This document shows, in pieces, positions 1 through 64,000 of a stretch of DNA of 64,000 nucleotides. The DNA comes from Schistocephalus solidus (Eukaryota; Platyhelminthes; Cestoda; Diphyllobothriidea; Diphyllobothriidae). The notes under the pieces were generated by a model. It searched no databases. It saw only the letters and a program-made list of their open reading frames with translations, and was not told the origin of the DNA. A program made the translations under genes and the position numbers. The stretch covers positions 124,001 through 188,000 of the forward strand of contig WEDG01000464.1 of assembly GCA_017591395.1 (NCBI GenBank), given 5' to 3'. Numbering within the stretch: the first letter of the stretch is position 1; the number at the start of each line of letters is the position of its first letter.

Positions 1-675
1 CAAATTGATAAGGAATTATTCCGAAAAACCTACGGGGTATTTGTTCGATCTCACTTGGAATATGCCATCCAGGTCTGGCGTCAATGGTTTAAGAAGGATT
101 ATCTACAGCTGGAACGAGTGCAGGCGAGGGCTACGAAGATGGTCAAGAATCTAAGTTATCTGCCTTACGAAGCCAGACTGGTTGAACTTGATTTGTTTCC
201 TCTAAATTACAGGCAACTACGCGGTGACCTCATCCAAACCTACCGGATTGTCAGAGGCCGCGATTGTGCCCTAGAATTTGCTGACTTCTTTGAATTGGCT
301 GCGACGGAACATCTGCGGGGTCATCCCTTTAAACTGCAGAGGAAGTTTGTCCACACGGAAGTCCGTCGGAACGCCTTTTCGCAGAGGGTCGTTGGAGCAT
401 GGAACGGACACCCTGACGAGGTGGTCCTTTCAGAAACTGTTGACACATTTAAATTCAAACTAGATACTCATTTTCTGAGAAACTATTGTCAATATAATGA
501 AGATTGTGTAAACAGTGGCAGGTTGCGCCTAGCCCACACATATCGATGACCCTACATTTTCATTTGTCAGATATATCACTGTAAACGTTTGTACTATTGA
601 CATTTTTGCATGTGAATAGGGAGCTCAAGGGCGAAAGCCTACTTCCCTCAATAAAGTGACTTAAAGTGACTTATA
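1..675 (+). mobile_element. CR1-type LINE 3' fragment (family G), reverse transcriptase tail
   Basis: The fragment enters from the left edge and encodes the thumb/C-terminal region of a non-LTR reverse transcriptase (RT), open to 549. Landmarks are HLEYAIQVW, ERVQARATKMV, LPYEARL and FPLNYRQLRGDLI, followed by the RRNAFSQRVVGAWN block typical of CR1-clade ORF2 ends. The 3' UTR (550-675) carries an AGGGA...UUCCCU hairpin and ends in short repeats built on AAGTGACTT, a CR1-like microsatellite tail. The catalytic domains lie outside the window or were lost to 5' truncation. It is a relic, not a host gene. Confidence 0.8.
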
Positions 676-1040
676 ACCTAAGAAATTCTGCACTAATTAT
701 ACCTCCCCCTGCATCCTCCACGTGTAAACGCTCTCTCTTCTTTGCTTATCTTTTTAAGCAGTTTTTTCTCCTACCTTCTTTTTAAAAATGAAGGCCTATT
801 GAACTCTGCCTCAATTTTTAAGGTAGGAGCTTGTTTTCACTGCCTATTTTTCTATTTCACCTTTAATTTCAAAACATTGATAACTGTTGACCTAGCAGGA
901 CAAGTTCTGTCTACATTATTAAGTTTTTGTACATTTAATCTGCACACATTGTCATAACTTTATTTCGTTACTAATGTTTGTTTAGACAGTGCCTTGCCAG
1001 TGCTAACCAAATGTAAATTCTAAATTTAAAATAAACCATC
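676..1040 (+). mobile_element. Family B LINE 3' UTR fragment
   Basis: This matches the 3' end of the other B copies: the TATACCTCC...GCATCCTCCAC block, the U-loop hairpin (757-844), and the terminal ACAGTGCCTTGCCAGTGC block before an A/T-rich tail. An internal deletion near 744 joins the end of ORF2 directly to the 3' UTR. No coding capacity remains. Confidence 0.75.
757..844 (+). other. ENE-like U-loop hairpin (family B)
   Basis: GCAGTTTTTT then CTCCTACCTT on the 5' side face AAGGTAGGAG, a U-rich tract and ACTGC on the 3' side. The inner helix is 10 perfect pairs, the outer GCAGU/ACUGC 5 pairs, and two U-rich strands face each other between them. Confidence 0.55.
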
Positions 1041-2442
1041 AATTCGTTTTTGACAACCTTCTCCATAACCTTGCAACAGATTGAGGTCAGACTGACAGGC
1101 CTGTAGTTTGTTGTAAATGCACGACTACCGCTTTTGGGAAGCGGTGTAATGTGGGCTGTTTTCTAGTAGGTAGTAAGATTTCCCCGTATCGAATGATTTC
1201 TGGCACAGAAGGATAACGGTTTGGCCAGCTCTCGAGCAAGTTTGAGGAGTAGCTATGCTGAAATCTCGTCGGGGCCAGGGGATTTACATGCCTTCAGACT
1301 TTTTAGTTCATCAAAGATCTCCTCTTCTCGAAAGAGCATATCCTGAAAAATTGGCGCTCTCATAGTCTCGTAACTAGATGGAATAAAAACAGCTTCCCTG
1401 GTGAAAACCGACTGAAAGAACTGGGAAAAGTGTTCAGCTTTGTTTTATTTTCTGATATCTTGAAACTGTCCTCGTTTCCCATAACAGGAATCGGGTTTCT
1501 GTTACGTGTGTTTTGTTTTCTTACATCGCTGTATAGCAATTTAGGATTGTGAACTGCTCGCTGTAGCAGTCGGTTTTTGAAGATCAAGCTTTTAACATTG
1601 TTCCTTTGTGTTTTGTATGCCTGCAAGGCTAAATTTTTATTGGATCGGCAAAATGTCTTCCAAAGCATTCTTTTCCTGCAAATATCTGTTTTAGATCCTG
1701 GTAAGCCACGGTTGTCTGTTAGATATCGTAAGTTTTGATGGCGGACTGTGGCATTTTATTATATTCAACGTCCACTCCTTAAATAAATTCCAGTCCTCAG
1801 TGACATTCCCGGAGAAGATAAGATCCCAGACTTTTCTTGATGCCTCAGCTCTCATCTTGCAAAAGTCTCCTTGTCATAGATTGGGCCTAGTTTTATTTAT
1901 TGCAGATGGCACAGAATATAAACCATACTCCCATCAAAGTACGGCATGATTAATTCGATCAAGTGGAGAAAGGCAGTGTACCTCGTCTATACTGTCAGGG
2001 TCTTAAGTGAAGAGGAGATCTTAACAACAAGCCGGTTTTCCTCCACGCACTCTTGTTGGAACAAATGCATGTTGTGTGAGAAGAGCTTCAAGTGTTGACT
2101 TTAGCAGACGGCAATCGAAGGAAAACTTTGAGCACTGCGCCTGCAGATTGTTCTATCGAATGCTGGGTGCATTGAAGTCACCCATCAGAACAACATCAGG
2201 TTGACTACTAACCTCCTTTATGTTCTCCAATAAACAAGTATCAGCGTCAGTGTCTGTCACCGGTGGTCAGTAGAGAGTAATAGCTTCAAGGGACTGCGAT
2301 CCCCTATATTTTCGCTACCTCCAGTCCCCGATTAACCATAATGTCTCCTTATATCACCAGTCATCCAAACGATGAAGTCATTCGGACGTACGAATTCGGT
2401 GGCCCACAGTCTAAATGCTGCCCATTTCGTTGGATACTTTAG
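1041..2442 (-). mobile_element. CR1-type LINE fragment (family H), endonuclease to start of RT
   Basis: Reverse-strand translation shows decayed pieces in order: an endonuclease part with VLMGDFNAPS (near 2160), a linker open at 1360-1668 (102 codons), and the RT start NYRPVSLTSICC with KVMEKVVKNEL (1041-1125). The copy is cut abruptly at 1041, where the family B tail begins. Many stops and frameshifts show it is old. It may be the same family as the fragment at 1-675, but the two do not overlap in the protein, so this is untested. Confidence 0.6.
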
Positions 2443-4973
2443 AATTTTAGAATTTATATTTGGTAAGCACCGGCAAGGCACTGTCTAAGCAAACATGAGT
2501 AACGAAATAAAGTTAAGCCAATGTGTGCAGATAAAATGTACAAATACATAACTTGTCCTGCTATGTCAACAGTTAGCGATGTTTTGAAATTAATGGTGAA
2601 CTAGAAAAAAATAGGCAGTGAAAAAAACTCCTACCTTAAAATTGGAGGCAGAGTTTAAAAGGCCTTCATTTTTGAAAAGAAGGTAGGAGAAAAAAACTGC
2701 TTAGGAAAAAATGGTCAGGTGGTAGAGTAGGGTTATACTGCAGTAGCATTTCAGAATGAGATAATGAAACGTCGAGGTGATTCGTTCTTGATCATTTAGG
2801 CGTATGAAACAAAATCTCACCAAAATGCGCCAATGAACTTAAGTCCTCAGCATCATAGGATCCAGAATTGAATTCTGATGATGGTTAGTATCCAAAGAAA
2901 CGGTAGCATTTTAGACTGTGGACCACCGAATGTGTATGATCAAAGGAATTGCTCGTTTGAATGACTGGTGATATAAGGAGACATCATAGTTCATGGGCGA
3001 CTCAAAGTAGCGAAAATATAGTTTCAAGAGGGTCACTTAAATTCCCAATGGTCCTTTCTCCGAGTCATAGGGAAAGCTACTGGGAAAAGATGAAGAAAAT
3101 AAAAGGTTAATAGAATCAGTGTAAAGAAAAATGTGCAGTCTTCGCTTGAATGCAGATAGACTAGTTTACGACCTAATTCCAATTGGCAAGTTATTCCAAA
3201 GAAACCTATACCAAGAAGCAAAGAAGAGAGAGCGTTTACACGTGGAGGATGCAATAGGAAATATAATTAGTATAGAATTTCTTAGGTTGTAAGGAAGACT
3301 AACGGGGGTAATGACAGAAAGCTTGGAAAGAGTTAAACTATTTTTAAGTCGGAAAAGGAGACAAACGCCTGCTTCAAGTCTCCTGATCCAAAGAAATTTT
3401 AGCTTCGTTAGCTGGCATCTTGTTGAGTAGGAAGGTGTTGAAAGAGTTGGCAATAGGAGTTTTTTTGTGAAATATCTTTGGACAATTTAAATTTTTGAAT
3501 GGCTAGTTTCGTTCATTAAACCGAAGAAAGGACAGCAAAATTCAAGAATGGGAAGTACAAACATACGATAAAGTCTTAATTTAATTTCAGGAAGGTAGAA
3601 ATTATAAGAAATAAAGCCGCAAATCTGAGCAGCTTTTGCCAAAGTTATATCGGCATGAGGCGAAGATCTTATTTATTGGTGTAGCTTAAGCCCAAGTCAT
3701 TGATGAAGGAACATTCAATCATAGGACAACCTTCAAAATAGGAGGTTGCGGCAGTCTTACAGGCCCAAAACTCATGTAGCGACACTTAGTAGGTGAGAAC
3801 TCCATTAGCCATGTGGAGCTCCAGGCCGAAAGAGCGTCTAAGTCTGAATAAATTTGTTCTAGGCGCCGTTCAGTCGTAAAGTTAGAGAAGGAATACACGC
3901 ATTTGAGGTCATCAGCATAAATAAAAGATTGAGAATGTTTAACTATCGATGAAATATCATTTATATACAGTAAGAACAACAAAGGACCTCATATGGTGCC
4001 TTGAAGGACACCACTAACAATCGGGGTAGCGCTTGAGTATGAGGACCCTTTCTAAAACGTTTTGTTTTCGATCATTTAGGTATGATCTAATAAAGTCCGT
4101 AAGGGGACTACGAAATACTATAGCTTCTAGTTTAGCTAGAAATCGTTTATGAGGCACTTTATCGAATGCCTTACTAAGATCAAAAAAAGATAACTACTAC
4201 AGATTGATGATCATTATGGAGAGAGGTAAGTAGATTTAGAAAAGACATGTGGCAGGTTTCCCAAGAGTGGTCCGGTAAGAAGCCGTGTTGGGAAAAGTTG
4301 ATAATTTGATTGCTTATGCAAAAATCCGTTATTTGTTTTGCAATTAGTTTTTCGAAGAGTTTAGTAAAAGCGGGCGTTTTATGAACACCGCGATAGTTAT
4401 GAATGTCCTAGCAGGAACCAGATTTAAAACTTGTATTATAATAGACGTTTTCCAATAATCGGGGAAGAAACCATTTTCGAGAAATACTGAGAATAACTTA
4501 CAGGTGGAAAATCTCTTAACTGTTTAATAAGTGAGTTTGAAATGGTATCAGTTCCAACCAAATGTGAATTATTTTAGACGAGCTTTTTCTTTTTGAATAC
4601 GTGAAGGGCAGAAATTAATGTTTGTTAGAAGTGAATTTGAAAGCAGAAGAATTGTGATAATAGGGCTAGTTTCAGTGGTTAATTTGTTTGCAAAAAACGA
4701 ATTTAACAATTCTGCTTTGCCCAAATTGTCTGTAACAAATTGTTTGTTACATTCGAGTAAGGGCAGAGTTACATTCAGACGCGTAGCCGATGACCGAACA
4801 TTGAAGATTTGAGCAACAGATTTGGATGAATTGGCATCACTTAGTGCCCGAGACTCCCTACGCTTATCTCTCGCGAGCTTGATTTTCGATGCTAATTCAA
4901 ATATTTGTGCAATCCTTAAATGAACTGACAAAGAGCTTTTAGCTGAATCTTTAAGTTGGATACAAACCATCAC
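2443..4973 (-). mobile_element. Family B LINE copy (B3), 5'-truncated
   Basis: Reading right to left, the copy holds the EN-RT linker (4973-4569, with VHLRIAQIFELASKIKLA), the RT core (about 4560-3719, with LLFLLYINDIS and FIYADDLKCVY, the motif C aspartates intact), the thumb and C-terminal tail (3480-3166) and a 3' UTR. The 3' end is near 2443. A stop interrupts the usual GTVLGPLLF block near 3990. The copy is dead but retains the 3' hairpin. Confidence 0.75.
2615..2700 (-). other. ENE-like U-loop hairpin (family B)
   Basis: Reverse-strand copy of the module: GCAGT, U7, CTCCTACCTT, a loop with an apical stem, AAGGTAGGAG, U7, CACTGC. Both helices are intact. Confidence 0.55.
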
Positions 4974-5095
4974 CAGAATTCAATTGTGGATCCTATGATG
5001 CTGAGGCCTCAAGTTCATTGGCGCATTTTCATGAGATTTTGTTGCATACGCCTAAGTGGTCAAGAACGAACCAGCTCGGCGTTTCATTTTCGTGT
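4965..5095 (+). mobile_element. Family B LINE 3' UTR fragment
   Basis: The run of CATCACCAGAATTCAATT, GATCCTATGATGCTGAGG and CGCCTAAGTGGTCAAGAACG matches the distal 3' UTR of other B copies (for example 27410-27520). It lies head-on against B3. Confidence 0.6.
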
Positions 5096-5825
5096 CATCG
5101 TGTGCAAAAGAACCACGTATCTTTTTGTTCTCCGACTTGGACAGTTTGAAAATCGTTAACACTTCGCTTGTTCTGATTCTGACATTAAAACTACCACTGA
5201 ACGAACGTAATTGCTCTTTGGAATTTTCTGGAAATTTTCTTGTGCCGAATTACCTCACAAAACGACATCAAATTGGAATTTGTTTATCACCTTCGTCGAC
5301 TTGATAAAAACAGCCTCTTCACCAATAAATACTGTCAACCGCTCAGTGAACCAAAAGTGCAAAACCCCTTGAAGATCTGAAGTTATCCAGGACCTTTGAC
5401 CTCTACAAACGGCTGAGTCGTTCCTGAATATTCTTCCTATCATTTATTGTGTTTTTAAAGTGGTTTTGAACGAATAGGCGCATTTATTGCTCATATTGTT
5501 TCTATTGCGGCGTCGTTGGACCTCCGTTTGAAATTCGCTCGTCTCCCAGCTTTTGATTTGTGGCCAATAATCTGTTCCCAAAGTCAGAACTAAACGAAAT
5601 AAGTCGTCATTGGATCACTTCGAAGGCTGCATCATTCTTTGCTACTTATTAACATTCGATAGTGCATTCGGTTCGGAAAAGCACTTCTTTTTGTGCTCAG
5701 TAAACTATTCGCTTGATAATTTAAGCTGCTCGTTAAAACTTAATGCATCCTCGTAGAGATCTTGCAGGCATGGGAAACGCAAATGTTCACGACCCGACCA
5801 TGCGAGAAAATTATTCACCGCTTCA
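5096..5825. other. No gene recognised; contains one side of a dispersed repeat
   Basis: I see no supportable coding sequence here. About 5505-5600 is similar to 49690-49790: both contain CGTCGTT, then TTTGAAATT, then TTTTGATT and GGCCAATAAT. This suggests an unclassified interspersed repeat. Confidence 0.4.
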
Positions 5826-5893
5826 GCCAGGACTCGAAATACCAACCTCTCGATTAGCTACCGATGCTCTTGACCGCTCGGCCACGCCCGGGA
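5826..5893 (-). other. tRNA-like relic (Ser-type), possibly a SINE or LINE promoter
   Basis: On the minus strand GTGGCCGAGCGGTCAAGAGC is a good internal Pol III A box of the tRNA-Ser/Leu type. TTTCGAGTCCTGG downstream resembles a B box. A loop containing GCT (Ser) is present, but position 33 is A instead of U, the acceptor arms do not pair and the T stem is poor. It is therefore a decayed tRNA gene or a tRNA-derived repeat head, not a working tRNA. Confidence 0.35.
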
Positions 5894-6115
5894 AGCCAGC
5901 AGAAAAAAGCAAATAGTATACACTACAAAAATAATGATCTCTCCTATCTTTGTAAACCGTTTTCGATTTCATGTGACAAAAACTTACCAGAAATACTCAA
6001 GCCACTCTCAGCAGACCGAGAAGATCCACAAAACAGCAATAATGAAGAAAAGCAGTAAACTACTGAATATTACCAAAACTAAGCTAAACAGTGAAGGGCT
6101 GGCACGCTGTGATGG

Positions 6116-7340
6116 ATGCCGAGGACTAACAACCAGAGTTTTAGATTAGAAGGAGACCTCGATCTCCTATCGGAAATAATATCAGTCCTCATAAAACATA
6201 ATAAAATTAACTCGCCGAAACACGATGCAAATGAGCCGAAAAACATCAGCGAGCTAGAACACTATCATCACAAGGAAACGGTAGAAGTCAATAGGCACAA
6301 CATTAAGCGAAACAAAAAGAGAAAAAGAACGAAGTCATTAGAACAAACCTCTGAGTCAGTTGAAATACAGATGACCAGAAAGAAAATAAGCGAGGAGGAA
6401 ATTATGTCTTGCGTTTCCCCAGGTTCGGGAAATCTGGTGCACTTAGAATCCGACTGCACAAAATTAAATCAGCGATCGACGGTCTCTGAAAAGTCGAAAA
6501 ACAGTAATCGTAAGGTTTCTTTACTGCATCGGACGAGCGACAGCAGCATGCTCTTTACATGTCCACCGAACAACAATGAAGCAGGGCATGGTAGCCAGCA
6601 AAGTAATGGCGGAAAAGTGGCCTACGACTTATCGACAGACCTGGATGCCATAAACCAAAATGCAGGTTTCCCGGGTGCTATTCGAGCAAACGCATTGTCA
6701 GGAGAACTCACGCAGTTTAGAAGGTCCATACAGATGTCTGCAAATGAACCAACAGGCTCACCGATGAAGACAAATTTGAACACAGTATTAAAGACTGTAT
6801 CAAAGGGTATGATTCAACCTTCAATCACTAAAAAGAAAGCAGGATGCAGAAGCGAGTTTTTCCCTGACAGGTCATTTTTGTCTGGTAGTTCAGGGAGTCT
6901 CAGAGGCTACTGGGGAAACGCCAAAAAGAAAGGGTAAAACAGGATCTGCTGACATTCCAAAAATTTATTGAATGATACGCAAGAAACTGGTGTGACAGTC
7001 GACATCAAAAGATCTTTCGATTGGGGCCTCTCGTTACAAATGAAACGCATGAGGTTCGACCAAGACCATTAAAAAGTCGTTTTTGGGGAGTAAACAGCAG
7101 GTAGATCTATTGCTCTCTCGAAAGTCCCAACTACGAAAAGAATCATCGTGGAGTTTTTTTCAGCCGGATTACTCTCCCACCGATCGGATGAAAATGAGGA
7201 CACTGGTAGCAGAATTGAAAAGACGTCAATACGAGGGGGAACAAAACTTGAAAATTGTAGACAACAAAATAGTCAAAACGGTGCGCTCGTTTTTATGGGA
7301 ACATCCGGTGAAATTGACGGCAACCACGCCGGTCAAAAGC
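6116..7340 (+). pseudogene. LINE ORF1 (RNA-binding chaperone type), family A, broken
   Basis: The first 273 codons (6116-6937) are Ser/Asn/Lys-rich with a basic run (KRNKKRKRTKS) and no recognised zinc knuckle. After a frame change near 6920 the RRM-like part follows: VKQDLLTFQNLLN, then VRPRPLKVVL, as seen intact in A2 (46525-46737). The conserved C-terminal region QPDYSPTDRMKMRTLVAEL, with EGEQNLKIVDNKIV, lies at 7083-7300. ORF1 proteins of LINEs coat the element RNA. The region overlaps the start of the open EN frame at 7148. Confidence 0.65.
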
Positions 7341-8509
7341 CCTACGAAATGCCCATTGATTTGAACCCAGACAGGAGACTGGATATATCTTGTGAAATAT
7401 CCAGCAAAAATCGCCATGTGGAAGAAAGAACCAAAAATATCCAGAAATCGAGAGAAGAAAACAAGATTAAAATGATGTACACAAATGTGCAGAGTCTATT
7501 GAACAAAATGGATGAAATTAAACTGGTCGTGGACCATTTACAACCTGACTTCATAGCTCTAACTGAAACATGGTTAAATGAACAAATCGCAGACACAGAA
7601 GTCCGAATAGACGGTTTTCAGCTTATCCGCATGGATAGAAACGGACGTAGAGGTGGTGGAATCGCAATGTTTATACGAGAAGGCATTGACTTCATTCCGG
7701 ATGGGCCCTCGCCAAATAGGATCTCGTCTTGCGAAATACTTTGTTGTAAACTGAAAGTCCCAAACCAACCAGACCTCCATATTGCCGTGGTATATCGACC
7801 CCCAGGACAGCGAACGGACACGGACGAAGCACTCATCACAGAGGTAAAGCAAATCTGCCGTAGCAAACATTTATTAATACTTGGAGATTTCAACGCTCCC
7901 GATATCGATTGGGTGTCAATGTACTGCTCGCGATCGGAAAATTCATTCGAACAGAAATTACTTCAGTTGGTAAATGACGAGTTTCTTACCCAACATGTCA
8001 CAATGAAGACCCGGTTCCGAAATGGGCAGCAGTCAAGCTGTTTGGATCTAATCATTAGTAGAGATGACAATTGTATCCTTGCATTAAGTTCTTACGTGCC
8101 GCTTGGACGAAGTGATCATTGTGTTCTTGCTTGGGAGTACAGTCATTTTTCTGTACCCAAACATCGTGCAGTTAGGCAGAGAAATGTATGGAAAGGGGAT
8201 TATCCCAAAATGAAAGAATTACTGAATGGGATAGACTGGAGCCCTGCACATGTACCTGACCCTAATGCTGCCTGGTTCTTCATTAGTAAATTGATTCACC
8301 AATTGGTAGAGAAATTCTGTCCACTTAAAAGGCGATCATGCGTCTCCCGACCCGAGTGGGTGACATCGGAAATAAAAAGGAATCTCAAGAAGAAAAGAAG
8401 ACTGTGGAGAACATATGCCAGATATCAACAACCCGAACATTTTTCCGCTTTTAAGAAACAGCGAAATCGGTGTCGGAATCTTCTGAGAAAAGAAAAGATC
8501 AACCTTTGA
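7148..8509 (+). pseudogene. LINE ORF2 N-terminal part: APE-type endonuclease, family A
   Basis: A 453-codon open stretch carries an apurinic-endonuclease-like domain that nicks target DNA for target-primed reverse transcription. Visible motifs in order: TNVQSLLNK, LTETW (metal-binding Glu), GGGIAMFIRE, VVYRPPGQR, ILGDFNAPDIDW, CLDLIIS and GRSDHCVL (catalytic SDH). The linker follows with PEWVTSEIKRNLKKKRR. The true ORF2 start is probably near 7440-7470 before KIKMMYTN; the earlier codons are ORF1 read out of frame. The frame is lost at about 8495 by a one-base insertion relative to A2, which separates it from the RT. Confidence 0.8.
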
Positions 8510-8529
8510 GTCAGAAATAGTCAAAGACA

Positions 8530-10170
8530 TACCAAGAAATTCGAAAAGGTTTTATGCTTACGTTAATAAGGCAAAACGAAATCGCGACTGCATTCCTTGT
8601 CTTAAAGACAATCAGGGAAACAGGTTAACTGATAACTCTGATAAGACCTGCCTCTTATCCAATTTCTTTATGTCCGTGTTTACCGAGGAACCATTTTTTG
8701 ACGAGGATGAATACTACAGTACTGCCACATCTACAAACAAAAATAAGCACGGTGTCGTTCCCAATGGACACAGTAAGAAAAACTCTGAAACAGCTACAGC
8801 CCACTAAATCACCTGGCCCAGATGGTATATCCGCAAAAGTTCTAAATGAACTCACAGAACAGCTGGCCTCTCCGCTCTCCAAGATATTTGAAATGTCGAT
8901 GGAGGCGGGGGCTCTGCCTACCGAGTGGAAGCTAGCCAACATAACCCCCATCTATAAAGGAGGAGAGAGGACATCACCAAACAGTTTCCGACCAGTCAGC
9001 CTCACAAGTATCTGTTGCAAAATGATGGAGAAGATAATCAAAACGGAACTGATGAGGCATCTTGAAGAGAATAACTTGCTTAGTTCATATCAACATGGAT
9101 TTCGAAGTGGTCGATCCTGCCTCACAAACTTGCTCACATCCATGGAAAGTTGGACAAAATCATTAGAAATGGGTTTGTCAGTCGATGCGGTCTACATTGA
9201 CTTTAGCAAAGCCTTTGACAGGGTTCCACACAAACGTCTGATCTTTAAGCTCCGTCAAATGGGTGTGACTGGCAACCTACTCAAATGGTTGGCCGAATTT
9301 CTCACAGACAGGCGCCAGCGTGTTTGTATCGGAGACACCAAGTCTCACTGGGAAACCGTTCACAGTGGAGTTCCGCAGGGCAGCGTTCTGGGTCCCATTT
9401 TGTTTCTGATATACGTAAACGACTGTCTGGATTGTCTGACATGCGAGAAGGTAATGTTCGCCGACGATTTGAAGTTATGGAACTCGATTGAAAAACCGGA
9501 GGATGCGCGAAAATTACAACAAATTTACAAATCACCAAATCCAGGAGGTAAATATTCTAAAGGACTTGGGTATATGGATAACACCAACTCTCAAACCATC
9601 GTCACACTGTGCGAATATCGCAAAGAAAGCTATGTGTATCTTAGGCGCAATCAGAAGGTCCTTCGTTAATTTCGACGGAGAGCTTTTTGGGCGCGTGTTT
9701 GGAACATTTATCCGGCCGGTGTTGGAATATTGCGTTCAGGCGTGGCACCCTTGGACGAAACATGACTACGCTCTGCTGGAGAAAGTTCAACGGAGGGCAA
9801 CGAAACTAGGTAGCGGATTGGAATGCCTACCCTATGAGGGCCGCCTAGAAAGACTTAAAATGTTTCCTCTCTCTTATAGGCAATACAGAGGGGATATGAT
9901 CTTAGTCTTCAAACTGGTCAGAGGAGTTGATTGTGCTCTTCAGATGGCCAACTTTTTTGAATTGGCAATTATGACAAGTCTCCGAGGTCACCAATACAAA
10001 CTGAAAAGAAATCACGCCAAAACTTGAAGTGCGGGCCAACTTCTTTCCCAACGGGTGATTGACGAATGGAACAAACTGCCAGCCTCAGTTGTTCAGGCTG
10101 AAAGCGTTGAAATGTTTAAAAGAAGACTTGATGCATTTTTACTTGATGAACATATATTTAGTCGACAGCA
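8530..10170 (+). pseudogene. LINE ORF2 reverse transcriptase, family A, frameshifted and internally deleted
   Basis: RT motifs at 8698-9520: TKSPGPDGISAKVL, FRPVSLTSICCKMMEKI, YQHGFRSGRSC, YIDFSKAFDRVPH (motif A Asp), SGVPQGSVLGPILF and FADDLKLW (motif C). Comparison with A3 (51140-52036) shows a deletion of roughly 140 bp after DARKLQQ near 9526 that removes the DRLQTWCDEW region. The thumb and C-terminus (VQRRATK, LPYEGRLERLKMFPLSYRQ) continue in another frame to about 10170. An extra A near 8745 is another frameshift. The copy is immobile on its own. Confidence 0.8.
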
Positions 10171-10310
10171 ATGATTGATATACTAAAACGACTATCGCCA
10201 TGTAACAGTTGCTTGTTTTGCTAGCGTCTATCTGTAAATAGGGTTTTCAAAGGCTCTGCCTATCTCCCTTATATAAACTGAATTATACTGAATTATTCTG
10301 AAATGCTACT

Positions 10311-10800
10311 GCAGTATTACTCTACTCTATAACCTGACCTTAGTTTCCTTAACAGTTTTACTCCTTCCTTCTTTTCGAAAATGAAGGCCTATTGAACCAT
10401 GCCTCCATTTTTAAGGTAGAAGTTTGCATTCTACTGCCTATTTTTCTATTTCACGTTTAATTTCAAAACATACATTTCAAAATATACAATTTATTTATCG
10501 CTATTTGTTGCCCTAGCAGGGCGATTTCTGTCTACATAGGTATTTGTACATTTTATCTGCACACATTTTCATAATTTTATTTCGTTACTAATGTTTGTTT
10601 AGACAGTGCCTTGCCGGTGCTAACCAAATATTAATTCTTTATTTAAAAAAAATTCTAAATTTTTAAAAGCATCTCCTCACCTTCTGTCTACATTACTCAG
10701 TATTTGTACATTTTATCTGCTCACATTGTCATAACTTTTTTCGTAATGTTTATTCAGACAGTGCCTTGCCAGTGCTTACCAAATGTAAATTCTTACTTCT
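10311..10800 (+). mobile_element. Two family B 3' UTR fragments in tandem
   Basis: 10311-10680 is a B 3' UTR through the TTAATTCTTTATTT tail. 10681-10800 repeats the distal part (TCTGTCTACATTA..., CAGTGCCTTGCCAGTGC). The first resembles the B tail at 27540-27890, including the TTTTAAAAGCATCTCCTCACC continuation. Confidence 0.65.
10352..10437 (+). other. ENE-like U-loop hairpin, degenerate (family B)
   Basis: The same layout as the other B copies, but the U-tracts are interrupted (TTTTA and TTTGCATT) and the outer helix starts ACAG. The apical ATGAAGGC/GCCTCCAT stem is retained. Confidence 0.4.
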
Positions 10801-11030
10801 AAATATAGGTATGATCTAATACAGTCAGTAAGGGGACTACGAAATCGTCTGGGTTCTAGTTTTGCTAGAGATAGTCTTTGAGGCACTTTATCGAAGTTAA
10901 GTTGTTAAAATCCCATTAAAAGATTCAAAAGATGACTTGGCGAGCATACGCTCTGCTTTCGATAACGTACCTTCAGGTCAGTATAGTTATAGGGAAACGT
11001 TGGAGCGTAGTAGAAATTTAAAAAAGGAAA

Positions 11031-11717
11031 TCAATAATATTCGTCCGTTTGTGTGGGTGGTTTGCGAGGTGTGGATAGGGAGCGGATGATAAGAAACAGT
11101 GTTTGGTAGAGCCGTTCCAGGGGAAGGGGGACGACAGAGATGGCGCGGGAGAATGCATGCAGCTGAGCGGCCGTTGGCCAAGCTAAATGCGGTGCTTGAA
11201 CGAGGTTCTTTTGTGCGCACAAGACCGGCTTCTTCAACCTTATGACAGTCGTTTCTGCTGCTGCTAGTAGACGTAGACTCAGTGGCTTGGGGTAGTTTGG
11301 TGGGAACTTATAAATTACACGGAAAGCTTTGCTGTGGTCCACACTATGTCCGGTGTCAACAAGATGTGCAAGGATGACGCTTTTTAGAATCTTGACTTCC
11401 CCTTTGTTTAGCCATGCTCGGAGGTGTTCTCTTATTCTTTTGGATAGGCGCCGACTCGTGCGACCAACATAGTCTGCTCCACAGGAGCAAGTAAATGAGT
11501 AAATGCACATGGAGGTGGTCTGAGCTGGCCACCTTTCATTACCGTCGCCTCGTAAAAGAGGGTTGGTTGAGAACACTATCTGAAGTTTCGCTGCTGGAAA
11601 CGTTTGTGTGACGGCTTGGTTTAGGCATCTTTTCAGGAGTTCACTAGCCGCATCCCATTGAAAGGACACTTTGAGAAATAGAGTTTTATTTTCCAAAGTA
11701 ACCGTTGCAGGTTTCAC
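11031..11717 (-). pseudogene. Penelope-like GIY-YIG endonuclease domain
   Basis: 228 open codons. The GIY-YIG core reads CIYSFTCSCGADYVGRTSRR (residues about 80-100), followed by LSKRIREHLRAWLNKG, SVILAHLVDTGHSVDHSKAF and LRLLAAAETTVIRLKKP, which holds the conserved Glu near the catalytic end. In this family the domain cleaves DNA during integration. The 60-80 residues before the core belong to the RT-EN linker. The domain looks almost intact, but its RT is interrupted, so the element is a relic. Confidence 0.75.
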
Positions 11718-11779
11718 CGGTCTTGCGAAAAGATGCTTTGCAATAAACCGATCAGATTAAAGATTCTCTCGAAGTAGGT

Positions 11780-12088
11780 TCAGGATCTTCCCAAGCTCCT
11801 CCTCGATACTTTCGGCCGAGCAAATTTTTCTAGCCCTTGCGCTAAGCAACGGACTAGATTGCGTTTCTGTTGGAGAGGTACGAAACTGCCAAAGTTCGTA
11901 TATTGCCTAGACCAGGTTTTCTTTCGACAAACGCTTCTTCGGATGCTTCCGTCAGGTCTTCTGCTTAGAAGAACATCTAAGAAAGGGAGTGAACCTGCTC
12001 TTTCTATCTCCAACGTTAATTTAATCGATGGATATGCTTGGTTTACAGTGTTTAGGAGTTCTTCTACATTTGTTTCTTCTGTGACCAT
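11780..12088 (-). pseudogene. Penelope-like reverse transcriptase, C-terminal part
   Basis: 102 open codons contain VEELLNTVNQAYPSIKLTLE, LPFLDVLLSRRPDGSIRRSV and YTNFGSFVPLQQKRNLVRCL, the typical Penelope sequence just after the catalytic YVDD box. It continues the frame of RYVDAIL at about 12100, where the second catalytic Asp has become Ala. Downstream it is separated from the GIY-YIG domain by a stop. Confidence 0.75.
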
Positions 12089-14510
12089 TGCAAGATGGCG
12101 TCGACGTATCGGCCGTTATGTCTTAGAATATTGATCTGTCCGCTTAGCTGAAATGTCTCCAGCTTGCCCATAAAGATATCGGCTTGAAGAGGTCCAAGTG
12201 GCGAACCCATAGCAATGCCGTCTATTTGTCTGTAAATCTAGTTGTCAAAAAGGAACTGCACATTTAACGTGCATCGTAGTAATAATTCTTTCAGTGCATT
12301 TTTCAGTATTCCTATTTCTTACTTACTGGTCAATAGGAATTAACAGAGGTAATCGACTGTCTTAGTGACAGGGGCGTTTGAAAAAAGTGATGTGACATCC
12401 AAAGATAGCATCCTTGTGCCATTTAAGTTAAGATGGTTGACGTTTTCAATATATTCGAAGGTATCTCGGTAGCAACGTGGCGCTAGGTTACGTTGTACAG
12501 GCTTTAGTTTCACTGCTAACCAATTTGCTGTGGTATGGTAAGATCAAAATAGATAATTACTACCGATTAATTATCCTTAGGAAGAGAGGTAAGGAGATTA
12601 AGAAAATACATGTGGCAGGTTTCACAAGAGCCGTCCGGTAAAAAGCCGTGTTGGGAAAAGTTGATAATTTGATTGCTTATGCAAAAATTCTGTGATTTGT
12701 TTTGCAAATAGTTTTTCGAAGAGTTTAGCAAGAGAGGGTGTTTTATGAACACCGCAATGGTTATGAATGCCAGATCAGGAACCAGATTAAAAACCTGTTA
12801 TTATAATAGACGTCATCCAATAATCGGGGAAGAAACCGTTTTCGAGAAATACTGAGAATAATTTGCTTAGTAAAGGGGGAAAAACCTTTAACTGTTTAAT
12901 AAGTGAGTTTGGAATGTTATCAGTTCCAACCGAATGCGAATTTTTTAAGGCGAGCTATTTCTTTTTGAATAAGTGAAGGCGAGAAATTAATGGTTGTTAG
13001 AAGTGAATTTGAATTTAAATGCGAAAAAGCAGAGGAAATGAGGGAGTGAGGCTAGTTTCAGGGGTAAAGTGGTTGGCAAAAAATGAATTTAACAATTCTG
13101 CCTTGTCCAAATCCTCGGAAACGAATCTTTTGTTACAGTGGAGTACGGGCGGAGTAACATTCAGATGCTTAGCCGATGACCGAACACGGAGGATTTGAGC
13201 AACAGATTTGGATAAATTGGCATCACTTAGTACCCGAGACACCCTATGCTTATCTCGCGTGAAGGTAATTTTCGATGCTAATTCAAATATTTGTGCAAAC
13301 CTTATGTAAACTGACAAAGAGCTTTTAGCTGGATCTTTAAGCTGCTTCCATATTTTTTTCAGTCTGTGTTGGAGAAAATGTGGAACAGTAGATAAAAAGC
13401 TGTATTTGAGTTAAAAATCTTAAACGAGATAAAAGCCTAGATTTTTACTGTGAGGATCTGCAAGAGCTTAAGAAAAGATTTTGGATCGTTGATTGAAAAT
13501 ATACTAAGCCCATCTAGAGTGCTTACGAAATTATTTATTAATTCATGGCTTTTGTTAGCAAAGTCGAGGTTTTTGCATTATCACGATGGACATTTATAAT
13601 GAGAGGGTTGACATCATATGTAAAAATTTAATCAAAATGTTGTCATTTCTAGTCACTGAACTGACCAGTTGGGACGTGTTTGAAGTTTCTGAAGTTTTGG
13701 CGGAGAGGATTTTGTCTGGCTGTCAATGTATGGCTGATTAAAATCACCCACGATTATTTTGACATCAAAATGAGTCCCTGCAACTTTTTCAAAGAGTTCA
13801 CAGAGCTCGCTTTCATTGCCAGAATAACACGGAGGATTATAGACACAGCCAACTACCGCTTTTTTTATTGTGCGTGAGGATGACTGAAGCAAAGCATTCA
13901 TTTCCAGAAAAGGACGAAATGCTCAGCTGGAAAGGGAAATGTACAAAGGATGACTTAATATAAAGGAGGCAACCACAGCCAGGTTTTTCAGCGTGGTCGT
14001 GTCGGTACACATTGAAATTATCTATATTGGGCGTCGAGTCAGAAATAAGAGACTGAGCCCTGGATTCAGTGATGCACAACACTTCTGGATCAAGCTCAAA
14101 GGCTACTGTTCTAAGATCAGCCATCTTATTTACAACTGGTCTCGCATTGAGTGAAACTAAGCTGAGTGTATTTTATGGGCTGCAGGTTACGCTCATCCGT
14201 ATCTATGAAAAAGGAAGATTTAGTGGCAAGGAGGAAACCTGGAGAGAAGAAACAAAAGGGGGGAAACTAAATTGATCTGGTCTTCAATTTGTTCGGATAT
14301 CTCCGCCTTTTAAATCACTCAACGGATTCTGCAGGCATCAAGGGAGTATCTAGCTGCACCTTCCGCACTTCGGTGCTGATTCATGTGACTTCCGCGAAGC
14401 CTCCCGTTGGACCCCTCCAAGGGCGACAGTTTTTTCTCCTTTATATCACTGTGAGTTTTCTTTTCACTGTCTGATCTTTTTCAACTATGCTCCAGCTAAT
14501 TAACTAATAT

Positions 14511-14612
14511 CAATTAGCCTCGCAAACATATCGAGCTACTATTTTTTGATACCACAAATCGCATGTACAAATAGGGAATTCAAAGTTTACTCACCTACAT
14601 CTCCCTCAAATA
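14511..14612 (+). mobile_element. LINE 3' terminal fragment (family I)
   Basis: A 3' end only: AATAGGGAATTCAAAG...ACATCTCCCTC followed by (AAAT)n. The AGGGA/UCCCU layout matches the 3' ends at 615-655 (family G) and 10225-10300 (family A). It meets the reverse-oriented tail of C1 tail-to-tail at the (AAAT)n tract. Confidence 0.45.
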
Positions 14613-14828
14613 AATAAATAAATTGTATATTTAAGGCCCAGAGGGCCCCATCATTACAAACTTAGTACCATGGTTTAAATAAATACAAAGTGGATAATTG
14701 CTGCACTATGTGAGCATCCATATGAACAGCAGAAATGAGTAGTATGGTAAACATATCCGATTCAAAAAGATTTGCCATTTTTAAAACAAAAGTCAACAAT
14801 CGTTGGCATATACGGTGAACTCGAAAAG

Positions 14829-14917
14829 AAGCAGTAAAAAAAACTCCTAGGGTTAAATCGGAGGCGGAGTTCGGCGAGCCGCCCATTTTAAAAAAATAGG
14901 AGAAAAAAAACTGCTTC
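14829..14917 (-). other. ENE-like U-loop hairpin (family C)
   Basis: GAAGCAGT, U-tract, CTCCTA ... TAGGAG, U-tract, ACTGCTTC on the minus strand. The outer helix has 8 perfect pairs, longer than in family B, and is followed inside by two facing U-tracts of about 7-8 and the inner CUCCUA/UAGGAG helix. Confidence 0.6.
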
Positions 14918-15395
14918 ACTAAATAATTAATAGCTAAATGCAATGGGAAATTATTGTGATGTTGCTGACTGCGTATGAGGGTTCGGGACGCTCCTTGTCG
15001 GGTAAGAGGTAATATAGCAGTCAGAGCTACTGTTTATGAACACCAGTGGAGGTGAGAGAGGACGAACTCATCGTAGACAACATGGTGGAAACGAAGAGGG
15101 GACAGTAGAGGTCACGAGATCATCATCGAGATGCAAACTTGCTGACTGTATAGTCCATCACCAAAGAGGCGAAACCATCAGAACCCACCTCGATCATCAA
15201 CAGATCCTGGAGACTATCGTCAGGGTTGCAAATTCGAAGGAAAGTATCAAGGTTGTCAAGAGTTGGCAATGCTAGTTTAAAAGGAGGGGAAGAAAAAGTG
15301 AATGCAAAGATTGACTCTGCAGAGGATGATGGAAAATATAATAAGAGACCCATATAATATCAAGGGAGCTGCCTCAAATACCAGAAGGACCCTTT

Positions 15396-15902
15396 TCAAA
15401 ATCCAAAAGTGGCGAGTTTGGGAAAGAAACAGACAATAAGGACTTTATATCTTCCGAAGTTAAATGTTTGCGTAATTTTTGTTTTGAAAATAGCTAATGT
15501 AGACGACAACCTAATTTGCAGTGGTAGATTATTCCATATGAAAGCATATTTGGAGGCAAAAAACTGAGACCGGTTGGTTGTGGAGCTAAGGGGTGGTGAA
15601 AAGATCATGGAGGAATTACGAGTGGCATAGGGTCGATTTACCGGAGTGAGAGCGTTAATTCATGGGATATTTGGGCTAGAATTAACGCGAAACAGGAAGC
15701 AGAGACCAGTTTCGAGTCTTCTTACCCACAGAAATTTAATGTTTGCTAACTGGCATCTATCCGTATAAGAGAAACTGGATCCAGGAAGAGAAAATAGTTT
15801 TCGAGTAAAAACCCTCTGAACTTTTTCAATCTTACTGCGGTCAGAGGCGTTCATCAGCCCAAATAGGGAACAGCAGTATTCGAGGATAGGAAGAACAAAC
15901 AT
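15396..15902 (-). pseudogene. Family C ORF2, RT thumb and C-terminal tail
   Basis: Two pieces. 15902-15660 has LPILEYCCSLFGLMNASDRSKIEKVQ and LANIKFLWVRRLETGLCFLFRVN. 15608-15396 has SQFFASKYAFIWNNLPLQIRL with ...FKTKITQTFNF. The order SLF...KIEKVQ...RRLE...FLWNNLP is the usual C-terminus of CR1/Jockey-type ORF2. The two pieces are in different frames. Confidence 0.7.
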
Positions 15903-16065
15903 GCGGTATAGGTTTAACTTTATTTCCGGAAGGAAGAAATTATGTGATATAAAACCACATATCTGTGCAGCCTTTGCAGAAATTCGATCTGCATGAGGCG
16001 ATAATGCTAGCTTATTCGTGTAACTTAGACCTAAGTCTTTTATGGTTGAGCGTTCTAAAAGTGTA

Positions 16066-16599
16066 CTATTTTTGAAATACTAGGGTCCAGGAAGCTTGGC
16101 GGGGCCAAAACACATGAAAAACTGCTCTTGGATGGAGAAAATTCCATCTGCCAAGTACAGCTCCAACGTGAGAGCATAAGTAGATCAGTGTTGATTTTGT
16201 CAACGCAACTATTAGCAGTGTCTTTAGAAAATGAATAAATGCACTTGAGATCGTCAGCGTAAACGAAATTTTTGTGAATTTGTGAGTAAAAGTGGAAATT
16301 TCGTTAATGTACAGAATGAAGAGAAGGGGACCTAGAACGGTGCCTTGAAAAACGCCACTCGTGATCGGTTGAGGCGTCGAATAGCTATTACCTACTAGGA
16401 CCTTCTGGCTGTGGTTAGACAAGTAGGAACCAATGAAGTCAAGGAGAGAAGGCCGGATGCCGAGGGCTTCCAGTTTCACTAGAAGACGTCTGTGCGGTAC
16501 CTTGTCAAAGGCTTTGCTCAGGTCAAAGTAGATCACAACCACTGACTGTTGCTCGTTACCAAGGGAAGTGACGAGGTTAAGAAAAGCTAAGTGACACAC
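16066..16599 (-). pseudogene. Family C ORF2, reverse transcriptase core
   Basis: 177 codons: VIYFDLSKAFDKVPHRRLLVKL (motif A), FIGSYLSNHSQKV, ITSGVFQGTVLGPLLFILYINEIS (usually GV.QGT). The motif C region (usually YADD) is lost to a frameshift after FTKI: the reading becomes SFTLTISSAF. This copy therefore lacks a readable second catalytic Asp pair in frame. Confidence 0.75.
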
Positions 16600-16640
16600 T
16601 TCGCATGATCTCCCAGGTAGAAAACCATATTGTGAGTCGC

Positions 16641-17507
16641 TTAAAAGCTTATTTTCTTGGCAAAAGTCGAGAATTTGATTAAAAATAATTTTTCAAGAAG
16701 TTTTGCGAGAGCTGGGGTTTTGTGAACGCCTCGATAATTATTTACGTCCGAACGAGATCCCGACTTGAAGACAGGAAGAATAATAAATGTCTTCCATAAG
16801 TCAGGAAAGAATCCGTTTAAAAGATAAACTGAGAATATATGGCTAAGCAATCGGGGAAAGCTCGGCACTCTCTTAATAACTGAGTTTGGAATACCGTCAG
16901 TTCCCGAAGAGTGCGAGTTTTTCAGACGAATTATTTGCTTACGAATTAGTTCTAAGGAGAAATCAATAGTGCTGATAACATTCAATAAGGATGCCTGAAA
17001 CGTCGGAACCGCTTCAGATTCCATCGTAAGATGATTTGGAAAGAACGCACTAAACAGTTTTGCCTTGTCAGAGTCTTTCAGAACGAAGTTCTTGTCTTCA
17101 TTTAGTAATGGAGGAATTTCATAACCTCGTTTGGAAGAGGATCGACGGCGGAACAGTTGAGCAACAGATTTTGCAGAGTTTGGCTCACTGAGTGCGCAAG
17201 AATCCCTCTGTCTGTCATGTGCAAGACGAATCTTAGAGGCTAATTCAAAAATCTCTGCGATCCTTAGATGTACAGATAACGAGCTAGTATATTGATCTTT
17301 CAACTGCTTCTTCAATTTCTTTAGTCGTGGCAAAAGAAAGTGAGGAACGGTTGATTCCGAGACGTAGGGCTTGACTATTTTGGTTGGCACAAGCTTCAGG
17401 ATGTTATTTGAAACATCTGACACGAAGTCACAAAGACTTGCTGCGTCGCTCGTGGAGGAGAGATTCTGCCAGTCCAATGAGTCAAAAAAGTTACTAATTA
17501 AGCTCAT
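16641..17507 (-). pseudogene. Family C ORF2, EN-RT linker and RT N-terminal motifs
   Basis: 288 codons. The linker has VPHFLLPRLKKLKKQLKDQY and HLRIAEIFELASKIRLAHD. RT motifs follow: KNSHSSGTDGIPNSVIKRV, PDLWKTFIILPVFKSGSRSDVNNYRGV and ALAKLLEKLF. It continues into the RT core at 16599 after a frame change. Confidence 0.75.
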
Positions 17508-17584
17508 ATCTGCGAGGTCAAAAGCATGATAGGTACGAACGGCACTAACCTTTTTCGATGAAACAATCGGAAGGCAACAGTGAA

Positions 17585-18232
17585 TTAGTTTATGGTCACT
17601 TTGGAAGAGGCCCTGCTTAAAATCAACGACGAGGGTGCAATGTCATTTGTGAAAATCAGGTCTAAAATATGCTTTTCTCTCGTTGAAGAACGGACAAGCT
17701 GGGACCAATTAGAAAAATTAATCGTATCGAGGAAAGGCTGAAATCTGGGTGGACAAACGTTTGAAATCCAGTCAATTTCAGGAAAATTAAAGTCCCCAGC
17801 GATTATTTTAATGTTAAAATTGGACTTCGAAATCAATTTAAAAATTTCACAAAGTTTTGCATCATTGGATGATGAATTAGGCGGGTTGTAAATACATCCG
17901 AGAATCGCCTTTTGCCTGGACGACAGGATAATGGATGCGAAGCAGTAATTACCAGAGAATGACGTAACATCTAGATCAAACGGGAAGTTCTTAAATGAAG
18001 CTTTTAATATAGAAGACAACCACCACCACGCTTACTAATGCGGTCTTGACGGTAGAGATCGTACTGGTCTATGACAAGCAAAGAGTCGGAAATTAAAGGG
18101 ATGGGTCCAAGATTCAGTTACGCATAAAACATCGGGCATTAGCTCGAAAGCAATGGCTCTCAGTTGCGCCATCTTATTTAAAACAGATCTAGCATTAAGT
18201 AATATGACATCTAGCGTAGTTCGAGTATCCAA
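17585..18232 (-). pseudogene. Family C ORF2, endonuclease domain
   Basis: Start region 18232-18035: TTLDVILLNARSVLNKM (the N motif), then FELMPDVLCVTESW (catalytic Glu). A frameshift follows, and 18019-17585 holds AILGCIYNPPNSS, IKIIAGDFNFPEIDW and ILDLIFTNDI. The final SDH motif is degraded. This is an APE-like LINE endonuclease. Confidence 0.75.
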
Positions 18233-18245
18233 ACTAGGGTTATCG

Positions 18246-19599
18246 TTACTTATAAAAAGGAAGACTTGGTGGTGGGGAAGTAAACTGTAGAGAGGTAGGT
18301 GCTGGCGGAAAGTAAAATGGCTGCTGTCTACAATCAGCTAAGCTGTTACTGCTAACTAAATTAGGATTATTATAGAGAAACATATTTGGGTGGTATCCAT
18401 TGAGAGGAAGGCTATTTTCTGCGTTAGCGAAAGTAGGAGGCCTATAAATAGGATTTTGAGGAATATAGGAATAATATGGGGGGAGAATAAGATTTGAAAA
18501 CGGAACAAATTGTTTTGGAAAACTGGTACCGTAAGGGGTAGGGTTAAATAATGGGGCAGCCTGAGAAATTGATTGGTTGGGATAATTGCTAAGGAAATTT
18601 TGGGTATGTATGGTAGCTGCTGGAGGGTTAGGAGGTTTCCCAACTTTAATAACATTTGTCTTTTTGGAACTTAAGTTTGGAGCATCCTTTGACTTGCCCA
18701 GGTTTTTGATAAGTTTATTAGATTGGACAGCTGAGACCGGAGTGGATAGCGTGGAACGGGAACGAGGTGGACTTGACCCAGTATTGTTGACTAAGGCAAC
18801 AGTAGGAATACAAGAAAAACTACGTTGAAACGGAGAAGCAGTCGGTCTTGGCACTTTAGATGGAGTTACTGACATTAAAGGTGGGCTTACGACATGGCTG
18901 ATAGCTACTGAAGTTAAGGTTTTTGAACCGAGCACTATAGGAGATTGCTGTATCGTCTCGTTATGGTTTGCATAACCATGACCAGACTTATGGATAATCG
19001 ATTGAGAGGCCGAAGACCTATGCAAGAGGTGATACACATTCCTTCGCTCCATCGGTGTAAGATCCCGACAAAGGAAACATTTTGCCTCTTCTAGATAACG
19101 AGAAATGCGACCTCATTGTGCAAAAATGGAGTCCACCTCGATTGGTGAAAAAAGGGTGACTAATAAAGGTGGATTTTGCTACGTGAGGAGAGGCGTTTGG
19201 CTTCCGCTATTTTGTAGTTGAAACCGCACGAGTACATGAAGTTTAAGGCAACGTCAATGGGTCGTCTTTCCCGTGAAACATTTTTTAAAAGAAAATTATA
19301 ATTTCGTTTCTGTCGGTCGGATGTTCCAGTGGCAACCAAATGGACGAGAGAATCCAGACGCTGACATTCCTGAGAGGGAAGAGCAGAGATGTCACCGTCG
19401 AATAAGTTCCCCAGTATAGAGAGAACTGATCCAAATTTAACATAAAATCATTACAGTTTTGTAAAGCAGAGAGATCAAGCTGCTTAGCTTTAACGATTGG
19501 TTGCATATGCATATCACTGCTGTGACTACTTGATGCAACCAAGCAACGCTTCGGTGCAATGGCTGAGAGCTTGCGACGAGCCGAGATTTTCATTCTCAT
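18246..19599 (-). pseudogene. Family C ORF1, Pro/Asn/Ser-rich with conserved N-terminal region
   Basis: The C-terminal 268 codons (19052-18246) are low-complexity Pro/Asn/Ser/Tyr-rich, ending in repeated short motifs such as NPIYRPPTF, LPLNGYHPNMFLYNNP and LQFTSPPPSLPF. The N-terminal piece (19599-19285) has IVKAKQLDLSALQNCNDFML, matched by family B at 22140 (KKLDLDALENFKNFM). In between, decayed sequence around 19130-19260 matches B YSYGFNFKVA.AKRLSS. No zinc knuckle or RRM was recognised. The composition suggests a disordered RNA-binding protein, which is inference. Confidence 0.6.
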
Positions 19600-19690
19600 T
19601 TTTGCTAGGAGGCTTTAATTTGGTCAAACTTAGGAAAAAGCAGTCGAATAATATTCTTCGAAAAATATTTTTTCCAAAATTTTAACTAAG

Positions 19691-20516
19691 GACCTTTATA
19701 CGTGCTTGAGAGACTTCTTAGTATAACAGATCCACCTGACTAATAACGAGGCTATATCGGTTGAATGCGTTGACTATAAAGGTTTACACCTGTAGAAGTG
19801 GACGAGCACCACAGGTATAAGCAGTTGATAGTGTTAAAATTGAAAAGTTTTTATCAAAATATACTGATACTGATACAATTTGTCCTAATGTTACTGTTCG
19901 AAGAACTACGATTCTTGTACAACGGCATATTTCGATGAAAACAATAGAACGGAAGGCTATATTGTGGCGTGGGAAAGATAGGGGGGAATAGAAATGAGAT
20001 TTTGAGGGAAGTTGGAATAAATTTGCGGAAAACGTGCATTTGAAAAAGGAATAAATGATTTCGAAAAACTGGTAACATAATAAGAAGGCTTAATTATTTG
20101 GGGATTTCGGACATATTTTGGGTTGGGAAAGATGCTAACGTTAGCGTTCACATCTGTTCTGGATGCTGAGGTGTTGGCAGGTTTCCCATCGGTAATGACT
20201 ACCGATTTTAATGCCTGGCTTAGCCAATGATTAAGATTTTCTGGGAGTTTTCTTAGGTTTACTAGATTTGGCAGCTATAGCAGGCGTGGTTTGCTTGGGA
20301 GGAGAAATAAGTGGCGTTGACACGATTTCAGTCTAACCAGGAACAAGGTGAACGGGTGAAGATTCAGCTAGAATCGAAATTCCTCGCGATCCGGAAGGCC
20401 GTGCGCTTGCATTAGCTAGAAGACAAACCTGTGAGATAACTTTTTGTATTGTATGTGTAGACCTAGGCTTCTCGTTTGCTAATGAGGATGAAACCCGACT
20501 TTCCATTGCGGTTTTA
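19691..20516 (-). mobile_element. Family B ORF1 fragment
   Basis: The reverse strand encodes the family B Pro-rich ORF1: ANVSIFPNPKYVRNPQIIKP with SFSKSFIPFSNARFPQIYSNF (20151-19957), in broken frames upstream to 20516. It corresponds to 23890-24330 of B1 (VSIFPNPKSVQNPQIINPSN). There is no ORF2 part. Confidence 0.6.
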
Positions 20517-20524
20517 TTCCTACA

Positions 20525-21735
20525 GATAAATAACTAAATAAATAATTAATTGTATATTTAAGGCCCAGAGAGCCCCGTCATTTCAAACTTAGTATCGCGG
20601 TATAAATAAATACAAAGTGGATAATTGCTGCTCTATGTGAGCAGCCATATTAACAGCAGAAATTAACAATATGGTAGTCATATCCGATTCAGAACGATTT
20701 GCCATTTTCAAAACAATAGACAACAATCTTTAACATAAACGGTGAAAAAGAAAAGAAGCGGTTAAAAAAACTCCTACGGTTAAATCAGAGGCGGAGTTCA
20801 GCGAGTCGCCAATTTAAAAAAAAATAGGAGAAAAAAACTGCTTCACTAAAACATTAATAGCTAGGTGCAATGGGATAGATCTGTGATGATGCTGACAACG
20901 TATGAGGGTTCGGAACGCTCCTTGTCGTGTGAGAGATAATATAGCAGTCAGAGCTACTGTTTGTAACCACCAGTGGAGGTGAGAGAGGATTGACTCATCG
21001 TGGACACCAGGGTCAAAACGAAGACGGGACAGTAGAGGTCATGAGATCATCATTAAGATGCGACCTTGCCAACTGCATAGTCCACCAATCAAAGAGGCAA
21101 GACTATCAGAACCCGCCTTGATCCTCAACTGAACCTGGAGACCATCGTCGGGGTTGCAAAAGTGGAGGAAAGTACCAAGGTTGTCAAGACTTGGCGATGC
21201 TAGTTTAAAATGAGGGGGGGCAAAAAGTAACTGCAACGATTGACTCTGCAGAGGATGATGTACATATAATAAGAGATCAATATAAGATTGACTCTGCAGA
21301 GGATGATGGATATATAATAAGAGACCATTATAATATCAAGGGTACTGCCTCAAATACCAGGAGGACCCTTTTTCGAAATCCAAAAAGTTGCGTGTTAGGA
21401 AGGAAACAGACAATAAGGACTTTATATCTTCCGAAGTTAAATGTTTGCGTTACTTTGTTTTGAAAATAGCTAATGTGGCCGACAACCTAATTTGCAGTGG
21501 AAGATTATTCTAGGTAAAGCATATTTAGAGGCGAAAAACTGAGACCAGTTAGTTGTGGAGCTAAGGGGTGGTGAAATGATCATGGAGGAATTACGAGTGG
21601 CATAGGGTCGATCTACCAGAGTAAGAGCGTTAATTCGTGGGAGATTTGGGCTAGAGTTAACGCGAAACAGGAAGCAGAGACCGGCTTCGAGTCTTCTAAC
21701 CCATAGAAGTTTTATGTTTGGTAACTGATAAAAAG
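20525..21735 (-). mobile_element. Family C LINE 3' fragment (C2)
   Basis: The 5'-truncated C copy starts in the ORF2 tail (KLLWVRRLEAGLCFLFRVNSSPN at about 21720-21640). It includes a 3' UTR with a 48-bp tandem duplication around TTGACTCTGCAGAGGATGATG (about 21239-21335), then the U-loop hairpin and the GGGCCTTAAATATACAATT end at about 20545. Confidence 0.75.
20755..20844 (-). other. ENE-like U-loop hairpin (family C)
   Basis: GAAGCAGT, U7, CTCCTA ... TAGGAG, U7, AACCGCTTC. One A-to-G change relative to C1 weakens the outer helix by one pair. The inner helix and both U-tracts are intact. Confidence 0.55.
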
Positions 21736-22225
21736 CTGGTTTTTTTAAATATTGAGCTGAGTGCTCATGCTTAGAGAAAATAAGGTCTACTTCAATCGCC
21801 AATAACCGTTTGACCAGAATTGGTGGGTTTTTGCTACGGGAAGACAACCTTTTAGCTTACGCGACTTTAAAGTTAAAGCCGTACGAGTAAAGGAAATGAA
21901 ATGTGACGTCCAGGGGGATTTTACTCTTAGGGTCGTTTTTTAAAAGAAAGTTGAAACTTCCCTTATGTTGGTCATATGTATCGGTACTTACCATGTTTAT
22001 AAATGGCTCAAGTTTCTAGCATTGTTGAGAAGTAAGTGAAGACAACTTTCCATCAAAATGGTATCAAGGATCGTGAACAGAGAACCATTTTGAGACATAA
22101 AATTTTTGAAATTTTCCAGGGCGTCAAGGTCAAGTTTCTTCATATTTACGGTCGGTTGCTCTAGTGGAAGCTTTACGCTAAGAGGGCATTTGCGTCTAAG
22201 CACTGACTGCGGTTTCATATTGCTT
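21736..22225 (-). mobile_element. Family B/C ORF1 N-terminal fragment
   Basis: The reverse strand encodes LEQPTVNMKKLDLDALENF with KNFMSQNGSLFTILD, then in other frames DVTFHFLYSYGFNF and KRLSSRSKNPPILVKRLL. This is the best preserved copy here of the B/C ORF1 N-terminal region. It abuts the C2 tail at 21735. Confidence 0.5.
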
Positions 22226-23425
22226 TTAGAATATCAGTATTTTTCAAATCAATAATACGAAAGGAAAATTGTCACATGTGACGTTTTATGAAATAAAAGA
22301 TGAATTTTGCTGTCCTTTCTTCGGTTTACTGAACGAATCTTCTTTGCTTCTAGGTATAGTTTTCTTTGGAATAACTTGCCAATTGAAAGTAGATCGTTAA
22401 CTAGTCTATCTGCATTCAAGCGAAGACTGCACATTTATCTTAACACAGATTCTATTAACCTTTTATTTTGCTTATCTTTTCTCAGTAGCTTTCTCCATGA
22501 CTCGGAGAAAGGACCATCGGGAATTTGAGTGACCCTCTTGAAACTATATTTTCGCTACCTCGAGTCGCCCATGAACTATGATGTCTACTTGTATCACCAG
22601 TCCTCCAAACATTGACGTCATTCGGACGTACACATTCGGTAATCCACAGTCTAAAATGCTACCGTTTCTTTGGATACTAACTGCTTCTTGGATACTTACT
22701 GCTTCTTTTCTAGTTAACCGTTTATGATAAAGATTGTTGACTATTGTTTTAAAATTGGCAAATCGTTCTGAATCGGATATGCCTACCATATTTTTCATTT
22801 CTGCTGTTAATATGGCTGCTCACATAGTGCAACAATTATCCACTTTGTATTTATTTATACCGCGATACTAAGTTTGAAATGACGGGGCTCTCTGGGCCTT
22901 AAATATACAATTTATTTTAACCATCATCAGAATTCAATTCTGGATCCTAAGATGCTGAGGACTAAAGTTCATTGAAGCATTTCGTGAGATTTTGTTTCAT
23001 ACGCCTAAGTGATCAAGAACGAATCACCTCGACGTTTCAGTATTTCATCCTGAAATGCTACTACAGTATTACCCTACTCTTCCACCTGACCATTTTTTCC
23101 TAAGCAGTTTTTTCTCCTACCTTCTATTAAAAAATGAAGGCCTATTGAACTCTGCCTCCATTTTTATGGTAGAAGTTTTTTTCACTGTCTATTTTTTCTA
23201 GTTCACCATTAATTTTAAAACATCGCTAACTGTTGACATGGCAGGACAAGTTATGTATATGTACATTTTATCTGCACACATTGTCATAACTTTATTTCGT
23301 TACTAATGTTTGCTTAGACAGTGCCTTGCCGGTGCTAACCAAATATAAATTCTAAATAAATAAATATTTGAAATATATGAAGGGGCTCTCTGGGCCCTAA
23401 ATATACAATTTATTTATTTATATGT
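22226..23425 (+). mobile_element. Composite of family B and C 3' ends
   Basis: 22290-22677: family B ORF2 tail (FASRYSFLWNNLPIESRSLTS) plus 3' UTR. 22678-22920: family C 3' end with only the 3' arm of its hairpin (ACTGCTTC). 22921-23368: family B 3' UTR including a complete hairpin. 23369-23425: a C terminal tail. Repeated insertion into earlier tails explains the mosaic. Confidence 0.65.
23104..23189 (+). other. ENE-like U-loop hairpin (family B)
   Basis: GCAG, T6, CTCCTACCTT ... ATGGTAGAAG, T7, CACTGT. Two changes weaken the inner helix and one the outer; the facing U-tracts are intact. Confidence 0.5.
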
Positions 23426-23756
23426 TTAAAGCGATGCACTGCAAGCAACAATCTGCTGGGTAACGAGTTCAAATCGAAAATAGAATTAGCGAAGTGGCTA
23501 TGCAGGATCAAAAGTTATATCAACTGGTATAGCAACTACGGTAAATTATTTTTCGCTGGAAATAAGGTATACTTACAAATTGTTAACATTTTTCTAGAAG
23601 ATATCTTTATATTCCGTCCTTTTTAAGTTAATCTGCGAGAACTTTAATGAGGCTATGTAGGTTGAAACAGTTTTAAAACCGTCTATTTCTCCCCTATTGG
23701 CAATTATAATAACTGCAGGTGTGTGCAGTTGATTAAGAGGTAGAAATTCAATTAAA

Positions 23757-24440
23757 TTGTTTATAATTAAGCTAATAGTTTCGACAGCAAACGAAGAAAT
23801 CGGTTTAAAATTCGAGAATTCACTTATCTACGAATGTGAACCAACCGCCTTAGACCTTGACCTTTGTCTCCTTTTTGTTCCTGGTTCAAGTGAATTCGTG
23901 TCAACGCCACTTCTTTCCCCTCTTAAGCAAACCATACCTGCTATATCTTACAAATCTAGTAAACCTACGAAAACCCGCAGTATATCTGAGTCCTTGGCTA
24001 AGACAGGCGTTAAAATCAGTCATGTCATTACCGATGGAAAACCTGCTAACACCTCAGCATCTACAACAAATGCAAACGCCCGCGTTAGCATCTTTCCCAA
24101 CCCAAAAAGTGTCCAAAATCCACAAATAATTAACCCTTCTAATTATGTTACCAGTGTTCCGAAATCATGTTTTCCTTTTTCAAATGCGTGTTTTCCGCCA
24201 ATTTATGCTGACTTCTCTTCAAATCTCATTTCTATGCCAACCCCTATCTTTCCCACGCCACAATATAGCCTACCATTTCACGGTTTTCATCCAAATATGC
24301 CGTTGTACAATAATCTCAGTTCTTTTAACGGTAAAATTTCGACAAATTATAGACTAGAGCAATATTTTTCCCATATTTTGTTTCCTCTCTCCCGTTTTCT
24401 AATCCACCACCAAATCTTCCTTTTTTATAAATACGGATGA
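23757..24440 (+). pseudogene. Family B ORF1, Pro/Asn/Ser-rich
   Basis: 227 open codons. The C-terminal half is Pro/Asn/Phe-rich with VSIFPNPKSVQNPQIINPSN, FPPIYADFSSNLISMP and YSLPFHGFHPNMPLYNN, parallel to family C ORF1 (LPLNGYHPNMFLYNN). No catalytic or zinc motif was seen. By position before the EN it is the LINE ORF1. Confidence 0.6.
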
Positions 24441-24508
24441 GCGTAACCTGCAGCCCATAAAATACATTCAGCTTAGTTTCACTCAATGCGAGACCAGTTG
24501 TAAATAAG

Positions 24509-25140
24509 ATGGCTGAGCTTAGAACAGTAGCCTTTGAGCTTGATCCAGAAGTGTTGTGCATCACTGAATCCAGGGCTCAGTCTCTTATTTCTGACTCGAC
24601 GCCCAATATAGATAATTTCAATGTGTACCGACACGACCACGCTGAAAAACGTGGCTGTGGTTGCCTCCTTTATATTAAGTCATCCTTTGTACATTTCCCT
24701 TTCCAGCTGAGCATTTCGTCCTTTTCTGGAAATGAATGCTTTGCTTCAGTCATCCTCACGCACAATAAAAAGCGGTAGTTGGCTGTGTTTATAATCCTCC
24801 ATGTTATTCTGGCAATGAAAGTGAGCTCTGTGAACTAGTTGAAAAAGTTTCAGAGACTCAATTTGATGTCAAAATAATCGTATGCGATTTTAAGCTGCCA
24901 GACATTGACTGGCAGACAAATTCCTCTCCGCCAAAACCTCAGAAATTGGTCGTTACTAATAACTTTCCAAACATTTCCCAACTGGTCTGTTCAGTGACTA
25001 GAAATGACAGCATTTTAGATTTAATTTTTACAAATGATGTCCACCCTCTCTTTATGAATTTCCATCGTGATCTATTTACAATTGATCATGCACTTATTCG
25101 CTGTTGTTTTCCAGTTTTCCTTCTTACATAGCCTGAGGTT
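24509..25140 (+). pseudogene. Family B ORF2, endonuclease domain
   Basis: 24509-24778 opens with AELRTVAFELDPEVLCITES (catalytic Glu), then GCGCLLYIKSSFVHFPF. After a stop at about 24778 the domain continues with VIPSFPLPDIDWQ-like decayed sequence and ISQLVCSVTRNDSILDLIFT (24946-25040), ending TIDHALI where SDH is expected. At least two inactivating changes are visible. Confidence 0.65.
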
Positions 25141-25249
25141 AAATGCAATAACCTCGACTTTGCTAACACAAACAATGAAGTAATAAATAATTACGTAAGT
25201 CCTCTAGATTGGCATAGCATATTTTCAATCAACAATCCAAACTTTTTCT

Positions 25250-27150
25250 ATGAGCTCTTGCGGATCCTCACAGAAAATATCCAGGTTTTTATCCAATTTA
25301 AGATTTTTAATTCAAATACAGCTGCTTCTACTGTTCCACATTTTCTTCAAAATGAAATTTAAAAAATTACGAAAGCAACTTAAATATCCATTAAAAAGCT
25401 CTTTGTCAGTTCATAAAAGGATCACACGAATATTTGAATTAGCATCTAAAATTAGGCTCGCACAAGATAAGCATAGGGAGTCTCGGGCACTAAGTGATGC
25501 CAATTCATCCAAATCTGTTGCTCAAATCTTCCATGTTCGGTAATCGGCTAAGCGTCTGAATGTAACTTCGACCTTACTTTACTGTACCCAAAAATTTGTA
25601 ACCGAGGATTTTGGCAAAGCAGAATTGTTATATTCGTTTTTGCCCACCACTTTACCACTGAAACTAGCCTCACTTCCTCAATTCCTCTGCTTAGAAATTC
25701 AAAGTCCCTTCAAACAACCAATAATTTCTCGCTTTCAGGCATCCAAAAAATAGGTCACCTTATAAATTCACATTCGGTTGAAACTGATAACACTCCAAAC
25801 TCATTTATTAAACAGCTACGGGATTTTTCACCTTTACTAATCAAATTATTCTCTGTATTTCTCGAAAACGGTTTATTCCCCGATTATTGGAAAACGTCTG
25901 TTACAATGCCAGTTTTTTAATCTGGTTCCCGATCTAACATTATATAACTATCGCGGTGTTCAATAAACGACCTCTCTAGCTAAACTCTTCAAAACAATTT
26001 GCAAAACAAATCAAGGATTTTTGCATAAGTAATCAATTTATCAACTTTTCCCAACACGGCTTTTTACCGGACGGCTCTTGTGAAACCTGCCGAATGTCTT
26101 TTCTTAATCCTCTAACCTCTCTTCGTAATGATCATTTATCTGTAATAGGTTTTTTATTTTGATCTTAGTAAGGCATTCAATAAAGTGCCTCATAGACGAC
26201 TTTTAGCTTAACTAGAAGCTTTATGATTTCGTAGTCCCCTTACTGACTTTATTAGATCATACCTACATGATCAAAAACAAAACGTTTTAGTGGAGTCCTC
26301 ATACTCAAGTACTTCCCCCATTGTGAGTGGTGTCCTTCAGGGTACCCATTTTATGTCCTTTTTTGTTCTTCCTGCATATAAATGATATTTGATTTATGCT
26401 GACGACCTCAAACGCATGTATTCCTTCTCATACTCTACGTCCGAACGATGCCCAGAACAAATTCATTCCGACTTAGACGCTCTTTCGGCGTGGAGCTCCA
26501 CATGACTAATGGAGTTCTCACCAAGTGTCGCTACATGGGTTTTGGGCCTGTAAGGCTGCCGCAACCTCTGTTTTTTACAGGTTGCCCTATGAGTAAATGT
26601 TCCTCCATCAAGAATCGCACTTAAGCTACACCAATAAACTAGATCTTTCGTCTCATGCCAATAGAATTACAGCTAAAATTGCTCAGATTTGCGGCTTTAT
26701 TTCTTGTAATTTCTACGTTCCTGAAATTAAATTAAATTTAAACGTCATCGTATGTTTGTACTTCCTATTCGTGAATATTGCTCTCCATTCTTCGTTTTAA
26801 TGAACGAATCTAGCCGTTCAAAAATTGAAAATTTCCGAAGACATTTCACAGAAAACTCATGTTACCGACTCTTTTAACTACTTCCTACTCAACCAGATGC
26901 CAGCTAATGAAGCTAAAATTTCTTTGGATCAGGAGACTTGAAGCAGGCTTTTGTCTCCTTTTCCAACTTAATAATATCTCAACTCTCCACAAGCTTTCTT
27001 TTATTAACCCTGTTATTCTTCCTTGTAACCTAAGATATTCTGCCCTAATTATACGTCCTCATGCATCCTCCACATGTTAATACTCTCTTTTTTTGATTCT
27101 AGGTATAGCTTTCTTTAGAACAACTTGCCAATTGAAATAAGGTCGTTTAC
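25250..27150 (+). pseudogene. Family B ORF2, linker, RT and C-terminus (decayed)
   Basis: Linker 25250-25543 (FELASKIRLAQDKHRESRAL), then RT pieces in several frames to YADD near 26400, then SHANRITAKIAQICGFISCN (26650-26710), KLKFLWIRRLEAGFCLLF (26900-26960) and a decayed NNLP block near 27115. It is equivalent to C1 15396-17507. The accumulated stops mean no functional RT. Confidence 0.65.
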
Positions 27151-27588
27151 TAGTCTGTCTGCATGCAAGCAAAAACTGCACATTTTTCTTTGCACTGATT
27201 CTATTAACCTTTTATTTTCCTCATCTTTTCCCAGTAGCTTTCCCCATGACTCGGAGAAAGGACCATCGGGAATTTAGGTGACCCTCTTGAAACTATATTT
27301 TCGCTACCTTGAGTCGCCCATGAACTATGATGTCTCCTTATATCACCAGTCGTACACATTCGTTGGTCCACAGTCTAAATTGCTACCGTTTCTTTGGATA
27401 CTAACTATCATCAGAATTCAATTCTGGATCCTAAGTTGCTGAGGACTTAAGTTCATTGGCGCATTTTAGTAAGATTTTGATGCATAGGCCTAAGTGATCA
27501 AGAACGAACTATCTCGACGTTTCCTTATCTTATTCTGAAATGCTACTGCAGCATTACCCTACTCTACCACCTGACCTTATTTTCCTAA

Positions 27589-27674
27589 GCAGTTTTTTCT
27601 CCTACCTTCGATTCGATAATGAAGGCCTATTGAACCATGTCTCCATTTTTAAGGTAGGAGTTTGTTTTCACTGC
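27589..27674 (+). other. ENE-like U-loop hairpin (family B)
   Basis: GCAG, T6, CTCCTACCTT ... AAGGTAGGAG, TTTGTTTTC, ACTGC. The inner helix is 10 perfect pairs and the outer 5. The 3' U-tract has one G. Confidence 0.6.
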
Positions 27675-27870
27675 CTATTTTTCTATTTTACCTTTAATTT
27701 CAAAACATTACTTACTGTTGACCTAGCAGGACATTTTCTGTCTACAGTATTAAGTAGTTGTAGATTTAATCTGCACACATTTTCATTACTTTATTTCGTT
27801 ACTTATGTTTGTTTAGACAGTGCCTTGCCAGTGCTAACCAAATATTAATTCTTTATTTAAAAAAATTCTA

Positions 27871-28390
27871 AATTTGTAAAAGCATTTCCTCACCTTACCT
27901 CATGACACGATTCTATAGAATGTACGTTTTACCTCTCCTGCATTACTGCTCAATTTTCTTAAGCATAATATCCTAAGATGACCAAAAGAAACTATAAGTC
28001 CTTCAAAGTTACTGTAGCGGATCCTTATTCTAATGTGATGGCATCCAAGGCTTATACACTGATCTATACAATGGATATGGTCTTCAATCGGTCTTGACTA
28101 GAAGACTACAAAATGATCTCACTTTTTTATTCAAAATCACAAACGACCACGATATTCTCAGAATGAATATTTTAACAAATCAAAATGACCTTCGAAACAC
28201 TAGAAATAACGAAAACACTTATAAAATTCCTAAATTTAAAAATACCTTACGACCCAAAATTCTATTCCATAAGATTCACGACAATATGGAATGCCCTGCA
28301 TATTTCTATAGAAGTAGTCGAAGCCTACTAGAATTTTAAAAATAATTAACTGCCATCTGTTAAGTAATACCACACATCTATTTTTGAATA
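27871..28390 (+). mobile_element. LINE ORF2 C-terminal fragment (family F)
   Basis: 28094-28339 encodes RRLQNDLTFLFKITNDHDIL and DLRNTRNNENTYKIPKFKN, a non-LTR RT tail different from A-D. A second copy lies at 29931-30440. The upstream 27890-28090 matches the same family without an open frame. Confidence 0.6.
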
Positions 28391-29500
28391 AGATAGGACA
28401 TTGTTCAAGTCTCTGCTTCCTGTTTCGCGTTAACTCTAGCCCAAATCTCCCACGAATTAACTCTCTGACTCCGGTAGATCGCCCCTATGACACTCGTAAT
28501 TCCTCCATGGACATTTCACCACCCCTTAGCTCCACAAACTAACCGGTCTCAGTTTTTGCCTCCAAATATGCTTTCATATGGAATAATCTTCCACTGCAAA
28601 TTAGGTTGTCGTCCACATTAGCTATTTTCAAAACAAAGTTACGCAAAAATTTAACTTCGGAAGATATAAAGTCCTTATTGTCTGTTTCCTTCCCTAACTC
28701 GCAACTTTTGGATTTCGAAAAGGGTCCTCCTGGTATTTGAGGCAGCTCCCTTGATATTATAATGGTCTCTTATTATATGTCCATCATCCTCTGCAGAGTC
28801 AATCGTTGCAGTTACTTTTTGCCCCCCTCCTTTTAAACTAGCATCGCCAAGTCTTGACAACCTTGGTACTTTCCTCCGCTTTTGCAACCCAAACGATGGT
28901 CGCCAGGATCTGTTGATGATCATGGCTGGTTCTGATGTTTTCGTCTCTTTGATTGGTGGACTATGCAGTCGGCAAGGTTGCATCTCGATGATGATCTCAT
29001 GACCTCTACTGTCCCCTCTTCGTTTTGACCCTGGTGTCCACGATGAGTTTGTCCTCTCTCACCTCCAATGGTGGTTAAAAACAGTAGCTCTGACTGCTAT
29101 ATTATCTCTCACACGACTAGGAGCGTTCCGAACCCTCATACGTTGTCAGCAACATCACAGCACTATCCCATGGCATCTAGCTATTTATGTTTTAGTGAAG
29201 CAGTTTTTTTCTCCTATTTTTTTAAATTGGCGGCTCGCTGAACTCCACCTCCGATTTAACCGTAGGAGTTTTTTTACTGCTTCTTTTCTAGTTCACCATT
29301 TATGTTAAAGATTGTTGACTATTGTTTTAAAAATGGCAAATCGTTCTGAATCGGATATGCCTACCATATTGTTCATTTCTGATGTTAATATGGCTGCTCA
29401 CATAGTGCAGAAATTATCCACTTTGTATTTATTTATACCGCGATACTAAGTTTGAAATGACGGGGCTCTCTGGGCCTTAAATATACAATTTATTTATTTA
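28391..29500 (+). mobile_element. Family C LINE 3' fragment (C3)
   Basis: It starts in the ORF2 tail (CFLFRVNSSPN-type sequence at 28405, PLSSTN.PVSVFASKYAFIWN near 28530). A long 3' UTR follows with the U-loop hairpin (29197-29283), and the copy ends at GGGCCTTAAATATACAATT plus (TTTA)n near 29500. Confidence 0.75.
29197..29283 (+). other. ENE-like U-loop hairpin (family C), best copy
   Basis: GAAGCAG, T7, CTCCTA ... TAGGAG, T7, ACTGCTTC. The outer helix is 8 perfect pairs and the inner CUCCUA/UAGGAG 6; two seven-U strands face each other exactly. The apical part AAATTGGCGG faces CCTCCGATTT with one mismatch. Confidence 0.65.
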
Positions 29501-29930
29501 TTTATGTAATGCGGACCAAAAGTGGTCTGATAACAGCAACTTCAAAATAAACAGCCACGCAGACGTATTTTGAGTCCGTTTAATGCTGCGACAGATCCAT
29601 CCCTACGCTTGTCGGTGATAGCTTCTTCAATGACAGTCTCCTAATTTTCTGAGTCCTGCCGATGGGCTGCAGTCTATCAGCACCTAGAAGTATTTGTGGT
29701 CAAGCTGACGGCAAAAGCTGATAGCTTCTACAAGTCCATTTCAAAACCCCGTGCGATGACCTTCAATTTACATAGAGAAAATTAATTTAGTTAGGGGACT
29801 AATCAATTGGTTTTCTATTGCAATTTCGGCGTACGAGAAAGCCAGAGCTGGTGGTCATATCTATATAACATCTCCTGATTTATCCCCCACGTTATACAAG
29901 TATCTTCGAAAGCCACTAGACTATGCGGAT
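29501..29930. repeat. Dispersed repeat copy 1 (paired with 30480-30690)
   Basis: 29560-29720 is similar to 30515-30680: CACGCAGACGTATTTTGAGT versus CACACAGACGTACTTTGAGT, then TTTAATGCTGC, ACGCTTGTC, GATAGC and TTCAATG in the same order. No coding function was recognised. 29720-29930 shows nothing clear. Confidence 0.45.
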
Positions 29931-30440
29931 TTATTTATAAAAACTTCTCCTCACCTACCCTCAAAACACGACTCTATAGAATGTAAGTTTTACCTCTCCT
30001 GCATTACTGCAAACGTTTTTCGCATTATATCCTCAGATGACCGAAAGAAACTCGAAGGCATTCAAATAGGCTTTAGCAGATCCTTATCCGAATGTGATGG
30101 CCTCCAAGGCTCATACACTGATCGATACAATGGATATGGTCTTCAATCGGTTTTGATTAGAGAACTACAAAATTATCTCACTTTCCTATTCAAAATCATA
30201 AACGACCAAGAAATTCTCAGAAGGAATATTTTAACAAATCACAACGGCCTCCGAGATACTAGAAATAACGAAAATACAATAAAAATTCCTAAAGTCAAAA
30301 ATTTCACTTCTATTCCATATGATATGCAACAATATGGAATGACTGTGTGTTCTATTAGAATTAGTCGAAGTCTTCTAGAATTTAAAATTAAAATGAACCG
30401 CTATCTGGTAAATAATACGGCACATCTATTTTTGAATTAG
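29931..30440 (+). mobile_element. LINE ORF2 C-terminal fragment (family F), second copy
   Basis: 30153-30440 encodes IRELQNYLTFLFKIINDQEI, NGLRDTRNNENTIKIPKVKN and ISRSLLEFKIKMNRYLVNNT, parallel to 28094-28380. Upstream, 29945-30090 matches 27890-28040 (CTCAAAACACGACTCTATAGAATG). Confidence 0.65.
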
Positions 30441-31060
30441 ATAGGACATTTTTAAAGTTAGTTCTTTGACACAAAATTCGGGCTGAAAGGGTTCTGATCA
30501 TGCAAAATTCGGGAATCAACCATCACACAGACGTACTTTGAGTGCTTTAATGCTGCAACGGATCCTTCTACACGCTTGTCAACGATAGCTACTTCAATGC
30601 TGGTCACGTAGTTTTCTGAGTCGTCCAATGAGCTGACGTCTTGCTGCAACTAGAACTCGTTGTGGTAAACAATCAAGCTGCAAATCCAAGCGTACTTTGC
30701 ATTGCCATTGTTTACCCTATTTAGGTAAAATCGAAATTATAAATGAACGTATATACAGACATCATAAAACACAGTTTAACATTTTACATCAAAAGTGTAA
30801 TGGTACGATAAACATAAACTAAAATCATGAAGTAAAATCTATTGGTTGGCTGAAGATAGTCCTGCAGGAACAGTCATCAATCATCAAAAGTTAAGGAGTC
30901 TTACTGTCGTTGGAACATATCCAGGGTATTCGAAGTCTTTATTTCGCTTGCAAGTGATTTCCATGTTTGAGCCATTAGCTGACTGAAAGAAAAAATCGTT
31001 GATCTAAGCATAAACATTCGCGTTTGACCTTATTTGGATGACCACGCAGGTGAGTCATGT
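30441..31060. repeat. Dispersed repeat copy 2, then unassigned sequence
   Basis: 30480-30690 is the partner of 29501-29720, so the pair flanks the F2 LINE tail as direct repeats. A minus-strand open stretch (30458-30649) lies across it; I see no known domain. 30700-31060 holds nothing I can identify. Confidence 0.4.
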
Positions 31061-31360
31061 TTGTAAACCTAATGAAATCTTCGGATTTCAGCGAACGGAC
31101 ATGTTCATTGATTATTCAGAATTTCCATAGCAGGTCACATCTAATTTGTCTATAGGATAAAGGAAACATTTTAAGTTTCATAAGTCTTTCTGGATATGAC
31201 AGGGTCCTAAGATGGTCCACCAATTTAGTTGCCCGTTTTTGCACCTGCTCGATAGGATCACTGTCTTTCTTCATCCTAGGTATCCATGCTAACATTCCGT
31301 ATTCCAAATGCGGTCTAACAATTGAACTGAAGATTCGCGAAAACATTTCAGGAGAAAAGA
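31061..31360 (-). mobile_element. CR1-type LINE RT tail fragment
   Basis: 31346-31116 encodes MFSRIFSSIVRPHLEYGMLA, EQVQKRATKLVDHLRTLSYP and MFPLSYRQIRCDLL, the same RT thumb region as 55-240 but from a diverged family. It is truncated on both sides. Confidence 0.7.
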
Positions 31361-32790
31361 CTATGAAGACTATTTATTGCCAGTTAACAGGCAAGGTCAA
31401 ACGAGATATACAGTAGAGGGTCGAGCTGACAATGTAAAAAACTCCTGATCGTTTTTTCAAGTGTTTTCAGGAGAAAAAACTGCAGATTATTTAGAGATTA
31501 AACTTCAGGACAGGGAAGTGTTGACACAGGTGCACGGTGAAGTACTTCTCTTTTCAGTGTTATGGATCCGGTTTTCTGCACCAACATGTATTTCGGTGAA
31601 CGGCTGTTCACTGTCGACTGAGAAATAAGCCGATTAAGACCTGCAGAGCCAGCATGAAGTCCAGCACAGGATTCAGAGTCCATGAATGCCATCAGTACCG
31701 AAGAGAGCTTCCACAGAGTCAGCACTCAAAATTTTGGAAGGTGTCCTGAATGTAGAAAACTAGAGCCAGCTCTCGTAAACAAAGGATAGTTTTGCTGAAT
31801 TTTGATACTTCTGCTGAGCTTATTCCAGAATGCTATAGCGGTAACCGAAAAAAAACTGACGGTATCTAACGGTGGGTGCCAGAGGAAGAAATAAAAATAC
31901 ATCTCGATGACTGGTGCGTCGAGAGTGGTCATGATGCCTCGGAGATGTAAGGGTGTTAAACGTTCAACTGTTTAAAAGTTTAAACAGTAAAAATAGTCTC
32001 TTCTGTAATCTGCGAAGTCACAACGGGTTGAGGCTTGTAAGCTCACAGCGTTGTTGGTAGTACAGTTTTCTGAGTTTGTATTTTTTGTCTTTTTGTAAAG
32101 AAGTGCTTGACTGATTCTATCTTCTTTCGTTCACTAGCGCGCAGAAGGTTAAATAGAATGAACAGTATTCCAGACTAGTTTTGACATACATTTTATAAAG
32201 GCTGATTCTAATATTGACGGTTTTGAAATTTCTGAGAATAAACCCAGTAGTTTGGCATGCTTTCGAGACAATCAGGGCACGGTGCTTGGACAGATTAAGA
32301 CTTCTAGAATATGATATGCCCAGATCCTTTATAACTCCGGGCACATTACGGTCGTGACCCTCTAAGCTTAGATGGGGCTGATGTTTGTCGCCAATAACCA
32401 AAACGGAGATCTTGTGCCATGAAAGCGAATGGGCCCATGTACGACACCACTGAGCGAAGGCCTGAAGATCGTTTTTTACGAGCTCAAGCACGATGTTGCG
32501 ATCGACCGGTTTATATCAATAGGTAACATTTAAATCGTCGGCATACATAAAGGGCCAACCATACTGAAAAATCAGGAAAATAGCTGAAAAAAGGCCAAAT
32601 GTGTTACATCAACTCCTCACAGGCATAAGGTTGGACATATCATCAGAAATTTTAACTCTTTGCGATAGAGCACTGACGTACGAGGATATTAAGTTCAGAA
32701 GTGTGTTACGTCCACTCCTCACAGGCATAAGGTTGGACATATCAGCGGACGTTTTAACTCATTGCGTTAGAGCACTGACTAAGGAGGATA
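31361..32790 (-). mobile_element. Family D LINE copy (D1), 5'-truncated, with a tandem duplication
   Basis: Right to left: the RT region (32790-32117, with LKNDLQAFAQWCRTW, VPGVIKDLGISYSRSLNLSK and YVKTSLEYCSF), the C-terminus (31932-31498) and a 3' UTR with hairpin ending near 31363. A 100-bp unit of the RT is duplicated in tandem (32601-32700 and 32701-32790, both with CTCCTCACAGGCATAAGG). D2's tail is inserted directly at 32790. Confidence 0.75.
31424..31486 (-). other. ENE-like U-loop hairpin (family D)
   Basis: CTGCAG, U6, CTCCTGA ... TCAGGAG, U-tract, ACATTGTCAGCT. The inner helix (here CUCCUGA with AUCAGGAG) is retained; the outer helix is weakened by substitutions relative to D3. Confidence 0.5.
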
Positions 32791-32866
32791 TTATTTATTT
32801 TATTTTATTTATTCATTGCCAGTTTACAGGCAAGGTCAAAAAAATATATATATACAGTAGAGGGTC

Positions 32867-32932
32867 AAGCTGACAGTGAAAAAAACTCCTGATCGTTGTT
32901 TCATGTGTTTTCAGGAGAAAAAACTGCAGCTT
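32867..32932 (-). other. ENE-like U-loop hairpin (family D)
   Basis: AAGCTGCAG, U6, CTCCTGA ... TCAGGAG, U7, CACTG, T, CAGCTT. The outer helix is 10 pairs with one bulged U; the inner core is CUCCUGA with UCAGGAG. Confidence 0.6.
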
Positions 32933-33428
32933 ATTGAGTAATTAAAGTTCTCGACAGGGACGCGTTAACAGGTGCCCTGTGAAGAACCTCTCAATTCAGT
33001 GTTACGGATGCGGTATTCTGCACCAGCAGGTATGTCGGCGAGCGGCTGTTCGCTGTCGACTGAGAAATAAGCCGATTGAGGTCTGCAGAGCCAGTAATTT
33101 TTCGCCTCAGCATGAAGACTGGCACAGGATTCAGAGTCCGTGAACGCCATCAGAACCGAAGAGAGCTTCAACAGAGTCAGCACCCAAAGGTTTTGGAAGG
33201 TGTCCTGAATGTAGAAAACTATTGACAGTTCGCGTAAACAAGGGATAGCTTTGCTAAATTTTGATACTTCTAGGTAGCTTATTCCAGGTTGCTATAGCGT
33301 TTACCGAAAAAAACTGTCGGTATCTAACTTTGCATGCCAAAGGAAGAAATAAAAATACATCTCGATGACTGGTGCGCCGAGAGTGGTCGAGGTGCCTCAG
33401 AGATGTAAGGCGTTAAATGTACGACTGT

Positions 33429-34738
33429 TTAGTAGTACAAACAGGAAAAATAGTCCCTTCTGTAATCTACGAAGCCATAGCGGGTCAAGGCTTGTAAGCT
33501 CACAGCGTTGTTGGTAGGACAGGTTTCGGTGATCTGAATAGAAAACTTTTTTGTAAAGAAGTGCTGGACTGATTCTATCTTCTTTCGTTCACTAGCGTGC
33601 AGAAGACTAAATAGAAACGAGCAGTATTCCAGACTAGGCCTGACATACATTTTATAGAGGCTGATTCTAATTTTGAAGGTTTTGAAATTTCTGAGAATAA
33701 ACCCAGTAGTTTGGCGTGCTTTCGAGACAATCAGGGCGCAGTGCTCTGACAGATTAAGACTACTAGAGTATGATATGCCCAGATCCTTTATAACTCCGGG
33801 CACGTTTAGATCGTGACCATCTATGCTTAGGTGGGGCTGATGGTTGTCGCCAATAACCATCACGGAGCACTTTTGCCAAGAAAGTGAGAGGCGCCATGTG
33901 CGACACCACTGAGCGAACGCCTGAAGATCCGTTTTTAAGAGCTCAAGCACGATGTTACGATCAATCGGTTTATATCGATAGGCAACTTTAAAATCGTCAG
34001 CGTACAGAAAGGGCCTACCATACTGAAAACAATCAGGAACATCGTTGACAAAGAGGCAAAATAGAAGCGGGCCGAGCACGCTGCCCTGAATAACTCTGCT
34101 CCTCACATGCGTGGGGTTGGAGATAACATCATAAATTTTAACCCGTTGTGCGCGAGTATTCAAATAGGAAGATATTAGGTTCAGAAACTTGTTAACTATG
34201 CCAAAGGAGGCAAGTGTCAGCAGAAGAAATGATGGTCAACACGAACAATAGCCTTCGTGAAATCGAAGTAAATGGTGTAAATGGTAAAACCACTGTCTCT
34301 AAATTGTAGCACCTGATCAAAGAAGGAGAGCTGGCAGGTGTCACAAGACCTTTTTTCGAGGAACCCATGTTGATCCACATTAAGTAGGTTATTCTCTGTT
34401 AGGTAACGCGATATCATGTCTTTGATCAAGGTCTCAAAGATCTTCAAGACTGCTGGCAGTGTATTTACTGGCCTTAAGTCGTCAAATGACGTAGGTCGAC
34501 CGTGTTTGGGTATAGGCGGAATGTGCGATTCCTTCCATAAAATAGGGAAGGTTTTACTTTCAATAGCAAGATTAAATATCTTATACAGAAGGGCCGGAAA
34601 TATATCATTTGCATTCACCTTTAGAACGCTGATCAGGACGCCATCTGGTCCAGGACTGTAAGATTGACGAAAACGCATAATGGATACGGTCACGTTCCAG
34701 AGGGTAAAGTTATGGTTTCGAGGACTTAAGTCGTCCAA
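33429..34738 (-). pseudogene. Family D ORF2, reverse transcriptase
   Basis: Two overlapping open pieces. 34738-34217 has YSPGPDGVLISVLK, LWKESHIPPIPKHGRPTSFD, LRPVNTLPAVLKIFETL and QHGFLEKRSCDTCQLSFFDQ. 34163-33429 has VIQGSVLGPLLFCLF, FLYADDFKVAYRYKPID, LQAFAQWCRTWRLSLSWQK, VPGVIKDLGISYSSSLNLSE and LEYCSFLFSLLHASERKK. A frame change lies just after motif A. The RT synthesises LINE cDNA at the nicked target. Confidence 0.75.
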
Positions 34739-34949
34739 ACCCAGATGGTACGAAAGGGAGCGACAGTATGTTCACAAAACGTTCTAGACAAGAAAGCATT
34801 AAAGCCATCAGCTGTCAACTTAGTGTCAGCTATAGGGTTTAGTCAGGCGTATCATATATTACGGGGTGCTGCGTTTTTCTCTGCGCTTTTACAGTGCGCG
34901 AAAAGAGTTTGGCAACATTTAACGAAGGGTTTTCGGCAAAGTTGACCTC

Positions 34950-36125
34950 CTAAGCTAGTCGTCTTTCGTCCGATAACCTCTTAGCCTCTTCAAAGATTTG
35001 TTGAATCAAGGGCAGGTCTGAAGTGTCGTTTTGTACATAAAAACTACGGGAAAGCCTACGCAGTCTACGGCGGAAAGATGAAAGGAGGTAGACTTCATCC
35101 TTGACATTAATTATTTTCTTACGGGGAACAAAAGGAGAAATGAGTGGACCTAGAAATTGGAACAATATATCAGCACAAACATTTACCTCCAAACATACAA
35201 AGAAGTTAGTCCAATCGTAGGAATTTAGATGTGTTAGCAATTCCCCCATATTTGCTTATCTGAAATCACGGAAAAAAACTATATTTTTTGGAAAACTTTG
35301 CATCAGCCTCGAGTTCTAGTGTAGAAAGAACTATAGCATGGTAAGAACTCCCGAGTAGGTCTAAAGGTGACACTGACAATGGCTGACAACCTCTACAAAA
35401 ATAAGATCAAGTTTGCTTGATCCTCGGGTGGAAAATCAACTACCTGGTCCCACATGCCAATATCTATGGCCTAAAGTAGGTCTTCGAACTTTGCAGGACC
35501 AGAAGGTGGAAACCAATGAACTTCAGGAAGATTGAAGTCACCTGCAATCAAGCAGTACTTCAGATTTAAGTCAGCTGCGGCGTGAAATGCCTGCGAGAGA
35601 CAAAGATCGTAATCCTCGCTGGCATTGTGGGGGGCGTTAGACGCAACCAACGAGTAAAGAGTAGTTATCTTTTAGGACAACTTGGAGCCAACAGCTCTCT
35701 TCTACCGCGGTAAATTTTCGATAGTCCAACGGCAGAAATGCTAGTGGTTGCTTAACATAGATACAGCTTCCTCCGCCATGGCCCTCGTGTCGATCATTCC
35801 GAATGTAAGCGTAGCCTAGAATATAGAGTTTGGAGTCGGATACACAGGGTGTTGCTCATATCTCTGTAACTATTATAATGTCAAGGCGGTGGATGGAAAA
35901 CAGAGTCTGAAGAAAAGCCATCTTATTAAGCAGAGATCTGACATTAAGGACGATTATTTTAAGCGGGCACGTTTTCGGTTTCTGAAACGGGACAGAAAGG
36001 CTGTCAAAGTGACTTCCTTCGGCCAAATAAATGCTCTTTTCACTTGAACTATCGGTCCTCCCCTTATTTCTATATGTGCCTCGCCATTGTTCCTTCGTGT
36101 TTCCAGTTCTATTATTAATTGTCAC
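34950..36125 (-). pseudogene. Family D ORF2, endonuclease and linker (decayed)
   Basis: The EN start at 36125-35856 ends with ILNVRSLLNKMAFLQTLFSI. Middle EN motifs are present in broken frames (a GDFNLPEVHW-like stretch near 35520-35550). The linker 35249-34950 has FVPRKKIINVKDEVYLLSSF and RRRLRRLSRSFY. The many frame breaks show no active endonuclease. Confidence 0.6.
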
Positions 36126-36199
36126 ATTTTCATTCGCTCTTTTAGCCCGTATTCCGGTTAAAAAACTTCAGAATGTGGACCTGGTAGGGTTGATTTTCA

Positions 36200-37030
36200 C
36201 TGTAGCAGGAGCTGTGCCTGGGCTTCGTTTTTCAAGATGATTTTAAGTGGTCTTGGTCGAGGATTTGAATCAGGTGTTGACAGAGCCTTCCTTATTCTAT
36301 ATGCCTTGAGAATGTGGATGGACACGCCGTCCGGTAGCAACGTTTTTGCATACAATTGAAGGAGTTTCAAGTCGTGTTTTACTCGCTCCTTTGGAATTAT
36401 TGACGCTGAATCTGGGAACCCCTTTATGATGAAGTTATATATTCGACTCAATCGAGCGCCTGCTTGCAGCTCAGGTCTTTCAACTGATTGAGTACTTGTT
36501 ACCAGTTAACTTTGTCCGATAGGCCAGACAAACCGGGTGTCGGGCAGACTGGAGCCAAATCAGTGTACGACTTGGTCTTCTTAGACCTTTTCCTCTTTGG
36601 ATTTACAATTTCACCAACCTCTTCAACATCGCATGTTGATTCAACGTCCAGCAGCGATGTAGCGCTGGGCTTTAAGGCTAGATTATTGCTTATGCTGCCT
36701 GAGCTTAGTGATGATGGTGTGGAGCAAGGACTAGATGGGACACCCTTTCAAACTAGCAAACTAGCAATCCGTCCTCTGGTTTACTGGGTTCGGTTAACGC
36801 GATGGCTTCTATGTGATATTAGGTAAGCTTAAAGAGGCTATGCGTGCATCCGAATTTTGCTTTGCGGTATGTTTTTTTACGGACAGGAGCTTTTTTAACA
36901 GGTGGACAAGAAATAGATTTTTTTAAGTTATCTATTTCTTGCCTTATACTGTCTACCTCCTGCTCCATCCCTAAGAATTTCTGTAGGAGGCTGAAACAAC
37001 CGATAAAGTTTCATCTTCATAAGCTACATT
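36200..37030 (-). pseudogene. Family D ORF1 with coiled coil and RRM-like end
   Basis: Reverse-strand pieces: an N-terminal coiled coil MEQEVDSIRQEIDNLKKSI followed by basic VKKAPVRKKTYRKAKFG (about 36985-36850). Then comes a linker with VNPKRKRSKKTKSYTDLAP (about 36590) and an RRM-like end at 36451-36197 with FIIKGFPDSASI and RPRPLKIILKNEAQAQLLL. The last motif parallels family A ORF1 (VRPRPLKVVL). Frames are broken between pieces. Confidence 0.6.
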
Positions 37031-37330
37031 AACTGAGCTTACTTTACTTTTGCCCGTTTAGCGTATGGTGAACAATTAGCAGAATAACGATAGTTGCAAC
37101 TATTTTCTGCTATTCTATTAATTCTCTGATCAAAATCCCCCGCCAATATGGCTGAGTGGTAAGAGACGTCGATAGACGGTCCTACGCGATGTTGTGGTGC
37201 ATGTGCGAAACTAGGTCTCGGACCAATTATTCGTAACAATAAACTTAAGGCACCTGCGTTTTTCATACTAATGGGGATACAGAGCAAATGCAATTGATGT
37301 TAGAATCGCCAAAAAATTAACAGAGAGTCG

Positions 37331-37788
37331 GTTAGGATATTCATCAATAAGAATATGAAAATATAAGGACTCGACCTTTGGTTTGAGCCACTTTCGCGAT
37401 TGAAACCCTAATAGCAATCTATATCAGTCGTATATCTCTAGGATATCGACACGTCGAGATACATATATCGACTGTATATCGACTTTGACCCCTTTGCCGA
37501 TATATGCCTGATATCGACATGTCGAGATTTTTCGAAATATACGAAAAAGGGTCGGATACTTCTACACTACCCCCCATTTAAAACGAATACATACGGAACA
37601 CCCATTATTATTTTTTTACCGTGACCGCCAACTACGTAACCATTACTTCTCATCCTATTTAGCTCGCGTATACGCCACTGCAGTCGCATTTTCCGCTTTT
37701 TACAAGTTTTTTTAAAAAAATGTAACACACAGTTGATGGGAAATATAAAAAATGTGTATTATAAAACGTCCATAATAATATATGTACA
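37331..37788. other. Non-coding gap with a TATCGAC palindrome cluster
   Basis: Between the 5' ends of D2 (-) and D3 (+). 37432-37530 contains repeated TATCGAC / GATATC motifs, with two near-palindromes of the form ATATCGACRYGTCGAGAT (37443-37460 and 37511-37528). 37560-37788 is A/T-rich with no gene recognised. Confidence 0.5.
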
Positions 37789-38099
37789 ATAAAGGCGGAT
37801 GCAAACGATATTTTTCCGTCCCTTCTGTATTAGATATTTAATCTTGCTCTTGAAAGTGAAACTTTCCCTATTTTATGGAAGGAATCGCACATACTGTCTA
37901 TTCCGAAACACGGCCGACCTACGTCATTTGACGACTTTAGGCCAATAAATACACTACCAGCAGTCTCGAAGATCTTCGAGAACTTGATCAAAGACAAGAT
38001 AATGTGTCACCTAAGAGAAAATTACCTACTTAATGCGGCTCAGCATGGTTTTCTCGAAAAAGGTCTTGTGAAACTTGCCAGCTCTCTTTCTTCGATCAT

Positions 38100-39113
38100 G
38101 TGCTACAAGCTAGAGACAGCGGTTTTGCAATTTACACCGTTTACTTCGATTTCACTAAGGCTTTTGATCGTGTTGACCATGATCTCCTACTGCTGAAACT
38201 TGCCTCCTTCGGCATAGGTAACAAGCTTCTGAACTTAATATTTTCCTATTTGAATGCTCGCGCACAACGGGTTAAAATTTCTGATGTTATCTCCAACCCC
38301 ACGCATGTGAGGAGCGGAGTTATTCAGGGCAGCGTGCTCGGCCCGCTTCTATTTTGCCTCTTTGTCAACGATGTTCCTGATTGTTTTCAGTATGGTAGGC
38401 CCTTTCTGTACGCTGACGATTTAAAAGTTGCCTATCGATATAAACCGATTGATCGCAACATCGTGCTTGAGCTCTTAAAAACGGATCTTCAGGCCTTCGC
38501 TCAGTGGTGTCGCACATGGCGCCTCTCACTTTCTTGGCAAAAGTGCTCCGTGATGGTTATTGGCGACAACCATCAGCCCCACCTAAGCATAGACGGTCAC
38601 GATCTAAACGTGCCCCGACTTATAAAGGATCTGGGCATATCATACTCTAGTAGTCTTAATCTGTCAGAGCACTGCGCCCTGATTGTCTCGAAAGCACGCC
38701 AAACTACTGGGTTTATTCTCAGAAATTTCAAAACCGTCAAAATTCGAATCAGCCTCTATAAAATGCATGTCAGGCCTAGTCTGGAATACTGCTCGTTTCT
38801 ATTTAGTCTTCTGCACGCTAGTGAACGAAAGAAGATAGAATCAGTCCAGCACTTCTTTAAAAAAAGAGTTTTCTATTCAGATCACCGAAACCTGTCCTAT
38901 CACCAACGCTGTGAGCTTACAAGCCTTGACCCGCTGTGGCTTCGCAGATTACAGAAGGGACTATTTTTACTGTTTAAACTACTAAACAGTCGTACATTTA
39001 ACCCCCTTACATCTCTGAGGCACCTCGACCACTCTCGGCGCACCAGTCATCGAGATGTATTTTTATTTCTTCCTTTGGCATGCACGGATAAATACCGACA
39101 GTTTTTTCGGTAA
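38100..39113 (+). pseudogene. Family D ORF2, reverse transcriptase and C-terminus
   Basis: 337 open codons: YTVYFDFTKAFDRVDHDLLL (motif A), LNARAQRVKISDV, VRSGVIQGSVLGPLLFCLFV, FLYADDLKVAYRYKPID (motif C aspartates intact), FAQWCRTWRLSLSWQK, LIKDLGISYSSSLNLSEHCA, MHVRPSLEYCSFLFSLLHAS, KKIESVQHFF and CELTSLDPLWLRRLQKGLF. The upstream part (37860-38099) lies in another frame after a one-base loss near 38060: the protein reads GFLEKGLVKLAS instead of GFLEKRSCDTCQ as in D2. The true protein is longer at both ends. Confidence 0.8.
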
Positions 39114-39481
39114 ACGCTATAGCAATCCGGAATAAGTTACCTAGAAGTATCAAAATTCAGCAAATCTATCCCTTGTTTACGCGAACTGTCACTAGTTTTC
39201 TACATTCAGGACACCTTCCAAAACCTTTGGGTGCTGACTCTGTTGAAGTTCTCTTCGGTACTGATGGCGTTCACGGACTCTGAATCCTGTGCCGGTCTTC
39301 ATGCTGAGGCGAAAAATTACTGGCTCTGCAGACCTCAATCGGCTTTTTTCTCAGTCGACAGCGAACAGCCGCTCGCCGACATACCTGCTGGTGCAGAATA
39401 CCGGATGCGTAACACTGAATGGAGAGGTTCTTCACCGGGCACCTGTTAACGCGTCCCTGTCGAGAACTTTAATTACTCAAT

Positions 39482-39546
39482 AAGCTGCAGTTTTTTCTCC
39501 TGAGAACACATGAAACAACGATCAGGAGTTTTTTTCACTGTCAGCT
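39482..39546 (+). other. ENE-like U-loop hairpin (family D), minimal form
   Basis: AAGCTGCAGT, T5-6, CTCCTGA, an 18-nt loop, TCAGGAG, T7, CACTG, T, CAGCTT. The outer helix is 10 pairs with one bulged T, the inner 7 pairs. At 65 nt it is the shortest and cleanest version in the window. Confidence 0.65.
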
Positions 39547-39748
39547 TGACCCTCTACTGTATATATATATTTTTGACCTTGCCTGTAAACTGGCAATAAA
39601 TAAATAAAATAAAATAATGGATATTAGTTTACTTAATATAAACAATACGGGGTTGTGGAATACATTCAATCAGGGGTTATGCAGGTTGTCAAGATGGGGT
39701 TTTCGAGTGGTGGTGGCTAGTCCTGGGTGGCATTCTAAAAATAGACAG

Positions 39749-40656
39749 TTAAGCAATATGAAAGCAAAGCAACTGACCATTAAAGGGTATTTCAGGGACG
39801 TGCCTTTGAACCCTCTTGCCGGCGGCGTCGAGGAACCTTTTCAGGCGCCTTATAAATGCGGCCTCCAAATAATAAAGGTTTAGACGGCCGCCGCCATTCC
39901 ACCTAACGTACAGCTCTAAATAGTTTGAAATTTACAAGAGATGTTATAACCCACCTGTAATAAGTTCATAAATTTTTGATCCTGATAATGCTTCTTTTTC
40001 TTTCCGTCCTTGGAAATTCAGTTCCAAGGCAATAGCATCATCAAAAATCGAATAAAAAAATGCGCTTAACGAAGTCATCCGTATTTCGGCCATCGAGGCA
40101 GAGTAAATATGACTCCTAATTGAAAATGTATATAATTGACGGGTACTTACCAGTTCCCTGCGGAAATTTGGGTCCAGCAGCCGTTCATGTAAGTGTCTGA
40201 AAGCAGCATGGCTGGCAATCGGCTGTGCGACTGGATTTCCAGGCATCTCAATACCCTGCTGAATGGGAGCTGTACTTGTTGTCGGTTGAGTATGCTCCAC
40301 CGTTCGCAGTTTTGTTAAAATTCGACGTTGTGTGGCCTGCACTTGTAGCAGCCGTTTTCGGAAGTAGGTTAAGACGTCGAAATACTTCTGTTTGAAATTC
40401 CGATTGCGAATGTGGTTCAGATGCGTCAAGGACAATGAATACTCACTAGATAACAGTCTAACCTGCTTTCTGAGGATGCCTACTGGAAGACAAAGTTTCC
40501 TCTGATGTCTCAGACACGGCATTTAATTGTTCTTCCTATTCATACTTATATGTACAACATGCTACCTACCGGTGATAGTGGAGGTGTCTCGTCCCACAAG
40601 TAGGAGTCCTCATCCCTGTAACGACGTGGTCGCTTTGATTGCCGCTGTGAGCTCAT
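39749..40656 (-). pseudogene. DUF4806-like gene, four small exons, one frameshift
   Basis: Exon 1 is 40656-40570 (M-SSQRQSKRPRRYRDED, a nuclear-localisation-like basic start) or extends to 40566. Exon 2 ends at 40151 (start 40501 or 40482, depending on the junction) and encodes a helical stretch (KQKYFDVLTYFRKRLLQVQ) and the start of the domain (FRHLHERLLDPNFRREL). Intron 2 (40116-40150) is 35 nt with GTAAGT...TTAG. Exon 3 (40115-39955) continues ESYLLCLDGRNTDDFVKRIF and, after a one-base slip in a T7 run, ALELNFQGRKEKEALSGSKI with YELI. That order matches my knowledge of DUF4806 (PF16064): FxxLExxLxDxxFRxxL, then NwkGrkgKkaf. A fourth exon (39915-39749) is tentative. The T-run shift may be decay or an assembly error. 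Confidence 0.5.
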
Positions 40657-40833
40657 GATCAATAGCTACAACCGTACAGTAATGCATAAGTTTAGGGGTT
40701 GCAATCCTTTGTCTATTGCCACTTCAACCCTTCAGAGCAAGTGAGCCTCTAACTAGGTGGGCTGTGCGGTTTTAGGGTTCACGGGCAATTTTCCACTTGG
40801 GAAGGGTATGTAAGTAGCCGATATTGTAAATGG

Positions 40834-41286
40834 CTATGTGGCTTTACGCCACGGGTCTATTAATTCTATTAACACATAAAAACCATCTCTATGGAAGCAA
40901 GCATACTTACGAATTTGATGCGGTAAATCCGTCCAAAGTATGGTTGTATCCATGGTCGCCTTATATACATGCATCTCGGATGAACTAATAGGGTAGTCTA
41001 AATAATCTAAAAGGTTGGTGAACTTGACGTAAACTATGCGAATTCGACCGTCCTTAATTACAAGAACATTTTTAACGCGTACTTTCTTATCCCCTTAAGC
41101 AATGCATCCGTTGGCTAAGGAATTATCTACTCTAACCTGTGCAGTTTGGATGCATTTGTATTGATCACAGGGCTCACAATTTCTAGGAACTGGACCCCGG
41201 TGATGCTTGTGAAGACATCTAGGCTGACGTGTTTCCTTTGTATCAAATATATGAACATATATCTCACTCAACCTTCTGGCAACTTG
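40834..41286 (-). pseudogene. Unrecognised coding exon with one in-frame stop, transposase-like
   Basis: A long reverse-strand frame following a good splice acceptor (CCTCTGCAG at about 41287-41295): QVARRLSEIYVHIFDTKETR, QPRCLHKHHRGPVPRNCEPC, DQYKCIQTAQVRVDNSLANG, then an in-frame TAA (41095-41097), then GDKKVRVKNVLVIKDGRIRI, VYVKFTNLLDYLDYPISSSE and YVLIELIDPWRKAT before a TAG at 40834. Continuity across a single stop suggests a recently killed gene. The C-terminal flavour (basic His/Cys region, then KF..L.DY.DYPI.SS) recalls TNP2/KDZ-type transposase-linked proteins as I remember them; this is weak. It lies 177 bp upstream of the DUF4806-like gene on the same strand. Confidence 0.45.
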
Positions 41287-41540
41287 CTGCAGAGGTTGCG
41301 ATTGCTTTTACGCAGCATTTTCCTTAATTTACCTAGCTAGCTTTCAAACGGAAAGGACGAGAATGAATCTGGAGGCCCATGTCGCTGAACATCGGCGTCA
41401 TTTATCCGATTTATCATTAAACCTATTTATAATTCCGTATATATAAGGGAGATAGGCAGAGCCTTTGAAAACCCTTTTTACAGATAGACGCTAGCAAAAC
41501 AAGCAAATGTTACATGGCGATAGTCGTTTTAGTATATCAA

Positions 41541-43770
41541 TCATTGCTGTCGACTCGATATATTTCCATCAAGTAAAAATGCATCAAGTCTTCTTTTAAA
41601 CATTTCAACGCTTTCAGCCCCAACAACTGAGGCTGGCAGTTTGTTCCATTCGTCAATCACTCGTTGGGAAAATAAGTTGGCCCGCACTTCAAGTTTGGTG
41701 TGATTTCTTTTCAGTTTGTATTGGAGACCTCGGAGACTTGTCATGTTTGCCAATTCAAAAACGTTGGCCGTCTGAAGATCACAATCAACTCCTCTGACCA
41801 GTTTGAAGACTAAGATCATATCCCCTCTGTATTGCCTATAAGAAAGAGGAAAAATTTAAGTCTTTCTAGGCGGCCCTCATAGGGTAGGCATTCCAATCCG
41901 CTGACTAGTTTCGTTGCCCTCCGTTGAACTTTCTCCAGCAGAGCGTAGTCATGTTTCTTCCAAGGGCGCCACGCCTGAACGCAATATTCCAACACCGGCC
42001 GGATAAATGTTCCAAACACGCGCCCAAAAAGCTCTCCGTCAAAATTAACGAAGGACCTCCTGATTGCGTCTTAGATACACATAGCTTTCTTTGCGATATT
42101 CGCACAGTGCGACGATAATTTTAGAGTTGGTGATATCCATATACCCAAGTCCTTTAGAATGTTTACCTCCTGGAGTTGGTGACCACTGATGGAGTACCGG
42201 TATTCAAATCTAATCAGCCTTCTGGAACTAGACCGCAGTCGGATTATTTGGCATTTGTTAAGATTAAGGTTCAGCAGCCACTCATCACACCATGTTTGCA
42301 AGCGATCTAAGTTTTGTTGTAATTTTCGCGCATCCTCCGGTTTTTCAATCGAGTTCCATAACTTCAAATCGTCAGCGAACATTACCTTCTCGCATGTCAG
42401 ACAATCCAGGCAGTCGTTTACGAATATCAGAAACAAAATGGGACCCAGAACGCTGCCCTGCGGAACTCCACTGTGAACGGTTTCCCAGTGAGACTTGGTG
42501 TCTCTGATACAAACACGCTGGCGCCTGTCTGTGAGAAATTCGGCCAACCATTTGAGTAGGTTGCCAGTCACACCCATTTGATGGAGCTTAAAGATCAGAC
42601 GTTTGTGTGGAACCCTGTCAAAGGCTTAGCTAAAGTCAATGTAGACCGCATCGACTGACAAACCCATTTCTAATGATTTTGTCCAACGTTCCATGGATGT
42701 GAGCAAGTTTGTGAGGCAGGATCGACCACTTCGAAATCCATGTTGATATGAACTAAGCAAGTTATTCTCTTGAAGATGCCTCATAAGTTCCGTTTTGATT
42801 ATCTTCTCCATCATTTTGCAACAAATACTTGTGAGGCTGACTGGTCGGAAACTGTTTGGTGATGTCCTCTCTCCTCCTTTATAGATGTGGTTATGTTGGC
42901 TATCTTCCACTCGGTAGGCAGAGCCCCCGCCTCCATCGAATTTTCAAATATCTTGGAGAGCGGAGAGGCCAGCTGTTCTGTGAGTTCATTGAGAACTTTT
43001 GCAGATATACCATCTGGGCCAGGTGATTTAGTGGGCTTTAGCTGTTTCAGAGTTTTTATTACTGTGTCCATTGGGAACGACACCGTGCTTATTTTGTTTG
43101 TAGATGTGGCAGTACTGTAGTATTCATCCTCGTCAAAAAATGGTTCCTCGGTATACACGGACATAAAGAAATTGGATAAGAGGCAGGTCTTATCAGAGTT
43201 ATCAGTTAACCTGTTTCCCTGATTGTCTTTAAGACAAGGAATGCAGTCGCGATTTCGTTTTGCCTTATTAACGTAAGCATAAAACCTTTTCGAATTTCTT
43301 GGTATGTCTTTAACTATTTCTGACTCAAAGGCTGGTCTTTCTTTTCTCAGAAGATTCCGACACCGATTTCGCTGTTTCTCAAAAGCGGAAAAATGTTCAC
43401 GTTGTTGATATCTGGCATATGTTCTCCACAGTCTTCTTTTTTTCTTAAGATTCCTTTTTATTTCCGATGTCACCCACTCGGGTTGGGAGACGCATGATCG
43501 CCTTTTAAGTGGGCAGAATGTCTCTACCAATTGGTGAATCAATTTACTAATTAAGAACCAGGCAGCATTAGGGTCAGGTACATGTGCAGGGCTCCAGTTT
43601 ATCCCATTAAGTAATTCTTTCATTTTGGGAAAATCCCCTTTCCATACATTTCTCTGCCTAACTGCACGACGTTTGGGTACAGAAAAATGACTGTACTCCC
43701 AAGCAAGAACACAATGATCACTTCGTCCAAGCGGCACGTAAGAACTTAATGCAAGAATGCAATTGTCGTC
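41541..43770 (-). pseudogene. Family A ORF2: end of EN, linker, RT and C-terminus (A2)
   Basis: 43737-42811: PLGRSDHCVLAWEYSHF (EN SDH motif), WVTSEIKRNLKKKRRLW, TKSPGPDGISAKVLNELTEQ. 42910-42626: NSFRPVSLTSICCKMMEKII, YQHGFRSGRSC, VDAVYIDFS followed by a stop where SKAFDRVPH continues. 42577-42071: SGVPQGSVLGPILFLIFVND, FADDLKLWNSIEKPEDARKL, LDRLQTWCDEWLLNLNLNKC. 42019-41541: RPVLEYCVQAW, RVIDEWNKLPASVVGAESVE. Four breaks; otherwise the most complete family A RT region. Confidence 0.8.
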
Positions 43771-43841
43771 TCTACTAATTTTATTTTATTTATTTATTGC
43801 CAGTTTACAAGCAAGGTCAAAAAAATATACAGTAGAGGGTC

Positions 43842-43908
43842 AAGCTGACAGTGAAAAAAACTCCTGATCGTTGTTTCAGGTGTTTTCAGGAGAAAAAAAC
43901 TGCAGCTT
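43842..43908 (-). other. ENE-like U-loop hairpin (family D)
   Basis: AAGCTGCAGT, U6, CTCCTGA ... TCAGGAG, U7, CACTG, T, CAGCTT; identical in layout to D3. Both helices are intact. Confidence 0.6.
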
Positions 43909-44530
43909 ATTGAGTAATTAAAGTTCTGGATAGGGACGCGTAAACACAGGTGCCCGGTAAAGAACCTCTCAATTCAGTGTTACGGATCCGATATTCTGCA
44001 CCAGCAGGTATTTAAGCGAGCGGCTGTTCGCTGTCAACTGAGAAATAAGCCGATTGAGGTCTGCAGCGCCAGTAATTTTTTCCCTCAGCATGAAGACCGG
44101 CACAGGATTCAGAGTCCATGAACGCCATCAGAACCGAAGAGAGCTTCAACAGAGTCAGCACCCAAAAGTTTTGGAAGGTGTCCTGAATGTAGAAAACTAG
44201 TGACAGTTCGCGTAAACAAGGGATAGATTTGCTGAATTTTGATACTTCTAGGTAACTTATTCCGGATTGCTATAGCGTTTACCGAAAAAACTGTCGGTAT
44301 CTATCTGTGCATGCCAAAGGAAGAAATAAAAATACATCTTGATGACTGGTGCGCCGAGAGTGGTCGAGGTGCCTCAGAGATGTAAGGGGGTTAAATGTAC
44401 GACTGTTTAGTAGTTTAAACAGTAAAAATAGTCCCTTCTGTAATCTGCGAAGCCACAGCGGGTCAAGGCTTGTAAGCTCACAGCGTTGGTGATAGGACAG
44501 GTTTCGGTGATCTGAATAGAAAACTCTTTT

Positions 44531-45292
44531 TTAAAAGAAGTGCTGGACTGATTCTATCTTCTTTCGTTCACTAGCGTGCAGAAGACTAAATAGAAACGAG
44601 CAGTATTCCAGACTAGGCCTGACATACATTTTATAGAGGCTGATTCGAATTTTGACGGTTTTGAAATTTCTGAGAATAAACCCAGTAGTTTGGCGTGCTT
44701 TCGAGACAATCAGGGCGCAGTGCTCTGACAGATTAAGACTACTAGAGTATGATATGCCCAGATCCTTTATAACTCCGGGCACGTTTAGATCGTGACCATC
44801 TATGCTTAGGTGGGGCTGATGGTTGTCGCCAATAACCATCACGGAGCACTTTTGCCAAGAAAGTGAGAGGCGCCATGTGCGACACCACTGAGCGAAGGCC
44901 TGAAGATCCGTTTTTAAGAGCTCAAGCACGATGTTGCGATCAATCGGTTTATATCGATAGGCAACTTTTAAATCGTCAGCGTACAGAAAGGGCCTACCAT
45001 ACTGAAAACAATCAGGAACATCGTTGACAAAGAGGCAAAATAGAAGCGGGCCGAGCACGCTGCCCTGAATAACTCCGCTCCTCACATGCGTGGGGTTGGA
45101 GATAACATCAGAAATTTTAACCCGTTGTGCGCGAGCATTCAAATAGGAAAATATTAAGTTCAGAAGCTTGTTACCTATGCCGAAGGAGGCAAGTTTCAGC
45201 AGTAGGAGATCATGGTCAACACGATCAAAAGCCTTAGTGAAATCGAAGTAAACGGTGTAAATTGCAAAACCGCTGTCTCTAGCTTGTAGCAC
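44531..45292 (-). pseudogene. Family D ORF2 reverse transcriptase (D4)
   Basis: 253 open codons nearly identical to D3 38100-38860: YFDFTKAFDRVDHDLLLLKL, VIQGSVLGPLLFCLF, FLYADDLKVAYRYKPIDRNI, WRLSLSWQKCSVMVIGDNHQ, VPGVIKDLGISYSSS. The same GFLEKGLVTLASS frameshift upstream as in D3 suggests that D3 and D4 share a recent defective master or were copied in trans. The frame ends at QHFF where D3 continues. Confidence 0.8.
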
Positions 45293-45569
45293 ATGATCGA
45301 AGAAAGAGAGCTGGCAAGTGTCACAAGACCTTTTTCGAGAAAACCATGCTGAGCCGCATTAAGTAGGTTATTTTCTCTTAGGTGACACATCATCTTTTCC
45401 TTGATCAAGGACTCGAAGATCTTCGAGACTGCTGGTAGTGTATTTATTGGTCTAAAGTCGTCCAATGACGTAGGTCGGCCGTGTTTCGGAATAGGCAGTT
45501 TGTGCGATTCCTTCCATAAAGTAGGGAAAGTTTCACTTTCAAGAGCAAGATTAAATATCTTAAATATCT

Positions 45570-46190
45570 TAGATCCAAACAGCTTAACTGCTGCCCATTT
45601 CGGAACCGCGTCTTCATTGTGACATGTTGGGTAAGAAACTCGTCATTTACCAACTGAAGTAATTTCTTTTCGAATGAATTTTCCGATCGCGAGCAGTACA
45701 TTGACACCCAATCGATATCGGGAGCGTTGAAATCTCCAAGTATTAATAAATTTTTGCTACGGCAGATTTGCTTTACCTCTGTGATGAGTGCTTCGTCCGT
45801 GTCCGTTCGCTGTCCTGGGGGTCCATATACCACGGCAATATGGAGGTCTGGTTGGTTTGGGACTTTCAGTTTACAACAAAGTATTTCGCAAGACGAGATC
45901 CTATTTGGCAAGGGCCCATCCGGAATGAAGTCAATGCCTTCTCGTATAAACATTGCGATTCCACCACCCCTACGTCCGTTTCTATCCATGCGGATAAGCT
46001 GAAAACCGTCTATTCGGACTCCTGTGTCTGCGATTTGTTCATTAAACATGTTTCAGTTAGAGCTATGAAGTCAGGTTGTAAATGGTCCACGACCAGTTTA
46101 ATTTCATCAATTTTGTTCAATAGACTCTGCACATTTGTGTACATCATTTTAATCTTGTTTCCTTGCCTTGACTTCTGAAGACTTTTAGTT
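45570..46190 (-). pseudogene. Family A endonuclease, 5' part (A2)
   Basis: 46190-46050 region: KIKMMYTNVQSLLNKIDEIK and VVDHLQPDFIALTETCL (Trp of TETW changed to Cys). 46049-45570: MDRNGRRGGGIAMFIREGID, QPDLHIAVVYGPPGQRTDTD (Arg of YRPP changed to Gly) and LLILGDFNAPDIDWVSMYC. A frameshift separates the two. The domain is then cut by D4; the SDH motif resumes at 43737. Confidence 0.75.
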
Positions 46191-46389
46191 CTTTCTTCCA
46201 CATGGAGATTTTTGCTGGATATTTCACAAGATATATCCAGTCTTCTGTCTGGGTTCAAATCTATAGGCATTTGGTAGGGCTTTTGACCGGCGTGGTTGCC
46301 GTCAATTTCACCGGATGTTACCATAAAAACGAGCGCACCGTTTTGACTATTTTGTTGTCTACTTTTTTCAAGTTTTGTTCCCCCTCGTA

Positions 46390-47066
46390 TTGACATCTTT
46401 TCAATTCTGCTACCAGTGTCCTCATTTTCATCCGATCGGTGGGAGAGTAATCCGGCTGAAAAAAAACTCCACGATGTTTCTTTCGTAGTTGGGACTTTCG
46501 AGAGAGCAATAGATATACCTGCTGTTAACTCCACAAAACGACTTTTAATGGTCTTGGTCGAACCTCATGCGTTTCATTTGTAACGAGAGGCCCCAATCGA
46601 AAGATCTTTTTGATGTCGACTGTCACACCAGTTTCTTGCGTATCATTCAATAAATTTTGGAATGTCAGCAGATCCTGTTTTACCTTTTCTTTTGGCGTTT
46701 CCCAGTAGCCTCTGAGACTCCCTGAACTACCAGACAAAATGATCTGTCAGGGAAAAAACTCGTTTCTGCATCCTGCTTTCTTTTAGTGATTGAAGGTTGA
46801 ATCATACCCTTTGATACAGTCTTTAATACTGTGTTCAAATTTGTCTTCATCGGTGAGCCTGTTGGTTCATTTGCAGACATCTCTATGGACCTTTCAAACA
46901 GCGTGAGTTCCCCTAACAATGCGTTTGCACGAATAGCACCCGGAAAACCTGAATTTTGGTTCATGGCATCCAGGTCTGTCGATAAGTCGTAGGCCACTTT
47001 TCCGCCATTACTTTGCTGGCTAACATGCCCTGCTTCATTGTTGTTCGATGGACATGTAAAGAGCAT
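46390..47066 (-). pseudogene. Family A ORF1, C-terminal two thirds (A2)
   Basis: 47066-46680 encodes SNGGKVAYDLSTDLDAMNQN and MSANEPTGSPMKTNLNTVLK. 46737-46525 encodes GSSGSLRGYWETPKEKVKQD and VDIKKIFRLGPL with RPRPLKVVL. 46509-46318 encodes QPDYSPTDRMKMRTLVAEL. The RRM-like segment is better preserved than in A1 and shows how the ORF1 pieces join. Confidence 0.7.
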
Positions 47067-47090
47067 GCTGCTGTCGCTCGTTACGAAGAG

Positions 47091-47580
47091 AGTTTAGTAG
47101 ATTTAGAAAAGACATGTGTCAGGTTTCACAAGAGCGGTCCGGTAAAAAGCCGTGTTGGGAAAAAGTAAAAAATTTGATTACTTATGCAAAAATCAGTAAT
47201 TTATTTTGCAATTAATTTTTCGAAGAGTTTAGCAAGAGAGGGCGTTTAATGAACACCGGGATGGTTATAAATGTCAGATCGGGAACCAGATTTACAAACT
47301 GGTATTATAATAGAAGTTTTCCGATAATCCGGGAAGAAACCGTTTTCAAGAAAGACTGAGAATAATTTGCTTAGTAGAGGTGGAAAATATCTTAACCATT
47401 TAATAAGTGAGCTTTGAGTGTTATCAGATCTAACCGAAGGTGAATTTATTTTTGAATACGTGAAGACGATAAAGTAGTGGTTGTTAGAAGTGAATTTGAA
47501 AGCAGATTAATTGAGGGAGCGAAACTAGTGTCAGTGGTAAAGTTGCTGGCAAAAAAGGAATAACCAATTCTGCTTAAATC
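47091..47580 (-). mobile_element. Family B LINE RT/linker fragment
   Basis: The reverse strand matches B3 4215-4720 (GACATGTGTCAGGTTTCACAAGAG, CCGTGTTGGGAAAA, then the linker end). It is truncated by the A2 start at 47090 and by the tRNA gene at 47582. Heavily decayed. Confidence 0.65.
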
Positions 47581-47581
47581 T

Positions 47582-47654
47582 TGCCTCCGGAGAGAATAGA
47601 ACTCTCGACCCCAGGTTTACTAGACCAGTGCTCTAACCACTGAGCTACAGAGGC
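47582..47654 (-). tRNA. tRNA-Thr (anticodon AGT)
   Basis: A 73-nt cloverleaf on the minus strand. The acceptor GCCTCTG pairs with CGGAGGC (one G.U), discriminator A. The D arm GCTC/GAGC includes the A box TAGCTCAGTGG. The anticodon loop is CTAGTAA with T33 and anticodon AGT. The T arm GAGAG/CTCTC has loop TTCTATT. Oddities: one T-T mismatch in the anticodon stem, and T57 in the T loop where a purine is usual. A T6 run lies about 26 nt downstream (47549-47556) as a possible Pol III terminator. It could be a recently decayed copy, but the fold is good. Confidence 0.8.
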
Positions 47655-47664
47655 TTCAACTATA

Positions 47665-48545
47665 TAATAACTTAAACCTGACCAAGTCTTCTGTCATTAC
47701 CTCCGTTCGTCTTCCTTATAGCCTAAGAAATTCTGCATTAATTATACCTCCTCCTGAATCCTCCACGAGTAAACGCTGCCTATTCTTTGCTTGTAGGTAT
47801 AGCTTTCTTTAGAATGACTTTCAAATTGAAATAAGTTAGTTAAATAGTCAATCTGCATTCAAACGAAGACTGCACATTTATCTTAACACTGCTTCTATTC
47901 AACTTTTATTTTTCTCATCTATCCAAGCCGCTTTCTCCATGACATGGAGAAAGGATAATGGGGAATTAAAGTGACCCTCTTGGAACTATTTTTTTCACAA
48001 CATCGAGTACACCAGGAACCATGATTTCTCCTTATACCACCAGTCATTCAAAAGACAAGTCATTCGGACGAACACAGTTTAAAATGCTGCCGTTTCGTTG
48101 GATACTAACCATCATCAGAATTCAATTCTGGACCCTAAGATGGTGAGGACCCAAGTTCACTGACGCCTTTGTTTCATGCGCCTTGGTGATCAAGAACAAA
48201 CCATATTGACATTTATTATCTCATTCTGAAATGCTAATGCAGTATTAACCTTCTCTACCACCTTACCGTATTTTCCTTAGCAGTTTTTTCTCCTATCCTC
48301 TATTCGAAAATGGAGGCCTACTGAACTCTGCCTCCATTTTCAAGGTAGGCAATTTTTCACTGCCTATTTTCTAGTTCACTTTTAATTTCAAAACATCGCT
48401 AACGGTTGCCCTCACAGGACAAGTTCCGCGAACATTATTAAATATTTGTACATGGTATCTGCACACATTGTCATAACTTTATTTCATTACTAATGTTTGT
48501 TGAGACAGTGCCTTGCCAGTGCTATCCAAATACAAATTCTAAATA
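47665..48545 (+). mobile_element. Family B LINE 3' fragment
   Basis: ORF2 tail (KPDQVFCHYLRSSSL-type sequence, then decayed FLWN.L region near 47800), 3' UTR with the U-loop hairpin and the terminal ACAGTGCCTTGCCAGTGC block near 48505-48530. Confidence 0.7.
48280..48364 (+). other. ENE-like U-loop hairpin (family B)
   Basis: GCAG, T6, CTCCTATCCT ... CAAGGTAGGC, AATTTTTC, ACTGC. The inner helix is weakened, but the apical AAATGGAGGC/GCCTCCATTT stem is a perfect 10 pairs here, where other B copies have one mismatch. Confidence 0.5.
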
Positions 48546-49490
48546 ACTGGCATATATCCACCACAGTCTTCTTTTCTTCTTGAGCTTCCTTTTTTTTTCC
48601 AATGTCACATACTCAGGTCAGGAGACGCACGAGTTCTTTTTAAGTATACAAAATTTCTCTACCAACTGCTGAATCAAGTTACTAATGTATAACCAGGTAG
48701 AGTTTGGGTTTGGCAAATGTGCAGAGCTCCAAGCTATCTCATTCAGTATTTCTTTCATTTTGGGATAATCATATTTCCATACAGTTCTCTCCCTAACTGC
48801 TCGACGTTCGGGTACAGAAAATGACTGTACTCCCAATCAAGAACGAAATGATCACTTCGTCCAAGGTATGCGTAAGAACTTAATGCGAGAAAGCAGTTGT
48901 CGTCTCTACCAATGATTAGATCCAAACCCTTTGACTGCTGCCCATTTCGGAACCACTTCTCCATTGTGAAGTGTTGGGTAAGAAAGTCGTCAGTTACCAA
49001 CTGAATTAATTTCTGTTTGAACGAATTTTGTGATCGCTAGCAATACATCGATACCCAATCAATTGCAGCATTGTTAAAATCTCCACGATAAATAAGTGTT
49101 TGCTACGACAGTTTCGGTTGACCTCCATGATGAGTGCTTCGTCCGTGTCCGTTCGCTGTCCTGGGGTCGATTTACTACAGCAATATGGAGGTACGGTTGG
49201 TATGGTACTTTCAGTTTGCAACTAAGTATTTCAGAAAATGTTTTCCTTTTTATCGAGGGCCCATCCGTAGCGTATTTCATGCCATCTCGTATGAACATTG
49301 CGATGCCACCAACCCTACGTCCAACTATCCTGACTTTTGGGTCTGTAATTTGCTCATTTAACCGTGTTTCCGTTAGAACTATGAAGTAAAGTAGCAAATG
49401 GTCAACGAAAAGTTTGATTTCATCCATTTTGTTGAATAGACTGCACATTTGTGTGCATCATTGTCATCGTGTTTTGTTCTCTCGACCTCT
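48546..49490 (-). mobile_element. Old family A LINE fragment (A4), endonuclease region
   Basis: Right to left: LFNKMDEIKLFVDHLLLYFI and VLTETRLNEQITDPKVRIVG (49448-49290), a broken GDFN region (about 49090), NGQQSKGLDLIIGRDDNCFL and YLGRSDHFVLDWEYSHF (49000-48790), WKYDYPKMKEILNEIAW (48770-48700). Diverged from A1/A2 by many substitutions, so an older insertion. Confidence 0.75.
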
Positions 49491-49875
49491 GAAGATGGCT
49501 TGTTGTTTTCCAGTCAATACCAGGAGCATTAAAATCCCCAACGACGAGTAGAACTTTCTTCTAACTGGTTTTTACAGTATATTTGAGAATGAGATCCTGA
49601 TCAGAAGGCTGATAAGGCAAACGGTACACAACCAACATCATCAGTGGTCTGGAATAATTAGCAGATATAACAATGCTTAATAGTTCCACATCTCGCGTCG
49701 TTCAAATTCGGTTTGAAATTTTCTCGTTTCTAAGACTTTTGATTTTTTGGCCAATAATATGTGCACAAGTCAGGTCTCGATGAAAGAAGTTGACATTCTA
49801 TGAGCTATCTTCCGGGTTAAATAGGGTCAACAAGGGCTATGCCCATAACACTCAATATATACAATATACACACAG
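49491..49875. other. Mixed repeat debris
   Basis: 49500-49570 encodes on the minus strand a LINE-type VVGDFNAPGIDW endonuclease remnant. 49690-49790 matches the dispersed repeat at 5505-5600. No gene is supported. Confidence 0.4.
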
Positions 49876-50445
49876 ATGTGGGCATGTGGACAACTGCGAA
49901 TTCGATGTTCTCAGAACACTGTAAGAAAGCAGTCCAGAAGGCAACAGACATGCGTTTATAATATTTCCCCTAATCTCTTCAGAAAAGCCTTAGGCGTCTT
50001 CGTGCGAACAAATTTAGATTACGGAATACCAGCCAGGACACCGTTGATGAAGAAAGATTTTGACCTCCTCGAATAGGTGCAACGGAGCGCAACGAAGATG
50101 GTTTAAGTTCTTAAGGCTTCTTCGTACCATGACATATTGATAAAAAACTTAACTTTATTACAGGACTTTAGGGTAAAGCCTGCTCTGGGCATTCCAGATT
50201 ATCCGGGGCCATGATTCCTCCCTAAGAGCGGAGGATCTCTTTGAGTTTGCCTGCAAAACTCACCAGCATGGTTATCCCTACAAGGTCAATAGCAAACAAA
50301 CGCGATCGAACCTTAGAAAGTTTTTACTCAAACAACGAGTGGTACAAACTTGGAGCTCGTTGCAAAGCGAGATGGTTACTGCCAACAGCATTTCTGATTA
50401 TAAAAGAAGGCTTGAAACAGACGACTCCTACAATATGATTACTTA
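49876..50445 (+). mobile_element. CR1-type LINE RT tail fragment (family G-like)
   Basis: SPNLFRKALGVFVRTNLDYG, then VQRSATKMV after a stop, then VVQTWSSLQSEMVTA and DYKRRLETDDSYN before the stop near 50441. It corresponds to 20-480 of the fragment at the window's left edge and is heavily decayed. Confidence 0.6.
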
Positions 50446-51130
50446 AAGTTAGCCTTGTAAAATATTTTGGGTTCTATCTTTCACACGTCCGCCTATATCC
50501 GTGAAAATGCACTCAAAGTTATTTTGTGCTTTGACTCCAAAAAAATTTATATGTCCAAAATTTAATATTCCCTGTACGCATGAAATGATAAATTTACAGT
50601 AATTAGGTTCTCAAGTGTAAGGCCTGTAACCCTTATATATATATAGGCTTCTGACATCAGTCGGTGAACGGAGGAATATCTAGCAATCTCTGGGGCAGCC
50701 AATGCCCATACAATGCGGCACAGATTAATAATACAAGTTGATCGTGGGGATAGCTAGTGCATATCCTGGAATGTATTTTCGCGCCGTATGGAGGCCCAAC
50801 AAAAGGGGTAATAATCCCACTGACCTACTCCTATCGAGGACATCTGCGTTTTGCGGACGGAAACGGAAGCGTACCATCAAGCTTGCAAATGCATCTGCAA
50901 ATTTTGGCGTACAATACATTAAATCACATTCCTCTGTTCCTTTTTTCGAGTCTATATGTCCATGTCATTGACTTTTTGTGTTGCCTTGATTTGCACATTT
51001 TTTTTCGTTTAACTGCAATTTTCGCTCGTGTCAACTAATCTGTCTCAAAGTTTTGCAGGAAATTTTATTTTAATCCACTTTGCGTTGAGCTATTATTCAT
51101 CGCACTGGATTTTTCTAAAATTAAACATAT
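50446..51130. other. No gene recognised
   Basis: Only short open stretches without recognisable motifs. A short AT repeat (TATATATATA near 50635) is the only structure seen. Confidence 0.4.
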
Positions 51131-52165
51131 CTTCAATCAATGTTTCTGATATACGTAAACGACTGTCTGGATTGTCTGACATGCGAGAAGGTAATGTTCG
51201 CTGACTATTTGAAGTTATGGAACTCGATTGAAAAACCGGAGGATGCGCGAAAATTACAACAAAACTTAGATCGCTTGCAAACATGGTGTGATGAGTGGCT
51301 GCTGAACCTTAATCTTAACAAATGCCAAATAATCCGACTGCGGTCTAGTTCCAGAAGGCTGATTAGGTTTGAATACCAGTACTCCATCAGTGGTCACCAA
51401 ATCCAGGAGGTAAATATTCTAAAGGACTTGGGTATATGGATAACACCAACTCTCAAACCATCGTCACACTGTGCGAATATCGCAAAGAAAGCTATGTGTA
51501 TTTTAGGCGCAATCAGGAGGTCCTTCGTTAATTTTGACGGAGAGCTTTTTGGGCGCGTGTTTGGAACATTTATCCGGCTGGTGTTGGAATATTGCGTTCA
51601 GGCGTGGCGCCCTTGGACGAAACATGACTACGCTCTGCTGGAGAAAGTTCAACGGAGGGCAACGAAACTAGTCAGCGGATTGGAATGCCTACCCTATGAG
51701 GGCCGCCTAGAAAGACTTAAAATTTTTCCTCTCTCTTATAGGCAATACAGAGGGGATATGATCTTAGTCTTCAAACTGGTCAGAGGAGTTGATTGTGCCT
51801 CTCAGATGGCCAACTTTTTTGAATTGGCAAACATGACAAGTCTCCGAGGTCACCAACACAAACTGAAAAGAAATCACGCCAAACTTGAAGTGCGGGCCAA
51901 CTTCTTTTCCCAACGGGTGATTGACGAATGGAACAAACTGCCAGCCTCAGTTGTTCAGGCTGAAAGCGTTGAAATGTTTAAAAGAAGACTTGATGCATTT
52001 TTACTTGATGAACATATATTTAGTCGACAGCAATGATTGATATACTAAAACGACTATCGCCATGTAACATTTGCTTGTTTTGCTAGCATCTATCTGTAAA
52101 TAGGGTTTTCAAAGGCTCTGCCTATCTCCCTTATATATACTGAATTATACTGAATTAATGTAAGG
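51131..52165 (+). mobile_element. Family A LINE 3' part (A3), 5'-truncated
   Basis: Begins within the RT (MFLIYVNDCLDC) and runs to the ACTGAATTAT tail near 52160. Almost identical to the end of A1, but without A1's internal deletion. The AGGG...CTCCCT 3' UTR element lies at about 52097-52135. Confidence 0.85.
51140..52036 (+). pseudogene. Family A ORF2 C-terminal part, uninterrupted
   Basis: 298 open codons: LIYVNDCLDCLTCEKVMFAD, where motif C reads FADY instead of FADD (a catalytic Asp lost to Tyr), then LDRLQTWCDEWLLNLNLNKC, VNILKDLGIWITPTLKPSSH, VLEYCVQAWRPW, KVQRRATKLVSGLECLPYEG, RVIDEWNKLPASVVQAESVE and MFKRRLDAFLLDEHIFSRQQ-stop. It gives the intact C-terminus of family A ORF2. 5' truncation removed EN and most of the RT. 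Confidence 0.8.
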
Positions 52166-52358
52166 AAGCGCGCTTTATCTGCTAATCAATGTCCCTCTAA
52201 TTTACTATTCACTGGTGAGCGATAAGTGTTGGTTTGGTATGTTTATACGGAACCTTAAATGAATTCGTTATATTTTTTCGGAATCTGAGGATAAGAAACG
52301 AAGTTTAAAGAAAAGGAATTTTCAATTAAGGTGAATAATAAACAATTCTAAATCGCTT

Positions 52359-52539
52359 TCATTTTACTGCATAACAATCAAGGCGAACAAATCGAATTTC
52401 CTTGGTTTCGCCAATAGCTTGTTCTGGAGCAATGTGTAGAGTAGTATATGGAACGCCTGACATGTAAAATGTCTCAAACATAATCTCCACATACATTTCT
52501 CTCAAGTTAGCATCCAAATATCTGACCAAACACACGTAC
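52359..52539 (-). CDS. Candidate terminal exon of an unknown gene
   Basis: After a strong acceptor (CCTTCCTTCTGTTCAG) the reverse strand reads YVCLVRYLDANLREMYVEIM, FETFYMSGVPYTTLHIAPEQ and AIGETKEIRFVRLDCYAVK before TGA at 52359. The sequence looks protein-like and matches none of the LINE families here. The frame enters in phase 2. No upstream exon with a matching donor was found, and the neighbouring gene on the other strand starts at 52851. Unrecognised; it may be a pseudo-exon. Confidence 0.3.
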
Positions 52540-52850
52540 CTGAACAGAAGGAAGGCGAACCTTCCTACGTTGCAATTGCAACGTAGTGCACCCATGAAAT
52601 TTGGACGATCTTTGTTAAAACAGTTGAAAATACGACTATGACTGACTTCTGTATACGAAAACGATCTGTCTGGCTGGTGTAATCAGGCATATTTACACAG
52701 TGACCGACGGGGTGTGTAGCGTTGTCAGCAGCAAGTTGGGAGGGCACGCTGCTGACGGTAGGAAACGGGATTGGTGGGCAATAAGTCGAGGAGTGTAAAT
52801 TTTTGTGGGTAGGGAGAGGCATTAGCCGCCCACTCCCATTCTATTTCCGG

Positions 52851-55800
52851 ATGGGAGTTGAATGGATTGGATTTGTCGACCCACTTACAAAAACGCCTAG
52901 ATGTCATGGCATCGTAACGTGGCTGACTAGGACCTACGTCGCCAATCAACTTCTGGCCCCATTCGTACCACTAAAGCCGGAAGTCGATTTGGAGTTAGCT
53001 GATGGCAAACAAACGTACTACACTAGTCACTGCATTGAAAATCGCTATTTGTACGTTCGCGAACTTTACCCGATGATAAGTCAACGGGATAATTTTCAGG
53101 CAACACAGAGCCGTAAGTAAATCCTGAGGCATGCGGACTGTGAAGGGACAAAAAATATACGGAAGAGCACACTCGTCAACATGTATGTCACAGATTTAAC
53201 CCTTTGATAACAGTGTAATAGCCTCTGGCTAGCCCTACGCTAGCAGCCCAGATATGCGTGGTTGTATGCGGTTACTGATTTGATTGGTTGACGGAATAGC
53301 TAGCGCGTGTAACTGGATCTTACTACCCAATTCCGCCACTGGCGATAATCATGCAAACAGCCTGCTGGACAGACTGCGCCTGGAAGTACATACGAACGAG
53401 TCTGTCAATCACGAAACTAGCCGTAGGAGCTATCTCAGTCACTAACAACAGAATGCGGATTGCGGCGCATAAGTCTGTCAATTAATTCATGGGTTTGTGA
53501 GTAGAACGAATTGCATCACGTTGATCGAAAGCTCATGCCCGAGTAAAGACTGGAATAATATAAGTGAGGGCGCTTACATTCGTATGCTTAGCAGCCTTCA
53601 TACTGGTCAAATCATGGGCTTAACGTTAAAAAAACAAGAGCTTGGTCGAACTTTGCTCCTGATCAGGAGAGAACGGACAGCTTTTTGAGTCTTATTTGTT
53701 GTCGCGCGAGGTAGAAACAATGCCGGCTTCAGAATCGCATATGCTGGTGGGCATCTGCCCGTCCTCCATAGCATCAGAGGACCCTTCGTGATACCACAAT
53801 CAACATAACGTTCTGTTTGTGCCGATAGTCCATTCGAGAATCCTTTATTTACGAGTGACGGATTGCGTCCACCGAAACCCAATCCTATTCATCCATAGTG
53901 GTTTGGTGGCCGTTCTGTGAATCCTGCATACATGCTTTGCCTCAGATGGTAGCATTAATTTTTTGTCACACCATGGTTTGGCACATTTCGAGTTCGAAGA
54001 ACGCTATTGTCTTCATTTCAAAATATCGATCCAGAAAGAATTTTTACTGTTTGCCGCTGTCCAGTTTTATCACCCCATTTGTTTAAATGACAGCTTATTA
54101 TTTTCCTCGTTTCCATTACTTTTTACTTTTTTTATTGCACAATGAAACTGCATTCAGAAAGAAGTCACTTCTGTTTTCTCCAGTAAATGATATCAGCCAC
54201 GCTTGAATACGAACAAGTGGTCGAGACATGTTTACGCTTAATACAGAACCAAATTGCATGCCGACACACCTTTTACGAGTTTCCTAGCGAGAACGTTGAT
54301 GCTGTATTTCAAAGTGGATATTTATGTTGCCACACGCCAGATGACTCAACGAGTCCTAAAACGCCGCTCCGGCTGGATGAGTTGCCCACTTTCAATGTTC
54401 GTTCCCCGACTGAAACTAATTATATATGGAGACTTTCCGCCGCAAGTCTTCACTACATCCCCCGTGCCTTCCCAGACGCTGCTACTACAGCCCTGTTTGG
54501 CATATGCATACCTATAACCGGCTCTCATGACACCTCAGGTTTCAGCGTCGACGTGACCGTAGAACCACCTTTGCCAACCTCTTTGTGGAGATCGATAGTC
54601 ATAACTCTGCCCGAAATAGATACGCTTTACCTCGTGGCCATCACCTCGACCAATCTCCTTGAGGTGGCTGCATCCCAGAGTGGGTCCGACAGACTTCTAC
54701 TCCACTTAGCCATTAATCATCACCGTGGTGTCGGATGCACTGAACGTGTGCTGCTTCCGTGTCCACTGATACTTTCTTTACTCCGGCTCCTCATGGGTGA
54801 CTACGATCCGCCCCTCAGAGGGGCCGATGCCAGTACCATGTTAAGGTGGACAGCGATTACGGGTGCTGTGAATCCATGCTTACTCTCGCTGCAGCCTACA
54901 TCCTTGACACCACATTCCGTGTCATTGGCTCCTGCGTTGGAATTCTTGCTGCATAACCACGAATCAAACTTCAAAAAGTGGACGTGGCTATCAAAAGGCC
55001 TCCTGATGGGTTGTTGCACTCGCGTACACGAACAGGACAACCGTGCGTTACTCCAGCTCCTTGTTCCGTAAGTTTCAAATTGCTGTCCGATCCCATTATG
55101 ATTTATGTGGCGGTTGCTTGCATTCGATATATGGCTTGCAGTTTGATATTACCAGGCGACCTTTCATTTGGTGACCCGTCCTTCAATTTATTGGTTCTCT
55201 GTACTGAAATTATCTGGGTTTGTGTCATCAAGAACGAATGATCTGGAATGGGTCTAACTTTCCTTGTTTGCTGGTTTTACCTTTATTAGAAAGTACCGTT
55301 TTGCGATTGTCCGAAGAAGTTCAGCATTTTTGTAGAACTGGTGGTTCGAATAAGAGCGAATGCCCACCCAGTGCTTAACACTCATTGCAGATCGATTACC
55401 GTGGACAGCCAGATAAAAATATGTTACGGAATGGATTTTAACCACGAATTTCAGATGCCCTACCAACAGACCCATTCGTGTAACCGTGACTGGCAAGTCT
55501 CCAATATCTTGCTGACCTCCAGAAGGGGCATATTTGCCTCAGTCGGTGTGACACGAAAACGTGAAATAGGAAATTAGAGAGCCGCATCGAGGGGGCTGCG
55601 ACTATTGCATGCCTTATATTGAATAGTTAGGTAAGTTACATCTGCTGTTGCACAAACAGATTGTTTATGTGTACTCACAGGCCTTAGTGACTGAAAATAT
55701 GACTGGTATCATCGTGGTGGGTGTCACACCTCACAAGGCAGATATTTTATGTTAATGCAGACCCATAGGTTATATGACTGCTACTATAGGATATTAGTGC

Positions 55801-56843
55801 CTGGAGGATGGTGAGAAATCTCAAAGGATTCTTCCTAGGCTGTGTTTGTTTTTAACTAAGTCAACTTACCAATTTAAGTAAAAAACACATCCTTCTGTGA
55901 AATGTTCTTTAGCTAACTAACAGGAAATTTGCCTCAGCAGGCGCTTCCATGGTTGTTTGCTTTGAGCGGTTTTCTTTTCCAAAAATAAATGTAAACAAAG
56001 CTAAAATTTTGAGCGAGTCAGAAATCGCTGATATAACATTTCTGTTCATCGCTCGTCTCAGTGACCGTGCTCACCCTAATATCGGGAAGTGTATAATTCG
56101 CTTTATCGTTTGTCCTTTGACTAAGTTTTAAATGGCAAGGAGACTTGCGGGTCACCCTATATAACATCCCAAATTGCTCGCTATTTAATGCAGTCCCCAC
56201 GCTTCTGACTCATTTCCCTCGTCTCTTTCACTTTCTTACCATTCGTAGTGTTCCTCTTACACCACCACCACCACCACCACCACCACCACCACCACCACCA
56301 CCACCACCACCACCACCACCACCACCACCACCACCACCACCACAACCACCAATCATCATCATCATCACTTTATCCTTCTTTCTCAATGATTCTAACAGGA
56401 ACTTACTTTTGTATTTCACCAGCCCAAAACTACTTCCGATTGCGACCAAGTGCCTGCTATCTCAGCGTTTCTTCCAGCAGACCGGACTCTCTCTTTCCAG
56501 ATACGAACCTAAGGTCATCAGTCGAACCAAGAACTTGAAGCCCCAGCTTCGTCGTGTCTTAATTGCATTGCTCGAAGAGGTGCGGCAGACGACTGACCTT
56601 TTGAAGACTTCCATTGGAGAAATTATGCGGGAACGAGTCCCCCTGGTGACAGATATTACGCCACTGACTAAAAGTCTCACAGCAGCTGACACTCTTTCTG
56701 ATTGGCGTTCTCGCGCCACCGCCCATGACCTTGACTGGTCGCTTCTAAAGACCACTCTCCTGGAAAAGAGTAGTCGTCTCGTTCAGCTGGCGTACGCTAG
56801 GGAGCGTTCTGATGAACTTATGCGGAGTTTTTGCTTAAGGTGA
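52851..56843 (+). CDS. Unknown 517-aa protein, three coding exons
   Basis: Exons 52851-53112, 54197-55067 and 56423-56843. Both donors are GTAAGT, the acceptors are TATCAG and TTTCACCAG, and phases match (phase 1 then 2), forming a Pro codon at each junction. The ATG at 52851 opens GVEWIGFVDPLTKTPRCHGI. Exon 2 has TLEYEQVVETCLRLIQNQIA, many short hydrophobic segments (LWRSIVITLPEIDTLYLVAI) and no transmembrane-length run. Exon 3 is helical and basic: LKPQLRRVLIALLEEVRQTT, then LLEKSSRLVQLAYARERSDE to a TGA at 56841. Not recognised as any family; it differs in composition from all LINE ORFs here. Intron 2 holds a (CCA)n tract. Upstream exons or a further 3' exon (AAG|GTGAAC at 56840) cannot be excluded. 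Confidence 0.7.
53113..54196 (+). other. Intron 1 of the unknown 517-aa gene
   Basis: GTAAGT...TATCAG. Several short open stretches lie inside (for example 53607-53882 on the minus strand), without recognisable motifs or codon structure. No gene supported. Confidence 0.6.
56260..56350 (+). repeat. (CCA)n / (TGG)n microsatellite in intron 2
   Basis: An uninterrupted CCA repeat of about 28 units followed by ATC repeats (ATCATCATC). It produces long artificial poly-Pro, poly-His and poly-Gly reading frames. It lies about 70 bp before exon 3 of the unknown gene. Confidence 0.95.
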
Positions 56844-56884
56844 ACAAACTAGTACCGACATTTTCTCTCCTTTCCCCATTCAGA

Positions 56885-56900
56885 GATAAAATTCTTTATT
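56885..56900. promoter_or_regulatory. Candidate poly(A) signals of two converging genes
   Basis: On the minus strand AATAAA at 56900-56895 lies 48-53 nt after the stop codon of the EF-hand gene. On the plus strand the weaker GATAAA (56885-56890) lies about 42 nt after the stop of the 517-aa gene. The 3' UTRs probably overlap. Confidence 0.45.
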
Positions 56901-56947
56901 TTTGTGTATTTTTTATCCAGTATACATCTTCCTAGGTAATCGCACAA

Positions 56948-63704
<6,757 letters not shown>

Positions 63705-63980
63705 TATAACACAGAGGAGGGTTTGCGGGTGGATTATTGCGGCGGAGAGCTGCTTAAATCCTCTTTTATTGTCAGCGGCGAGCATGCGGGCAGCTTGCTA
63801 GCCAGTCGACTTACGCCACAAGGCGAAACCGGCATTCCACGTGCAACGAACTCACTGGTTAAGATGTATGTATGTGTGTGCGTGCCTTTCGCTGGCCAAG
63901 TACAAACTAAAACTAAATTGACCCTTTTGAAGTTACCTGCAGACTAGCGAGTCACTGCACAGATAAAAGAAACTTTCCCA

Positions 63981-63989
63981 TTTTTTATA
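63981..63989 (-). promoter_or_regulatory. Possible TATA box of the EF-hand gene
   Basis: The minus strand reads TATAAAAAA about 277 nt upstream of the start codon. The position would allow a 5' UTR of roughly 245 nt. It is a single motif match at the window edge, so weak. Confidence 0.2.
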
Positions 63990-64000
63990 CCTGCGATAAA

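What the first reader, a model, noticed from the sequence alone, without database searches (positions are those of the whole stretch)
39482..39546. ENE-like triple-helix element in LINE 3' UTRs
About thirteen 3' UTR copies in the window share one architecture: outer helix GCAGU/ACUGC, two facing U-tracts (5-8 U each), inner helix CUCCU/AGGAG, then a loop. A U-rich internal loop clamped by two G/C-closed helices is the hallmark of ENEs (KSHV PAN RNA, MALAT1), which clasp an A-rich 3' end in a U-A.U triple helix and block decay. ENE-like structures are known from transposon RNAs of plants and fungi; I know of none described in flatworm LINEs. Copies: 757-844, 2615-2700, 10352-10437, 23104-23189, 27589-27674, 48280-48364 (B); 14829-14917, 20755-20844, 29197-29283 (C); 31424-31486, 32867-32932, 39482-39546, 43842-43908 (D). 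The role may instead be RT recognition of the 3' end, and the genomic tails are (AAAT)n rather than pure A.
Basis: partly seen in the sequence, partly recalled or inferred. Interest (0 to 1): 0.9.

Follow-up and report, generated by a model that had tools for sequence, protein, structure and literature searches.

The report
U-clasp hairpin in flatworm LINE tails
Several jumping-gene (LINE) families in a flatworm genome end in the same folded RNA hairpin with two facing runs of U, which looks like the known poly(A)-clasping stability element of viral and plant RNAs, but clasping has not been shown here.

Summary
All 13 listed copies hold the described motif (three with a mutated inner helix); a 14th lies at 14423-14472. 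GGAG-U7-8-(C)ACUG, on the strand that encodes the reverse transcriptase (RT). The RTs fall into three groups about 33-48% identical, and the UTRs around the element are mostly no more alike than shuffles. The outer parts of both helices change by compensation: the true pairing of family arms ranks 1 of 14,400 swaps. The core's 3' arm occurs 1,722 times exactly, against 1 for the backward pattern. Both helices are therefore real and constrained, in a unit separate from the predicted terminal hairpin beside the tail. The best explanation is an ENE-like stability element that clasps poly(A). Oligo(A) binding and RNA stability could not be tested. The E and F copies read encode no A-run above 4 downstream, so an encoded A-tract (MALAT1 style) is excluded there and a post-transcriptional poly(A) tail would be needed. 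Filed as ENE-like, not as a proven ENE: a new variant of a known kind, in animal LINEs.

The parts
39482..39547 (+). ENE-like element, family D (index copy). P1 39482-39491 with 39537-39547 (bulged U 39541); 5' U-tract 39491-39496 (its first U may pair in P1); P2 39497-39503 with 39522-39528; 3' U-tract 39529-39535 plus C 39536
39579..39596 (+). predicted terminal hairpin of family D, UUGCC-UGUAAACU-GGCAA, next to the tail; compensatory change in family F (AUGCC...GGCAU)
39597..39617 (+). AT-rich repeat tail (AAAT/AAAAT) of this family D copy
38100..39113 (+). LINE reverse transcriptase ORF fragment upstream of the index copy (RVT_1); fixes the sense strand
31424..31486 (-). ENE-like element, family D (diverged subfamily)
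32867..32932 (-). ENE-like element, family D
43842..43908 (-). ENE-like element, family D
757..844 (+). ENE-like element, family B (3' tract interrupted)
2615..2700 (-). ENE-like element, family B
10352..10437 (+). ENE-like element, family B, decayed
23104..23189 (+). ENE-like element, family B (mutated inner helix)
27589..27674 (+). ENE-like element, family B
48280..48364 (+). ENE-like element, family B, decayed 3' arm
14829..14917 (-). ENE-like element, family C, outer helix GAAGCAGU/ACUGCUUC
20755..20844 (-). ENE-like element, family C
29197..29283 (+). ENE-like element, family C
14423..14472 (+).

Best explanation
The element is an ENE-like RNA stability element in the 3' UTR of several LINE families. 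Shown: a hairpin with an outer helix (P1), two facing U-tracts (5' side 5-6 unpaired nt, 3' side 7-9 nt, U plus usually one C), an inner helix (P2) and a variable loop; it lies about 50-205 nt upstream of the tail repeat, on the RT-coding strand, separate from the predicted terminal hairpin at the tail. Inferred: in the LINE RNA the two U-tracts receive a stretch of poly(A), the 3' tract by Watson-Crick and the 5' tract by Hoogsteen pairing (U-A.U triples), P1 and P2 clamp the ends, and the RNA 3' end is shielded from deadenylation and decay. The A partner would be the post-transcriptional poly(A) tail, since the E and F copies read encode no A-tract. The terminal hairpin and repeat tail are left for the reverse transcriptase.
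For: Architecture by folding in 10 of 13 window copies and in 5 of 5 family representatives (z -2.8 to -6.7). Covariation: the true assignment of arms is the best of 120 for P1, the best of 120 for P2 and rank 1 of 14,400 jointly; e.g. P1 position 5 is G-C in B, C and F and A-U in E; P2 position 6 is A-U in B and C and G-C in D and F. Conservation: the CAG, CUCC, GGAG and ACUG letters are the same in all 15 representatives of five families, while the UTR outside the element is within the range of shuffles in 17 of 20 comparisons. Carrier RTs are far apart: C-D 33-47%, B-D 35-45%, D-E 33%, C-E 48% in tblastn pieces. U-tracts kept in 52 of 55 similarity-fetched copies. The pattern around the 16-nt 3' arm occurs 916+806 times, backward control 0+1. 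Tails differ between families while the core does not, which fits a universal partner better than a family-specific one. The same arrangement in a retrotransposon 3' UTR has a tested precedent in the Arabidopsis LTR element Evade, where U-to-C changes in the loop abolish the triplex melting transition and the adjacent G-C pairs are essential (PMC12501189, Results part 1 of 2 read).
Against: No oligo(A) binding, decay or probing data. Genomic tails are not poly(A) in the copies read: B (TAAA)n, C (TTTA)n, D (AAAT/AAAAT)n, E (ATACTG)n, F (ATT)n; the longest A-run downstream of the element is 3 in 15 of 15 E copies and 3-4 in 15 F copies, so whether these RNAs carry poly(A) near the element is unknown. 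The arm letters next to the tracts never vary in the representatives, which is more constraint than a clamp needs and suggests that a protein may also read them. The 3' side is 1-3 nt longer than the 5' side. In the arm-swap tables several single arms pair better with another family's arm (B in P1; C, D and E in P2), and the five families are not fully independent (B-C and D-F are related), so the ranks overstate the evidence. No relevant Rfam match.
Confidence: 0.55

Rival explanations
1. The hairpin is a second recognition or packaging site for the LINE's own ORF2 protein (bipartite RT recognition), not a poly(A) clasp.
For: It lies in LINE 3' UTRs, is kept in successful families, and its arm letters next to the tracts do not vary in the representatives. 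Stringent LINEs are known to need their 3' tail hairpin (PMC4176376, abstract and introduction).
Against: The families already have a predicted hairpin directly at the tail, and it differs between lineages as expected for RT coevolution (D and F share it, with a compensatory pair), whereas this core is the same in RTs only about 33-48% identical. Family A, whose RT is 42-59% identical to that of E, lacks the element in the three copies read.
Confidence: 0.2
2. A host-protein site: a U-rich or double-stranded RNA binding site, for example an export element, in which the facing U-tracts and the fixed CAG/CUG and CUCC/GGAG arms are the binding surface.
For: The invariant arm letters beside the tracts, and independence from RT lineage and tail type.
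Against: Two facing U-tracts of near-fixed length clamped by helices with G-C pairs is the layout described for poly(A)-clasping elements (PMC8704770 passages); nothing here points to a named protein.
Confidence: 0.18
3. Inherited relic: the families share an ancestral 3' end that is no longer, or never was, functional.
For: The genomic copies are mostly dead insertions, and differences inside a family are largely neutral decay.
Against: The core arms stay while the UTR on both sides is saturated in most comparisons, and the changed helix positions keep pairing.
Confidence: 0.05

Closest known systems
ENE of viral and cellular long noncoding RNAs (KSHV PAN, MALAT1, MEN-beta)
   Same: Hairpin with an internal loop of two U-rich strands between helices, near the RNA 3' end; the 5' U-strand runs straight out of P1, as described for the MALAT1 Hoogsteen strand (PMC11411715, passages).
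   Different: Lies in LINE RNAs of an animal; arm letters fixed across families; A partner not identified; an encoded A-rich tract as in MALAT1 is absent in the E and F copies read.
ENE of the Arabidopsis LTR retrotransposon Evade (Copia93)
   Same: Retrotransposon 3' UTR, U-tracts flanked by pairing sequences (PMC12501189: abstract, introduction, Results part 1 of 2 and Discussion read).
   Different: Evade has four U-rich tracts and is an LTR element of a plant with tested oligo(A) melting, stability and mobility effects; here one pair of tracts, non-LTR elements of a flatworm, nothing tested.
ENEs of plant and fungal transposons (about 200; Tycowski, Shu and Steitz 2016)
   Same: Transposon RNAs with U-rich internal loops. 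From recall of that abstract, predicted triplex stacks do not exceed five triples; here the unpaired 5' tract is 5 nt (B, D, F) or 6 nt (C, E).
   Different: That paper is not held. As cited in PMC12501189, its motifs are mostly from plants and fungi and strongly associated with LTR elements; from recall, the only animal there was one fish.
3' tail hairpins of stringent LINEs (UnaL2, ZfL2-1, ZfL2-2)
   Same: Conserved RNA hairpin in a LINE 3' UTR.
   Different: Those are tail hairpins bound by ORF2 protein; the present families have a predicted hairpin of that kind as well, separate from the U-clasp.

Membership tests
ENE (poly(A)-clasping triple-helix element) | Hairpin with an internal loop, both strands primarily U | tested here: met
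   5 of 5 family representatives; both tracts >= 5 uninterrupted U in 52 of 55 similarity-fetched copies and 78 of 88 motif-found copies (biased towards intact motifs)
ENE (poly(A)-clasping triple-helix element) | Loop closed by helices with G-C pairs on both sides | tested here: met
   P2 begins C-G; P1 reads U-A then G-C from the loop. Helices supported by arm-swap covariation
ENE (poly(A)-clasping triple-helix element) | Position near the RNA 3' end, downstream of the RT, on the coding strand | tested here: met
   one RT-linked copy per family checked for strand, B, C, D, E, F; tail repeat about 50 nt downstream in D, 59-72 in 14 of 15 F copies, 126-127 in 15 of 15 E copies, 163 in one B copy, about 205 in one C copy by reading
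ENE (poly(A)-clasping triple-helix element) | Available A-rich partner (poly(A) tail or encoded A-tract) | tested here: inconclusive
   No encoded A-run above 4 in 15 E and 15 F copies; AT-rich tails of 12 D copies have A-runs of 1-8. Poly(A) of the RNA itself cannot be seen in genomic copies
ENE (poly(A)-clasping triple-helix element) | Oligo(A)-dependent U-A.U triple helix | not testable with these tools
   needs melting, native gel or probing
ENE (poly(A)-clasping triple-helix element) | Raises RNA level by blocking deadenylation and decay | not testable with these tools
   needs reporter and decay assays
ENE (poly(A)-clasping triple-helix element) | Match to a curated RNA family (not defining) | tested here: not met
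   only a tRNA at gathering score in the window, nothing relevant at E<=10 for 39400-39650; whether Rfam holds an ENE family was not checked
Stringent-type LINE | Family-specific hairpin beside a short-repeat tail | tested here: met
   by single-sequence folding next to five different tail repeats; D-F compensatory pair; B and C hairpins not tested further
Stringent-type LINE | ORF2 protein binds the tail hairpin | not testable with these tools
   needs a binding assay

The most novel reading that the evidence does not exclude
A LINE-borne ENE lineage in an animal: a poly(A)-clasping unit kept in, or passed between, three lineages of stringent-type LINEs that do not use poly(A) for priming. 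The clasp would protect the RNA and at the same time fold the poly(A) tail away, so that target-primed reverse transcription starts at the family's own hairpin and repeat; that would explain why copies end in (ATACTG)n or (ATT)n although the RNA carries poly(A).
Probability: 0.25. Interest if true: 0.88.

Novelty: new variant of a known kind. Interest (0 to 1): 0.74.

Why it matters
If it clasps poly(A), triple-helix stabilisation extends to non-LTR retrotransposons and to an invertebrate, in a genome with over 1,700 exact copies of the core's 3' arm. It gives a natural series (five families, same core, different helices, loops and tails) for testing what a poly(A) clasp needs. It also makes a question testable: how stringent LINEs, whose genomic tails are short repeats, handle the poly(A) end of their RNA. 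Tapeworms are reported to lack a canonical piRNA pathway (start of the abstract of PMC6880638 as seen in the listing), so RNA decay may matter more as a control on their transposons; this last link is speculation.

Tried and rejected
RT-recognition as the sole role: weakened by the separate terminal hairpins. Encoded A-tract partner: rejected for the E and F copies read. Artefact of T-rich DNA: rejected by Markov and backward-pattern controls (one control hit in one setting). A global-alignment comparison of UTRs was dropped because the loose gap costs gave 71-77% for every pair; one search replaced it. RT identities: the two E copies differ there by 51%, yet their DNA is 95.0% identical over 1,779 bases, so that table, made from broken copies stitched on the D protein, understates identity and I use the tblastn pieces instead; its tree is given no weight. 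Presence outside this genome: a gapped pattern of the core gave 0 in viral contigs and 5 in the bacterial and archaeal genome contigs; 4 of those 5 (L007, L008, L009, L011) score 16-20 bits with model R1 and L010 is not listed at E<=1, so they are treated as background. Other flatworm genomes could not be searched. L033:2558-2659 (26.6 bits with R2) was looked at and left open; L034:7780 is a decayed C copy. Possible further families in the genome-wide list (5 regions fetched) looked like variants or fragments of F, B and D. Rows dropped before the count of 88: motif rows with more than 5 errors, the bacterial loci L007-L011, and L001 and L035 as duplicates of window copies; decayed copies such as 10352 and L034 fail the fuzzy match and are not among the 88. 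B and C labels printed were partly wrong and were redone. One search stopped with an error before the C and D tail distances, so those are read.

Full report
What is there. The window is 64 kb of a 603.7 Mb genome. The family D reverse transcriptase (38100-39113) is closest to proteins of the tapeworms Schistocephalus solidus (74-88% over 28-63% of the query); Dibothriocephalus latus is 72% over 38%. A diphyllobothriid-type tapeworm is therefore likely, by inference. The region is packed with LINE copies.

The 13 listed elements are real. One RT-linked copy per family was checked for strand, and the U-tracts are on the strand that encodes the RT: B (RT pieces 4254-3109 and element 2615-2700, both minus), C (RT 17507-15474 and element 14829, both minus), D (RT 38100-39113 and element 39482, both plus), E (RT at L029 83-1180 and element 1577, both plus) and F (RT C-terminus at L029 9019-8885 and element 8417, both minus). 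Folding gives outer helix P1, facing U-tracts, inner helix P2 in 10 of 13 window copies, the other three having mutated inner arms.

More families. A covariance model from the 13 copies found a 14th in the window. In 200 kb of the same contig, 9 of the 10 hits with E<=1 were judged real on inspection: 5 strong and 4 weak, the weak ones forming two new families, E and F. In a further 30 kb, 5 of 8 hits were judged real, one of them badly decayed. A second model listed 29 matches in 294 kb: 14 in the window, 13 clear ones elsewhere, one decayed C copy and one open weak case. Genome searches scored only the best 40 of 781 first-look candidates for D, of 2139 for F, of 1924 for E and of 3633 for C. 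The listed D copies are 96-100% identical to the query, E 98-100%, C 95-100% and F 87-100%, so D, E and C look young. A pattern of 30 places around the 16-nt 3' arm occurs 916 plus 806 times, with 0 and 1 in the backward control; the first 100 places are listed and include arms of all five families.

Anatomy by family. P1: B GCAGU/ACUGC; C GAAGCAGU/ACUGCUUC; D AAGCUG-CAGU/ACUG-(U)-CAGCUU; E AAGGGC-GACAGU/ACUGUC-(U)-GCUCUU; F CAGGC-GGCAGU/ACUGCC-(A)-GCCUG. P2: B CUCCUACCUU/AAGGUAGGAG; C CUCCUA/UAGGAG; D CUCCUGA/UCAGGAG; E CUCCU/GGGAG; F CUCCUGAAUA/UAUUCAGGAG. Unpaired tracts in the folded representatives: 5' side 5 nt (B, D, F) or 6 nt (C, E); 3' side 7 (C), 8 (B, D, F) or 9 nt (E). By eye the loops are unrelated between B/C, D, E and F. 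Tails in the copies read: B (TAAA)n, C (TTTA)n, D (AAAT/AAAAT)n, E (ATACTG)n, F (ATT)n. Distance from element to tail repeat: about 50 nt in D, 59-72 in 14 of 15 F copies, 126-127 in 15 of 15 E copies, 163 in one B copy, about 205 in one C copy by reading.

Tests. (a) If the helices are real, a family's 5' arm should pair with its own 3' arm. Duplex energies put the true assignment first of 120 for P1 (-65.0 against a mean of -45.4 kcal/mol), first of 120 for P2 (-54.8 against -42.2) and first of 14,400 jointly. (b) With the element cut out, best local scores of UTR stretches between families lie within the range of 100 shuffles for 17 of 20 comparisons; the exceptions are D-F upstream (35, shuffle maximum 13), D-F downstream (22, maximum 15) and B-C downstream (16, maximum 14); C-E upstream equals its maximum (15). 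In the same call the core arms score 9-14 (5' arm, 14-16 nt long) and 9-16 (3' arm, 15-17 nt long); the losses are tract-length differences and, for F, the decayed L029 copy that was used. (c) Tract retention: both tracts of at least 5 U in 11 of 11 D, 15 of 15 E, 14 of 14 C and 12 of 15 F copies that were fetched only by similarity to a whole query, 52 of 55. In the larger set found by fuzzy motif it is 78 of 88 (B 11 of 15, C 18 of 19, D 18 of 18, E 19 of 20, F 12 of 16), a set biased towards intact motifs. In young dead copies this describes their recent master elements, not selection on each copy. (d) Distance of the carriers, by tblastn pieces: C-D 33-47%, B-D 35-45%, B-C 64-71%; D-E 33% over 303 columns, C-E 48% over 85, F-D 71% over 45. 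So the carriers form three groups (B/C, D/F, E). Family A, 42-59% identical to E, has no element in three copies read, so the unit can be missing from a relative of a carrier. The percentages and tree are set aside because they understate identity.

What separates it from RT recognition. Stringent LINEs are recognised through a hairpin in the 3' tail (PMC4176376, abstract and introduction). The families here have a predicted hairpin directly beside the tail repeat. D and F share one, UUGCC-UGUAAACU-GGCAA against AUGCC-UGUAAACC-GGCAU, with a compensatory pair, whereas B, C and E have others. The terminal hairpin seems to follow the RT lineage, the U-clasp core does not. This is an argument, not proof.

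What speaks for a poly(A) clasp. The layout, two U-strands in an internal loop of a hairpin near the RNA 3' end, is how ENEs are described (PMC8704770, passages). In MALAT1 the Hoogsteen strand is directly connected to P1 (PMC11411715, passages), and here the 5' tract follows P1 without a spacer. Evade of Arabidopsis gives a functional precedent in a retrotransposon (PMC12501189). What speaks against or is missing: no A-tract is encoded in the E or F copies read, poly(A) on the RNA is unknown, the arm letters next to the tracts are invariant, and no binding or decay data exist.

Novelty. [quoted passage not shown] Full-text searches for ENE or triple helix with transposon, LINE, non-LTR, flatworm, tapeworm or planarian terms listed no paper whose title or abstract start describes one in a LINE or a flatworm; only open-licence papers are searched, the listings show only the top rows, and the 2016 survey itself is not held. 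I therefore call it a new variant of a known kind, with its membership in ENEs unproven.

Noticed in passing
window 7148-10295, 41428-46500 (minus), 51140-52157: LINE family A (endonuclease and RT ORFs, pieces about 95-98% identical between copies) has a short 3' UTR and no U-clasp element in the three 3' ends read.
   Followed up: partly
L033:2558-2659: Single weak match (26.6 bits, model R2) with an outer helix around GGCAGA/UCUGC and U8 facing a U-rich strand; possibly another family or chance.
   Followed up: partly
genome-wide list, for example C29:2691-2720 and C266:214971-215000: A variant of C has the extra C before ACUG that B, D, E and F have (TTTTTTTCACTGCTTC), which the C copies in the window lack.
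   Followed up: no
window 47582-47654 (minus): tRNA-Thr (AGT) gene, found by ARAGORN and Rfam.
   Followed up: no
window 39944-40522 (minus): 192-aa ORF with a sub-threshold match to DUF4806 (E 0.0041), between two LINE D copies.
   Followed up: no
homologue list (P0009, P0010, P0012): RT proteins at 42-43% identity are filed under Streptococcus dysgalactiae; probably eukaryotic DNA in a bacterial assembly.
   Followed up: no
window 54187-55071 and 56145-56843 (plus): Long ORFs outside the LINE cluster, the second with a poly-proline run; they may be exons of host genes.
   Followed up: no
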